Positions 1 to 64,000 of a DNA stretch of 64,000 nucleotides are shown here, piece by piece. The stretch lies in the NCBI GenBank assembly GCA_951804985.1, contig OX638136.1, forward strand, positions 7,443,852-7,507,851. The letters are read 5' to 3'. The DNA comes from Dryomyza anilis. Lineage: Eukaryota > Arthropoda > Insecta > Diptera > Dryomyzidae. A program made the position numbers and the translations under genes. Numbering within the stretch: position 1 is the stretch's first letter; every line of letters starts with the position of its first letter. The notes under the pieces were generated by a model that saw only the letters and a list, made by a program, of their open reading frames with translations, was not told the DNA's origin and did not search any database.

Positions 1-843
1 GCAGTAGGAAATGTGAAATGTGATGCAGAGCTTACGTTTTTCCTTGGTATCTTGCAGCAAGTCTCCGAAAATAAAAGAATTAAATATTGTTAAAATTAGT
101 AAAAAAAAAATAATGATAAAATGCAATACCTTTACTGCTGTCCATGCACAACTCCTTGAGCGCTGCATTAACCGCTGCAGCCGTTAACATAAATTTTTCG
201 TTGCTCGTGCTGTAGCTTGTCATCCAAAATATTCGGCTTGGCTTGTAATATTTCGTGTCTCTGCTGCAGTTTCATGTGTTGAATGACTGCGAAATGAATT
301 AAATAAATGGATTAAACTAAAGCATAATAAGCTTTTATAATTCATTATCCTACTCCTGACTTTGCATACCTTTGAATACGTGAATCCTCGACAGGTGACT
401 TCAACTCGCTCTTCTTGATAATTGGGTCGTTTACGCGCAAACACATTTTCATCTCTTTCCACTAAAATACTGCGTTCGTTGTAACCGCCTAGATGTGTTT
501 TCTCGTTGGTGTTTGTGTGAGGTAGCTGATGCATATGATAATTCCATTGCTGTTGTTATTCAAAGCTATAGCTGAGGATTATTATAATCATCATAATTTA
601 ATGAAATAAAAACTAAAAAGTTTGAATTTTTTACATTAGCGAAATTTAAATTTATTAAAATACAAAAAAATCACCAAATAGTAAAAGAGATAAAAAAATA
701 CCCAACTAAGCAATTCATATTTAAAAAGAAAAAAAATACCATTAACACATTAAAGTCTAATCTGCTAATGCTGCCATCACCAAATATATATATACGCTTC
801 ATATCAAAAGTATTTGTTGTTTCGTCATCCGGGGAATCAAATT
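1..843 (-). CDS. Possible host gene exons, partial, product unknown
   Basis: Minus-strand stretches look like exons of a host gene running off the left edge. Exon 1 (843-740) follows a strong pyrimidine tract ending in CAG and ends before a GT donor; it reads 34 codons containing DSPDDETTNTFDMKRIYIFG. Exon 2 (549-370) begins after ACAG, ends at AAG before GTATGC, and reads 60 codons with no stop, including RSILVERDENVFARKRPNY. Both junctions are phase 0, so they join in frame. A further open stretch near 210-145 (FMLTAAAVNAALKELCM) ends at a GTATTG donor, and 55-1 stays open to the edge. The acceptor of the third exon is unclear: the best CAG (near 290) would give an early stop in phase 0. 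I recognise no domain. It could be a gene fragment, a pseudogene or chance. Confidence 0.3.
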
Positions 844-1004
844 CTGGAATTAAAAGAAAAGAAAGAAAAAGTATTAGAACCACAGTACAATAATTACCAT
901 TTATAATACTAACTTATTATAAGCCTATCGAAAACTTAACGTTAATCCTTTAATAATTCCCATAAGACCGGGTCCGGCGCGGGACAGCGGAAACCTCTAC
1001 ACAT

Positions 1005-1861
1005 TGTGACGGTATCATTTGGGGGGCAAATGGTAACCACACATTTACGCTGCTTTACGGCGTTGAATAAGAATCGGCGTGGGAATCAAAGCCGTTGACA
1101 TAAGCGAGGCACAGGCACGTGGCACGAAAGCCACCAATACCCATCAGTGAGCAAAGCTTTCGCTGGTGAAGCGAAGAAGGCAACGAGTGTTTGACTAACA
1201 CATACTCACCAGTGAGCGAAGCGACAAAAGCGTCACTATCACACTCTCACTGGTGAGCGAGAAAGCTCACACGGATGGACGAAACTACAAGAGCGGCGTG
1301 CAACAAGTCACCAACGATCGGTCAACAAATCAACAATCGAGGCAACAAGTCACCAATCGCAGGCCTTTAAAAGGCGCTGCACAGCGTTAATTCGCTCTCT
1401 CTGTTCCTGACTTCGACCTCGACAAGACCGATCGGTTACAACGCTTTCTGCAGGCGAGATCCGTAGGAGCGTTGTACCGTGACCGGAGGTTCAGTTTCCC
1501 GTCCTGGTTAAGGACCAAGGATAAGCGCAGTTCCAGCAAGGCGGCCTGGAGTAAGTCTGGTTAAGATTATATGTATAAAATTTAGAAGCGGCGAGGGACC
1601 GGATGCAGCAGAGGCCCGTATGCAGCAGCGGCCCGTCAACAGTACAACGCACGGGGAATTTTGCATAAATAATTAAATACTTAATTAATATAATACTAAC
1701 TCACAATAAACGCGATGTATATCGCATAAATTAAAGACTTGTGTCGGTGTGTTCATTTCTATGAGGGTTTCCCTGCACAATAATAAATTTTGTAACGCGC
1801 GGACTACTGGAGCCCGCTGAGGATATCCCAGCTCTGAACCCGGAGAACCGGTCACGTTATA
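1005..1861 (+). repeat. 5' LTR
   Basis: Begins TGTGACGG and ends CGTTATA directly before the PBS. The 3' copy ends CGTAACA, close to the inverse of TGTGACG. It contains an inverted pair CTCACCAGTGAG / CTCACTGGTGAG (about 1205-1257), a TTTAAAAGG TATA-like box near 1373 and AATAAA signals near 1778. A U3-R-U5 layout is inferred from these. Confidence 0.92.
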
Positions 1862-1879
1862 TGGCGCCCGAGCAGGGAC
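1862..1879 (+). other. Primer binding site, tRNA-Lys type
   Basis: TGGCGCCCGAGCAGGGAC starts at the first base after the LTR. It matches the 3' end of a tRNA-Lys(UUU)-type primer with one difference. An identical 18-mer occurs on the minus strand at 48268-48285 beside a different LTR. The leader 1880-2172 is A-rich and has no long reading frame. Confidence 0.85.
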
Positions 1880-2172
1880 CCTTAGTGCAAAACAAAACGA
1901 ATTGTGCACAAAACATAGAAAGCACACTGCGTCGCGAGTGAGTTAAGGAAAAAAAATAAGCATAGTGAACGTTGTCAATAAATCTACGGTAAAAAGACAT
2001 GAAAGAAATTAAGAATTAAAAAGTAACTATGTGCGTGTAAAATGAACAGAAAACGAAAAGAAAATATGTGCGTGTAAGAGAACAAAAAAAAAAAAAAAGA
2101 ACAGAGCGCGAACAGAGAAAAATGAGACAGTGAAAAAAAAAAAAGAAAGAAATATTATAAAAGATAATCGCC

Positions 2173-4062
2173 ATGGTAAAAGTAACCTGGGTATACGGTC
2201 TCCGCCGGGAGGACCTCACCAAGTATTCCGCAGAGTTCGGTTTCGACGGGAGCGGTACCGTCGAAGAACTGCGTAGGAATTTTGCCGCTTACGTAAATGA
2301 CGGCAAGCGCACAGCTGAGGAGCTGGAGCACCTAGGAAAATTGGAGCTGAGACACGCCAAAGGGGCTTCGCCATTGCCGGTAGCAAGTGACACCGGGTTT
2401 CAGGAGCTCTTCAATCTACCATTCGTCCCACAAACCACAAACACGATGCCAACGACGGACGGAACGCTACACCCTGGTGAGTCAAAATTTAAAATTTTTA
2501 CTACAGGTGAGCAGGTGTGGACGCTGCCCACCTTGAGCACCAGGCCGTTGATGTCAGTGCGAACTACGTCACCGTGCATTTTTTCAACGGCTGGCACGCA
2601 ACCGATGCGGTACACAACCCAAACAAGCGTAACAGGAATTACGCCAATGGCGCAGCAGGCGCAACAGGCACAACAGGAGCAATCGGGAATTGCGCAAGCG
2701 GCTCAGCAACAGGAGCAGACAAGAATTATGGAAATGGCGCAGCAAATGGCGCAACAAATGGTGCAGCAAATGGCGCTGCAGGCACAACAGGCGCAAGGGG
2801 CGCAGCAGACACATCATACGCAAGGGGCGCAGCATACACATCAGGCGCAAATGGCGCAGGAGCAACAAACGCATATGGCGCAACAGGCGCAAATGGCACA
2901 ACAGCAACAGGCGCATATGGCACCGCTTAACAGTAACGATATACCGGGGTATCGATCATCGGACAGACAGAACAGGCCACCACTTGCAGATGCGGTGACA
3001 ACCCATCCCTCATCGGCAGCTCGTACAGGTGCGTCTGTGACACCTGAGGCCGCGATGGACCGCATCAGGAAGTGGTCAATAAAGTTTAATGGCACCAGTG
3101 ACCCGCTGGTATTTATAGAGCGCGTTGAGCAGTTAACGCGGGTCCATAACGTCGACCCCGACTGCGTTCCAGACGCGATACAGGAACTTCTGCTGGAAAG
3201 GGCACTAGTATGGCACCGGACCAATTATGCACCATGGCACCAGTGGAGCGACTACAAACAGGGATTTCTACGGTTTTTCCTGCAGCCCCGGTTCTTCGAG
3301 GATCTAGATGACGCCATACTTAAGCGGACACAGCGACCGCGAGAGGCATTTAAAGATTTTGTGATTAGTATGCGCGATATGATGCGACATACGCAGTACG
3401 AGGAGAAGGCGCAGATGGAGCGGATATTCAAGAATTGTCGTCAGGAGTACCAACTCTATATTCAGCGCCGCGACTTCACGACAATAACCGAACTGGTAGA
3501 CTTGGCGGACGACTACGATGTGATTCGAGGGAACGGTCAGACGCAGCCACAGCACAACGCGCGGCCGCGAGAAGAACATAATCGGCGGTTGGACGATGTT
3601 AAAAGGAGCGGTCATGCGGAACCATACCCCATGGCGTGGCCAAGAGTGGAAAACAATAGGTGGTTGAACGACGCTAGTAGGAGCAGTCAGACGCAGCCAC
3701 AGTACACGGCGCGGCCACGAGAAGAAAGTGATAGGCGGTTGAGCGACGCAGACAAGAGCGATCGCGCAACACCACCGAGAGAGAAGCCTAATCAACGAGG
3801 GAACGATGTCAGCAGGATGAAGATTAATCCGAGGACGGCATGTAGGCTATGGGGGCGCGACGGCCATTATCAAGCACGTTGTGCTGGGAATGCGGGTGCA
3901 GGGGCGTGCGTGCTTCTGATTGTAGCAGACGACGTTCGGGAAATGGCCGAGGAAGTCGCCAGTAGCGAGGGCTGGCGGTCCCTACGATCTCACCCCGTAC
4001 CCCACCGACGTATTGAAACAGGAGGCGACCCGCATCGTGGCGACGATTGCCATCAACGATGA
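2173..4062 (+). CDS. gag: gag, with degenerate zinc knuckle
   Basis: Structural protein of the element, about 600 residues. The start is the first ATG, in a CCATGG context after the leader. Residues about 4-43 (GLRREDLTKYSAEFGF and on) have a SAP-like look. Residues about 160-260 are Gln/Ala-rich with many AQQ repeats. A retrotransposon gag domain lies at about 290-440 (WSDYKQGFLRFFLQPRFFED region). A basic segment with three diverged copies of a 'QPQ..ARPREE' motif follows. The zinc knuckle near residue 560 reads CRLWGRDGHYQARC: the second Cys is Trp (TGG), one base from Cys. After the knuckle the frame runs on without similarity for about 60 codons. The protease frame is shifted +1, so gag-pol expression would need frameshifting. 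Confidence 0.85.
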   Translation: MVKVTWVYGLRREDLTKYSAEFGFDGSGTVEELRRNFAAYVNDGKRTAEELEHLGKLELRHAKGASPLPVASDTGFQELFNLPFVPQTTNTMPTTDGTLHPGESKFKIFTTGEQVWTLPTLSTRPLMSVRTTSPCIFSTAGTQPMRYTTQTSVTGITPMAQQAQQAQQEQSGIAQAAQQQEQTRIMEMAQQMAQQMVQQMALQAQQAQGAQQTHHTQGAQHTHQAQMAQEQQTHMAQQAQMAQQQQAHMAPLNSNDIPGYRSSDRQNRPPLADAVTTHPSSAARTGASVTPEAAMDRIRKWSIKFNGTSDPLVFIERVEQLTRVHNVDPDCVPDAIQELLLERALVWHRTNYAPWHQWSDYKQGFLRFFLQPRFFEDLDDAILKRTQRPREAFKDFVISMRDMMRHTQYEEKAQMERIFKNCRQEYQLYIQRRDFTTITELVDLADDYDVIRGNGQTQPQHNARPREEHNRRLDDVKRSGHAEPYPMAWPRVENNRWLNDASRSSQTQPQYTARPREESDRRLSDADKSDRATPPREKPNQRGNDVSRMKINPRTACRLWGRDGHYQARCAGNAGAGACVLLIVADDVREMAEEVASSEGWRSLRSHPVPHRRIETGGDPHRGDDCHQR

Positions 4063-4465
4063 ATTGGCAATCGCAACGGTGGACACAGGCGCGACGCGCA
4101 GCTTCGTAAGCGAGTTCTGCGCGAGAATGATCCGCACACCATTCAACTATAGAAGTACGGATGTCCACGTACGCATGGCGGACGGCGCCACCAGACACAT
4201 AAGAGAGGAGATTCGAGTGATGGGCGGGCTAGGCAACAAGGAGTGTCCCTTGACACTGTTGGTGTTACCCACCGTGGTCGACCACATTATCCTGGGGATG
4301 AACTTTTTGCAGCAAGCAGGCGCCACATTGAGTTGTGGTGGGCAGAGCGTCACGCTGAGGGAGACAGCGCGGCAGCCCGACCAGTCGCCAGTTTGCACAG
4401 TGGTGCGACCCGACACACGTAGCGAACGGGAGATGATCGAACAATTTTTACAGGAGGAGCTCTAA
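3926..4465 (+). pseudogene. pol: pol: aspartic protease domain
   Basis: Retropepsin part of pol, overlapping the gag tail in the +1 frame. Open from just after a TAG at 3923-3925. The catalytic loop is VDTGATRSFVSEF, followed by ADGATRHIREE and the hydrophobic strand with GMNFLQQAGATLS, as in Ty3/gypsy proteases. It ends at a TAA (4463-4465) that lies in frame with the RT downstream, so the polyprotein is interrupted here. The domain itself looks whole. Confidence 0.8.
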
Positions 4466-5557
4466 AAATTTGTGAACAATGGAGGGACTACGGACATCAC
4501 CACCCACAAAATCATTATGAAGGATGATTGCCCCATCAAGCAACGCTATTTCCCCAAAAACCCAGCGATGCAGGCGGTCATCATCGCATAAGAATGTATA
4601 GAGCCATCAAGGAGCCCACATAGCGCGCCTATAGTATTGGTGAAGAAGAAGACGGGACAATGGCGGCTATGTATCGATTACAGGCAGCTGAATGCACATT
4701 CAGTGCCTGATGCCTATCCACTGCCACGGATCCATCATATTTTGGACCGCTTGAGGAATGCAAAATATATCAGCAGTTTGGATCTGAAGAACGGTTATTG
4801 GCAGATTCCAATGGAGAAAAGCAGCAAGGAGTATACCGCGTTTACAGTGCCTGGACGAGGGCTGTATCAATGGCGAGTGATGCCATTTGGATTGCACTCA
4901 GCGCCAGCGACGTTTCAGCGCGCATTAGATCGTGTCATAGGACCAGACATGGAGCCGCACGCGTTCGCCTACCTGGATGACATTATTGTCACGGAATCTA
5001 CGCTGGAGGAGCACATGGCAAATTTGAAGGAAGTTTTCAGGAGACTGAGGCGAGCCAAGTTGCAGCTCAATAAGGAAAAATGCGATTTCTTCAAACGTGA
5101 AATCAAATATCTTGGCCATATGGTGAGTGACCAAGGTATTCACACAGACCCGGATAAGATTGCCGCAATACGTGAGTTACAACCACCAACGAATGTTCGG
5201 GAGGTACGCCAGTGTCTAGGCATTGCCTCATGGTACCGGAGATTCGTACCCGAGTTTTCGGATGTGGTGCAACCTTTGACAAAATTGTTGAAAAAGGGAA
5301 AGCACTTCAGCTGGTCGGAGGAGCAGCAGAAGGCGTTTGATAAGTTAAAAAGCATGCTGACCGAGGCACCGGTGCTAGGCTGCCCTGACTTTACGAAAAA
5401 GTTCACGTTGCAGAACGACGCTAGCAACTATGGGCTGGGAGCAGTGCTGACGCAAGAAATCGACGATAAGGAACGCGTAATAGCATACGCAAGCCGCAGG
5501 CTAAATAAGGCAGAGGAGAATTACTCGCCGACGGAAAGTGCCGGAAAGGAAAGCTGA
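4466..5557 (+). pseudogene. pol: pol: reverse transcriptase with RNase H deleted
   Basis: Same frame as the protease, but a second in-frame TAA at 4589-4591 precedes the RT core. Motifs in order: VLVKKKTGQWRLCIDYRQLN, LPRIHHILDRL, SSLDLKNGYWQI, TAFTVPGRGLYQWRVMPFGL, and the active site AYLDDIIV. The connection and start of RNase H follow (FTLQNDASNYGLGAVLTQ, VIAYASRRLNKAEENYSPTE). At about 5535 the sequence jumps from that segment to the stretch that normally closes RNase H (KLNVLADALSRQPL). The RNase H core is therefore missing and the frame changes. Read as an internal deletion, since both sides align with normal pol. Confidence 0.85.
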
Positions 5558-5601
5558 ATGTCCTGGCTGACGCGTTATCCAGGCAGCCGCTGGAGACGCT
5601 A

Positions 5602-6570
5602 ATGAAGACCGGTAAAGAGGCATCAGCCGAAGGACGCTGTGCATGGACAGACAGACAAATAATGGAAGTTCGAGAGCAACCGGAGAAATTTGCAGATTAC
5701 GCCATTGAGGATGGGAATCTATACAGGCACATACCACAACACACAAGTGACAGCGACGGCGCAGCATGGAAGCTGTGCGTTCCGACACCACGCCGCGCTC
5801 AGGTGATGCGCGAGAACCATGACGACGACACCGCAGGGCACATGGGTGTCCGTAAGACGATCGCTCGCGTATCAAGTCGATATTTCTGGCCAGGCATGAC
5901 TCGAACCATACGGCGATATGTGCGCAACTGCGAGTCATATCAGAAATTCAAGGTGTCGCAACAAAAGCCGGCAGGGAAAATACTGACAAAAATAGCGGAG
6001 GAGCCATGGGCATGGCTGTACGCTGATTTTGTTGGGCCTTTACCGCGTTCAAAACACGGAAACACGATGCTGCTCGTATTCTTTGATAAATTTTCCAAAT
6101 GGACCGAAATGGTGCCATTACGAAAAGCCACGAGCGACAGCCTGCAGCGCGCATTTCGTGAACGCATATTGGCGCGATATGGCGTCCCCAAGGTACTCAT
6201 CACGGACTACGGGGCGCAGTTTACGAGTAACTCGTTTCGGCGGTTTCTTCAGATTATGGGCGTGAAGCACCAATTCACGGCGCCATACACACCTCAGGAG
6301 AACCCGACCGAAAGAGCCAACAGGACGTTAAAAACCATCATCGCACAGTTGTCAGGACATCAGCAGAACCAATGGGACGAACAGTTAGCTGAAATTTCGT
6401 TGGCTATAAATTCTAGTATTTCAGAAACTACGGGTTACAGCCCGGCATATTTAACGCAAGGGCGGGAGCCGCGGCTTCCCAAGGCCCTTTACGATGAAGT
6501 CACCGTGGGAACAAGATCAGGCGCGCCACTAAAATTTGAGGCGGAGATCTTGGAAACCAGCAGTAGGTGA
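5602..6570 (+). pseudogene. pol: pol: integrase zinc finger and catalytic core
   Basis: Integrase in frame 1, shifted against the RT by the upstream deletion. The HHCC finger has both His (ENHDDDTAGHMGV) but CESYQ in place of C-x2-C, so the last Cys is Tyr. The catalytic core shows D (LYADFVGPL), D (LITDYGAQFTSNSF; the usual Asn after the Asp is Tyr) and E (NPTERANRTLK), so the DDE triad is present. After LPKALYDEVTVG the frame meets a second internal deletion at about 6525-6545 and leaves the integrase frame. Start shown is the first ATG after the RNase H scar. Confidence 0.85.
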
Positions 6571-6982
6571 TCTGGTGCTCATCAAGCAGCATCATCTATC
6601 CAAGGCGGTGGACGGTTTCGCAGCGAAACTGGCACCGAAGTTTGACGGACCATACAGGGTACTCACGTACGAGTCACCGGTGATAGCCGTGGTCAAGAGA
6701 TTGGGCCAGTCGAGGACAAGGACAGCTCATCTTAGTGAAATAAAACAGTTTCATCAAGCAGACGCGACGCCGGGCGAAACAGCAGCAGCGGCAAGGACAC
6801 CACCGAGGCAGCAGAATGAGAAGCGGTCAAACAACAATCACCAGAGCAACGTAGTTGATCACCAGGCGACAGCGAGATTAAAGAATCTATTTCGCACAAC
6901 GGTCACGGCCCACAGGAACCCTTTCCGCGATGGAAACTTCAGTGGAGATCAGGGCCACAACGGAAACAAAGCGCAGGTGTAA
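6536..6982 (+). pseudogene. pol: pol: integrase C-terminal GPY/F domain
   Basis: Frame 2 continuation of integrase after a deletion junction. It reads LRRRSWKPAVGDLVLIKQHH and then FDGPYRVLTYESPVIAVV, the GPY/F module that follows the catalytic core in many Ty3/gypsy integrases. The segment normally linking core and GPY is missing at the junction. A basic, Gln/Asn-rich tail follows to the TAA/TGA region near 6982. Confidence 0.75.
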
Positions 6983-7348
6983 CAGGTGAATTCAGAGAGC
7001 AGAGCACCGCGCGCACACACACACATGACCATTGCAATGTGTGCGAAGTGCGCAAGTAGGCGACGGCCGTTAAAATTCAAATAGTCAAATTTCGCGGAAT
7101 TCGGTTTACAATAATTCGCGAAGGCACGAACGAGCCGTGGCACGAACGAGTCGAGTACGTGGCACGAACGAAGCATAACATCATACGAAACAAGCATGAC
7201 TCATCGGCGTCATTAGTTACGCAATCGTCAACAACGACACATGTGCGCCGCGAAATAAAAGCTGATTAAAACGAACCGAGAAAATTAAAAGTGAAGATTT
7301 CAGTAAATCACACCGAACAATTAAACAAATATTCTGATTTAAATTACG
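6983..7348 (+). promoter_or_regulatory. Noncoding spacer before the third gene, candidate splice acceptor
   Basis: 366 bases without a usable frame between integrase and the Ulp1-like gene. It holds a CA repeat (7011-7024), two near-copies of a 'GGCACGAACGA' motif (7137-7170), and 'GAAGATTTCAG' ending near 7304, which could act as a splice acceptor for a subgenomic mRNA as env genes use. No TATA box or Inr is convincing. Confidence 0.3.
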
Positions 7349-8770
7349 ATGGACAATTGTGATCCAAATAAATTGGCTGAAAGTGCAGCGCATTATCGGC
7401 AGAAGTTGTTGGATAGTCTCCAGCAAACGAGACGCACTCAACCGCTGGGCCCAGAGTACGTCGAAGTGCTCGAAGAACGCGGTAAGCGACTGCGTGTAGA
7501 AGCCCATGCTTACACAGGAGCCTTCCCAGCATTTCTGGCGGCGGAGGAGACGGCGACGACAAGAGCCGTGACGACAACGAAGGCAACTAGTACCGCAGTT
7601 GCAAGGACAAACGCAGGCGCCCCAATCGCACCAACAACGCAGAGCATCCGGAACACGGCAGCAAGTGCCGCAATGATTGCCGGAGTGCGGGAGCGACAGC
7701 AGGTGATACCAGAATTGTCAGCAGTCATGGAACGTGATGGTGATACCCGGCATTTGTTCGCCTACCCGCCGATGGGGCGCGGTGTAGCGGTGACCATCGG
7801 CGACTACCGATTCTTAGCGGCAGGGCGATTCGTGAACGATACGATCGTGAATTTCGGGTTGCAGTGGGCACTACGAAACACCGAAGACGTAGTTCCGGGC
7901 AGGAGAATGTATGCGTATGACACGTTCTTTTACACCAGCATGACGAATGACATCGAGCGCTGCGCGAAGACGTGGACCAGAAAGATGGATCCTTTCTCAC
8001 AGGATCTGCTGTTGGTGCCAATCAACGAGAACCTGCACTGGTATTTGGCGGCGATCTGTCTACAGGGCGCGGCGCCACAGGATCCCGCATGGCGCGCGAC
8101 ACAGGGCGACGGTATGCAAGGACAGCGGCCGTGCATCCTCATCATAGACTCGCTAGCCATGCAATCGCGCAAACACGCTGCTACAAAGGTGCGTAGGTTC
8201 TTGACGGAGGTCTCAAGGAAAGGTGGCGCGACCGGGCATGAGTTCACCGAGGAGAACATGCCGTGTTACGAGGTGAGAGTACCACAACAGCCGAATTTGA
8301 CGGACTGCGGCGTATATCTGTTACGCAATGTGGAGTCATTGCGACGAGACCCCTTGATCAACTTGGTTCCGCCTATCAACAGGGCGAATTGGTTTTCAGG
8401 GAAAGAAGGCGCTACCAAACGAGAGGACGTGGCTAAGCAAATTCGCCATTTGGCCCGGGAAGCGGGAACGGCGATAGGCATCGCATGGCCGGATCTTTCA
8501 AGACGTCCGGCACAAAGGGCAGTGAAGGCCCCAACGCAGCAGATGGTTGCAACAGCAACAGAGGCAGTAATGACGCGACAGAGGGTCGCGCCTGCGACAA
8601 CGACAGAGGCGACTGGCGTCGCACAGCAAGTGGCTACACAGACGCAGCAGCAAAGCCACGATGTGGCAATGGAAACGAGCCAAGAGGCCGTAGGCTGGGA
8701 AACCGGCGCTCCAAAGTGGGAGGATGTCTGGCGGAGTGCGCAGCGGACGGCTGTAGGCACCCAGATTTAG
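7349..8770 (+). CDS. Ulp1/SENP-like (C48) cysteine protease, third gene of the LTR element
   Basis: 473 codons in the env position. Residues 1-130 are Ala/Thr-rich and unrecognised. Residues about 155-335 match a C48 SUMO-protease fold: the entry motif GRFVNDTIVNFGLQWAL, the catalytic His at about 230 in INENLHWYLAAI, Asp at about 267 in CILIIDSLA, and Gln-x5-Cys in VPQQPNLTDCGVYLL with Gln314 and Cys320. All four catalytic positions are present in the usual order and spacing, so the enzyme could be active; known relatives cleave SUMO/Ulp-type C-termini or isopeptide bonds. The tail after 390 is Thr/Gln/Ala-rich. The frame ends at TAG 8768-8770, after which the same frame stays open for 355 more codons. 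The start follows a purine-rich leader at 'ACGATGG'. The substrate is unknown; a role in host deSUMOylation or in polyprotein processing is inference. Confidence 0.85.
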   Translation: MDNCDPNKLAESAAHYRQKLLDSLQQTRRTQPLGPEYVEVLEERGKRLRVEAHAYTGAFPAFLAAEETATTRAVTTTKATSTAVARTNAGAPIAPTTQSIRNTAASAAMIAGVRERQQVIPELSAVMERDGDTRHLFAYPPMGRGVAVTIGDYRFLAAGRFVNDTIVNFGLQWALRNTEDVVPGRRMYAYDTFFYTSMTNDIERCAKTWTRKMDPFSQDLLLVPINENLHWYLAAICLQGAAPQDPAWRATQGDGMQGQRPCILIIDSLAMQSRKHAATKVRRFLTEVSRKGGATGHEFTEENMPCYEVRVPQQPNLTDCGVYLLRNVESLRRDPLINLVPPINRANWFSGKEGATKREDVAKQIRHLAREAGTAIGIAWPDLSRRPAQRAVKAPTQQMVATATEAVMTRQRVAPATTTEATGVAQQVATQTQQQSHDVAMETSQEAVGWETGAPKWEDVWRSAQRTAVGTQI

Positions 8771-9835
8771 GAGGTTTTAGACGCCGCAAAGCAAGGCGCC
8801 GCACAAGCGCAACAGCGACGCAGCGAAGAGGTGACGACACAGACGCACCAAGAAGTGGCGGGCGTGTCAATCAGCGCCCCACCACCAGCGACGAACACGC
8901 AGACTGCACATCGGACGGCTGTAGCAGCTGCAGACGAAGCGACCACGAGCGTCTCACAGCGGACGGCTGTGCAGGCGAAGAATCAAAGAGGCGCGGGCAT
9001 AGCAATAATGCCGCGGTCAGAGGTGGCTGGCGCGAATATCAGCGCCCCACAGAGAGCAGGAGATTGGCAGAGTGCAAAGCGGACGGCTGTAGCAGCTGCC
9101 CAGGACAAGGCAACAACCAGCACCACACCGCGGACGGCGGTGATTACTACGCAGAGTGGTCAGCCAGGGGCGACACGGAGGGCCCCACGCATAACGACGG
9201 CAGAAGCAGCGCGACATATGACGCTTCCCGAGATCCAGCTACTGAAGCAGTGGCCGGTGGTGAACGAAGCAGTGACAGCAGAACCAGTGGCGCGGCAGGC
9301 GGCCGAACCAACGTCACCACATTCGACAGCGAGCACTGCAACTCGGACCACACCGTGGCGCACTACAGCCGCACGAAAGGAGTACGAGCCTGTTAGGCGT
9401 AGCAGCAGTACTAGCAGCAGCGGCAATAGCGGAAGTAGTAGCGAGAGTAGCAGTAGTAGCGGAAGTAGCAGTAGCAGCGGCAGTAGTAGCGGAAGTAGCA
9501 GAGGCAGCGGTAGTGGAGGTAGCAGCAGTACCCACCACAGTAAGAGCAGCCACAAGAGCCAGATGAGCGTCCACCATAACAGTATGGACAGCCCAAATGC
9601 TCCAACGGCGGGGGCAAACGAGGACAACCCCCCAGAGAGCGCACCATCATCGGAGAGACTCGACGAGGTTCCCCCAGAGGTGATGGCAGCGGTGCACCGA
9701 CTAAGGCGAGACAGGCCAGCCCACAAGCGGGTGTCATGTATTCATTTTCACGGCGCCTATCGGTGGCGGATCCGCATCAACTACTCGGACGTCGTGAGCA
9801 TCATACGACTTCCACTCTCATCCACCCCGAAGTAG
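8771..9835 (+). CDS. In-frame continuation of the third gene: repeat and Ser-rich tail
   Basis: Same frame as the Ulp1-like gene, directly after its amber codon, running to TAG at 9833-9835 next to the polypurine tract. It carries two tandem copies of a roughly 60-residue unit that open with EVAG(V/A)(S/N)ISAP and contain RTAVAAA and a second RTAV; a third degenerate copy (RSAQRTAVGT) lies before the stop, so the repeat array spans the stop codon. Residues coded at about 9395-9530 are a Ser/Gly low-complexity run, followed by His/Ser and acidic stretches. The last 40 residues (HFHGAYRWRIRINYSD) look ordered. The simplest reading is one protein of about 828 residues with a single amber mutation; programmed readthrough is a less likely alternative. 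No function recognised. Confidence 0.6.
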   Translation, partial: EVLDAAKQGAAQAQQRRSEEVTTQTHQEVAGVSISAPPPATNTQTAHRTAVAAADEATTSVSQRTAVQAKNQRGAGIAIMPRSEVAGANISAPQRAGDWQSAKRTAVAAAQDKATTSTTPRTAVITTQSGQPGATRRAPRITTAEAARHMTLPEIQLLKQWPVVNEAVTAEPVARQAAEPTSPHSTASTATRTTPWRTTAARKEYEPVRRSSSTSSSGNSGSSSESSSSSGSSSSSGSSSGSSRGSGSGGSSSTHHSKSSHKSQMSVHHNSMDSPNAPTAGANEDNPPESAPSSERLDEVPPEVMAAVHRLRRDRPAHKRVSCIHFHGAYRWRIRINYSDVVSIIRLPLSSTPK

Positions 9836-9843
9836 GGAGGGGG
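9832..9843 (+). other. Polypurine tract
   Basis: GTAGGGAGGGGG abuts the first base of the 3' LTR and overlaps the stop codon of the third gene. This is the expected plus-strand primer of the element and fixes the 3' LTR start at 9844. Confidence 0.85.
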
Positions 9844-10707
9844 TGTGACGGTACCATTTGGGGGGCAAATGGTAACCACACATTTACGCTGCTTTACGGC
9901 GTTGAATAAGAATCGGCGTGGGAATCAAAGCCGTCGACATAAGCGAGGCACAGGCACGTGGCACGAAAGCCACCAATACCCATCAGTGAGCAAAGCTTTC
10001 GCTGGTGAAGCGAAGAAGGCAACGAGTGTTTGACTAACACATACTCACCAGTGAGCGAAGCGACAAAAGCGTCACTATCACACTCTCACTGGTGAGCGAG
10101 AAAGCTCACACGGATGGACGAAACTACAAGAGCGGCGGGCAACAAGTCATTAACGATCGGTCAACAAATCAACAATCGAGGCAACAAGTCACCAATCGCA
10201 GGCCTTTAAAAGGCGCTGCACAGCGTTAATTCGCTCTCTCTGTTCCTGACTTCGACCTCGACAAGACCGATCGGTTACAACGCTTTCTGCAGGCGAGATC
10301 CGTAGGAGCATTGTACCGTGACCGGAGGTTCAGTTTCCCGTCCTGGTTAAGGACCAAGGATAAGCGCAGTTCCAGCAAGGCGGCCTGGAGTAAGTCTGGT
10401 TAAGATTATATGTATAAAATTTAGAAGCGGCGAGGGACCGGATGCAGCAGAGGCCCGTATGCAGCAGCGGCCCGTCAACAGTACGCAGAGACAACGCACG
10501 GGGAATTTTGCTAAATAATTAAATACTTAATTAATATAATACTAACTCACAATAAACGCGATGTATATCGCATAAATTAAAGACTTGTGTCGGTGTGTTC
10601 ATTTCTATGAGGGTTTCCCTGCACAATAATAAATTTTGTAACGCGCGGACTACTGGAGCCCGCTGAGGATATCCCAGCTCTGAACCCGGAGAACCGGTCA
10701 CGTAACA
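9844..10707 (+). repeat. 3' LTR
   Basis: 864 bp copy of the 5' LTR, from TGTGACGG to CGTAACA. Differences seen by eye include T/C at the start (GGTACC for GGTATC), GTCGAC for GTTGAC, CATTAACG for CACCAACG, an extra 8 bases near 10486 and a one-base indel near 10511. The similarity (about 99%) indicates a recent insertion. Confidence 0.92.
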
Positions 10708-10903
10708 AGTCATAAGCATCCCCATTCAATCGTAATCTAACGCATTTAATAAATACATTATTCTCTGAATCTTGAATTCCAAGCTTAGTAGCTTTACAAC
10801 CTTCAATAAATCTATAAATTTCTGTTTTTAATAATGGTGAATCCATTCCAGAAAAGCAGGGAACCAAATAACGAACGAGTTTTAAAATATTTTCCGTACC
10901 CAT
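10708..10903 (-). pseudogene. gag N-terminal fragment
   Basis: Starts at ATG 10903-10901 and runs about 65 codons before entering the LTR of the neighbouring element. MGTENILKLVRYLVPCFSG, YRFIEGCKATKLGIQ and FIKCVRLRLNGDAYDLL resemble the beginning of insect Ty3/gypsy gag proteins (the 'kl.gdA...l' segment). The remainder of gag is not found to the left of 1005, so this is a broken remnant. Confidence 0.55.
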
Positions 10904-12560
10904 TTTGATTGTCGACAGTGTAATATACTATTTCATAATTTTTTTCTTGGTATATTTGTCCTTTGTTTACCTTTACTTATGACATTTTTCTTTATATATA
11001 TTGTTATAATTTAAATTTTTACATTTTTCAAAATAATTAATGTTTCATATTTTTATTTTAAATATTTTATATTGTATTTTTGATTTAATAATTCATAAAT
11101 TATTTTGTAAATTATAATTTCATAAATTATAATATACTGATTTTTAGATCGCATTTTAATTTCGTTTACGTTTTAAATTTAACTATTTATTTGATTTTAT
11201 AGTGTTATCGTTTTATATTTAATGAAAATTATAATTTGCATACTAATAGCATGAATTATTTTATTATACACTGGAGGGTTCGGATTCGCAGTGTGTATTT
11301 TCTTTTATTTATTGTCATATTTTTATTATATATTATTTTATTTCAACTAAAATTTCGTAGTACATTTTTTCTATTACTTTCCATATTATTTTAAATTTAT
11401 ATTTTTATTATAGACTGGAGGGTCCGAGGTTTGGAATCTCAGTGTGTATTTAATTTTATATATTTTATTTTTCCTTTACTTTTTTTTTTAAATAGATAGA
11501 ATGTGTAAATATTTTTTATTCAAAACTTTAAAAACTAACCATTTTCTATTTGGGTTTTTTACGTCCTTCGTCCTTCTTCCTTCGTTCTACGTCCTCCTTC
11601 TCACTCTCGGTCCTTGCTAGGTTGGTACCGACGTACCGGCTGCGCCAAATGTTGTAAAATTAGAGATGTAAAATTAGAGTTGATTTATTTTACATTTATT
11701 TATTCAATATTCAATTTAAATAATCAAAAGACTTTTTTATTTTTAGAGTTTAAAAGACACTTTTATTAAATTTACTATTGAAAAGACACTTTTACTATTT
11801 TAGAACCTCCACTTCAGGTTGGTTAAACTACAACCTTTTAATTTGCAACGAAAGGTATTAATGATACCTTCGTTGCAAGCTTTTCTTAAATTCTATTCTC
11901 ACTATGTTCTAGTGAGTTTTCACTTTCACTCAATTTTGGTGTACGTGACTTTTGAAGAACTCCGACTTGCTGTTTTTGGCTGACACCAATTGCGAAATAT
12001 CAGAATTGTTGGCAATCGCTGCTTCACTTATTTTAACATAGACCCAAAAATATGCAATGGAAAATTGTATTGCAAGCCTCTTGAAAGAGGTGTGGTCTAT
12101 GTAAAGCTTGTGCGCTTTGCCAAATTATTGCCAGCTTCTGTTAACTGTGCAAGCTAACCTGAAAGAGGTGTGTTCTATGTAAAGCATTGTTGCCAACGTG
12201 AAGCGTTGGCAACAATATCTTTAAATATGAAACAAATGTCACAATTAAATGTGACTAAAATCGGATTTATTGCATATATATTTACTTGTATTAAATATTA
12301 CTTAAATATTATGCAAATCTTAAAACACTTAAAGAATACTTGCAAAAGGTACTCCATTATAATTCGCTAAGTATATTTTATTTAATTAACATTAAAGCAA
12401 TTTTCTGGTTATACTTCGTCTTTGTATAGCCATCCCCGCTAAAATTGTACAATGGCGTGAGTTTTTGTCGCTTGAACTATAAAAGTGTAGGCACATATAA
12501 AGCTATTAATTGAAAGCTATTAAGACGTGTGGCAAACATCATGTATTTTTAAAATATAAC
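10708..12560 (-). mobile_element. 5' part of an older LTR retrotransposon, minus strand
   Basis: Read on the minus strand: LTR, PBS, leader, gag start. The PBS TGGCGCAGCCGGTACG lies at 11647-11632, of the type used by 17.6/297-like fly elements. The LTR lies to its right and ends TACAACA close to the PBS; its far end I could not fix (somewhere about 12.2-12.6 kb). It includes a near-perfect hairpin TTGCAACGAAAGGTAT / ATACCTTCGTTGCAA at about 11847-11881. The leader 10904-11631 holds two copies of a motif 'ACTGGAGGGT...CAGTGTGTATTT' (about 11269 and 11414). The gag frame stops where the 1005-10707 element begins. Confidence 0.6.
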
Positions 12561-13297
12561 AAGAGTTTTATTGATGGTCAACACTTCAGGTATATTTGTA
12601 CAATTGCTACAAGGCATACATTCAAAATTGTAGTCTGTGTTTCATATTTTTATTGTTATTTTATAACATCTTAATAGAACTTATACACGACGTCAAAATT
12701 AGATTCACTTAAAAATATTATATCTGAATAAAAATAAGTTATAAATCCATCTTTTTACGATAAACCAAAATGATGAATCGCAAATATTCCAAATAATGTT
12801 TGTAAAAATATATGTGAATTGACAGTAATACAGTTGAATAGTTTCATAGTCGAATTGGAAATCCCTCGAGTATTCCACTATCATAGTCACACATTTAAAG
12901 TATTGAAAGCTTAATATATAATAGTTATCTAAAAATTTTAATAAAATGTAGTAATATGGTTTTCTTTTTGTAAAGAATATTCAGTAATTTTAATATTTTT
13001 AGTTTTATAATATTGGCCTTGTTAAAGAAACATGACTACATAAATCTAACTAATATTTAGTATGGTAAAACAACATAAATTTAGCATATTCGAAATTTTC
13101 GATTCTGCATAACAACATAAGTCGACATATGTTACTCGTTTTATTTATAAAACGAGTTATACACATGAAATATCAATATTTCAATTTGGAATAACAACAT
13201 TTAATACTAATTCCGCTATAAGTAATAGAATAATAAACAATTAAAAAATGACTTATGTTGTTATTGCATGAGACGACAGATTTGTAAATATAATAGT
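12561..13297. other. AT-rich spacer, no gene
   Basis: Nothing coding seen. It holds one perfect short palindrome, ACTCGTTTTATTTATAAAACGAGT, at about 13133-13156. It is otherwise simple AT-rich sequence up to the left end of the Harbinger element. Confidence 0.5.
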
Positions 13298-13464
13298 GGT
13301 ATCATACAACTTGTTAAGTCTGGCTAAACGTATAAATTGTTAAAGTTGGCAGTTTTTTATATGAACGTACTTTTCTATGCCTTTATTTCCATTATTTTGA
13401 GAATTAACTGTCAAACAAATAAAAATATGTTTGCATAGATATTTTTTAATAAATTGAAATAAAA

Positions 13465-14738
13465 ATGCCTAAATATAGCGAAATGAAAAAAAACATAAAA
13501 CATCTGAAGGAAACTGCAATATTTAATATGTGCACGTTGGAAGTCTTCTATTGGGAAGATGGTATGAATATTCGAATTTCACTATTTATGCATACCTAAT
13601 ATCGCTTGTATTCAGATATAAGTGCAGAGGAATCACAAATAATTGAAAACTTAGTTTTTTCAATAAAGCTCGTCGAGCAATGTCGATATGCGGTTCCGTT
13701 CATACATGGATCAGTTCTTAAATCTACACATTTTTTAAAAGAAATCTTGCAGAACCTTGATGAAAATAGATTTAAGCAAATAGTCAGAGTTTCCATAAAA
13801 AATGTCCATGTTGTCCTAAATTTAATAAAAGATGATGACATTTTTAACGGTCCACGGTCATCGACACAAATACCAGTAAAATTGCAATTAATGATTGCAC
13901 TGTACAGACTGGGATCTAGTGGAGAAGGCGCAACCATTGCCAAAATTGCGTTTTTATTTGATATTGGCGATGGTGGCACAATTCAAATTCTGACAGATAG
14001 AATCTTTCGTGCCATATTAAAACTTAAAAACATATACTTACACTGGCCATCAAATGAAGAACGTCAACAACTGGTATCTGAAACTTTTCATGAATTACCA
14101 TACTGCATAGGATATGTTGATGGAACAGAAATACGATTTGCAGAAAAACATTCGCATGATATTTTTCACGAAAACATCAGTATTGATTGAAAGTTCAAGC
14201 TGTTTGTGATCACAAGTTGCGAATACGACATATGTTACTTGGTTATCCAGGGAGTGTGCATGACAGCAGAATATACAAAAATTGTGTTTTATCAGTTAAT
14301 GCTTCTAACTATTTTACTGGACATGAGTGGCTAGTAGGAGACAGTGCATATAAATTAACAAGCACTGTAATCACACCATACAGATCAAATTCTAAAGATG
14401 GAACTCTTCAGGAACGAAACGAATTCAATAAGATTTTAAGTAAATATAGAATTAGAATTGAACATTGTTTTGGATTTCTGAAAGAAAGGTTCAATAGTTT
14501 AAAGGAGTTAAAATTGAAAATAAAAAATGACGAATGCCTTAAAAAAGTTTGCCAATGGATAATGGTTTGCGCTATATTACATAATATTATTATTGAACAA
14601 AAAACAAATCAAAATGTTTTTGAATACATCCATAACACGGACAATGATATACTTGTAGAAGGCAATCAGAATGAGTCCACCGTCGAAGGCGAACTAAAAC
14701 GTCGCACAATATTGGAAATACTAAAGGAATCTATTTAA
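13465..14738 (+). pseudogene. PIF/Harbinger transposase, one intron and one frameshift
   Basis: DDE transposase (DDE_Tnp_4 type). Exon 1 starts at ATG 13465 (MPKYSEMKKNIKHLKE) and ends at 13561. A 54-base GT...AG intron (13562-13615, GTATGA to TTCAG) rejoins the frame at ISAEESQIIENL in matching phase. Catalytic residues: D in IGYVDGTEIRF, D in PGSVHDSRIY and E in RIRIEHCFGFLKERF. The first frame ends at TGA 14188-14190, and the second frame opens at 14187 with KVQAVCDHKLR, the normal continuation; a one-base loss at the junction explains this. The C-terminus (LHNIIIEQK) is complete to TAA 14736-14738. Codons are AT-rich like the surroundings. Confidence 0.85.
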
Positions 14739-14964
14739 TAATTTAAATGAAATATTTTTGTTTATTATTTTTTTTTTTATATTAAATATATACTAAATAA
14801 CATATTAATATAATTTAATGAATTAATATTTAATTTTTTGAATATTTTAAATTTATTTCATATTTCTTCATTTCATTGTCTGCTTTTATTTCGATTTAGC
14901 AACCTATAGCAACCCTTTCGTCTCTCTCTAATGACAGCTTTTCAATTTCCATTTTATTCTTTAA

Positions 14965-15676
14965 TTCAATTTTTTTTTATTTCCAATTCTTGGATGAATT
15001 TTTCTTTTTCAAATTCCATTTTTTTTTCCTCCAAGCTTAGCTGCTTTTCCATTTTATTTTCCTCAAATAAAATTTGTTTTTCTTGCATCAGACACAGCTG
15101 AGACATTGAATCGGAATTTTTTGAATTTTTTATTGAGAAATTGGGCTATTTAGACGATTTTTGCATCTATCTTTATCTGCTTCAATATTATCAATTATAT
15201 CAATATTATATTATATTTTTTCTTCAGTGAAGTTTTCGACCGATGCTTCAGTTATTGTCACATCCTCAAAAAATTCTTCATACTCACAGGTCTCAGTGTC
15301 AAGGACATGTGAAGGATTTATACTTCGTCGCCCTCCAAAAATTTGGTGTAATGTGTCCCAGAATAAATAAATTTTAGCATATTAATAAATTTTAGCATGA
15401 AAATAAATTTTAGCATATTAATACACGTATGGAAATAAAAATCTATTAGTAATAATAATTATTATACTTCATATACATATGTGTATGCTCATAATTTAAA
15501 ATGTGGGTTTCTCTTAATATTCTACCTATGACATATTTCTCTTCTCCAATCTCCATCAACCCCGCACCGGTTTGAGTCTTCCATTCTGGTGCTAATAGAT
15601 AACTTTTCTTGAAATTTCGAAACTTTCTTTTAATTAAATACCAATTTAGAGTTTGAAGCACAACCGTTTTTTCCAT
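14965..15676 (-). pseudogene. Second Harbinger gene (Myb/SANT-like partner), remnants
   Basis: Two minus-strand pieces fit the DNA-binding partner gene of Harbinger elements. At 15676-15446: KTVVLQTLNWYLIKRKF then LAPEWKTQTGAGLMEIGEE and VIGRILR. At 15106-14965: a charged coiled coil, QILFEENKMEKQLSLEEKKM then EFEKEKFIQELEIKK, typical of the partner's C-terminus. Between them the frame is broken by stops and probable introns (15440-15120, with a readable piece EDVTITEASVENFTEEK). The family assignment rests on position and the coiled coil, so it is tentative. Confidence 0.45.
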
Positions 15677-16726
15677 TATCTTCCTATCTTCCCATAAAAT
15701 ACTTGCGCAGTGGGTTTCTAATGAGAATACATAATAACAACCAGGATTTAAAACATAAATGAAAGCCGTTATGGTAACGGATAAATGTATTTAATTATAA
15801 TATCGAGTATATTGAAACCGAAATTGTTATTAATTTAGGTTTCAATCCTTGGTGTCTGGATATTTCGTTATTTTAACGTAAATGAGTAGTTAAGAGACAA
15901 AAACTTTTGGGTATCTCACGTTAAAACTTCCGGCATTAAAAAGCCAGACCATTTCAAATGAGAGTGAGGATAAGCGAAATGTGTTTGCTGCTCGTGACCT
16001 GGACTAGGTTTAATAGTATTGACGTACCTCAAATGATTCTGTATTTTCTTTCACAGCGTCCAAGACAGCTTTCACCAATTCGCTAGTTTCATTGTCCGTC
16101 TAGCGGTGCACCGGATTCAATCGACGGCGTTTTTTTATAATTGACTAGTAAAATATATAAATCAGAATGTACCTTAATTATCAATGAAATTCTTACCTAG
16201 ACATAATAAAAGTATTTGCAAAAAATATTTAAATGCTTCTTATATTTGAAAGTCCGCCAATCCCAATATTTTTATGACATTTATAATTTCAAGAATAATG
16301 AATCTGCACTACTTTTCAAATACCCAGTACCGGCTACAAACAAAAATTATTTTAATTGTGATTTTAAGTAATTCTGCAGTCAAACTTTGTATGAATTTTT
16401 GGATATAATTCTTAGTAACGTACTTCAATGTTAATAACACCTTTTGAATACAAATATTCTGAATTTGTTGCTGAAAAATTACAAAGAGTATACGGTAATC
16501 GAAAATGATTTTTTGTTTATTGAAATTTTAGAATAACGCATCACTGAAATTTTGGTTTTTGACATTTAAGACTTAACAAATTATATTTGTTAAATATAAA
16601 CACATAGCAGAGCTTGATAACTTGTTATTGCCCTGCTAAGTCGTTTTTCATATAAAAATTGTAAAAGATTTTATAAATTTGTTAAATATAGCCAGTTAGC
16701 AGGACTTAACAAATTGTATGAATACC

Positions 16727-17289
16727 ATTAATTTTAATATAAAAATATATACAAAAACAATTTGAATTCAAATTAATCAAAATAAAATTAAAAAATATAT
16801 ATTTTTTCAAATTAGTCTACCATTTCCTACTGTAACAAATCTCTAAAGATATATTTGTTATTTTTGGATTTTATTATTAAAATACTAAAATTAAGTAATA
16901 ACTCTATAATTTTATTTTTATAAATATTTTTTATTGTATTTTAATACATTTTGTATAAATTAGTTTTAGATCATGTTATGTAGTATTTTTAGTTAAATGT
17001 GATATTTATTCATTGAATTTATTAATTTCCAGTCTTATCGTAACGTGAAAATTATTTTGCATTAAATGGTTATGGTGTATATTTTAAGAAAATATAATGT
17101 ACAATTTATTTGTATATTGGGACAAATCAATTCCCGATTGACGATACGTACATATTAAAAAAAGTAGTATCTTTTACAAATCCATAAAATATTAAGAAAT
17201 GGCAACACTCTTTTTGCACGACGCGTCGCAATGTTTTATTTTTTTTAACAATTCACTTGTACCTATAATTTAAAAATCGATATCTTGTA
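16727..17289. other. AT-rich spacer, no gene
   Basis: Low-complexity AT-rich sequence without reading frames, repeats or motifs that I can support. Confidence 0.5.
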
Positions 17290-19090
17290 AGATATCATGC
17301 TCCTGTGGCAGCTGCTGTTATTCATCTTGTTGTTGTTGGGTCAGCTGGTGTTGTTGTCTATGCCTACTGCTGTTATACTGTTGTTGAAGTTCCGGCAACT
17401 GCTGTTGATTCAGTTGCGGTAGCTGCTGTTGTTGAATCCCTTGGGGTATCTGCTGTTGTTGCGGTATCTGCTGTTGATGAATTTGTTGGTGCTGCTGCTG
17501 TGTTCGTAGTAGAGATGGGCACGTGAGTGAGTTTTGGCTCACACTCACGCTTACGAAAGCATTTTTTTAATCACGCACACTTACAATCACGTGAGTAAAA
17601 TTAAGATTCAATCACAATCACGCGTGATTCACGTGAATCACGTGTTTCAGAATACATAAAAATACATATTTCATTTGTATATGATGGTAAGATTGGTCGA
17701 CCGAGCGTGTCACCTCTAATAAAACCCACATCTTTAAAAGGCAATAATGATATTATGATGTTAGGGAGTTTAATAACATATATCTTAATTTTTATCAGAG
17801 ATGGAAATGTGAAAGACCTTCGATGTTCTATTCATATAAAAACCAAAAAATTGCCTCGAAAAATAATTCTCCGGTAAAGAATTCGTGTAAAATCTTTGAA
17901 AAGTGTTCCTGTAAAAATTATCTCTGCATAAAATTATCAATAAAAGAATAGTCCGGGGTAGAATTTTTTGAACAACTATTTTTGAAGCGATTTTTTTAAT
18001 TACTACATTTATAACTCGAATAAAAACTGGATCCCACACGAACCTCTGGAACAAACTAAAGTTAATAAACAAAAGGAAGTCAATACAGAGTTATCATGTA
18101 TAGTTGAAATTGAAAATTCAATTTTCTACAAAAATGGGTATATCGAATGAAAAAATGCGTTCTATGTCCATTTCCATGAACGGTCATATGAAACCAAGCA
18201 AAAACTATTGACAAGACCCCACAAAAATTGTGTAGTCCATACTAAGTACGACCGGTTGACAGGGGTTAGATCAATTGTTGCTGAAACCTTGCAACTTATT
18301 CTGAGTTGAAGAAGGGGTGGGTATATGACGGTCGGTTTGATTTATCATTGTTTTTAATAGTGGCCAGCCGCCTTCCCAAAGCCATCTGAGTTCAAGGGGT
18401 GTCCCTACTTGTTATGTAGTTCTGCAAAAATATAGAAAAATCGAAAAAATTAAAAGTGAGATTTTTTATTTTATGAAATATTCGACTCACTCACGCACAC
18501 TCACGAAACAAAAATTACTCACGCACACTCACTCACGGTATTTTGTGGTCTACGCACACTTACTCACAATCACGTGAGCAAAATTAGAATTCAATCACGC
18601 GTGATTCACGTAAATCACGCTCACATGCCCATCTCTAGTTTGAAGTATTGTTGTTGTTGAAATTGTTGTTGATGTTGTTGGGGTATCATTAGTTTATGAA
18701 TTTGCTGGGGCTGCTACTGTTGTTCGATGTAATGTTGTGGTTAAAATTGTTGTTCATGTTACGGCATCTGCTGGCTCTGTCGCCAACTTAACACCTTCTG
18801 ATTCAACTTATTAAAGTATTCCTCCTATTGTTGCTGGCGTATAGATAATGATTCAGCCTGCAGAATCCTTGTGTGTACTGTTGCCAGGATCATTCGTTAC
18901 GCTGCTGTTTCAATTGTTTTTGGCCCCGGTTTTCGTTATTCCGACTTTTTCAGGGTGCTTGGTTCCCTGGCCTTGCCACTGTTTACGCTGCCGTAGATGC
19001 TGTTGCCAGTGTTGCTGGCCCCGCCGATTGTAATTGCCTTGACAATGGCGTGGCTGCTGACGTTTCCGCGCTAAGCGCTGGAGCTGTATA
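17290..19090 (-). pseudogene. Decayed Gln-rich coding sequence, split by a MITE
   Basis: The minus strand reads as a Gln-rich protein on both sides of an inserted MITE. Left part (17509-17318): IPQQQQIPQGIQQQQLPQLN, LPELQQQYNSSRHRQQHQ. Right part (19090-18638) reads in pieces: RLARKRQQPRHCQGNYNRRG, GQQHWQQHLRQRKQWQGQG, then QQFQQQQYF. In the right part several TAA and TAG codons stand where Gln would be expected (for example after RQQQ and after QSQQMP), one C-to-T change from CAA/CAG. I do not recognise the protein; it may be a low-complexity part of a host gene or of a gag. It is no longer translatable as one frame. Confidence 0.4.
17510..18637. mobile_element. hAT-type MITE, 1.1 kb
   Basis: Terminal inverted repeat TAGAGATGGGCA at 17510 and TGCCCATCTCTA ending at 18637, of the type common in insect hAT elements. 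The flanking 8-mers GTTCGTAG (17502-17509) and GTTTGAAG (18638-18645) match at 6 of 8, as expected for an old hAT target duplication. Subterminal blocks at both ends are dense in CACTCACG and ATTCACGTGAATCACG motifs. No transposase frame inside, so it is non-autonomous. It interrupts a Gln-rich sequence that resumes on the other side. Confidence 0.8.
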
Positions 19091-19548
19091 ATAATTTGGA
19101 AAAAAATATAATATTTTAGAATAATTTCGAAAAAATATAATATTTTAAATTTTATTTTGATTACTTTGAATTCAAATTGTTTTTGTGTACATTTTAAAAC
19201 GTTTTTATTCGGTTGCATTCTTGTCGGTCTGTTCAATACAAATTTTGTAATTGATTTTAAACTACATTCCCGATGAGCTACAGACCTAAGATTCTTCGAA
19301 CTGGAAGACAATGCAATATTATCGTTTTCTTTCCATTCGGTTCATCATAGTTCTATCGCCATGGTTCCATATAAAAGACACTTTGAAACACATTTTAATA
19401 ATATTAAAATTACATTTTTTAATATAAAACTTTTTTAAGGTGAATTTTAAATGATACATGGGGCGGTATTGGATGCGTAAAGTAAACATTACAAAACGTT
19501 TTACATTAAAAAATATGTTTGATTTCATATTTTATATATTAATATTTT
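19091..19548. other. AT-rich spacer, no gene
   Basis: Contains a short direct repeat 'TTTCGAAAAAATATAATATTTTA' class sequence (about 19100-19145) but no supported gene. A 133-residue minus-strand frame here is an extension of the Gln-rich remnant into noncoding sequence. Confidence 0.4.
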
Positions 19549-19850
19549 TATAATAATAATTTGGCACTACAGTCCTATAAGAACTTAGGCCGAGCTCTCT
19601 CAAAATTATGAGCTGTGCGTGTTTGAACTCAAAGTGGTCGGACATACAGTTTATTGCCGCATCCAAACGGCGGGTGAGAGCTTTACATAGGCAATGTTTT
19701 ACTCTCGTAGGTTTGCCATTAACTGCCGAAAGGTAGCGCGGTTTAAAAACATGTTTTCTATGAAAAGATGTTATTAGCCCCAGTCCACGCTTGAACCTGG
19801 GATATTTCGGCACGCAGTCCAATGCACTAATCACTAAGCTGCCACAGCTA
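19549..19850 (-). mobile_element. tRNA-derived SINE, diverged copy
   Basis: Minus-strand SINE: tRNA-like head at the right end, unrelated body, and an ATT-repeat tail at the left (TAATAATAATAATTTGGCACTA on the plus strand). The A-box and B-box regions are recognisable but mutated (ACGCTTGAACCTGGGA instead of AGGCTTGAACCGGGGA). The most diverged of the nearly full-length copies here. Confidence 0.8.
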
Positions 19851-20427
19851 CATTATATTATATTAACAAACATTGTGGAAAATGTTATTATTTAAAAAAA
19901 AAAATGATAATATAAACTCGGGTTCATTGAAAGTATAAAAAAAACAATTTGAACTTTTTAGGAAATAACAAAAATTCGCTAACACGATAATGCAAATAAG
20001 TATGATTATTTAATAAAATACAATTTACAAAAAAAAAACAAATATTGAAACAACAATTTTTTCCCTCGCCTTTTCAACAGATTCGCGCTCTTTCTATATC
20101 TCGCAAAAAGTGTTACCAATGCATGAATTTGCAAATTCTCAAAAATAATCTTACCTTTATCTGATTCCAATGCAGGAAAATCTTTTCCAAACACACGAAT
20201 TTCGTAAAAACCACCATGAAAAACCAAATTGTTTAAAAATCGTTGCTAATCCGCTTTGGAGCACTGCAGTCATGACAGTGGTCACAATTAAGGAAATGTC
20301 ATCTCCGTTACATATTTCCAACTGTTCCAAAATCAGACAAAATGTGGCCAAAATTCGTTGCTGGAAGGATAAACATTTTCGGCGTATGAAACCATATGCA
20401 TTCTAAAGGGGACATTTTTTGACATCA

Positions 20428-20518
20428 GAATCAACTCCGTAGCTGCCGTGCTACACCTGGAATTCAATGAATCCTCCAGTGGAGGATTCAATAATTTCCA
20501 GGAGTAGCAGGGTTGATT
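20428..20518. other. Long imperfect hairpin, about 90 nt
   Basis: AATCAAC at the left pairs with GTTGATT at the right. Inside, TGCTAC-CCTGGAA pairs with TTCCAGG-GTAGCA, and GAATCCTCC-AGT-GGAGGATTC forms a perfect 9-bp stem with a 3-base loop. Several bulges and an asymmetric loop lie between the stems. It could be a palindromic repeat end or a structured RNA; no family is recognised. Confidence 0.55.
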
Positions 20519-20897
20519 TTAAGAGCTCCATAGGTGGCATCTCTGCAGAAAATATCCAGATGACATTATTTTAATTCCCAGTAAACGAATTATTTATGTA
20601 TTGTATTATGTATTGACATAGAAGATTATTGGTGAATTGGTATGGTATTCATATGATATATTCATTGATTATTATTATTGTTAATAAAAATGTATGAATA
20701 CAATTAAATACTTAGTAAATACATTCATATATTTAATTGATATTAATATCAATTTTTGTGTATACGTAAAATATTTGTTGGTATGTGTGTGGATATATGT
20801 GTGGTATACCGTAGTATATGATATATTTTTTCGAAGACATTAAATTTAATATTTCTTAAAATTAAAAAATAAAAAATGTATGAATACAATTAAATAC

Positions 20898-20945
20898 TTA
20901 AATATAATAATAATAGTTTGGCGCTACAGTCATATAAGAACATGC
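20898..20945 (-). mobile_element. SINE 3' end fragment
   Basis: Only the tail and the last 35 or so bases of the same SINE (AATAATAATAGTTTGGCGCTACAG on the plus strand, in two pieces), fused to the Penelope-like remnant that follows. 5'-truncated, as expected for LINE-driven SINE insertions. Confidence 0.7.
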
Positions 20946-21345
20946 AACCATACTATTAATTATTTGTTACAATTACATAACATAGAGTTATTCTCATGTC
21001 ACCAAATTGTATATTGGTATAAATATGTAAATGACTTTTTTATATATATACCAACCAACCAGATAAATAACTTCAAAAATACATTTGAATACCTAACCAA
21101 TTTAGAATTACTTAACCGTTGACAAGGAAGAACTGAACGAAAGTGGTGAACGTATCATAACTTTTTTGGACATACAAAGAACCTTGTAACCCACTTCTTC
21201 ATTACGTATGCATCATTATCTGACAAAGTATAAACAATCTACAGAACATCAAACAGTAACAAGTGAGGTTAAAAAAATCTTAGTTAGAACCAATAATAGA
21301 TTCCTAGTCCATGATTTAGATGAATTTAAACAGAAGACTTATTAT
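20946..21345 (+). pseudogene. Penelope-like reverse transcriptase fragment
   Basis: The plus strand reads VYWYKYVNDFFIYIP then NNFKNTFEYLTNLE, which fits the active-site region of Penelope-like RTs (Y-V-D-D followed by 'iP' and a helix), with the second Asp position changed (YVND). After a frameshift the reading resumes as VDKEELNESGERIITFLDIQ, matching the 'FLD' block downstream of the active site, then breaks down. No GIY-YIG domain is seen. Short and diverged, so the assignment is tentative. Confidence 0.45.
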
Positions 21346-21356
21346 AATGGGTAGCC

Positions 21357-21485
<129 letters not shown>

Positions 21486-22228
21486 CTAGCTGGACCCGTG
21501 CACGACTCGTGCCAAGATTATTATTATTTTTTATATCAGGGGCCCGTGCTTCGCTGTGGAACTTTTTATTGGTTTTATAAATGTAGTAACCAAATACTAA
21601 TTCTCCGCCAAAACAACTTTTCTCAAAGACAATTCAGACAGTAGAATATTTCGCCGTAGAATTCTTCCCAGTAGAAATCTTCGCCGTAAAATTCTTCCCC
21701 ATAGAACGCTTTACCGTAGAATTCTTCCCGGTAGAAGAGTTTTTCCCAGTCAAAGTTTTAGTGTAGTTAGTTTTAATTTGGTGAGTTTTAGTGTGTTGAA
21801 TTTTTAGTTTAGTGAATTTTTAGTGTGGAGTGTTTTAGTGGGCTGAGTGTTGGTGTGGTGAGTTTTAGTGTGGTGAATTTAGGTGTGGTGAGTTTTAGTG
21901 GGCTAAGTTTTGGTGTAGTGAGTTTTAGTATGGTGAATTTTTAGTATGGTGAATTTTTAGTGTGGTGAGTTTTAGCGTGGTGAGTTTTATTGAGGTGAGT
22001 TTTAGAGTGGTGAATTTTAGTTTTTTGTTTCATCTTTTTAGATTGTGTATGTGCTGAGTTATGTCGTTTTAAAAATTTAGGTTGCATGGGATATATAGCC
22101 TATGACAATCTCCGGACTCCTTAGTATCCTGTGGCAAAATTTCAGTTAAAGCGGTTCAGCGGTTTAGACGTGATGCTGGAACAAACAGACAGACAGACCG
22201 ACAGACGGACCAAGAGTTTTATATAAAT

Positions 22229-22230
<2 letters not shown>
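21486..22230 (+). mobile_element. Unclassified repeat with GTG minisatellite, set inside (TA)n
   Basis: Starts ACTAGCTGGACCCGTGCACG, followed by GGGCCCGTGCTTCGCTGTGG. Then come three or four copies of a 'GTAGAATTCTTCCC' unit (21640-21745), a minisatellite of 13-15-bp units built on GTGGTGAGTTTTAGT (21760-22025), and a conserved end 'GCGGTTCAGCGGTTTAGACGTGATGC' with phased ACAGACAGAC to TTTTATATA. Both sides are TA microsatellite, so it seems to have inserted into, or generated, TA repeats. No coding frame. Family not recognised; the start and end motifs are widespread in insect genomes. Confidence 0.55.
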
Positions 22231-22283
<53 letters not shown>

Positions 22284-23982
22284 TATAAATCAATAACACC
22301 ACCTATATGTATAATTGTGATAACTTTTCAACCCTAATACATAACATGTTTAAGGATTATCGTATAGGTCAACCATCTTTTAATATGTCATTATCAGATA
22401 AAGATCCGATATATACCAACAACGGTGCTAAAATAAGATGTTGTAGGTTGAATAAGATGTACAAATCATTTCTTCGTAACTGGTACTGGAGCACCTCCCG
22501 AACTCTTAGAAGTTGCATTAACAAAACAATACTATACAAACATATACATAACACATTACATATAATTTTACAGACATTAACACCTTTACCAAAAATAGGT
22601 ATTCCTATAAATTTACAAATGGTATTATTTAGTGCTTATATAAGCATTGTATGCCATAGGAATACAATGTGAAACAGCCACTACATTATCTTGTATTCCT
22701 CGTTTTTTCGTGCGAAGTCTACATAACATACTAAAATCATACCAGGAAAACCACGCCTTAAATTTAAAAAGTAAGATTACCTTTTAATAATAAAAATAAC
22801 TAAATGAATCAATTATTAAATAGGTATACATCTACTTAGCTTAAGGTTCCCTGTAGAAACACCGATTACTGGTGTTCCATATGATCAACCTGAATTTAGA
22901 GAATCAGAGACTACAACAATACATGAAAATATATAAGCTGACATCAGTATGGGCAACCATTTAACAAAAATATAATACCAATCTAAATCCATGAAGGTGA
23001 CACAACAACCACATAATTAAAAATATCTTTTAAATATTCAAATGAATTTCTTTAATATTATATTTATCAGAAAACAATATTAATAAATACGTTTATAAAC
23101 TATCACTAGAAACCTGCAACATCAGTACAAAAAATGAAGACACCAAAACATCCTAGTCACTGACCGTTAAATAGCCGTAAGAAATCAAATTATTAACAAA
23201 TGAAAATAAAACCATCATATTGATTAATATATATATTTATATATATATCAATTGCATTGAAACCATATCATACTCAAACCTCCAATATACTAATATACCA
23301 AAAATTATCAATCAATATAAAAAATCAAAAACCTATATGCCATATATGAAAAATACACCAACCAGTGCTAATTTACAAACATTAAACAATATACAGCATC
23401 AAAAACAATAATAATCCGCAGATAAAATTATAAAACTATCATCCTTAAATAAATAATACAACAGCATACAACATATTTAACGATTAAAGACATGTGTGCT
23501 TTAATAATATCATATAACATCAAAACATTTATAAAAAAACATATTCGTATTATAAACAATTGTCCTGCACTAAGAAAACAAATATTATTACCAGAAATAT
23601 CACAGCCCGAAATATCAAATTATTTACAATTTATTTATATCGTTTTTGAGACAACCATCTCTCAAACATCCGTCAAATACTATAAATATTTCTAGCAAAC
23701 ATCTTTCAAATTTATGATTATGTATAATATAATAATAATAATAGTAGTTTGGCGCTACAGTCCTGTATAGAACTTCGGCCGAGCTCTCTCACCATTTTGA
23801 GCTGTGCGTGTTATATTTGTACTCAAAGTGGTGGGACCTACAGTTTATTGCCGAATCCGAACGGCGGGTGAGAGCTTTTTCATAGGCAATGTTTTACTCT
23901 CGTAGGTTTGCCATTTACTGACGAGAGGTAGCGCGGTATAGAAAAATGTTTCTATTAAAAGATGTTGTTAGCCCCAGTCCAG
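21755..23982. repeat. Tandem duplication, unit 1
   Basis: Minisatellite, GTTCAGCGG block, (TA)n, a 1.4 kb AT-rich body (22283-23729) and a truncated SINE. The same order recurs directly downstream (23983-26510) with few differences. The body starts ATCAATAACACCACCTATAT and contains 'ATCAGTATGGGC', shared with the dispersed repeats at 39.4 and 47.4 kb. A 121-codon frame at 22307-22672 matches nothing I know and is broken in unit 2. Confidence 0.8.
23730..23982 (-). mobile_element. SINE copy lacking its tRNA-like head
   Basis: Tail and body match the other copies, but it stops at GCCCCAGTCCAG and is fused there to the minisatellite of unit 2. The duplication breakpoint therefore lies inside the SINE. 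Confidence 0.85.
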
Positions 23983-24445
23983 TTTTAAAGTGGTGAGTTT
24001 CAGTGTGTTGAATTTTTAGTTTAGTGAATTTTTAGTGTGGTAAGTTTTAGTGTGGAGTGTTTTAGTGGGGTGAGTGTTGGTGTGGTGAGTTTTAGTGTGG
24101 TGAATTTTGGTGTGGTGAGTTTTAGTGTGCTGAGTTTTGGTGTGGTGAGTTTTAGTATGGTGAATTTTTAGTATGGTGAATTTTTAGTGTGGTGAGTTTT
24201 AGCGTGCTGAGTTTTATTGAGGTGAGTTTTAGAGTGGTGAATTTTAGTTTTTTGTTACATCTTTTTAGATTGTGTATGTGCTGAGTTATGTCGTTTTGAA
24301 AATTTAGGTTGCATGGGATATATAGCCTATGACACCCTCCGGACTTCTTAGTATCCTGTGGCAAAATTTCATTTAAAGCGGTTCAGCGGTTTAGACGTGA
24401 TGCTGAAACCAACAGACAGACAGACCGACAGACGGACCAAGAGTT

Positions 24446-24757
<312 letters not shown>

Positions 24758-26204
24758 ATATAAATCAATAACACCACCTATATGTTATAATTGTGAAAAC
24801 TTTTCAACCCTAATACATAACATGTTTAAGGATTATCGTATAGGTCAACCATCTTTTAATATGTCATTATCAGATAAAGATCCGATATATACCAACAACG
24901 GTGCTGAAATAAGATGTTGTAGGTTATATAACATGTAAAAATCATTTCTTGGTAACTGGTTCTGGAGCACCTCCCGAACTCTTAGAAGTTGCATTAACAA
25001 AACAATACTATGGAAACATATACATAACACATCACATATAATTTTACAGACATTAACACCTTTACCAAAAATAGGTATTCCTATAAATTTACAAATGGTA
25101 TTATTTAGTGCTTATATAAGCATTGTATGCCATATGAATACAATGTGAAACAGCCACTACATTATCTTGTATTCCTCGTTTTTTCGTGCGAAGTCTACAT
25201 AACATACTAAAATCATACCAGGAAAACCACGCCTTAAATTTAAAAACTAAGATTACCTTTTAATAATAAAAATAACTAAATGAATCAATTATTAAATAGG
25301 TATACATCTACCTAGCTTAAGGTTCCCTGTAGAAACACCGATTACTGGTGTTCCATATGATTAACCTGAATTTAGAGAATCAGAGACTACAACAATACAT
25401 GAAAATATATAAGCTGACATCAGTATGGGCAACCATTTAACAAAAATATAATACCATTCTAAATCCATGAAGGTGACACAACAACCACATAATTAAAAAT
25501 ATCTTTTAAATATTCAAATGAATTTCTTTAATATTATATTTATCAGAAAACAATATTAATAAATACGTTTATAAACTATCACTAGAAACCTGCAACATCA
25601 GTACAAAAAATGAAGACACCAAAACATCCTAGTCACTGACCGTTAAATAGCCGTAAGAAATCATATTATTAACAAATGAAAATAAAACCATCATATTGAT
25701 TAATATATATATTTATATATATCAATTGCATCGAAACCATATCATACTCAAACCACCAATATACTAATATACCAAAAATTATCAATCAATATAAAAAATC
25801 AAAAACCTATATGCCATATATGAAAAATACACCAACCAGTGCTAATTCACAAACATTAAACAATATACAGCATCAAAAACAATAATAATACGCAGATAAA
25901 ATTATAAAACTATCATCCTTAAATAAATAATACAACAGCATACAACATATTTAACGATTAAATACATGTGTGCTTTAATAATATCATATAACATCATAAC
26001 ATTTATAAAAAAAACATATTCGTATTGTAAACAATTGTCCTGCACTAAGAAAACAAATATTATTACCAGAAATATCACAGCCCGAAATATCAAATTATTT
26101 ACAATTTATTTATATCGTTTTTGAGACAACCATCTCTCAAACATCCGTCAAATACTATTAATATTTCTAGCAAACATCTTTCAAATTTATGATTATGTAT
26201 AATA

Positions 26205-26507
26205 TAATAATAATAGTTTGGCGCTACAGTCCTGTATAGAACTTCGGCCGAGCTCTCTCACCATTTTGAGCTGTGCGTGTTATATTTGTACTCAAAGTGG
26301 TGCGACCTACAGTTTATTGCCGAATCCGAACGACGGGTGAGAGCTTTTTCATAGGAAATGTTTTACTCTCGTAGGTTTGCCATTAACTGACGAAAGGTAG
26401 TGCGGTATAGACAAATGTTTCTATGAAAAGATGTTGTTAGCCCCAGTCCAGGCTTGAACCGGGGACCTTTCGGCTCGCAGTCCAACGCACTAACTGAGCT
26501 ACCGCGG

Positions 26508-26510
<3 letters not shown>
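26205..26510 (-). mobile_element. SINE, near full length
   Basis: Complete body plus tRNA-like head. Read on the minus strand, the head carries TAGCTCAGTTAG (A-box, with four bases lost against the 50 kb copy) and GGTTCAAGCC (B-box). Followed on the plus strand by (TA)n at 26511-26640. Confidence 0.88.
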
Positions 26511-26584
<74 letters not shown>

Positions 26585-26640
26585 TATAGATATATATATA
26601 TAGATATATATATATATATGTATGTATGTATATATATGGG
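26511..26640. repeat. (TA)n microsatellite
   Basis: TA tract with ATAGATAT and GTATGTATG variants at its right end. Confidence 0.95.
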
Positions 26641-27159
26641 TAATATCTGTGTAAGTATGTATTATATATGCATTATTATTTTGTAATTCGCCGGGCAAAA
26701 AATAAAAAAGGGTCAAAAATAAGTAGAAATAACACGCCCTTAATATTTCTTACTTAAAATATGACTTTCGACGTTGAAACTTTTCTGCAGGGGGTCAAAG
26801 TAAAAAATTTTTTTTAAAAAACTTGAACTTTGACCAGTGTTGCCACATGGTTAAATATATTTTATATAAGTTTTATCATTTAAAAGATTCTCAGTAATGT
26901 TATCTATCAAAAAAATGATAACAAAAGTACATGTTACTGAAGAAAAAAAAATACTTACGGAGAATTCCGTAAAAGTAAAATTTTACAAAAAATAAAAAAA
27001 AATGAAAAAATAAGAAATAAAAAAAAAATTCGACTTTACAATTTCATATTTACTAAACAACTTGAGATATTTTAAAACGGTTTTAAGTTTATGATTTATG
27101 TGTTAATCTTTTAAAAAAGTTCCATACCATTATTTAGATTTCATGATAAAATGTACAAT
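26641..27159. other. AT-rich flank of the BEL/Pao insertion, no gene
   Basis: No coding frame supported. It continues across the BEL/Pao element into 34434-34790, which together would be one pre-insertion sequence of unknown family. Contains a GTCAAAGTAAAAAATTT / AACTTTGAC partial inverted pair near 26795-26835. Confidence 0.45.
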
Positions 27160-27164
27160 CTATG

Positions 27165-27426
27165 TGATGAGAATAATAAAAAATGTTAAATTTCGATTTC
27201 GCTGGTTCAACGACCATTCATTATTAATTCTTTTTAACGATTAACGACAATTTTGAATAATGACAAGTAACAAAAAAAAACTGTCATTGAAATAAATGTC
27301 AAAACAAAAAAATAAAATAATTTCAAAGCTATGTTTAATAAACAAAAGTATTTTTAAAGAAATGTCAAAGCGATGTTGCATATTTTATGGTTGCCATCCT
27401 TTCAGATGGAAGTGCAGTCATCAACA
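27165..27426 (-). repeat. BEL/Pao 3' LTR
   Basis: 262 bp; matches the interrupted right copy almost base for base from TGATGAGAATAATAAA through CAGTCATCAACA (plus-strand reading). Confidence 0.9.
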
Positions 27427-27439
27427 TGCAGGGCGACCC

Positions 27440-28564
27440 TGAAACACAGTTTCAGAATACAGGTAAAATTACAAGCTTGCTGATGGGTCGAGTCATCTCT
27501 CCATGTGAGGTATGTAACTTCACTACCCGGGTCAATCCGTCCTTGCCAGGAAATGTTTCGATGACCCGTCACATAAGCCATGTGGCTGGTGGAGCATTAG
27601 AGTCTTTTATGATCACCAGATTTCCGACCTCGATGTTCTGTGGCTTGCGACACCATTTTGGACGTTGTTGTAGCGATGTCAAATACTCCTTGCGCCAGCG
27701 TTCCCAAAACCCCTGTTACATGTTTTGAACGTGCTGCCAATAGTTGAGACGATTTGGGTGGACACTAGTTAGGTGGCCTTCCGGAATCATTGTGTTCGGT
27801 CTGCCGATTAGAAAATGAGAAGGAGAAAGATAATTTATATCTGAGTCCGGTGCAGCTCCCAGCGGCCTCGAGTTCACGATTGCTTCAATCTATGCCAGTA
27901 AAGTATGCATTTGTTCAAACGTCAATACTGTAAGTCCAACGACGCGCCGGAGATGCAATTTTACTGAACGCACCGCGGATTCCCAGATGCCACCCCAGTG
28001 CGGTGCGTATAGTGGAATGTATGTCCATTTGATTCCTTCCTTTGATAAAGTTGATGCTATAATCTCATTATGCGCCTGTGATCTTAGTTGCTGATGCATT
28101 TCATCGAGAACCCGAGAAGCGCCGACGAAGTTTTTACCGTTGTCGCTAAAAATGTGAACACATTTACCATGACGAGCCATGAAACGTCGTAGAGCTGCAA
28201 TGAAGCATTCGGTGCTTCAATCTGAGGCCAATTCAAGGTGAATGGCCGACGTCACCATGCACACGAACAAGCAAATGTAGCCCTTTGATGTGCGTGCATT
28301 CCGTCCTCGATGTGTCTTCAAGCTAAACGGACCAGCGTAGTCGCATCCAGTGTTTTCAAACGGAAATGCTTGTCGAACTCGTACTGTAGGTAAATCTGCC
28401 ATCAACTGGTGAGTCGTTAGTTTCCGCTGCCGAAAACATTTTTGACATTCGTGTGTTAATTTGCGAATTAGGTTTCTTGCACCAATAATCCAATATTTTT
28501 GACGTATAATCTCAAAGAGAGCAGAAACTCCCGGATGTAAATGTCTGATGTGTTCATCCAACAA
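27440..28564 (-). pseudogene. pol: BEL/Pao integrase
   Basis: Three consecutive pieces. 28564-28217: the zinc finger region (HPGVSALFEIIRQKYWIIGA, CQKCFRQRK) and the first Asp (NTGCDYAGPF). 28180-27890: the second Asp in IFSDNGKNFVGA and the Glu in PHWGGIWESAVRSVK. 27889-27440: the C-terminal part, with DSDINYLSPSHFLIGRP and a DUF5641-type end (VIIKDSNAPPATW), broken by TGA/TAA. All three catalytic residues are present. Frames change near 28200 and again near 27720, so it cannot be made as one protein. Confidence 0.85.
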
Positions 28565-28599
28565 AATCAGCGACGTAATATGATGTTCTTTTGGTAGAA

Positions 28600-29754
28600 T
28601 TATTGGGTGTTGTGTATCTGTTGAGAGTTTCGAATTCTTCCACCAACTTGAATAAGTCCCTTTCCATCTATGAATGGATTAAGCTGAAACAGTTTAGATC
28701 CTTTTGGCAATTCTTGCTTGCGTTGTAGGCATACTAGATCCTTGTGAAAATAGTTTTGTGCTATCTTCAAACACATTTGCCGAGCTTCGTCTATTTCGTC
28801 GTACGTAATGTATGCAGTTACAGGGGTTTGTTTCGATGGAATCCTCTTAATAAAACGTAATACATACGCTGTAATCCTTAGAAGTTTCCACCACGATGAA
28901 ATACGATCTGCCAACAGCGCAATAGGATGATGATCAGTTGTCTGGCTGGAAATCAAGGCGACCACATTTTTCTTCATTTCAACCGCAGCGTCTGGATCAG
29001 CAAAACAATTTAGTTCAGGTTGGTTTAAACGATTTCCTTCATCGATTCTCAACCAGCTTGGGCCTTTCCACCATAGATCAAATTCTATAAGCTGGCTAGC
29101 CATCATTCCGCGAGATGCACAGTCCGCTGGATTGTCTTTTGATGAAACATGCTTCCATACATGGCGTGGCAGTATGTCTAAAATCTCAGAAGTACGATTA
29201 GCAATAAATGTTTTAAGTTTTATAGGTTGTATAGATAACCACGACAAGACCACTGTAGAATCACACCAAGCATGCAAAGTGGCCGACTCGTGCGGTAATG
29301 CAGCAACAACTGAGTTCATCAAACGCGCCAACAACAGAGCGCCGCATAGTTCTAACCTAGGTAGTGAGATTTGTTTTAAAAGAGCGACACGAGTTTTTGC
29401 AGCAACCAAAGAAATCTGAATATTGCCATGTTCATCGTTAGCACGACAATATACGACCGCAGAATACGCTTTGATGGATGCGTCTGAAAATCCATTTAAC
29501 TCAATCTCTTCATTATAATTGTATATGAAACGTGGTAATTTTAATTTAACAAGATGATGAAGGTCTTCCCTATAACCGAGCCATAGATTTGCTAGATTGT
29601 CAGGCAATGAATCATCCCATTCGATGCTAAGGAGCCATAGTTCTTGAAACAATATCTTGAAATTAACCACTACTGGAGCAACTAATCCCAATGGATCAAA
29701 AATACGTCCGAGAGCACTTGTCCCTTCGTAGCATTTTGACATCTCCCCAAGCAT
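28600..29754 (-). pseudogene. pol: BEL/Pao RNase H and connection domain
   Basis: 384 open codons. Begins with the Pao connection motif ALGRIFDPLGLVAPVVV. The RNase H core includes D in LNGFSDASIKAYSAVVY, E in LPRLELCGALL and D in HAWCDSTVVLSWL, then HVSSKDNPADCASRG. The C-terminal part runs into the integrase N-terminus (LIQVGGRIRNS). The longest intact piece of this element. Confidence 0.88.
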
Positions 29755-30706
29755 ACCTTATATCCAATTACGTCAATACCCGGCTGCCAATGTATGCCTA
29801 GAACCTTTGTAGCTTCATCATCTGGTTGCTTTAAAAAACTTGGTGCTTGCTGTGTTTCGATAGTGTCTGTAATACAGCTTGAATTTGTTACCCACTTACT
29901 CAACTCCAGCCCCGCAAGCGATAATAAATGTATTAACTCCTTTTGTTTAATAATCAACTCTTCTTCCGATGGCGCACCAGTTAATACATCATCCACATAA
30001 AAATCTTCCCGTAACACCTTTGCAGCGATTGGATGTGTATTCTGGTAGTCCTCAGCAATTTGTTCTAATACTCTTACAGACAGGAATGGTGCAGTGGCGG
30101 TACCATAGGTGACAGTGCACAAATGGTAGTGTTTTATTGGTTTGTCTGGGTCTTCTCTCCATATTATGCGTTGATAATTACGTTGTTCTTCCGCCACCCA
30201 AATCTGTCTGAACATTTTAACTATGTCAGCAGTGAAAACCAATTTGTGAAACGAAGACACACTGCAAACAGATTTCGCTGGATACATGGGCCAATGTGCA
30301 GTTTGCTATTGAGAGAAACTCCATTTTTATCTTTATAAGACCCATCGAAAACAACCCTTAATTTTGCGCCAACTACCGGGTGATGTGGCATGTAGAAAAC
30401 TCGATTGTCCACCACTTGAATTTCATCCTCCGTAAGTTCTCGCATATGTCCCAGCCGAATATATTCCTGCATGAAGTTCACATATTGCGACTTTAACGAG
30501 CGATCCCTTAGCAGTCGTCGTTCAACAGCATTGAAGCGTGAGAGTGCACCTTGAAATGTGTCATATTTCTTCTTTAAATGGAAGCTGTACAACATATTTG
30601 CCATCGGTGTGACGCCGATGTGTTTTACGAAAGTGTTCCTCAACAAGCAACGAATCAGAATCCTTCTGAAGCTGGTGATTGGCCTCCTCAACTTCCCAAA
30701 AGGCAC
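29682..30706 (-). pseudogene. pol: BEL/Pao reverse transcriptase
   Basis: Two overlapping frames. 30706-30221 gives the fingers: VFYMPHHPVVGAKLRVVFDG and LNSKLHIGPC. 30287-29682 gives the palm: ADIVKMFRQIWV, TYGTATAPFLSVRVL and the active site FYVDDVLTGA. The catalytic YVDD is intact, but a frameshift near 30230-30285 separates the fingers from the palm, and another near 29750 separates the palm from RNase H. Confidence 0.88.
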
Positions 30707-31676
30707 GCAGCGAACGATCGATATCTATTAATGAAACAAATGTCAGCGACGATTCTTCCTGCATAGACGAAGAAACGGCTGTGACAACCCATCCAAATCG
30801 CGATGAAACAGCTATGGTATTTCCCTTTGAGTTAAACAATTTCTCCATAGTTAAAACGTCCCAAACATAATCAGCTCCAAGCAAAATGTCAATATGCGAC
30901 GAATGATTAAAAGTTGGATCAGCAAGATTTACGTTGTTGAATAGATGGTGATCAAAAACCGGAATAGAAAATCTTGGTAGCAACGAAGTAATTTGGCTAA
31001 GAATTTGTACGCGTGCCTTTAAATTAAATTGATAGACTCTGGACCTGATATGTAGAGTGCTGCACCCACGAGTAGTTTCTCCCTTCACCGACGATATTCC
31101 AGAGACAGCAATACGAGATGCTGAACGAGCAAGACTAAGGCGCTAAATGCAACGTTCAGTTACATAAGACAATTCAGACGCACAATCCAGCAGCACGCGG
31201 CATTCAACAAACTGTCCTCTGATGTCACACACATCAACAACCGCTGTTGGTAAAATAATTTTATTTATCTGGTTTTTGTGAGAACTGTCCAGCAGCAAGG
31301 AGTGAGACACGTTCGATATAGATGTTAACTGATTATCATCAGGAGCTGTAGGATGATATGGATTCGAAGGCGACAAAACATTCATCGAAGCCGCATCAAA
31401 ATGCACATGATTGTTATGTCGACGCTTACAGTTCCTACAGCGATGCTGTGACTTGCAAGTGTATGCATTATGTCCTGATTTCAAGCAATTGAAGCACAAT
31501 AATTTATCCTTAACAAAGGAGCGACGCTCAGCCACAGCCAAAGACAAAAAAATAGGACAGTTTGTGATACTGTGATTCGTGCACTTTATGCACTTATGTT
31601 GATTCTCATTAGTTACAACTAGCGCATGCGACTTGGTAGTACCTAACTGTTTAGTTGAAGTTTTATTCTGACTCAA
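30561..31676 (-). pseudogene. BEL/Pao zinc knuckles and protease
   Basis: 31676-31143 has CTNHSITNC, the knuckle CFNCLKSGHNAYTC and CRNCKRRHNNHVH, then the protease start ILPTAVVDV and LLDCASELSYV. The catalytic D-[ST]-G is DCA here, so the protease is probably inactive in this copy. The frame closes at a TAG at 31143-31145 and resumes as 31088-30561 with ILLGADYVWDVL and the 'SRFGWVV' block typical of the Pao protease C-terminus, leading to the RT. Confidence 0.8.
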
Positions 31677-31678
31677 TT

Positions 31679-32565
31679 CTAATTCTCACAACGTTGATCT
31701 AAAAATTCAAAAAATTCATTAATAGTTTGTTTTGAACTGGCTCGGCTCTTTTCAATCCATTTTCTTCGTGATTCGGGGTCTATCTTTGTTTGCAACCAAT
31801 AAATTATCCAACAATCGCGCTCACTTTGATTAATAGCTCCTAATCCTCTGATAACTTCGTCAGCACCATCAGAAATTTTGCGCAACCCGGCTGCATTTTC
31901 ATTTGCAGCAGATGGAAGTGACATAAATGTTTCAATAAAAGAGGTGACGATCACGCTGTAATGTAAGCAGAATCAGTGATTTGCATATGCTTAATCAGGT
32001 TTGCAGCATCATCCTTCAACAGTGACTTTAAATAATGAAATTTCTGCGTATTGGTTAGGCCTGGTTTTGAATCTATTGTGTTCGTGAATAAATCTCTGAA
32101 TGCTGGCCAATCTTTATAAACTCCAGTAAATGGTTGAATAATTATTTTTGGCAATTCATTATCTCGAACGTGTGTGGTAACAGGTGACTCTGAAAACCTC
32201 TGCAACAGTGTAGTTTGCTGTTCTGCTAATCTGGAAAAGGCATTAACTTGTGGCTCTTGCGAAGCTTCACGTGAAATAAGTTAACGTTTAAATTCAAAAA
32301 ACGTACCTTGAGCCATAACATATTTTTCCTCATAGGCAACAAGTTCTATTTCAGGGTCAACAAAACCTTCTGTGTCTTCAAATTCCAATAACTCCAGTGA
32401 GCACGCTTGAAATTCTTGCCATGCCGCTTATAACCTGTTTAGTCGCGCTTCAATTTGACCCAACGAGTAATCCTCTGGAGGGTTCTGTGCATATGTCAGC
32501 GTGCGTGTAATTGCGCCTTTTATTTGGCGGCTTTTTGACACTAACTTCTTCATATGATCCGACAT
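31679..32565 (-). pseudogene. gag: BEL/Pao gag
   Basis: Starts at ATG 32565-32563 (SDHMKKLVSKSRQIKGAITR). It reads through at least two in-frame stops (TAA near 32430 and near 32280) into the DUF1759 core: LPKIIIQPFTGVYKDWPAFR, LKSLLKDDAANLIKHMQI, then WIIYWLQTKIDPESRRKW after a frameshift at about 31950. A 207-bp tandem duplication (32462-32875) repeats the start codon region upstream. Confidence 0.8.
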
Positions 32566-32875
32566 GATCTTTATTCACCGTGGTTTATGTGCAGAACGTA
32601 CAAATGTTTCAAACAGGACGTTTTTTTTTTCACAAATAAAAAACCCAACGCACATAGGATTACCCTCCAACGAGTAATCCTCTGGAGGGTTCTGTGCATA
32701 TGTCAGCGTGCGTGTAATTGCGCCTTTTATTTGGCGGCTTTTTGACACTAACTTCTTCATATGATCCGACATGATCTTTATTCACCGTGGTTTATGTGCA
32801 GAACGTACAAATGTTTCAAACAGGACGTTTTTTTTTTCACAAATAAAAAACCCAACGCACATACGTTTCTGCAAA
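32462..32875. repeat. 207-bp tandem duplication over the gag start
   Basis: 'CAACGAGTAATCCTCTGGAG' occurs at 32461 and again at 32668, and the two units run in parallel to 'AAAAAACCCAACGCACATA'. The second unit lies upstream of gag on the minus strand and duplicates the initiation codon and first 33 codons. Confidence 0.9.
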
Positions 32876-33139
32876 TTACAAAGCTTCAGCGCGAAAGTAC
32901 AGAACGCTTCAACGCAGCGTCTACTTAACAACGCGCATTCGATTTATAACAAAAATACAAAACGCTTTAACGCAGTGTCTACTTAACAACGCACATTCGA
33001 CAACAACGTATACACGACGGCGACAACAACGCACACCCGCTTCTAGAATGTACAATAGCGTTAGCTTCAACGCGACGACGATACACAGTTTTAATGAAAA
33101 CCTTTTTTCACTTTTTCCAATCTTTAAGTTATATTTGCA

Positions 33140-33390
33140 CAGTGCCCTACGGAGCACCCAAATGCGCAGTTTTTCACAAACTTCAATGTGCGCAGTGTCC
33201 TACGGAGCACCCAATTGCGCAATGTTAATAAGGTCTTAAGTGCGCTGTGTCCTACGGAGCACCCAATTGCGCAGCAATCACAAACTTCAAAATGCGCAGT
33301 GTCCTACGGAGCACCCAATCGCGCTGCAATCACAAACTTCAATGTGAGCAGTATCCTACGGAGCACCCAATTGCGCAATGTTCACTTGTT
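33140..33390. repeat. Five-copy minisatellite in the BEL/Pao leader
   Basis: Five units of roughly 50 bp, each with the core 'CCTACGGAGCACCCAATTGCGC' (variants CCCAAAT, CCCAATC), spaced by 'CACAAACTTCAA'. They sit between the PBS and gag. A second pair of repeats, 'ACGCAGTGTCTACTTAACAACGC', lies at 32913 and 32973. The cores are dyad-rich (GCGCAGTG / AATTGCGC). Confidence 0.85.
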
Positions 33391-33415
33391 GTAGATTTAT
33401 ATTCTGTAACTTTTT

Positions 33416-33435
33416 CAATCCGTACCGAAGGACCA
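33416..33435 (-). other. BEL/Pao primer binding site
   Basis: On the minus strand TGGTCCTTCGGTACGGATTG begins five bases after the LTR end (TTCTCATCA-TAAAT-TGG). The TGGTCCTTCG core is common in insect BEL elements. Confidence 0.7.
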
Positions 33436-33440
33436 ATTTA

Positions 33441-34428
33441 TGATGAGAATAATAAACCAGTTGGGAAGGTTAGATCACATGGGAAATTTTAAAGTAGGTG
33501 TAATTATGATAGTTAGGATTATCAAAATTATAGTCGGTCTAAGCCGACTATAAATACCCTACACATATGTGTGGTTACCATTCAAAGTGATATATAGGTC
33601 ACCAGGGTATACGAATCCTGGAAATAACTACAAACATTCAATCGCTGAAGAATTTCCATTCATTTGATACCCATACTTACAAATAAGTAGGTGTACCGAA
33701 TTTCGATGTTTTTTTTGCGAACCACAAGTCTTTTCACCGGAAAACATTTTTATCATGTATTTGAGCATGATGTCAATATATATTTGACCAAAAAAGTTTA
33801 CCTAAGCACGTATACATAAAATTTGATCTTTATTTGTACATTTTATATGAGGTATTTGAACATAAGTGGTCGGCTCATAGGTCTAAATGGATCGATCTCG
33901 CCAATTTTTTCGCACATACAGCGTAGGTATATTAGTAATCTAAGTTATAAGTTTCATTTATCTAGCTCTTCAATTTTAAAAGTAGTAGGGATTTCAACAG
34001 ACAGACGGACAGACAGACAGACAGACGGGCAGACAGACGGACTGACGGACATCGCTAAATCGACTCAGGAGGTCATGCTGATCAAGAATATATATTCTTT
34101 TCCATACCGGAGATGCTTCCTTCTGGGTGTTACAAACGGCGTACCAAACTGAATATACCCTTTCACTCTTAGTGTAGGGTATAAAAATGTTAAATTTCGA
34201 TTTCGCTGGTTCAACGACCATTCTTTATTAATTCTTTTTAACGATTAACTACAATTTTGAATAATGACAAGTAACAAAAAAAACTGTCATTGAAAATAAT
34301 GTCAAAACAAAAAAATAAAATAATTTCAAAGCTATGTTTAATAAACAAAAGTATTTTTAAAAAATGTCAAAGCGATGTTACATATTTTATGGTTGCCATC
34401 CTTTCAGATGGAAGTGCAGTCATCAACA
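33441..34428 (-). repeat. BEL/Pao 5' LTR, interrupted
   Basis: 33441-33456 and 34187-34428 together equal the 262 bp 3' LTR. The 730 bases between them are a DINE-1-like insertion. Confidence 0.9.
33457..34186 (-). mobile_element. DINE-1/INE-1-like Helitron fragment
   Basis: Read on the minus strand from the right: TATACCCTACACTAAGAGTG, then CCCAGAAGGAAGCATCTCCG, then AAGAATATATATTCTTGATC, then a GTCTGTC/GTCCGTC tract. This is the same order as the start of the fly DINE-1/INE-1 consensus. The left end includes GTCGGTCTAAGCCGAC, a short hairpin shared with 54.5 and 59.7 kb. It is inserted in the LTR with a clean empty-site counterpart at 27180. Confidence 0.75.
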
Positions 34429-34433
34429 CTATG

Positions 34434-34790
34434 TAAAAATATGTAAAGTAAAGCCTTCAAAAAAAAAAAAAAAAAACATGTTCAAGCCTATATCTTTAAA
34501 ACTAAACAAAATATTTTCTCATGTAAGCACATTTTTTTTAGATCTCAATGTAAGGTTTCCATAAACAACAGAATTTTAAAAATCGGATAACTTTTGGATT
34601 TTTAAAATTTTTTCAAAGATTTTTCATGAAAATATTTTCAACTTTACTGATTTTTATCTCCATAACTATTAAATATACAAACTCCAATTTCAAAACTTAA
34701 GTTCTCTCTGTACAGCACTTTTTAAAATCGGTTGAGTGGTTCCGACAATACTGAATTGCACCCGATTTAAGAGCGTTTGGGCACACTGTG
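34434..34790. other. Right flank of the BEL/Pao insertion, no gene
   Basis: AT-rich, with an 18-base A run at 34458 and no supported frame. Confidence 0.45.
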
Positions 34791-34794
34791 CATC

Positions 34795-35330
34795 GTAATG
34801 AACACATATAGCCACATTAAACTGAAAAATAAATAATATATTATAATTACGGCAAATAAGACATTGATTACATAAGATGAACTGTTCTTGAAAAATGCTA
34901 TTATAGCACATCGTAAACATATGTTCAATAAGCCAGTAATAATAATTACTCATAAATCAGACAAGTAAAACAACCCATTTACAACACATAGTTAAAATAG
35001 TGCAGGACTATATAATAGCCATCATATAAAACCTATAACCAAATAGTATAAAACTTTATAAAAAATATTATATAAACTTTAAATAAGAAATCTTTAAAAA
35101 TATAATAATGAGAACATATAGCCACATTAAACTGAAAAATAAGTAATATATTATAATTAATGCAAATTAGACATTGATTACATAAGATGAACTATTTTAG
35201 TAAAATACTATTATAGCACATCGTAAACATATGTTCAATAAGCCAATTATAATAATTACTCATAAATCAGACAAGAAAAACCACCCAACCAACACAATGG
35301 TGCAGGACTATATAAAATCAATCAATCGCA
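34795..35330. repeat. Two tandem copies of a roughly 310-bp AT-rich unit
   Basis: 'GAACACATATAGCCACATTA' at about 34799 recurs at 35111, with parallel sequence through 'TTCAATAAGCCA...ATAATAATTACTCATAAATC'. A third, diverged start appears at about 35325 (GCATTAAACTGATAAATGAA) and leads into the next repeat. Confidence 0.8.
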
Positions 35331-35396
35331 TTAAACTGATAAATGAACAATATATTATAATTAAAACGTACTAAACATTAATTACAAAAGACATAT

Positions 35397-35556
35397 TAAT
35401 AATAATAATAGTTTGGCGCTATAGTTCTGTATAGAACTTCGGCCAAGCTCTTCTTCTGTTTCTATGAAAAGATGTTGTTGTTAGTCCCAGTCCAGGCTTG
35501 AACCGGGGACCTATCGGCTCGCAGTCCAACGCACTAACCACTTAGCTACCGCGGCA
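35397..35556 (-). mobile_element. SINE with internal deletion
   Basis: Has the tail, the first 45 bases of the body and the whole tRNA-like head, but lacks about 150 bases in between. Flanked by ACAAAAGACATATT and ACATAAGATATATT (12 of 14 identical), a plausible target duplication. The paralogue at 40.77 kb reads ACAAAAGATATATT once, with no SINE. Confidence 0.85.
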
Positions 35557-36442
35557 ACACATAAGATATATTATTCTAACAAAAAAAAAAAAGCTATCAC
35601 AAAATATCGCAACCATATGTTCAACAAGACAAAAAATAACAATTGATCATAAAACAGTAATAAAACTACAATCCGTTTATAATAACAAGCTTAGAATTAT
35701 ATTTAAATTTAACAACTTAAAAAATAAAACACAATAAACATCATTTAATAAACTTAACCAAAGTTAAAATCTATTTTATATATCTGATTGTAATAGATAT
35801 ATAGAAACCATGTTATCTAAACAGATTGTAACCTACCTTACCAAAAAGTCCTGTGCAAAGATGTTATCTTAGCACTACGTAATCCGTAAGAATAATTATT
35901 TAAGTAAACTTTCCGTTGTTTTAATAATGCATATGTTGAAATGTCTAACACCTTTTTAAGAACCCCTCAAACCCCAAGTATATTTATATCAATAAACTTT
36001 TTAAACATATTTTTATATAAATATATAAAAATATATAACAGACACCTATAAAAAAAATGTTTTTATATATAATAATCCGTAAAGGTATTTAACGTCATAT
36101 ATCATATAAATATAATACTAAGACGAGCCTCCCCAATAAACGTTTGCCAATGGAATCATCAGTTGGGATTTTGTTAAAAACTATAAAAAAATATGTATAT
36201 ATTATAATATAATAAAATACATGAAAAAACATTATAAATGCTCTAAAAAATGGGGATATGGTTATAAAATGAAATAATTTTAAATTATCCATATATAATA
36301 GCCAGGGAAAGTTTTTTTGGCACAAAATATAGTTAAAAATGGCAGGCAAAATGTCACGAAAAAACAGTAAAAATGGCACAAAAATAGACTAAAAATGCAA
36401 AAAATGTCAAAAAGGCATAAAATAATAAAAGTTTAAAAATAT

Positions 36443-37814
36443 TTATTTAAATCCATATTGGTTGCATAGCACAATCATATGTTTTTTCAAGTTGTCAAAA
36501 TTAAATGACCTTCTATTGTCACATAAAATAGTTGAATAAATGGAAAATACTCGTTCGACATCAACAGATGTAACTGGAGCAAATTTGATGGCGAGTAATT
36601 CAGATGGGGATAATGTTTCAATATATGAATCCGTTTCATTATTATTTAAATACATATTGTTTTTTATTTTGGTCAAAGTTTGTAGACCAAAATTTCGATT
36701 GAAAACTTTATTAAAATTTTCAATGAATTCTTCAATGAATTAATATATTTTCTCTTTAACACGGTCTAATACTTCCAAACTATCCTTTATTGGAAGCCCT
36801 TTTGTTTCCAATTTATTGATGCTTGAACAAATGCATTCAAAATGGTTTATTATATAAATTAAATCAGATTTTATTGTAGTTAAACATATCCATATTAAAA
36901 ACATAGCATGAGATTGAAATGATAAACTTGCCTTAAGAAATACTGCTTTGCAATTTGCAATAAGAGAATTTACATCTTCAAAATGTAATCGTATAAAATC
37001 TGCTAATCTATGCAATCCATGGGCGAGACATGTGATGTTTAGCATCTTTGAAAATAATATTTTAAGCGATCGAACCGCAGATACCATATATAGAGCTGCG
37101 TCAGTTAAAACTAGGAATACTTTTTCGTACTTAATGCCTGTTAAAAATAATAAAGGAATATATATAAAAGCAAATTCATAAAATACAAAAAATTAAACTT
37201 ACCATTTGGCCACAATATTTGCAAAGAATTTGTGAAAAAGCTGCCATCGAACTGGCATTAGCTCAATGTGAGCAAGGTTTAAAAGATATGAATTCCCTTT
37301 TTCCTCTTCTTCAAATAATCCAAATACAAAATTGGCGACTAATCGTTGTTCGCAGTCGGTGGTTTCATCCAATGACACCCAAATCCAAATGTTCTGCTTT
37401 TATTTGGAGGTTCTTAATATACTTTTCATATACTGTTGGCAAGTATTTTGTCAGCAATACTGTCTTACTGGGTACAGGTTTCTTAGTATATGTCTCCAAA
37501 AAATCCTTTACGACTGGATTATTAATTTTGTAAAGCGGAATATTTGCTGGTAGAAAAGTATTGCACAAATCCAAATTATATGGATTTACTTCTCTTGGTA
37601 AATTAGTTAACAAAGATTGTGCTGGACGCGAATCATTTTTTCTGTTTGCGATTTGTGTTTTAATGAATTTAAATGCTGTTCAACATTATACACTTTATGT
37701 TTATTGATTGTACAATTGCACACAGTACAATAAAGCACTGATTTATCCGCTCAATATTTTCGGATACTTTTTGATCATTCGAGCATTAAAATCATTTACA
37801 GACTCTTTGGGCAT
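36443..37814 (-). pseudogene. hAT transposase
   Basis: Starts at ATG 37814-37812 (PKESVNDFNARMIKKYPKIL), then stops appear in what should be the zinc-finger region. 37613-37365 gives REVNPYNLDLCNTFLPANIP and FLETYTKKPVPSKTVLLTKY; next, WVSLDETTD holds the first catalytic Asp. A GT...AG intron (about 37203-37144) precedes KYEKVFLVLTDAALYMVSAV. 37087-36740 gives CLAHGLHRLADFIRLHFEDV. The C-terminal dimerisation block at 36676-36443 is FAPVTSVDVERVFSIYSTIL. Several stops and frameshifts; not functional as it stands. Confidence 0.85.
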
Positions 37815-38059
37815 TTTAATTCTTTATTAAAACACGAAATAAACAAATTGATACTTCAAGACTTAAGCTTTTCTGCGTGAACAATTTTTTCTTTGCACAA
37901 ATTTAACGTTATTTTATTGACTACTAGATCCAAAGCAAACAAATTCAAAATTTTCACAAATTTAATAACATACAAAAATAAGTACGCCAGAAAAGGACGT
38001 ACATATTGTTCGAAAAGATGTAATTTGCCGCATAGTGCAAGCAATCAACAATAATTAAT

Positions 38060-38480
38060 GAGACGCAATAAAATTCAGCGCACTAAGCATGTGTTATAAA
38101 GAGACGGAAGATCAGATCATTCAGCGCACTGAGATAGTGTGTGAGAAAGAGATGGAAGATCAGCGCATTAAAACACATGAGTGCGAATGAGATGCCAATA
38201 GCATGCGTCATTCACGAAATGATTAGAAGGTTCTCGAAACAAGTCGAAGCTTGTCGAACTGATGCATGCTGTATAAAAGGGAGCCGCATCAGAGTTACTT
38301 CACTTCAGTTGTGATTTATAAGTGAACTAGTGCGTCTCGTGAGTGAACTTTGTAAAGATAAATTGTAGTAATTCAGCAGTTGATATAATTGATTATTCTT
38401 TAAGTTGTTATTTAAATAAATACAGTTAATTAATACTAGTTAAAACCAATTATAAGTGCGTTTTTATTTTGTACACAATC
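38060..38480 (+). promoter_or_regulatory. Solo-LTR-like segment with TATA box, Inr and polyA signal
   Basis: TATAAAAG at 38272-38279 and TCAGTT (the arthropod Inr) at 38305-38310 are properly spaced on the plus strand. AATAAA follows at about 38418. Upstream are two copies of 'GGAAGATCAG...CAGCGCA' spaced about 45 bp. It lies inside the hAT and points away from the transposase, so an LTR insertion is the likely source. I could not fix its ends. Confidence 0.4.
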
Positions 38481-38730
38481 CAGCGATACGAACTCGTAGA
38501 ACAGTTTTCCGTAGACGGAATTATCGTAACAATATCTTTTTTTTTTAACCGAGAAATTCGAAAACAATATTTAAAAGAAAGGTATTGCCAGAGTGTAAAA
38601 AAGGCATTTTTTGGCAAAATAGATCAAAATAGGCAAATTAACAAAAAAAATCGAAAAATTGACAAAAATGGTATTTTTTGGCAAAAGCCAAAAAAAACTT
38701 GCCCTGATAATAGCATACAAATGAGTAAAA

Positions 38731-39347
38731 TAGAGGTAAGTACCTAACCCCATCACACCCTTGTGAACTATAATACATAATGTTAATAATGAACATATAT
38801 GTAATATTCCATTATTTCAAAAACATAATAAATTATTTTAATTAACAGAGCTTTAATTATCACATGCCAAAACATTCACATTTATTAATTAATTCTAACG
38901 TAAACAATTAACCAATTACATAATAACTGGTAAAACAAATTGATAACAAGAGAATTTTAATAAATATTATTAAATAATTATTCAAAACCAAGATGGAGAA
39001 TTATAAAAAAAAAACTTATTAAGCATATATGTCAATATATGAAGAAATATAAAAATATATATACAAAATTACATACCCATTTTGATACACTCTCAATGAT
39101 TATGTTGATCTAATATTAATGTAACCACAATAATATAAATTAATAAAATCAGATGAATTTTTTAATAAAAACTACAACCAAAAACACAGAATATACAATA
39201 ATATCAAGGGAAACTAGACATGAATAAATTTTTTTTTTAATAAAATCTATAACCAAAAAACACAGAATATAACATAATTAATATCATGGGAAACTAGACA
39301 CGAATAAAAAAATGTTGTATTCTTAAAAATATTCAATACGTTAACTA
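38731..39347. other. AT-rich spacer, no gene
   Basis: Contains a short direct repeat 'TCAAGGGAAACTAGACATGAATAAA' class sequence at about 39205 and 39285 (units of about 80 bp). Nothing coding. Confidence 0.5.
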
Positions 39348-40030
39348 CAGCATATGGAAACATACATATATATTTTTAAATATGCATAGGTCACATTAAC
39401 TTGATTTCGGGAATAAAATAATATAAAATGGTATCAGTATGGGCGAAAAATCCATCTAGTCATCAAACATTCGTATATTAACTACAAGTACAGAGTAAGT
39501 ACAATCATCTATGAATAGAATGTAACATATAATTCAAAATTCCATTCATGTTATATATTCTACAGTACACAATAAAAATATAACTACAAACATATAATAT
39601 CACTACATGTGTTAAAAAAACATTTACAAGTAAATCATATTTCCAAAAAAGATACACATATTAAAATATATGTATAAAATACATTTATTAACGTAAAATA
39701 ACAAAATATACCGTCAAAATAAACAATTTTTAATCAAAAATAAAAATATGAAGAAAAATAGTACAAAATAAAAAACAAATGCTACCAAATGTAAAAGAAA
39801 CCTGTAAATATTTTAAACCACTCATTGTATTAAAAAATATTTACTTTCATTTAATTTATGTAGAATAATTAATAACTGTAATAACTATTTTTAAATGTAA
39901 CATGAAAAGTTAGTAATAATATAAAATTCAAAATAAAAATATATACCAAAACCTATTTTGTTTTATTTGATTAAATAATTATTAAAAATACAACATTTTT
40001 TAATATATTTAAAGGATGGGTCCAACTTTA
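39348..40030. repeat. AT-rich dispersed repeat E, copy 1
   Basis: Nearly identical to 47308-47999, from 'ATATGGAAAC' through 'GGATGGGTCC...ACTTTATTG'. Contains 'ATCAGTATGGGC', also present in the 22.9 and 25.4 kb units. No gene. Confidence 0.85.
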
Positions 40031-40719
40031 TTGAATGATCATTAAGAGATTATAATATATTATAATGCCAAGCCAACAGATATAAAAGCAGATAAATTAG
40101 CCAACATATAAACATAACATCAACAAATTACTGAAAACTTAGGGAATTGAGGTAACGTCCTCATAAAATGAGTTAAATAACCAAGAAATAATGTAATTAC
40201 GACAATATAACATATAACAACTAGAAATACCTATATATAAACATACATACTCACATATATACTATACATATATCTCCATATATACATATACATATATGCA
40301 TATGCAAATACATACCTATACACATAAATACACAATAAATACATATGACAATATACATCTATACTACAATGTGTAATAATGTCAAAATGTATATATAAAT
40401 TGAAACATGGGTTTATACATAAAGTAGAATTTGATCCCAATTCAAATATATATATACGACATAAGGGTATAACAAACACAAGAATATAATAAAATCCATA
40501 ATGAAAAAAGACAAGATACTTATCATAGAAAATAATCCCCAAAAAATATGGATACAATTATGTAATAACATAAAGGGATGGGCCGCCCTTACCACATCAT
40601 CAATTTATTGGAACACTTCATATCTATGAAGTGTCTATCCTACCTACGCAGTATTGCTATAATCTAAACAAGCCTCAAAAGAAACTTGCATTAAAACATT
40701 ATAAAATTAATACAGTCCC
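40031..40719. other. AT-rich spacer, no gene
   Basis: Simple AT-rich DNA with a short perfect hairpin ACTTCATA-TC-TATGAAGT near 40615-40632. Nothing else supported. Confidence 0.45.
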
Positions 40720-41531
40720 ATTAAACTGATCAATGAACAATATATTATAATTAAAACGAACTAAACATTAATTACAAAAGATATATTATTCTAGCAAAAA
40801 AATGCTATCACAAAATATCGCAACCATATTTTCAACAAGCCAAAAATAACAATTGATCATAAAACAGTAAGAAAACTACAATCCGTTTATAATAACAAGG
40901 TTAAAATTATATTTATATTTAACAACTTAAAAAATTAAACACAATAAACATTATTTAATAAACTTTACCAAAGTTAAAATCTATTTTAAATATCTGATGT
41001 TAATAGATATATATAGAAACCATGTTATCTAAACAGATTGTAACCTACCTAAGCAAAAATAAAATCAAAAAATCATGTGGTCCTAAAGTCCTGTGCAAAG
41101 ATGTTATCTTAGCATTACGTAATCCGTAAGAATAATTATTTAAGTAAAGTGTCCTTTTTTTAATAATGCATATGTTGAATTGCCTAACACCTTATTAAGA
41201 ACCCTTCAAACCCCAAGTATATTTATATCAAAAAACTTTTTAAACATATTTTTATATAAATATATAAAAATATATAACAGACACCTATACAAAAAAATGT
41301 TTTTATATATAATAATCTGTAAAGGTATTTAACGTCATATATCATATAAATATAATACTATAAACGTTTATCATCCATTGCCAATGGAATCATCAGTTGG
41401 GATTTTGTTTAAAACTAAGGACAAATATGTATATATTATAATATAATAAAATACATGAAAAAACATTATAAATACTCTAAAAAATTAGATAATTTTAAAT
41501 TATCCATATATAATAGCATACAAATGAGTAT
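40720..41531. repeat. AT-rich dispersed repeat, copy 2 (empty-site paralogue)
   Basis: Matches 35330-36302 plus 38707-38725. It lacks the SINE and hAT found in copy 1 and is cut at 41531 by the LTR of the next element. Confidence 0.85.
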
Positions 41532-41786
41532 TGTAGCGAACGCGTTGCGTCACAATGAAAGATTATATTTCAAAAAAAAGAAAACTATTTATTTATTTTA
41601 ATTTGAGATGTGTGCTCAAAGCTCTGATTCGTACACGAATGAATTAATTTAAAATATTTTCACAATCAACATATTATTAACTAAACAATTAATAAAAAGT
41701 AATTTAATTTAACATTTTTAATACAAACAGGTATTTTAGTTAAAAGTATATAATTTAAATAAACGTATTTATAACTGCTCGTTACA
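41532..41786 (-). repeat. 3' LTR of the gypsy-like element
   Basis: 255 bp, preceded on the minus strand by the purine tract at about 41787-41802. Confidence 0.9.
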
Positions 41787-41799
41787 TTCTCCCCCTCTG

Positions 41800-42300
41800 C
41801 TACAAAAGTCGACCCGATAAAGTAGCAGAAACATGAATATGACTTTCTCCCCCTCTGCTGCATATATCGTCCACGATGGTGTAGCAGTATAACGTTAAGT
41901 CTGACGTAAGGAAGGTTTCCAATAAAGTATCTGGATTTCTCACAACAACGTAATAGGTAAAGCCTTTCTTTGCAACAACAACGTATAGGTCCATCTCGAC
42001 GAGGTACAAATTTTGATGTTAATCCTTTATATTTTGAACTTTGAAGCTGTAACGCATCTACCATGCGACATATATGTGATTTTAAACCGAACCGCCAGTT
42101 AAGCGATTGATGATTCATTGGAACTGAAGTCGCTGAACCTTTGTTATATCCACAGAATTTTTGAACTAACCAAACTGCTAATGCTTCTTTATTTGTGTGG
42201 AGTGGTTCCTTTTAGCTGATAATAATAATCGGCCCACGTACTCTAATATATCTTCTGTCATTTTCTCCCCCTAAAGGAGAACAGCTCCAATAGCATAGTT
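41800..42300 (-). pseudogene. pol: RNase H scrap and integrase C-terminus
   Basis: From the right: LQIVLKTDSSNYAIGAVLL, which is an RNase H strand with its catalytic Asp. It breaks up near 42215-42120. Then come FGLKSHICRMVDALQLQ and a chromodomain/GPY-like end, FVPRRDGP then VVVAKKGFTYYVVVRNPDTL. The catalytic integrase core is absent, so a deletion joins the RNase H and integrase ends. Confidence 0.55.
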
Positions 42301-42404
42301 GCTCGAATCCGTTTTTAACACAATTTGTAAATTTTCATCTACTTGGTGTAGAATTAGAGGTGAAATTAGTAATATAAATGAGGTATCTTCTATTTTGGCC
42401 CATT

Positions 42405-42690
42405 TCCAAAAAACTGCTTGGTGATACCAAAGATTTGTTTGGTAATTCCATAGAAGTGCTGGGTAAATTAAAATCTTGCTTGGTGTTCCCAAAGATTTGC
42501 TTGGCGATTCCAAAGACTTTCTTGGTGATTCCAAATACTTTCTTGGTGATTCCAAAGATTTTCTTGGTGATTCCAAAGACGTGCTTGGTGATTCCAAATA
42601 CTTTCTTGGTGATTCCAAATACTTTCTTGGTGTTTCCAAAAACTTGCTTGGTGATTCCATAGACTTGCTTGGTGATTCAAAAATGTTCAA
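42405..42690 (-). repeat. 21-bp minisatellite, about 13 units, coding heptad repeats
   Basis: Units of 'CTTGGTGATTCCAAAGACTTT' type (plus strand). On the minus strand each gives seven residues such as ESPRKYL or ESPSKSL. Because 21 is a multiple of three, all frames on both strands stay open across it. It lies between the protease and RNase H remnants, in frame with the latter, where RT should be. Confidence 0.92.
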
Positions 42691-42726
42691 ATGAGTACCT
42701 TCATTGCGATTTAATTTAATCCTCAT

Positions 42727-43200
42727 TTAATCCTCAAACTCCTCATTTACATCTTCGTCCTTGCGCTCGTTTTCAAACCAAGAGATGAACTTTTTGATGT
42801 CGATCTCATGGTTCGATTCTTGTAGACCTGCGTGTAATATCTCAGCATTCTGAGGTTTTGGAACTTGCATTTTAAATTGGAATTGCTTTTTTGGTTCGTC
42901 TTTAAAATGCCATGTTCGTTGTGCGAGATCCAGCACGATTCCGGCCTCTTCCATAAAGTCAATGCCCAAAAGTGTACGATTATTTTTGGCGTATGGTAAA
43001 TAGATGAAACGGATGCGCTTTAATCGTTTCCCTATGATGACGCTGAGAATTGTCGTTTGCACCTTATGTTTCCTTGGAATTCCATCTGCGAGGATTACTT
43101 CTGCAAATACGTCCTGAAATTCCAAGCCTCTTTCTTTCATTTGTCCTGCAACGCTGGTTCAAGCCGCTGTATCTAAATAGGCTTCACCATGTATGTAGGC
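42727..43200 (-). pseudogene. gypsy-like protease
   Basis: AYLDTAA is followed by a TGA and then TSVAGQ, so one in-frame stop interrupts the active-site region. The rest reads FQDVFAEVILADGIPRKHKV, RIRFIYLPYAKNNRTLLGID and FMEEAGIVLDLAQRTWHF, a retropepsin with a DTA catalytic loop. It ends in a Lys/Glu-rich linker before the minisatellite. Confidence 0.75.
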
Positions 43201-44208
43201 CGTTGATGCAGATATCTACTGTCGGTATGTTTCTTCCAACCAACGTCGTCTGTACTGCGTTGAAGTCTATTTGTTCTGCGCTGTTCTTTGAAGTGTTCTT
43301 TAAACAGTAAGGGCATTTTGAACGATAATACTCTTCAGCACCACACCTATAGCATCCGATACTGGACTCGTTAACATCTACTTTAACGTTTCGCTCCTTG
43401 TCTTGCTTCTTGTAACATTTTTCAGATTCGTGATTCTTCTTACCACAGTATATACAAGGTGTGCTGATATTGCTGCTACTGACAATGTTGTTGCTATTGT
43501 CCCTTGCTGTTTCCACAAGTCGCATAGGTTGGGCATTTTCCTCAAGCATTAATTCCGTCTCGCGTGCCTTTGCTAATAGTTCTTGGAAACATTGAACGTT
43601 TCCACGAGGTACGCGCTCACGTATTTTAATGTGGAGTTGTGAATATACCATATCCAGCATTATTTTCTCCGACAATCTCTCCGAAAGCTGCGCGAATAAA
43701 CGCCTTTTTCTACATATAAATTCATCAGTCGGCTCAGACTGTCTTTGTTTGTCCTGTTGAATTTCTCCAAAAATTCGCCAATCGGGTTGGGAGGGGAGGG
43801 GAGGCTTGTTAATGCATGAGAATCTGAAATATTTTCAGCATCTTTTTACACTCGAATGGTCGCGATGAAATCTTCAACTTTTGTGCAGTTTTTACCACCG
43901 TTGAAACGCGCGTTGCACGTGCTGAACGTCTTGCTGGGCATTTTGTTCCTCTGAATGCCACACAAAATGGTATTAAACTGGCATTCTGACAATGTTATCA
44001 TCCTGCTGGCTGTCGAGATGTTGCTGTTAGATGTACCAGCGTTGCTACTCATCTGACCATTGCCGTTCGATGGACATATGTTGCTGTCACTAATTAGCAC
44101 ATCATTGTTTCTGCCGTTATCGTCTTCACATACGATATTTCGCGGCTGTGCCGGGTTCTTCTTCCTCGAATTCTCTACATCGCCGGATAATGTTACCACA
44201 AGAGCCAC
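43184..44208 (-). pseudogene. gag: gypsy-like gag with zinc knuckles
   Basis: Two frames. 44208-43846 is the N-terminal part (SRMITLSECQFNTILCGIQR, CNARFNGGKNCTKVEDFIAT). After a frameshift near 43700-43850, 43675-43184 gives the capsid C-terminus (DMVYSQLHIKIRERVPRG) and two zinc fingers, CIYCGKKNHESEKC and CYRCGAEEYYRSKCPYC. The second finger has Glu/Tyr where His is expected. Confidence 0.75.
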
Positions 44209-44613
44209 AAATGTGTCTTCAAGGGAATGTCTTCACGTTGTTTTGTTGTCCACAAGAGCCAATAATGTCTTCAAGGAATACAACGTCAGCGTCTATGTAT
44301 GCAGTCCACTAGAGCTTCTAGGGTTATGCAACACAATTAACGTCGTGTCGTGCAGTCAACATTCCAACACTGCGCAGCGAACTTTCTAATCTTGCTCTGC
44401 TTTACTTTGACCTGGCACCGTGGTCACCGGTGTTCAGCGTGTCTTTTATTTAGCCTGGTTTACTGCTTTAAAAAGGTCGCCGAGAACTGCCTTCGTTTGC
44501 CTGGGACCGGTATTCGCTGGATCAGCTTTATGTCGCCTAGAACAGCTTGCGTATACGACGTCTTGAACAGTCTGCGTATTCCTGAAGTAATATCCGTGAT
44601 CTTGATTTTCCAA

Positions 44614-44872
44614 TGTAGCGAACGCGTTGCGTCACAATGAAAGATTATATTTCAAAAAAAGAAAACTATTTATTTATTTTAATTTAATTTGAGACGTGTG
44701 CTCAAAGCTCTGATTCGTACATGAATGAATTAATTAAAAATATTTTCACAATCAACATATTTTTAACTAAATAAATAATAAAAAGTAATTTGATTTAACA
44801 TTTTTAATACAAACAAGTATTTTAGTTAAAAGCATATAATTTAAATAAACGTATTTATAACTGCTCGTTACA
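44614..44872 (-). repeat. 5' LTR of the gypsy-like element
   Basis: 259 bp; a few base differences and small indels from the other LTR. On the minus strand it is followed by TTGGAAAATCAAGATCACGG, the likely PBS region. Confidence 0.9.
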
Positions 44873-44903
44873 TTCTCCCTCTCTGCTACAAAAGTCGACC
44901 CAA

Positions 44904-45883
44904 TATTCGCTTCATCATTTTCTAAATGTTTCTGTCACTACTGAGAGCAGAGTATGTGCTAGGCAAGGCTGACTTGGCCAACCAGTCAGGCGAATGGCCG
45001 CAATAATATTGGCCGCGTTGTCAGATACTACTGCAATAATCTTATTTGATATATTCCATTTATCTAAAGCGTCTATAATAATATTCCTTAAATTAATTGC
45101 CGTATGTTTATCTGTACATACACTACAATTTAATAAAAAAAGACTTTTTCTGCCAAATTTTATTAATGAAGTGAGCTTTAAAGAAATATAGCCTTCGTTA
45201 GCAATAGATGTCCAGGCATCAGTTGTTATGCATACATATTCCACATCAAGCAGTATTTGCTTCACTTCTTGAACGCTCTCTTTATATGCCTTTGGGAGCA
45301 ATGACTTACTTAAATGGCATCGACTTGGAATCTTGTACGTTGGATCTAATCGAGCAGTGTATTCCCTAAATCCAACATCAGTTACAATTGAGAAAGGCTG
45401 CTGATCCTTCACTACCATATTTAACAGACATATATTAATCCCCTTTTGTTTGTCAACACTCTTAAATCTTTTATAATTGTGCTGTTCTAAAATCGTTTGT
45501 TTTTTAGATCTCAATACTTCGGTAGAATGACAAACAGCGTCCGCGATTACATCTGAACGATTTGTATTTGCATCCGATTCTATAACAATATATTTAATAG
45601 TTAGTAGTTACAATAAGTAGTTAAACGCTAAATACCTTCGTTATTATCAATTTCTCTCGATGAACTTAAATCAATAGTTGGGTGCTTATTCAAAATATGT
45701 TTTTTAAAATTTGATGTGCCTCCGCCTAAAATAAAATATGTATTTGTTACAAAACAGTTATTGAAATATATATTATAACTATTACCTTTGTAAGATATTT
45801 AGTTTTTACATAAATCCTCATGTCGCCCATTCGTCATTTAAAACTGTGAAATGCAGCCACAACTCACTTCGCTTTCTTTTCAT
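44904..45883 (-). pseudogene. hAT transposase (BED finger type), truncated
   Basis: Starts at ATG 45883-45881 (KRKRSELWLHFTVL), a BED zinc finger whose second half (GGGTSNFKKHILNKHPTID) follows a GT...AG intron at about 45787-45728. A second intron lies at about 45640-45590. Then come DQQPFSIVTDVGFREYTARL, the catalytic Asp in CITTDAWTSIANEGYISLKL, and Asp in AVVSDNAANIIAAI with CLAHTL. The gene is cut at 44904 by the purine-tract/LTR junction, so the dimerisation end is lost. No terminal repeat or target duplication found. Confidence 0.8.
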
Positions 45884-46080
45884 TTCCATCTTTTTATAAT
45901 TAAATTTTTAGAGAATATAACTTCAAGCAATTCATTAGACGAAGAAATAAAAACATTTAAAGTAAACACCATACATCTTATTACCAGTGTTGCTTTATTT
46001 TTTCAAAATAACAATGTTGCCTTTTTGAGTTTAATCAAATTGCATATATTGTACCACAAATTTGTGGAAAATAGCCCTAA

Positions 46081-46114
46081 ATATCGAATACTTTTTCAAC
46101 AAAAGTATTCGATA
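46081..46114. other. Perfect 14-bp hairpin
   Basis: TATCGAATACTTTT-TCAAC-AAAAGTATTCGATA. A third half-site, AGTATCGAATAT, follows at about 46129. Possibly the end of a palindromic repeat; no family recognised. Confidence 0.7.
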
Positions 46115-46149
46115 CCGGTGCGCGAGAAAGTATCGAATATAAAGTAATG

Positions 46150-47307
46150 GATACCCAAAAAAATATCATCACTGCTTTGCGCACGCTGACGCCAGTTTAA
46201 AATACCAAGCGATGCCAGGTTGTCCACAACTTGGTATTTCCAACGCAGATTTAGACGCCCTCTTTTACGCTGTCCACCTTCGAGTTTCGATTAAAGCACC
46301 TTCTTGGCTGGAGTGTTTTCATCTATTCGTTCGATATGACCTAGCCAGCGAAGACGCTGGATCTTGATGCGCTTGACTATGTCAATGTCGTCGAATAAAT
46401 CATACAGCTCATAGTTCATCCTGATTCGATACTCGTTAGCAAAGCAGATAGGGCCAAAGATTGTACGGAGAATCTTTGTCTCGAACGCTCCCAGTACTCT
46501 CTCATCGATGGAGGCCAGTGTCCATGTTTCTAAACCATAAAGTAGGACGGGCATGATGAGTGACTTGTAGAGCGTTATTTTTGTACGGCGAGAGAGTGCT
46601 CTACTTCTCAATTGCCTACTGAGCCCAAAGTAGCACCTATTGGCAAGAGTTATTCTTCGTTTGATCTCCACGTCCTTCACAATGTCGAACTTGTGGGTGT
46701 CACAATCAGCTTTTTGTCCAAGACGCACGGACTCTTTTTTGCTTGTTGACACAAGGAACTTCGTGTTGTCGTCGTTCACCGTTAGACCCATTCGACGCGA
46801 CTCATTATCCAATCTGGAGAATGCTGCGCTGACTGCTCGTGTGCTCCTGACAATGATATCAATATCGTCCGCTTTGACGGAGTTCGGCAACTCGAACTAT
46901 TTTCTCCATCAATAAGTTAAAAAAGTCGCACGATAGGGAGTCACCCTGTTTCCTATTCTCACTGAGCAACGTGTGTTGCTCAGGGTCATCCTGCAAAGCC
47001 TTATAAGTTTCGCAGGTATACCGAACTCAGACATTGCGGCGTATAATCGATCCCTTATCGGAGTGTCGAAGACGGCTTTATAGTCGACTAATAGGTGGTA
47101 GGTGTCGATCGGTTTTTCTAGGGTCTTTTCCTGGATTAGGCGCAATGTGAAAATCTGGTCTATGGTGGACTTTCCAGGTCTGAAGCCGCACTGATAAGGT
47201 CCAATCAGTCTGTTGAAGATGGGCTTCACATAATACGCTCGATAGAACCTTGTATGCGATATTGAGTAGGCTGATCCCACGGTAGTTGGCGAAGATAGTG
47301 GGATTTC
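46150..47307 (-). pseudogene. LINE, RT part, copy 1 (RTE-like or related)
   Basis: Minus strand, 5'-truncated at repeat E. 47280-46909: IGPYQCGFRPGKSTIDQIFT, LLVDYKAVFDTPIRD and EFGIPAKLIRLCRMTLSNTR, the RT fingers and palm. A frameshift follows. 46890-46291: the active-site region, KADDIDIIV (Tyr of Y-x-D-D lost), then IKRRITLANRCYFGLSRQLR, MPVLLYGLETWTL and IQRLRWLGHIERIDENTPAK. The 3' end resembles the 51.6 kb copy. The clade call rests on the endonuclease seen in copy 2. Confidence 0.82.
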
Positions 47308-47999
47308 CAGTATATGGAAACTTACAAATATATTTTTAAATATGCATAGGTCACATTATCTAGATTTCGGGAATAAAATAAAACATAAAATGATATCAGT
47401 ATGGGCAAAAAAATCCATCTAGTCATCAAACATTCGTATAATAACTACAAAGTACAAAGTAAGTACAAACATTCATTAATATAATGTAACATATAATACA
47501 AAATTCCATTAATGTTTTATATTCTACAGTACAAAATAAATATAAAACTACAAACATATAACATCACTACATGTATTAAAAAAACATTTGTAACTAAATC
47601 ATCTGTCAAAAAAGATACACATATTAAAATATATGTATAAAATACATTTATTAACGTAAAATAACAAAATATACCGTCAAAATAACACAATTTTAAATCA
47701 AAAATAAAAATATAAAGAAAAATGCTACAAAATAAAAAGCAAATGCTACGAAATGTAGAAGAAACCTGTAAATACTTTAAACCACTCATTGCATTTAAAA
47801 ATATTTACTTTCATTTAATTTATATTGAATAATTAATAACTGTAATAACTATTTTTAAGTGTAACATATGAAAAGTTAGTAATAATATAAATTTCAAAAG
47901 AAAAATATATACCAATAACTATTTACATATTATTTCATTAAATAATTATTAAAAATACAACATTTTTAATTTATTTAAGAGATGGGTCCTACTTTATTG
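47308..47999. repeat. AT-rich dispersed repeat E, copy 2
   Basis: Matches 39348-40030 closely. It breaks off on both sides at other elements: the LINE at the left and the LTR-element leader at the right. Confidence 0.85.
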
Positions 48000-49165
48000 C
48001 CCCACAGCCAAAGCGACAAGCGCGATACTTTCAAGTTCGCGAACATCCACATTCGCCGAACAAAACAGTAATGTGCTCGTTGCAAATGGAACAATTTTGA
48101 GATTCTTGGTAATAATCGTTAAAGCAACCCAGGTGGAAGTTATGGTTACCCAATGTTGTTACGATGAGTTCATTTTCCTCGATTTGTTGTTGCAAATCTT
48201 GCAAATGATATTTTGAGGACTCGAAGTGTCCATTTCATCTATTCATTATTTTTCCAGTCTGATTAGAGTCCCTGCTCGGGCGCCATCTGTGACGAAGTTT
48301 CAGAGCCGGGGTATGCTCGTCGGATGTGCCCAGGATTCGTCACAGAAATAAATAAGAAGAGTTGGTTTGATTTCAGGTTTAGATAATTCAGTTTTCTTTA
48401 TTTCCCTTCAGTGGGTTTATCTATTAAAAGAAATTATATTATGTTTAATATATTAGCAATAAATAAAATATATAATTAGTTTATATATTTAAATTACGTA
48501 AAATAAATTATGCATTGTGGGATCAAATTTGAGTTACACAAATTTGTGTCCTTACAATATGTATGTAGTAATAATAGAGTAAGTTAATATACTCCATATA
48601 TGAAGTGAGAATTTCTTTTTTTTATAAGGGGGAGGAATTTTGAGTGTTAATATAATGGCAGTCGCACTTGTTTTTGTTTTTAAAACATGCGGCGTAAAAA
48701 TACAATGTCAGCAATAGTGGCAACGAACCCAATTCGCAGCAGCGTTAAGCGGCTGGATTGTAAATTAATGAGCACGCGATGAAATTGTCGGGTGGGCAAA
48801 AAAATCTATGATGACTTTAATTTAAGGTCATCATGAGTCAATGAATTTTTGTATGAGTTGTCAAAGTTAAGAATTCTGATAATAAAGAAATGCAAAAGAT
48901 GTGGGGGAAGTATCATTGAGATTTAGATTAAGTATTAGTATATACGTTTTAGTTATTTTAATTTTAAAGTCAGTTGTTATTAAATTAAGAGAAGTGAGTT
49001 CAAATTTTAACAATAAAAAGAAGTAAAATAAAACTGAAATGAAAAGGATAATATTAAAATGAAGTAAGTGTTATTATTTATTAGATGTCTTGTTTTAGAT
49101 GATGAAATAGGGACATTTAACACTAATAATGGGTACTGCAAATGTATTGAAACGCGTTCATTACA
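48000..49165 (-). mobile_element. 5' end of another tRNA-Lys-primed LTR element
   Basis: On the minus strand: a probable LTR of about 880 bp (49165-48288, starting TGTAATGAACG and ending CTTCGTCACA), two bases, the PBS TGGCGCCCGAGCAGGGAC (48285-48268), a short leader and a small zinc-finger-like frame. It is cut at 47999 by repeat E. The PBS is the same 18-mer as in the 1005-10707 element, but the LTRs do not look alike. Upstream of the LTR start is a purine-rich GGAGATTCCCCCCAGAAAAG. The right LTR limit is tentative. Confidence 0.55.
48031..48233 (-). pseudogene. Small RING-like zinc-finger frame in the LTR-element leader
   Basis: Starts at ATG 48233-48231, 35 bases after the PBS: MDTSSPQNIICKICNN, then a frame change near 48188, then EENELIVTTLGNHNFHLGCF, YYQESQNCSICNEHI, ending FGECGCSRT and TGA 48033-48031. 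Together the pieces have C-x2-C, then H-x2-C-F, then C-x2-C, in the order of a RING or LIM-like finger, though one metal ligand of a canonical RING is missing. It sits where gag should begin. The two pieces need a frameshift to be one protein, so this may be a decayed gene. Confidence 0.4.
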
Positions 49166-49319
49166 TTGTTCCTTACTTTTCTGGGGGGAATCTCCATTAT
49201 TCGCAGAGACGTGACTTTGTAATTGCGAATTGATTTTGAATTGATGTAAGCAAAACAAATACTATTTCAAAAAAAAAAAAATAAAATTATAATTGAAGCA
49301 AAGTAATTCACTTTAAAAA

Positions 49320-49321
<2 letters not shown>

Positions 49322-49390
<69 letters not shown>
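49322..49390. repeat. (TA)n microsatellite
   Basis: About 70 bases of pure TA. Confidence 0.95.
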
Positions 49391-49393
<3 letters not shown>

Positions 49394-49935
49394 TTGAAAT
49401 TTTGGCCTCAATTCACCGTAGTAGAAATCTGCTATCATAGTAGAAAAATGTGTTCGAACTTAATTTGAAATTCTGAATAGTAGACTTTCTACTGAAAATA
49501 ATGAAATATGTCAAAATAAGGTTCCACATGTAGAGATATCAGAAAAATCAATGCGATTGATATTCTTCATAGTAGAAATTGCTAAATTTTGAGTGAAAAT
49601 GTTCTAGTAAAGCTGTCAAACACTGCAGATTTTAAATTACTGTTTGTTGACAAATTTTGTAAGAGTTTATAATCTAAAAATTGCATTTTCCAGTAACTTC
49701 AAGCATATTTATATCCTCAGGTATGGTAAATGGAATAGTTACTTGAATTTAAAAGAACATGTGTTTACTTTTAGCGTTTCGAAGCTTTCAACAATCAAAA
49801 AATGGATTTTGACGCAGTATTTGCTATTGCAGGTACATTATTAAATCGCGGATAATTAATAATAAATAATTTTAAGCTTATTAGCTTAACCGTGCATTTA
49901 CAGTTCAAACAGTTAATTTATTTAATTGTTCATTG
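49391..49935. other. AT-rich spacer, no gene
   Basis: Holds four or five scattered copies of 'AGTAGAAA' / 'TTTCTACT' (49420-49580) but no supported frame; reading frames up to 66 codons here look random. Confidence 0.4.
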
Positions 49936-50438
49936 TTATGTTAAAGAGAGCAAGAACGGCCCGAGCGACAGATAAGGGATTATGAGAATCCTTTTCCTAA
50001 TAACGGAGATATTAGAGCTGATTTTGAGTGAATTCACAATCAGCTCTGATATCTCCGTTGTTAATCTAGATGCCGAAGGTTGACTTAGTTGCAAGCACTT
50101 TAATTTTGCTACTGAGTTTTGGTAACTTCGAGAAGCATACCATTGCAGTGACAGCAGCACTTTCAAATAGAAAGGAGCCTTGCAATTTTAATTTTCATAT
50201 TGCTGTTCTAAAGTCCCAATCAAATGCAAGCTGTGACAAACTAAAAAGTTTTTTGTTGTATATAAGTTTTAGATATTTAGCAACATCGCGATGTGGCTAC
50301 ATCGCTAACACGTGGTTAATTGGAAACAGTGGCTACCCGTTAGAACCCTGGCTTATGACAACTACTCCACAAAAGAGTTCGACTATTATAAACGACTATG
50401 ATAGTCATAGTGGTAATTACACTTGCAAAACTTATTGA
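49936..50438. pseudogene. Rearranged HARBI1-type transposase remnants
   Basis: Harbinger fragments lie on both strands. Minus strand 50166-50020: VLLSLQWYASRSYQNSVAKL then LSQPSASRLTTEISELI, like the 'LRFYATGSFQ...SQ.SVSR' start of HARBI1 transposases. Plus strand 50255-50370: ISFRYLATSR then NTWLIGNSGYPLEPWLMT, the middle block of the same enzyme. Between them is a perfect foldback (50003-50062). An inverted duplication or template switch best explains opposite orientations within 500 bp. Confidence 0.6.
50003..50062. other. Foldback hairpin inside the Harbinger remnant
   Basis: AACGGAGATATTAGAGCTGATT pairs with AATCAGCTCTGATATCTCCGTT except for one base (A versus G); the 15-base centre, TTGAGTGAATTCACA, is itself dyad-like. 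Confidence 0.85.
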
Positions 50439-50454
50439 AATATGTATATTTATA

Positions 50455-50765
50455 ATAATAATAATAGTTTGGCACTACAGCTCTATAAGAACTTAGGCCG
50501 AGCTCTCTCACCATTTTGAGCTGTGCGTGTTATATTTGTACTCAAAGTGGTGGGACCTACAGTTTATTGCCGAATCCGAACGGCGGGTGAGAGCTTTTCA
50601 TAGGCAATGGTTTTACTCTCGTAGGTTTGCCATTTACTGCCGAGAGGTAGCGCGGTATAGAAAAATGTTTCTATGAAAAGATGTTGTTAGCCCCAGTCCA
50701 GGCTTGAACCGGGGACCTTTCGGCTCGCAGTCCAACGCACTAACCACTGAGCTACCGCGGCTACC
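50455..50765 (-). mobile_element. SINE, full length, with perfect target duplication
   Basis: About 311 bp. Flanked by ATGTATATTTATA at 50442-50454 and 50766-50778 (13 of 13). On the minus strand: tRNA-like head with TAGCTCAGTGGTTAG (A-box) and GGTTCAAGCC (B-box), a 230-base unrelated body, and an (ATT)n tail. Pol III promoter and LINE-type integration follow from this. The best reference copy in the window. Confidence 0.93.
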
Positions 50766-50778
50766 ATGTATATTTATA

Positions 50779-51629
50779 TACATATTTTTAAATGCAGAGG
50801 TATTTCAGAATGCGTCTCACATACGAATGGAATATGCGCGTTCTTTGCTCGACTAATTGTATATACTAAAACACAGCAACATAATTTTCGTGTTGTATTT
50901 CGTGAATTATAAATGTACACCCGTCACGCCTAGCCTGAAACACTTTCAAACCAAAAGTCGCGGGAGAACTTAAATGTTTTAAGAATATGTTTCGGACATC
51001 TCTAAAAATGAAAATTTTGTGCGGTTTTTTGAAAATATTTTTTTTTCTTTTTTTTTGCTCAAACTATTAAGTTTAACCTCTAATATAACCCTTAAAAATT
51101 TCAAATAATTTGTACACCGTAATAAGTCATAATTATTGGTAACAAGTACGAAAACATAGGTTTTTTTTCAAAAATAGTCCTTTTTTGAGCATTATATCCT
51201 TATGTACCATTAAATTGTCTATACACGGATTAACGTGCATAAAAGTATTTACCAAAGAAACCAATAATCAAATTTTCTTGAAAATTTGGTTAAAAAACGT
51301 TCAACTTTTAGTAAACCATAAATAATTGAATTTTAACTAATCAAATATGAGCCACATTTTCTAAAAGTATACTACATTAGCTGCATTATAGAATACAATA
51401 AAAAAAAAGAGCTCTTGTAGTGGACTTTTCCAAAGATATTGTGACTTTACATATTTTGAAATATAAAAATTAAAAATATACACTATATTTTCCGTTTTTT
51501 ACCACAATATCTTTGGAAATATTCACAACAGTAAGTATAATGTTTATTCCAGCTTGTAATAAAGTCTACTTTTAGAAAATGTGGCGCAAATTTGCAAATT
51601 GATTAGTTAAAATTTAATTATATACTTAC
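50779..51629. repeat. Dispersed repeat F, copy 1
   Basis: 50935-51610 is an inverted copy of roughly 55195-55720. Landmarks are GAATATGTTTCGGACAT, TTTTTTGCTCAAACTATTAA and TAGAAAATG(T/C)GGC. No gene in either copy; frames of 90 codons are random. Together with copy 2 it could fold or recombine across 4.5 kb. Confidence 0.75.
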
Positions 51630-53031
51630 TTATTTACTTAAATGGCCCTTACCACCGTGGGTCGGTTTTGAACGCTGAGATAAAGCCGCGCCTGTCGCTT
51701 CTGCTTTGCGCGCGCTGAGGCCAGTTAGAAATACCAAGCGTTGCCAGGTTGTCCTCAACTTGGTCGCCCTCTTCTTCGCTGTCCACCTTCGAGTTTCGAT
51801 TCAAGCACCTTCTTGGCTAGAGTGTTTTCATCCATTCGTTCGACATGACCTAGCCAGCGAAGACGCTGGATCTTGATGCGCTTGACTATGTCAATGTCGT
51901 CGAATAAATCATACAGCTCAAAGATTTTACGGATAATCTTTCTCTCGAACGCTCCCAGTACTCTCTCATCGGCCAGCGTCCATGTTTCTGCACCATAAAG
52001 TAGGACGGGCATGATGAGTAACTTGTAGAGCGTTATTTTTGTCCGGCGAGAGAGGGCTCTACTTTGCAATTGCCTACTGAGCCCAAAGTAGCACCTGTTG
52101 GCAAGAGTTATTCTCCATTTAATCTAAAGGGTGACGTCGTTGTTGCTGTTGATGCTGGATCCCAAATAGACGAAGTCCGGGCGACAACCATGTGGCCTTG
52201 TGGATATCGAAATGTTTGAATCTAGTGCTACTAACTACCATGTTTCGTGCTGCCTCGTTCCGTTATCGAAAGTGTTGTCAAGGATGCTAAATTTTCCGAT
52301 TGTGAAACAATAGATGCCCACCTTGGCGTCAAAATCGCCTAGCACGATTTTGATATCGTTGCGGGGGCAGCGCTCGTATGCGTTGTCTAGGCGCTCTTTT
52401 GTCTCATCAACTTTCTTGTTCGTCGGAGCGTGTGCACAAATTAGGCTAATGTTGAAATATTTTGCCTTGATGCGAATTGTTGCCAGTCTTTCTTCCACGG
52501 GCGTGACAAGGTGGCGGAGTCTTTTGTCGACCACAAATCCTCATCCAAATTCATGTCTCTCCGCATGGCAGCTGTAGTAGATATCACAGAACGCTTGTTT
52601 CGAGCAGCCCTGTCCCGTCCATCGCATTTCCTGGATAGCGGTGATGTCAGCCTTATATTTTTCGAAGACATCTTCCAGCAAGATAGAGGCACCTTCCCTA
52701 TAAAGGGTCCGGACATTCCAGGTGCATATCCGTAAATCATGGTCCTTAAAACGTTTGCGTGGGTTGTCATCGTGGTAATCGGTCGTTATCCGAGGCTTCT
52801 TTTGTGTTTTCACTGGGCGCATAGGTTTTTTCAGTAGTGAGACCCAAACCCAACGAACGAACCCTCACTCTGAGGGAGATGTTCGCCACTCACTTTAGCC
52901 GACTTCTACACCGTGTGGTGTAGACCGTCGTTTCCAGGGGCTTCCACTAAAGTGGAAGCGTCGCCATTTGACAATTTGTCAAATGGTGACCAGTGAGTTG
53001 ACTTGAGTCGACACCGACAAGGATTGCTAGA
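51630..53031 (-). pseudogene. LINE copy 2: AP-endonuclease joined to RT C-terminus
   Basis: Minus strand. 52822-52235: LRICTWNVRTLYREGASILL, ADITAIQEMRWTGQG, KYFNISLICAHAPT and IVLGDFDAKVG, an AP-type endonuclease of the kind annotated as 'craniofacial development protein 2-like' in arthropods. Then 52069-51755: LSRRTKITLYKLLIMPVLLY, WTLADERVLGAFERKIIRKI and RWLGHVERMDENTLAKKVLE, the end of RT. The RT fingers and palm are missing between the two. The 3' end resembles the copy at 46.2 kb. Confidence 0.82.
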
Positions 53032-55050
53032 TCCTAGATCAATTCGTTTAAATTTTAAAATGTGTTTTAATATTTTACTAATATCACGACATTTCCAATG
53101 TGAACGGACGGATGTATGAAGTTACATAAATACAAGATCTGGTTAGAAATTTGCAATGCGGACGGAATTGTACGGCCACACAAAAATGTTATATGAATTT
53201 CTGTGGAATAATAATTATTTTAATAATTTTTCTGAAAATATATAAAATTTTTAATTGAAAATATACACGTTTTAAAATTTTAATATTAAACAATAATGCT
53301 TTTATTGTTACAAATAAAATAGAAAAACAGTGTTCACAAAAATATCAGGTATATCCAGTAGATCATTTCACGGCAGTTCATTACCCGGCTTTGTGCCGCA
53401 ATTTCGAAAAGTGTTGCAAATTTTCGAAAACATCTCATCTTTATTAAAATTGTAAATATACAAAATGAGTGTGCATCAAAACTTTTCTGTCTTTAGATAT
53501 TTAGAGTCTATGGACACCACTCACCTTCACTAAAAGTTACAAACTAATAGTTCATAGTGTAACCACAAAAAGGCTACAGAAACTGCGTTTTAAAGAGCGT
53601 AAAAATCCGCGTATTTTTGATCTTTTTAAAATATTCTTAAAACATTCTTGAGAATTTCTAGACACCACAATTGCTACATTTTTGGACTTTTTCTTTCTTC
53701 AGAAATATAGAATGTGTCTGCAATGAATCTAAAATAGTACATGTTTATGTTTATCTTAGTCGAGACACCCGTGAGAAAATGCATTCATTTCAAAAAATCC
53801 ATTTAATATGTAAGTTTGTCTGTTGAATTTACACAAATATTTTATTATTTTTCACTCTTAAATTTTATGAGTTTGATTTGAGGAACTCCTAAAACGCTCA
53901 TGAATGAGACTCTTTTATGAGTCAAATTTTGGGAACAGTCTTAAATGAGATACTTTTAAGAGCCATTTTTCTGAGGGCTCATAAAACACTCAAAAATTGG
54001 TCTCCTTTATGACTCCAATTTCAGAGCGCTCCTAAAATGCTTAGTGGGACCTGTTTCAGTGGCATTACAGAAGCAATCAAGTGCGTCATTGAAACTTATT
54101 TTTGCCAAATTGGTTCCATTGGGATTTGGCCAGAACCTAACTTCGTCATTGGACATTTTTTTGACAAATTTGTTCCATTGGAATTTGAATGAATCGGTTT
54201 TCAAATTCATCATGGTTTTTATAAGTGACGCAAAATTATAAATTTTTCTAAATATTAAAAAGTGATTTGCAATTGCACTTCAAATGCAAGTAAAACTCGG
54301 ATGCGAATTGATACCGCGAAGCGGTATTCGACTTCATCATCTGAGAGGTTTCTCCTCAAATACATAAAAATAATGTTTTACCGCAAACCTACTTCAGGTT
54401 CCCAAAAAAAAAATCTAAATTCGGTACACCTACCCATTTCAAGATTCCTATAACCTGGTGACCTATGTACCACTTTGAATGGTGACCGCACACACTATTA
54501 CATACGTGTAGGGTATTTATAGTCGGCTTAGACCGACAATAATTTTCACATTTCTTACTAACAGCATCAAACCAACTATTACAATATCCCTACTTTAAAA
54601 TTTCCTATGTGATCTACCGTCCTAGATCAATTCGTTTAAATTTTAAATTGTATTTTAATATTTTACTAATATCACGACATTTCCAATGTGGACGGACGGA
54701 TGTATGAGGTTACACAAATACAAGATCTGGTTCGAAATGTCATGCATGCAATGCAATGCGGACGGAATTATACGGCCACACAAAAATGTTATATGAATTT
54801 CTGTGGAATAATGATTATTTCAAATAAAATAGAAATACATTTGAAAAACAGTGTTCAGAAAAATATCAGGTATATCCAATAGATCACTTCACGGCAGTTA
54901 ATCGGCTTTGTGTCGCAATTTCGAAAAGTGTTGCAAATTTTCGAAAACACCTCATCTTTATTAAAATTGTAAGTATACAAAATTAGTGTGCATTAATACT
55001 TTCCTATCTTTAGATATTTAGAGTCTTTGGACACCACTAACCTTCACTAA
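53032..55050. repeat. Tandem array of a 1.6 kb unit, part 1 (A-B-A)
   Basis: 'TCCTAGATCAATTCGTTTAA' starts block A at 53032 and again at 54620, a period of 1588. Block A carries ACGGACGGATGTAT, ATACAAGATCTGG and ACACAAAAATGTTATATGAA. Block B (about 53560-54619) carries GGCTACAGAAACTGCGTTTT, runs of 'TTTTATGAGTC...CTCCTAAAAC' units of about 30 bp, a 'CAGAAGCAATCAAGTGCGTC' block, and ends with the GTCGGCTTAGACCGAC segment shared with DINE-1-like sequence. No gene; the 60-90-codon frames are chance. Confidence 0.8.
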
Positions 55051-55194
55051 AAGTATAAACTAATATAAATATATAGCACTAATATAAATATCGGTTTTAA
55101 GGGATTCTGCATATTATCCAAAAATTGGTCCAGCCCAGTTTTTTAGCGAACGCCGCCTCGTAAAAGTGGGAAAATACGTTTTTCTACCAATACA

Positions 55195-55720
55195 TTTTTA
55201 TTTTTACTTTTAGAAAATGCGGCTCAAATTTGCACATTGATTAGTTAAAATTTAATTATTTATTTTCAAGAAAATTTGACTTTGATTTGTAATATCTTCT
55301 CCACTATTAAAGATAGAAGATTGGTTTTTGGTTTGTTTGGTACGTACTTATGCACGTTAATCCGTTTATAGACCTTTTAATAGTATTTATGGATATAATG
55401 CTCAGAATAACGAAAAAAACCTATGTTTTCGCACTTGTTACCACTAATTATGACCCATTACGGTGGACAAATTATTTAAAATTTTTATGGGTTATTTTAG
55501 TGGCTAAAGTTAATAGTTTGAGCAATAAAAAAAAGAAAAAAAATTATTTTCAAAAAACCGCACAAAAAAAAATTGAAACCGCAATATTTTAAAAAACTTT
55601 CCTACCATTTTTTTTTTTATTTTAGTCTTAAAATACTCGTGGGGATGTCCGAAACATATTCTTAAAACATTTAAGTTCTCCCACGAATTTTTGTTTGAAA
55701 GTGTTTCAGGATAGGCGTTC
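55195..55720. repeat. Dispersed repeat F, copy 2 (inverted)
   Basis: Reverse complement of 50935-51610, diverged. Inserted in, or adjacent to, the tandem array. Confidence 0.75.
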
Positions 55721-56420
55721 CGTGCAATATCGCAGGAAGTACAGTATTGTCTGACACGGAAATGGCAAATGTTTTTGAAATGTGTCATCTTTCGTACTTA
55801 ATTTAATCTAACCAATTGTTTCAAATGTTTTAATAATATCCAATTCATGTGAATTAAATGATTTTTTACCTAATCATATTAATTAAAGAAACGTCAAAAA
55901 AAAAGTGAAACTAAATTTTATCTCCACGTTAAATTGGAATTTCAAATTATTTAAACAATATTAAAATCAACAAATTGTGATAATTAGCACTTTTTGGATC
56001 AACGATTTTAAGAACACTGATGGATTCTTGGAATCTGCTGTGGGTATATTACTTTGGAGCTTTTGCTGCTGTTGCTGTATAGTTGGGTGCCGGCCGCCGC
56101 ATTTCTGGATGTCGTGTTAAATTTATTCATCGCTATTGACTGCTGGGCCTTCCGTGTTGTGCAGTGACGTTGTATTGCTTTCTGTGTGCCAACATGTTTG
56201 TTTCAATTTCCAAATCTATTAATTTTCGTGAATATTTGGGTGCCACTTGAGACTCTGGAGTCTGCTGCATAAAAAATATAAACAAAACAAAAATCAGCTG
56301 TTACCTGTCACCAAACACCAAACGCACATTTCAGGGTTGCCAACTTCCCAGAACAGAAAATCCATATATTTATAACACACTCTCATATTTTCATAACCGA
56401 CTCCCAAAAATATATATTAA
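55721..56420. other. Leader region before the LINE ORF1
   Basis: Contains a less AT-rich stretch (about 56030-56180) with CTGCTGTTGCTG that may be the 5' UTR of the LINE at 56421. Nothing else supported. Confidence 0.35.
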
Positions 56421-57292
56421 ATGTCAAATACACCGTCAACTAAACGTAAAGAGACTTCTCCTCGCTCAAGCAAGAGTTTTTTCTCCCCAGTTTGCAAAAC
56501 AGCTAAACTTGATGATGGAGGTCTAATTGGAAAGTCTATATTGACACAAATGAAGTTGGTGGAGGTAAGATTGCAATCACATAGTGAACAACTTTGCTCA
56601 CGTATCTCACTTGAACTATGTTCTCTTGAAAAGCGGCTCACTGAAAAAATTAATAGCGAAATTAAATTAATTAATGAAAGAGTAAACAATATTGAAGATC
56701 AAATTTCTTCCATTGAAAGCGAATTAACTATTGTGGATAAACTCTCCAAAGAAATCACTGAGCTAAAACTCAGTATTGAAGCTATAAACAGCAATAAAAA
56801 TAATATAAGAGATATATCGTCTAATGCAATTATATTTGGCATACCCCTTGTTGAGTCGGAAAATTTAAAAATATTTTTTAATCAAATATGCCGATCTATT
56901 GATTTTATGGCTCCACAAGTACGTGACATATTTCGTACTAAGCAGCTCAGCTTAAACCACCCTAACACTGCGGTCATCGTAAAGTTCTATTCACCGTTTG
57001 ATAGAACTCGTGTGCTCAAAGGCTTTGCTGAGTTCAGAAGAATAGCAAAATCTGCGGTCACGTTAAGAGGAGCTGGTTTCGACCTTGATAATAAAGTTTT
57101 TATCCATGAGAGTAACAAAAAATTCTTCAAGAGGGTGTACGGTTAAAGCGTTTTAACAAACTATTTAATGTTTTTTCTCTCCGTGGCGTTATATATGTGA
57201 GAGTTAATGTTAATAAAAATGATGATGCGATTGCAGTCCACAGTGAAGATGAAATTAATTCACTGGCGACCATTTCTAATGTACCGTCTTAA
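56421..57292 (+). pseudogene. LINE ORF1 (nucleic-acid-binding coiled-coil protein)
   Basis: Starts MSNTPSTKRKETSPRSSKSF. Residues about 45-125 form a long coiled coil (LCSLEKRLTEKINSEIKLIN, VNNIEDQISSIESELTIVDK). Then an RRM-like part: IIFGIPLVESENLKIFFNQI and TAVIVKFYSPFDRTRVLKG. The frame stops at TAA 57144-57146, but the next frame continues directly with LKRFNKLFNVFSLRGVIYVR to about 57292, so a one-base frameshift broke it. This is the ORF1 layout of CR1/jockey-group LINEs without CCHC knuckles. Confidence 0.65.
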
Positions 57293-57506
57293 TATTATGT
57301 ATTTTATTTATTTAGCTTATATTTTCTTAACTATATTTACCATAAATTCTTTCGTCCATCTATTTTTAATAATATGTTAATTTATTTATTAATTTGTTCT
57401 ATGTAAAGATGTTTGGTTCTTTTGTTTTAATTTACTGCTACTCGTTGATAATATTGTATCGTTTGTTATGTAATGCTAATTTCTATATTTCTGTTTTTAT
57501 TGTGAA

Positions 57507-58070
57507 ATGATATCAAATTTGTCCAGTGGCGTTATTGAAAATCATAAAGTTTTACTTGATATTCTATGTAAGCAGCGTGATGGGGTCTCTGTTGTGCATT
57601 TTAATGCAAGAAGCTTAAATTCTTTAAAATATGAATATATTAAATATGCGTTTGAAAAGTCTACTGTTGACATAATTTGTATCTCTGAGACGTGGCTTAA
57701 TAATGAAATATCAAACAACTACTATAATTTTTGCAATTATAAGTTGTTTAGAACTAACAGGGTTAATAAAAAGGGTGTTGGAGAAGCGATTTATTGTAAA
57801 TCGTATCTCAACTCTCAACTTGTTAGTAAGTCAAATGAGACTAATATTGAATTCTTAAATGTTGAAATATCGGATAATAATACTTCAAAAGTATTGATTT
57901 CTTGCGTTTACAATCCAAATAGATGTTACAGCATGGAACCTTTTTTCTTAGACTTAAATAATTATGTTACAAATTTTGAATATTATATTATAAGTGGTGT
58001 TATATGTGGTGATTTTAATGTGAATTTGCTCTGTAAAACAATGTTTCTAATAGTTTTTATGACCAAGTGA
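57507..58070 (+). pseudogene. LINE ORF2, endonuclease part only
   Basis: 187 codons of AP-type endonuclease: VVHFNARSLNSLKYEY, DIICISETWL, VYNPNRCY and GDFNVNLL. The His-containing C-terminus of the endonuclease and all of RT are missing. The frame ends at TGA 58068-58070 and the following sequence belongs to other repeats, so the element is 3'-truncated. 210 AT-rich bases separate it from ORF1. Confidence 0.75.
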
Positions 58071-58499
58071 ATGCAGCTGAATTATAAATACTCAATTTAA
58101 TGTATTGCTTAGAAATATACTCAATGCCATCAAAAATTATTGAATTGCATTTATTTGAATTAATTTGAGTTTTAGCCCTGCAGTAAAAGTTCAAGTGATG
58201 ATCATTTCCTTGTGAAATTCGCACTCCGATGCATCATTGGACATTTTTGGTTGAATTTGTTCCAATGTAAACAGAGAGGTAGAGAGCCCCATTTTATGAG
58301 CCTCAAAAATACTCATATTTCTGACTTTTTTATTAAAGACTCATATTTGTGCACTTAAAAGAGCCCATAAAGACTCTCAACCCCACCATTTTATGAGCCC
58401 AAAAATCCCAGCCCCTGGGTCTCTACCCAGCACCATTTTATGAGCCCAAAAACCCTCATATTTCTGACACTTTTATTACTCCTAAAACACTCATATTTG

Positions 58500-59905
58500 A
58501 GCTCTAAAAAGACAACAAAAAGGCTACAGAAACTGCGTTTTAAACAGCGCAAAAATCCGCGTATTTTTGATTTTTTTTAAATATACTTAAAACATTCACA
58601 CTTTTGAGAATCTCTAGACACCACAATAGCTACATTTTTTGAGTTTTTCGTTCTTCATAAATATAGAATGTGTCTGAAATGAATCCAACATGGTACATGG
58701 TTATGTTTATCTTAGTCGAGACACCCGTGAGAAAATGCATTTATTTCAAAAAATCCATTTAATGTAGGTTTGTCTGTTGAATTTACACTAATATTTTATT
58801 ATTTTTCACTCTTAAATTTGATGATTTTATGAGTTTGATTTGAGGAACTCCTAAAACGCTCATGAATGAGACTCTTTTATGAGTCATATTTTGGAGCGTT
58901 CCTAAAACATTCTAAAATATAGAACTTTTATGAGTCTATTTTCTGAGCGCTCAGAAACAATTTTATTTGTGATGCTTTTAGGAGACTAATTTATGAGGGC
59001 TCCTAAATATGATTCTTTTATGAGTAATATATTTGAGAGCTCTGAAAACAGTCTTAAATGAGATACTTTTAGGAGTCATTTTTCTGAAGGCTCATAAAAC
59101 ACTCAAAAATTGGTCTCCTTTATGACTCCAATTTCAAAGCGCTCCTAAATTGCTTAACGGGATATGTTCCAGTGGTATTACAGAAGCACCCAAGCGCGTC
59201 ATTGAAACTTTTTTTGGATAAATCTGTACCAGTGGCATTACAGAAGCAATCAAGTGCGTCATTGAAACTTATTTTGGCCAAATTGGTTCCATTGGGATTT
59301 GGCCAGAACCTAACTTTGTCATTGGACATTTTTTTGACAAATTTGTTCCATTGGAATTTGAATGAATCGGTTTTCAAATTCATCATCTATGAGGTTTCTG
59401 CTACAAGATCCCATCCATGGTTTTTAAAATTTTTCTAAATATTAAAAAGTGATTTGCAATTGCACTTCAAATGCAAGTAAAACCCGGATGTGAATTGATA
59501 TCGCGAAGCGGTTTTCGACTTCATGATCTGAGAGGTTTCTCCTCAAATACATAAAAATAATGTTTTACCGCGAACCTACTTCAGGTTCCCAAAAAAAAAA
59601 AAAACTAAATTCGGTACACCTACCCATTTCAAGATTCGTATAACCTGGTGACCTATGTACCACTTTGAATCGTAACCGCACACACTGTCACATATGTGTA
59701 GGGTATTTATAGTCGGCTTAGACCGACAATAATTTTCACAATTCTTACTAACAGCATCAAACCAACTATTACAATATCCCTTCTTTAAAATTTCCCATGT
59801 GATCTACCGTCCTAGATCAATTCGTTTAAATTTTAAAATGTATTTTAATATTTTACTAATATCACGACATTTCCAATGTGGACGGACGGATGTATAAGGT
59901 TATAC
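58500..59905. repeat. Tandem array unit, part 2 (B then start of A)
   Basis: Block B again (58503-59809), in the same order as 53560-54619, joined in the same way to block A at 59810. Block A is then interrupted at 59905 by a copia element and resumes at 63920. It has extra ATGAGTC-type repeat units (58850-59110) compared with part 1. Confidence 0.8.
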
Positions 59906-60052
59906 TATTGAACTTACGTATTGAACGCAGGGCAAAAAGAAATAAGATTTTGTGAAAATATCTCCAAGCTGGTCCTTAGTTCAAATAGATACAATTTTTA
60001 TTATGCCATTTGCAACATTATCTCGTATGAAGTGGTGCTTAATATCAATGTG

Positions 60053-60822
60053 CTAAGCTCGTTTACTTTCCGAGTTGTTAGCCATCCCAATGCATCCGCG
60101 ATTGTCTTCGTAGATGGTTACGGATTCATCATTGAGCTCCTTCAGGTCCTGCAATAATCCTCGTAGCCATATTGCTTCAGAAGTAGCTGCACTCAAAGCG
60201 ATGTATTCCGCTTCACTCGAGGATGTTGCAACAGTTGGCTGTTTCTTACTGCACCAAGACACAGTACATCCAAATATCTTAAAAATGTATCCACTTACTG
60301 ATTTGCGGTCTCCAACATCACTTGCCCAGTTGGCATCGGCAAATCCCACAATTGGATCACTTTGATTTCCATCGAAGCTTAATTTCAAAGACTTAGTGCC
60401 TTTGAGGTATCTGACTATTCTTTTTAAATGCTGCCAATGCACTTCCGTTGGATTTTGTTGGTATCTCCCCATGTAAGCAACCGAAAAACAAATATCGGGT
60501 CTTGAGCTCAACATAATGTACATCAGAGATCCATGAAGTTCGCGATACGGTTTATCAAAAATAATGTCCTCATTATTTGCAGTAAGTTGCAGTTCTCCAT
60601 TGGACTCTTGACGGAGTTGCAATCCAGCATTCCAAACTTCGAAAGTACTTTCTCGATGCTTCCATCTTGAGATAATTTGAGGCACCCATCACTAAAATCC
60701 AACTTGATGCCCAAGAAAAATTTCAAGACACCGCAATCACTCATTTCGAAACGCGCTGAAAGATCACTTTTGAGTTTATCGATCGTTGTCTTCTTGCTTC
60801 CAGCGATTAACAAATCATTCAC
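60053..60822 (-). pseudogene. pol: copia RT thumb and RNase H
   Basis: 60822-60523: LLIAGSKKTTIDKLKSDLSA and DCGVLKFFLGIKLDFSDGCL, preceded by the active site, which reads VITYVNDLLIAG; the usual YVDD is YVND. A frameshift near 60600. 60685-60053: YRELHGSLMYIMLSSRPDIC, then RNase H with FADANWASDVGDRKSVSGYI, SSSEAEYIALSAA and YEDNRGCIGMAN. The last residues and DIFTKS lie downstream in other frames, ending at the LTR stub. Confidence 0.85.
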
Positions 60823-61494
60823 GTACGTAATGACAATTAAGACATCTTCTCGCTTATCATCAAACTTGGTATAGAGACAATAATCATGATTCGATCTTTT
60901 AAATCCTAGCGATATGATAAATTGATTAAACTTGTCGTTCCAGCATCGTGGGGCCTGCTTCAGACCTTAAAGCGATTTGAGCTATTTATATGCTGTACCC
61001 TCTCTCTCTCTTTAATACCATCAGGAGTTGACAGGTAAATCTCTTCACATAATTCTCCGTGCAAAAATGCGGTTTTAACGTTGATGAAAAAAGTATTTTC
61101 TGTATACACCAACAGCAAGAACAGCACGTATCGTCGTCAGCTTAGCGACAGGCGCATATGTTTCACTATAGTCCACGCCATACTTCTGGAGAAATCCTTT
61201 TGCAACAAGTCTTGCCTTGTATCGCGTTTCGTTCCCATTCTCATCCTCCTTAATGCGAAACACCCACTTAGATCTTAGAAGCTTTGCATTGGGTGGCTTC
61301 TTGACGACTTCCCAGACTTTGTTGATCTGCATCGAATTGAGTTCTTCTTCGATAGCTCGTTTCCAGTGTGCTGTATCAGACCTCCCAAAAATGTCTGCGT
61401 AGCCTTCCGGAACCTCCGCGGTATCTTCAGCAGCAGCGGCAGAATTTGCTTTTGCACCAGTTAAAAAATCAAAAAATGTTGTTGGTCGGCGCAC
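60823..61494 (-). pseudogene. pol: copia RT fingers and palm
   Basis: 61494-61075: HWKRAIEEELNSMQINKVWE, LLRSKWVFRIKEDENGNETR and ARLVAKGFLQKYGVDYSETY. A frameshift follows, then 'TAFLHGELCEEIYLS', a Glu/Arg microsatellite-like run (CTCTCTCTCT on the plus strand, 61001-61011), and GLKQAPRCWNDKF with a stop just before it. Broken in at least two places. Confidence 0.82.
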
Positions 61495-61497
61495 TCT

Positions 61498-63048
61498 TTA
61501 GCTGCGTCTGAGAGTATTTTCGGGAAGATGACTGCTTTCATTTTGTAAATTAACTGCAGCAGATACCTCAGGTTCTTCACCAACTACAGCATCTTCGAAC
61601 TCTTCTTCTTCTTGTATTATTGGGATTTCTGCTATTTCGCAATCGGCCACCACAACACCATCTGCATCCCCCTCTTGTTCGTTGTCCCACGAAAGACTAA
61701 TCACGTCGTCCATTTTCTTGTTTGGTTCTGAATCTTGCAGCTTTTATGGAAATTGTGTTTCATCGAATTTGACGTCTCGTGCTGTGAACATTTTGTGCCG
61801 TTCCATATCCCAAAATCGATATCCGTTCGGCGCATAGCCCACCATGACAGCTTTTCGACTCTTCGAGTCCATCTTCTTTCTACACTGATGTGCTATCCAG
61901 GCATATGCCTTGCAGCCGAAAACCCGAAGCTTTTTTAGATCAGGCAAACTTCCAAACCACAATTCAGCCGGTGTCACCGAATTTTCTAGTGTCTTCGTCG
62001 GACTTCGATTCAATATATATGTTGCAGCGACGGCAGCTTCGCTCCACATCTTCTTCGGCATATTTGATTCGATCAGCATCGCTCTAACTTTTTCCACGAG
62101 TGTCCTGTTAAATCGCTCAGCAACTCCATTTTGCTGAGGCGAGTAGGCAATAGTTGGCTCGACCTGAATGCCTTTACGTTTGTACCAAAGATCCTGCTCC
62201 TTCGAAAGATATTCACGTCCCTGATCGATTGTCAATTTAGAAATCGCACTACCAAACATTGCAGACGCCAGCGCTTCATATTCCTTAAAGCAATCAAATA
62301 CGTGCGATTTCTTTTTGATTAGGAAAATCATCGCAAAATGACTGTAATCATCGATGAAGGACACAAAGTATTTTGAACCATCCGTTGCGATCGGATCCAG
62401 GGGTCCAAATACGTCAGAGTGAATTCTCTCCAGTTGGCGTTTTGCTCTGATGCGTGTGCCATCGAAAGGCTCTCGACAATGTTTAGCTTCCACACATGCA
62501 TCACAAAAACCAATATTTTCTGATTTATTGCACATATTGTGAATCAACTTTGTTCTCATCAGCGAATCCATACCATTTTGACCAATATGGCCAAGACGTC
62601 TATGCCACAGTAATGATTCTTCCTTGCGGCACATATTTGCTGCAGGCTTGACGATACAAATTTCCAGCTCGTACAAATTTCCGCGTAAGTAAGCGGTCGC
62701 CAGCAACTCTTGATTTTTGAAAATGAGTGCCTTATTGTGGCGAAACTGCACTTCTGCTCCAGCACTGGTTAACTTGCGAACCGATAGAAGATTGTCTCGT
62801 AGTTCAGGAATAAACAGCACGTCTTTCATTACCAGTTCAACTGCAGAATTGCTTAAGCCGTCGATTTTTCCAGAACTTCTTGCAATTAACGATTGTTCGT
62901 TTTTAGCGACATTAATTTCCACTGGGTACTTAAGCTCTTGAAAGTCAGTGAAATACCACCTCTCGTTAGCGAGATGATCGCTCGCCCCAGAGTCTAGCTT
63001 AAAAATGATTTTGTCACTTTTGTACTTGGTGGTGCTCCTATCAGCCAT
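61498..63048 (-). pseudogene. pol: copia protease and integrase
   Basis: 434 open codons from 63048, then an acidic linker. Protease loop KLDSGASDHLAN. Integrase HHCC finger: LWHRRLGHIGQNGM and CDACVEAKHCREPF. Catalytic D in RIHSDVFGPL, D in KLTIDQGREYLSKE and E in QQNGVAERFNRTLVEK; all three are present. RVFGCKAYAWI follows. A TAA at 61744-61746 separates this from the linker (61713-61498), whose acidic run, EIPIIQEEEEFEDAVVGEE, precedes the RT. Confidence 0.88.
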
Positions 63049-63785
63049 AAAGCAGAAGTATTTTGACTTCTCGCCTCGACACTACGCGCTTCTCCAGATC
63101 TGCAGTACTTAGCCTGATGTCCAAACTTATTGCACTTATAGCATTTGCCAGCAAATTTCTTCTTCTTAAAAGTCTTCTTACTTGAGAATGCAGTTTTCTC
63201 CTGAGTTTCTTCCTCATTGCGATCGCTAAGTTTAATTTCCTCAGCTAACAGTCGTTCTTTTGCAGTGCTTAAAGACAACTTGCCATCCTCCAGATTTTGG
63301 AGAGCCGTAACCAATGGGTCGAACTTTTCAGGAAGAGTCAGGAAAAGTTGGGCGAGTAAATCGCCTTCTTCCAGATTGGCTCCTGCAGTTTTAAGTTGAC
63401 GAACAAGACCGTCAAAATTTTGCAAATGCGACGACACTGCATCTCCATTTTTCATACGCAGCTTGGCTAATTGCTTTCGTAACAGCAATTGATTCACCAC
63501 AGACTTCTTGGCAAATACGAACTCCAAGCTATCCCACATAGCTTTTGCTGTATTCTTGTCCCTCACGTAGCTGAGACAGTCCGAATGCACGAAGCTCACG
63601 ATACGCCTCTTTGCCTTCCGATCCAACTTCAGGAACTCTTCTTTTGCTTGCCCTTCATTTGGAGGTTCGCCGGTTAGAGCTTCCAACAAAATGAAGTTTA
63701 GATGAATTTTCATCCTGAACTGCCAGTCGTCATATCCGCAGCCATTAAACTGCCTGATACCATGAGTTGAATGATGATCGCCCAT
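62994..63785 (-). pseudogene. gag: copia gag
   Basis: 263 codons from ATG 63785-63783. DDWQFRMKIHL and MWDSLEFVFAKKSVVNQLLL belong to the copia gag (UBN2) domain, then LQNLEDGKLSLSTAKERLLA. The zinc knuckle is CYKCNKFGHQAKYC, intact. The frame overlaps the protease frame by 55 bases in another phase, although gag-pol is normally one frame in copia, so a frameshift lies at about 63050. The ATG falls inside the PBS. Confidence 0.85.
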
Positions 63786-63789
63786 AACC
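63776..63789 (-). other. copia primer binding site
   Basis: GGTTATGGGCGATC directly follows the LTR. The first ten bases equal those of the copia PBS, which pairs with an internal fragment of initiator tRNA-Met. Confidence 0.65.
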
Positions 63790-63919
63790 TATTGAACTTA
63801 GGTATTGAACGCAGGGCAAAAAGAAATAAAACGCACGAATTAAAAAAGAAGTTATTATTTTAATGAAGGCAAAACATAAAATATACAAATCAACGATTGC
63901 TTCAATTTTAAATTCTATA
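63790..63919 (-). repeat. copia 5' LTR, 130 bp
   Basis: Minus strand: TATAGAATTTAAAATTGAAGC ... CCTAAGTTCAATA in pieces. Very short for a copia LTR, and it lacks the usual TG...CA ends, although the ends are near-inverses of each other (TATAGAA / TTCAATA). Confidence 0.7.
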
Positions 63920-64000
63920 TATACAAATACAAGATCTGGTTAGAAATGTCATGCATGCAATGCAATGCGGACGGAGTTGTACGGCCACACAAAAATGTTA
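63920..64000. repeat. Block A of the tandem array, resumed
   Basis: Continues the interrupted block A (ACAAATACAAGATCTGG, CGGCCACACAAAAATGTTA) to the edge of the window. Confidence 0.85.

Follow-up and report, generated by a model that had tools for sequence, protein, structure and literature searches.

Genes for Ulp1-type proteases have been captured by the plant Mutator-like elements Kaonashi. Passages of PMC2836005 describe Ginger1 and Mutator-like elements, including VANDAL, as Ulp1-bearing DNA transposons. Like the lineage described here, these are mobile elements that carry a C48 gene kept in several families; however, they move by cut-and-paste and have terminal inverted repeats, whereas our element, in a 64,000-nucleotide stretch of the fly Dryomyza anilis (the window), has LTRs, bears its gene in the env position and finds its nearest relatives in SENP6/7. 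Within Ty3/gypsy, the Osvaldo lineage is of similar size (near 9–10 kb) but has longer LTRs (997–2055 bp versus ~855 bp here), and a SUMO protease is not mentioned in the consulted sections of its account (PMC3286476). An orchid Ty3/gypsy family also gained and kept an extra enzyme, an m6A RNA demethylase ORF, but the enzyme is another, the host is a plant and one family is described in the consulted part of PMC9289625. Errantiviruses with env (gypsy, ZAM) likewise place a third ORF downstream of pol, ahead of the 3′ LTR; in contrast, the third ORF here (ORF3) is without a transmembrane stretch and without an above-cut-off Pfam match other than C48. SENP6 and SENP7 share with ORF3 the catalytic domain, its residues and the predicted fold, whereas ORF3 is retrotransposon-encoded, lies in a single frame, lacks the long insertion seen in the cellular domain and has other N- and C-terminal parts. 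Among the papers listed in literature searches, judged by titles, the beginnings of abstracts and passages of PMC2836005, an LTR element with Ulp1 or SENP was not found, and the words ulp, SUMO, C48 and peptidase are absent from two papers on plant extra ORFs. Ulp1 genes are already known in DNA transposons (Mutator, Ginger).

Here, we show that the window contains an LTR retrotransposon of Ty3/gypsy type, damaged in this copy, in which ORF3 is a third gene in the env position. Its features are the following.

1005..1857, + strand: 5′ LTR, starting TGTGACGG, direct repeat with 9844–10703
1862..1879, + strand: primer binding site, TGGCGCCCGAGCAGGGAC, read directly from the sequence
2173..4062, + strand: gag frame (MVKVTW...), within the open frame 2161–4062
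3926..4465, + strand: aspartic protease piece of pol (Pfam gag-asp_proteas 5.5e-11, RVP_2 5e-8)
4592..5557, + strand: RT/RNase H piece of pol (RVT_1 4.5e-41, RT_RNaseH_2 5.8e-28)
5509..6570, + strand: integrase piece of pol, in a different frame (Integrase_H2C2 2.1e-22, rve 3.5e-15)
6533..6982, + strand: integrase C-terminal piece (SH3_Tf2-1 3.1e-5, 24.5 bits, under the cut-off of 30)
7349..8770, + strand: first 473 codons of ORF3, between integrase and polypurine tract, from the ATG at 7349 to the in-frame TAG at 8768–8770
7829..8350, + strand: C48 (SENP6/7-class) catalytic domain (Pfam residues 161–334; residue-by-residue match to SENP7; predicted fold)
8036–8038, 8147–8149, 8288–8290 and 8306–8308, + strand: catalytic codons H230, D267, Q314 and C320, from motif order
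8702..8788, + strand: 87-nt core (protein TGAPKWE..WR.AQ) in which synonymous differences among families are unusually rare
8771..9835, + strand: continuation of the ORF3 frame, open, with a low-complexity, Ser-rich linker and the C-terminal module (...YRWRIRI...)
9834..9843, + strand: polypurine tract, AGGGAGGGGG, overlapping the ORF3 stop
9844..10703, + strand: 3′ LTR, direct repeat with 1005–1857

The Ty3/gypsy features found are two LTRs, primer site, polypurine tract, and gag followed by protease, RT/RNase H and integrase in that order. The primer site may resemble the 3′ end of tRNA-Lys, which would be a possible further likeness to the Osvaldo lineage. The LTRs differ by 6 substitutions and two indels (counted by eye); ACAT precedes the 5′ LTR and AACA follows the 3′ LTR. 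The LTR start is identical and adjoins the polypurine tract in 7/7 family A copies L002–L008, and a purine run occupies the place of the tract in 7/7 family A copies besides that of the window and in 9/9 family B copies. The gag frame of the window has no Pfam gag profile match above cut-off; homologous frames in families B and C are open, with a zinc knuckle. Stops and frame changes split pol into pieces, and ORF3 has an in-frame TAG. A Ginger or Mutator transposon with Ulp1 was considered as identity and rejected, as LTRs and RT are present and no inverted repeat was found in window positions 1–14000 at a minimum length of 40.

The initial annotation had placed ORF3 between integrase and polypurine tract of an element with both LTRs, which is confirmed, and had read it as 473 codons, which holds for the frame but not for the full length. 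Past the TAG, the frame reopens for 354 codons, up to the stop at 9833–9835. All 473 residues are matched at 96–97% in 13 other places of the same 657-Mb genome, 10 of which have stop-free frames of 830–834 codons, the length in family A; family B reaches 938. The intact protein of ~830 residues begins with a fast-changing N-terminal module, followed by the SENP6/7-class C48 domain and a long linker of low complexity, and ends in a short C-terminal module. The C-terminal modules of families A, B, C and D and of copy L036 match one another (0/500 shuffles in each of 10 pairs). In the full family D copy, an in-frame ATG upstream of the C48 domain was not found (one copy). We reject ORF3 as an envelope protein because a transmembrane stretch was not found in three families (maximal 19-residue Kyte–Doolittle hydropathy 0.98–1.29). 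Synonymous divergence (pS) is 0.15–0.24 in the 87-nt core, compared with 0.42–0.85 in five other ORF3 regions, and is also low just 3′ of it (down to 0.21 in 30-codon windows). An overlapping −1-frame gene over the linker (window 8437–9396) is not convincing because protein-preserving codon shuffles reach equally long frames in 25/500 (A), 125/500 (B) and 8/500 (C) cases, in a set from which 3/7 family A and 2/8 family C copies were dropped for a missing boundary motif and which left out L004, L011, L025 and L026.

The C48 domain of ORF3 belongs to the SENP6/7 (Ulp2) class rather than to Ulp1. The His, Asp, Gln and Cys that had been read in order from the initial annotation's frame fall in a match to PF02902 far above noise (E 7.4e-17; 62.3 bits, where the cut-off is 20.7), and by family the E-values are 5.3e-16 (A), 1.5e-21 (B), 4.1e-21 (C) and 4.6e-21 (D). 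That annotation's label "Ulp1/C48" stands in its second half only: the window ORF3 scores 124 bits against SENP7 (PDB, human; E 5.7e-35), 59 against SENP2, 58 against SENP1, 55 against Ulp2 (5lnb), 43 against SENP5 and 41 against Ulp1, and SENP7 is again the best sequence match for families C and D. ORF3 and SENP7 have an F/Y-x-ND motif where SENP2 has W-L-ND. In Foldseek, SENP7–SUMO2 (7r2e, E 3.7e-16) and SENP7 (3eay) rank best, followed by solved Ulp2 (5lnb) and SENP1/2/5; the superposition on SENP7 has a TM of ~0.6 and an rmsd of ~8, from a model with a pLDDT of 56.4, the best of five (the other four ~40; an earlier AlphaFold model, at 36.7, was unusable). Among 27 copies of families A, B and C (the window and 26 loci), catalytic Asp, Gln and Cys are present in all and His in 26, the exception being L007. 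The degraded copy L027 is without the catalytic Cys. The enzyme looks able to strip SUMO from proteins and is a putative SUMO protease.

At least five families, with divergence down to 83% RT and 40% C48 identity, make up a lineage that has kept the C48 gene as a working part. Among the matches listed, at least 124 RT copies grouped by identity to the window, a C48 match lies within 7 kb downstream of RT in 17/18 copies at ≥97% and 20/23 at 87–92%, but in 8/61 at 78–83% and 0/22 at ≤76%. Full-length relatives thus carry ORF3, though not every relative does, and neither outcome that the initial annotation had named as refuting (no C48 hit above noise, or a one-off gene that all related elements lack) was observed. 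One RT at 81% (C7:2306811, pol frame 1228, like E) precedes a D-type C48, so a copy cannot be assigned to a family from how closely its RT matches that of the window. C48-bearing families group together in the integrase tree (support 100/98), which is midpoint-rooted and without a true outgroup, because the row labelled outgroup was a family C copy, and in which D is represented by an ORF3-deleted copy. Outside this group, the third ORF of family F has similar ends but does not contain C48, and in 4/4 family E copies a third ORF of 120 codons is absent. Families D, E, F and G were at first read as devoid of C48; this does not hold for D, where L040 and L044 carry a full ORF3 that includes C48, in a frame of 579 codons, and G was judged from one degraded copy (L037). 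ORF3 is dispensable in places and not required for mobility, because 3/4 inspected family D copies (L033, L039, L041) have lost most of it and none of the four in family E shows such an ORF. In family C, the copies with Gag but without RT, 6 of the 10 examined, retain a long open ORF3 frame; this proportion is no estimate because these loci were picked for C48.

Between families B and C, dN/dS is 0.105 for C48, close to the element's own aspartic protease (0.112), 0.026 for RT and 0.023 for integrase, whereas the ORF3 N- and C-termini stand at 0.525 and 0.524. Thus, in the comparison across copies that the initial annotation had proposed, purifying selection acts on C48 between families, as it does on the aspartic protease, while the rest of ORF3 changes fast. 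Inside family B, which is young, C48 has a ratio of 1.03, a value based on few changes and on the copy set of the codon shuffles. A chance match to C48 is excluded by the E-values together with this selection.

Where does the domain come from? The element C48 rows of families A–D form one group (support 100/100). A host gene (G000:C5:83352106-83353580) has the domain split over two frames, which we read as exons, plus an extra insert; ORF3 has neither. This gene joins the element clade at 86/96 with long branches in an 11-row tree and is not firmly identified as the donor. From the trees and the intron loss we infer that a SENP6/7-type domain, whose source was probably a spliced host transcript, was inserted once, into a third ORF already possessing similar ends. 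By parsimony family F never had C48, though loss is possible.

What would a retrotransposon do with such an enzyme? Loss of SUMO or Su(var)2-10 in the fly germline activates many transposon families, according to the part of PMC7676866 considered here. The most likely function of this putative enzyme is SUMO removal from host silencing proteins: those by which the element is silenced, possibly piRNA-directed or heterochromatin factors, would be freed of SUMO or SUMO chains, with target choice perhaps made by the variable N- and C-terminal modules. We give roughly even odds (about 0.5) to the joint explanation of a damaged gypsy-type copy, a C48 domain inserted once, and ORF3 as a kept anti-silencing deSUMOylase, for which we infer substrate, target and benefit. 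A more far-reaching version is tentative and somewhat doubtful: the lineage would encode a dedicated counter-defence SENP6/7-class deSUMOylase, with the host domain inserted between two existing targeting modules and erasing piRNA/heterochromatin SUMO marks, and C48-less families and defective relatives may profit in trans.

ORF3 might instead act on the element's own proteins, deSUMOylating Gag or integrase, or cutting element or host polypeptides as adenain does. Viral proteins are processed by distant C48-like relatives, the fold list has poxvirus core proteases at low ranks, and the RT-deleted family C copies retain Gag and ORF3 frames together; however, an aspartic protease is already present, the nearest relatives of the domain are SENP6/7, and families E and F spread without C48, which leaves this role unlikely but worth keeping in mind. 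An aid to integration or target choice, by deSUMOylating chromatin or DNA-repair proteins near a new insertion, was suggested for the Ulp1 and OTU domains of Ginger transposons in passages of PMC2836005. The concentration on contig C7 (35/113 places, among the matches listed) could be due to slow loss no less than to targeting, and we consider this role improbable.

Activity of the domain on a modifier other than SUMO (ubiquitin, NEDD8), or its being a pseudo-enzyme limited to SUMO binding, appears quite improbable: NEDD8 proteases have the same fold (Foldseek ranks 29–31, 33 and 34) but SENP7 comes first in sequence and fold, far above them, and the His missing in one copy contrasts with the conservation of the catalytic residues. 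The truncated window ORF3, taken by itself, would fit a one-off host-gene transduction, a neutral passenger in this copy, but this is refuted by the multiple families, the long open frames, the between-family dN/dS and the retained residues, and we give it next to no credence. Among the matches listed from three protein searches (the best 120 of 125 in the first and the best 120 of 432 in the second; the first and third scored the ~7990 candidates with most words in common), we saw SENP6/7-type proteins, unnamed C48 proteins and a fungal C48 protein, but no entry labelled as a mobile element, which is weak evidence of absence because repeats are often masked in gene sets; viral contigs gave 59 pattern matches but no relative.

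If the anti-silencing reading is true, a retrotransposon that supplies a SUMO protease would be making a direct molecular counter-move against SUMO-dependent silencing, and would offer a natural, testable tool for asking which SUMO-modified proteins matter. Known uptake of C48 genes would also no longer be confined to cut-and-paste DNA transposons but would include LTR retrotransposons, with several families of them at the same time.

The third gene (ORF3) of the Ty3/gypsy-type LTR element carries, in the env position, a C48 protease domain that by sequence and fold is of the SENP6/7 (Ulp2) class. The initial annotation had placed a 473-codon frame with catalytic motifs inside a two-LTR element and called it Ulp1/C48. 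The frame is confirmed in the window sequence at 7349-8767, ending with a TAG at 8768-8770 beyond which 354 further open codons reach the polypurine tract (PPT), and it is flanked in gypsy order by LTRs, primer site, gag and the pol pieces aspartic protease (PR), reverse transcriptase (RT)/RNase H and integrase (IN):

1005-1857 and 9844-10703, LTR pair, with ~0.7% substitutions between them by an eye count from the alignment

The C48 profile search proposed earlier gives a Pfam Peptidase_C48 match at residues 161-334 (E 7.4e-17), and human SENP7 aligns at E 5.7e-35, placing NENLHWYL, LIIDSL and NLTDCGVYLL of ORF3 opposite NESSHWYL, LILDSL and NSSDCGVYLL. The C48 part of the label thus stands and the Ulp1 part gives way to SENP6/7. 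A transmembrane stretch was looked for in the ORF3 protein and none was found; we therefore reject an envelope. The window copy itself is damaged, with stops and frame changes splitting pol and ORF3 cut. Elsewhere in the window, likenesses to other elements were judged by eye:

13600-14738, + strand, Harbinger-type transposase-like frame
28600-31685, - strand, BEL/Pao pol-like frame
43184-43834, - strand, gypsy gag-like frame
44915-45607, - strand, hAT-like frame
56421-58070, + strand, LINE-like frame
60053-63788, - strand, Copia-like frame

A one-off transduction in this copy had been named as a refuting outcome. In the genome searched (656.6 Mb, 69 contigs), at least 13 further places align over the full 473 residues with 96-97% identity, at least 10 of them as stop-free frames of 830-834 codons, and at least five lineages bear C48 (families A, which includes the window copy, B, C and D, and locus L036). 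Among the matches listed, 59 of 99 rows (a lower bound) show 44-58% identity, 23 of these in frames of 700-938 codons. Twenty places fetched for their long frames comprise nine of family B, ten of family C and one older family A relative (L027). In families B and C the genes run gag-PR-RT-IN-ORF3, and their C48 is just 54-60% identical to that of the window, below RT (90-93%), complete PR (76-78%) and IN (mostly 83-88%). L036 is broken, with RT 88% identical to the window; in family D the values are 83% for RT and 40% for C48, and the ORF3 frame has 579 codons. Contig C7 (23.2 of 656.6 Mb), home of the window, holds 35 of 113 C48 places and is perhaps heterochromatin-rich or a sex chromosome.

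How closely does C48 follow its element? Taking the 124 best RT places and the 113 hand-selected C48 places, we scored each RT for a same-strand C48 match no more than 7 kb downstream. Such matches occur in 17/18 places at RT identity >=97%, 20/23 at 87-92%, 8/61 at 78-83% and 0/22 at <=76%; for pol frames of at least 1000 codons the corresponding counts are 9/10, 12/12, 4/31 and 0/12, RT identity alone being insufficient for family assignment. One RT on C7 at 2306811 (81%, family-E-like in identity and pol length) lies upstream of a D-type C48 at C7:2303303, a possible recombinant. In the integrase tree the C48 lineages A, B, C, D and L036 form one group (support 100/98), with E, F and G outside it under a midpoint root with no true outgroup. 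A third ORF of 120 codons is absent from all four family E copies read. Family F (RT 76%) has one, open in 3/3 copies:

L035 1651-2658, also in L042 and L043, third ORF of 336 codons, Arg/Ser/Pro-rich, without a Pfam match in L035

This ORF is similar to ORF3 of family A at the N-terminus (score 57) and to that of family C at the C-terminus (score 49), with 0/1000 shuffles as high in either case; likeness is weaker or absent for the N-terminus against B, C, L036 and D (677, 372, 30 and 19 of 1000 shuffles as high) and for the C-terminus against A, B, L036 and D (994, 418, 13 and 18). Because these ends resemble those of ORF3, the simplest reading of the sequences is that the third ORF predates the C48 insert, with a former C48 lost from family F as a conceivable alternative.

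The C48 rows of element families A, B, C and D form a single group (100/100) in a tree that also contains five cellular SENP6/7 rows. When two more distant proteins are added, the nearest cellular row is a host SENP6/7-like gene (86/96, on long branches):

G000:C5:83352106-83353580 (L029, L030), host gene of the searched genome, its domain divided between two frames that we interpret as exons and carrying an additional insert

Since ORF3, unlike this gene, has neither the split nor the insert, the domain was likely captured from a spliced transcript. Ulp1 domains have been described in the DNA transposons Ginger and Mutator (PMC2836005), in contrast to the SENP6/7-class C48 of this LTR element; among gypsy elements, an orchid family is an earlier example of enzyme capture, in that case of an RNA demethylase (PMC9289625). 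Among the open-access papers listed by our literature search, none described an LTR element that carries a SUMO protease.

The dN/dS comparison suggested for ORF3 gives 0.105 for C48 between families B and C, near PR (0.112), with RT at 0.026 and IN at 0.023; the rest of ORF3 evolves faster (N-terminus 0.525, C-terminus 0.524, linkers 0.478 and 0.447, short core between them 0.425). Synonymous sites of C48 are saturated in comparisons with family A. Within families, the C48 ratio is 0.18 for four copies of A, 0.16 for six of C and 1.03 for eight of B; in this last set two copies differ by about five changes, and its value either counts against our reading or rests on too few changes. Asp, Gln and Cys are present in 27/27 copies of families A, B and C and His in 26/27; the degraded L027, outside the 27, has lost the Cys. 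One short stretch of ORF3 is conserved in DNA beyond protein:

window 8702-8788, L009 6998-7084 and L017 6698-6784 (locus coordinates turned to the element strand), 87-nt core

Families A and C are 88-94% identical to B here, despite far more diverged synonymous sites elsewhere (pS 0.15-0.24 across the three families vs 0.42-0.85 in other ORF3 regions). A cis signal is possible; gene conversion between families is equally open, because in 30-codon windows pS is also low directly after the core, down to 0.21 (A vs B, A vs C). A long open -1 frame over the linker (window 8437-9396, +) occurs in three families; we find a gene there unconvincing, its length not clearly exceeding chance in a codon-shuffle control.

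What might a SUMO protease do for a retrotransposon? SENP6/7-type enzymes prefer SUMO chains, and an ORF3 enzyme of this type would take off SUMO, chains in particular. Silencing of many TE families in the fruit-fly germline depends on SUMO and on its ligase Su(var)2-10 (PMC7676866). Action on the element's own proteins is a possible but less likely alternative, and action on integration a less likely one still. We favour, at a probability of about 0.5 and from sequence, that ORF3 strips SUMO from silencing factors, which would leave the element better expressed; the slow enzyme between fast flanking modules fits changing targets without proving them.

Six of the ten fetched family C copies (L018, L019, L020, L021, L024, L026) are non-autonomous, with RT, and in some IN, deleted and Gag and the long ORF3 frame open, the latter N-terminally shortened in L026; L025 has ORF3 alone. 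Three of the four family D copies read (L033, L039, L041) have lost the bulk of ORF3 and retain its C-terminal module directly before the PPT, in contrast to L040 and L044. Because RT-less copies keep ORF3 and others have deleted it, provision of element parts in trans may run either way.
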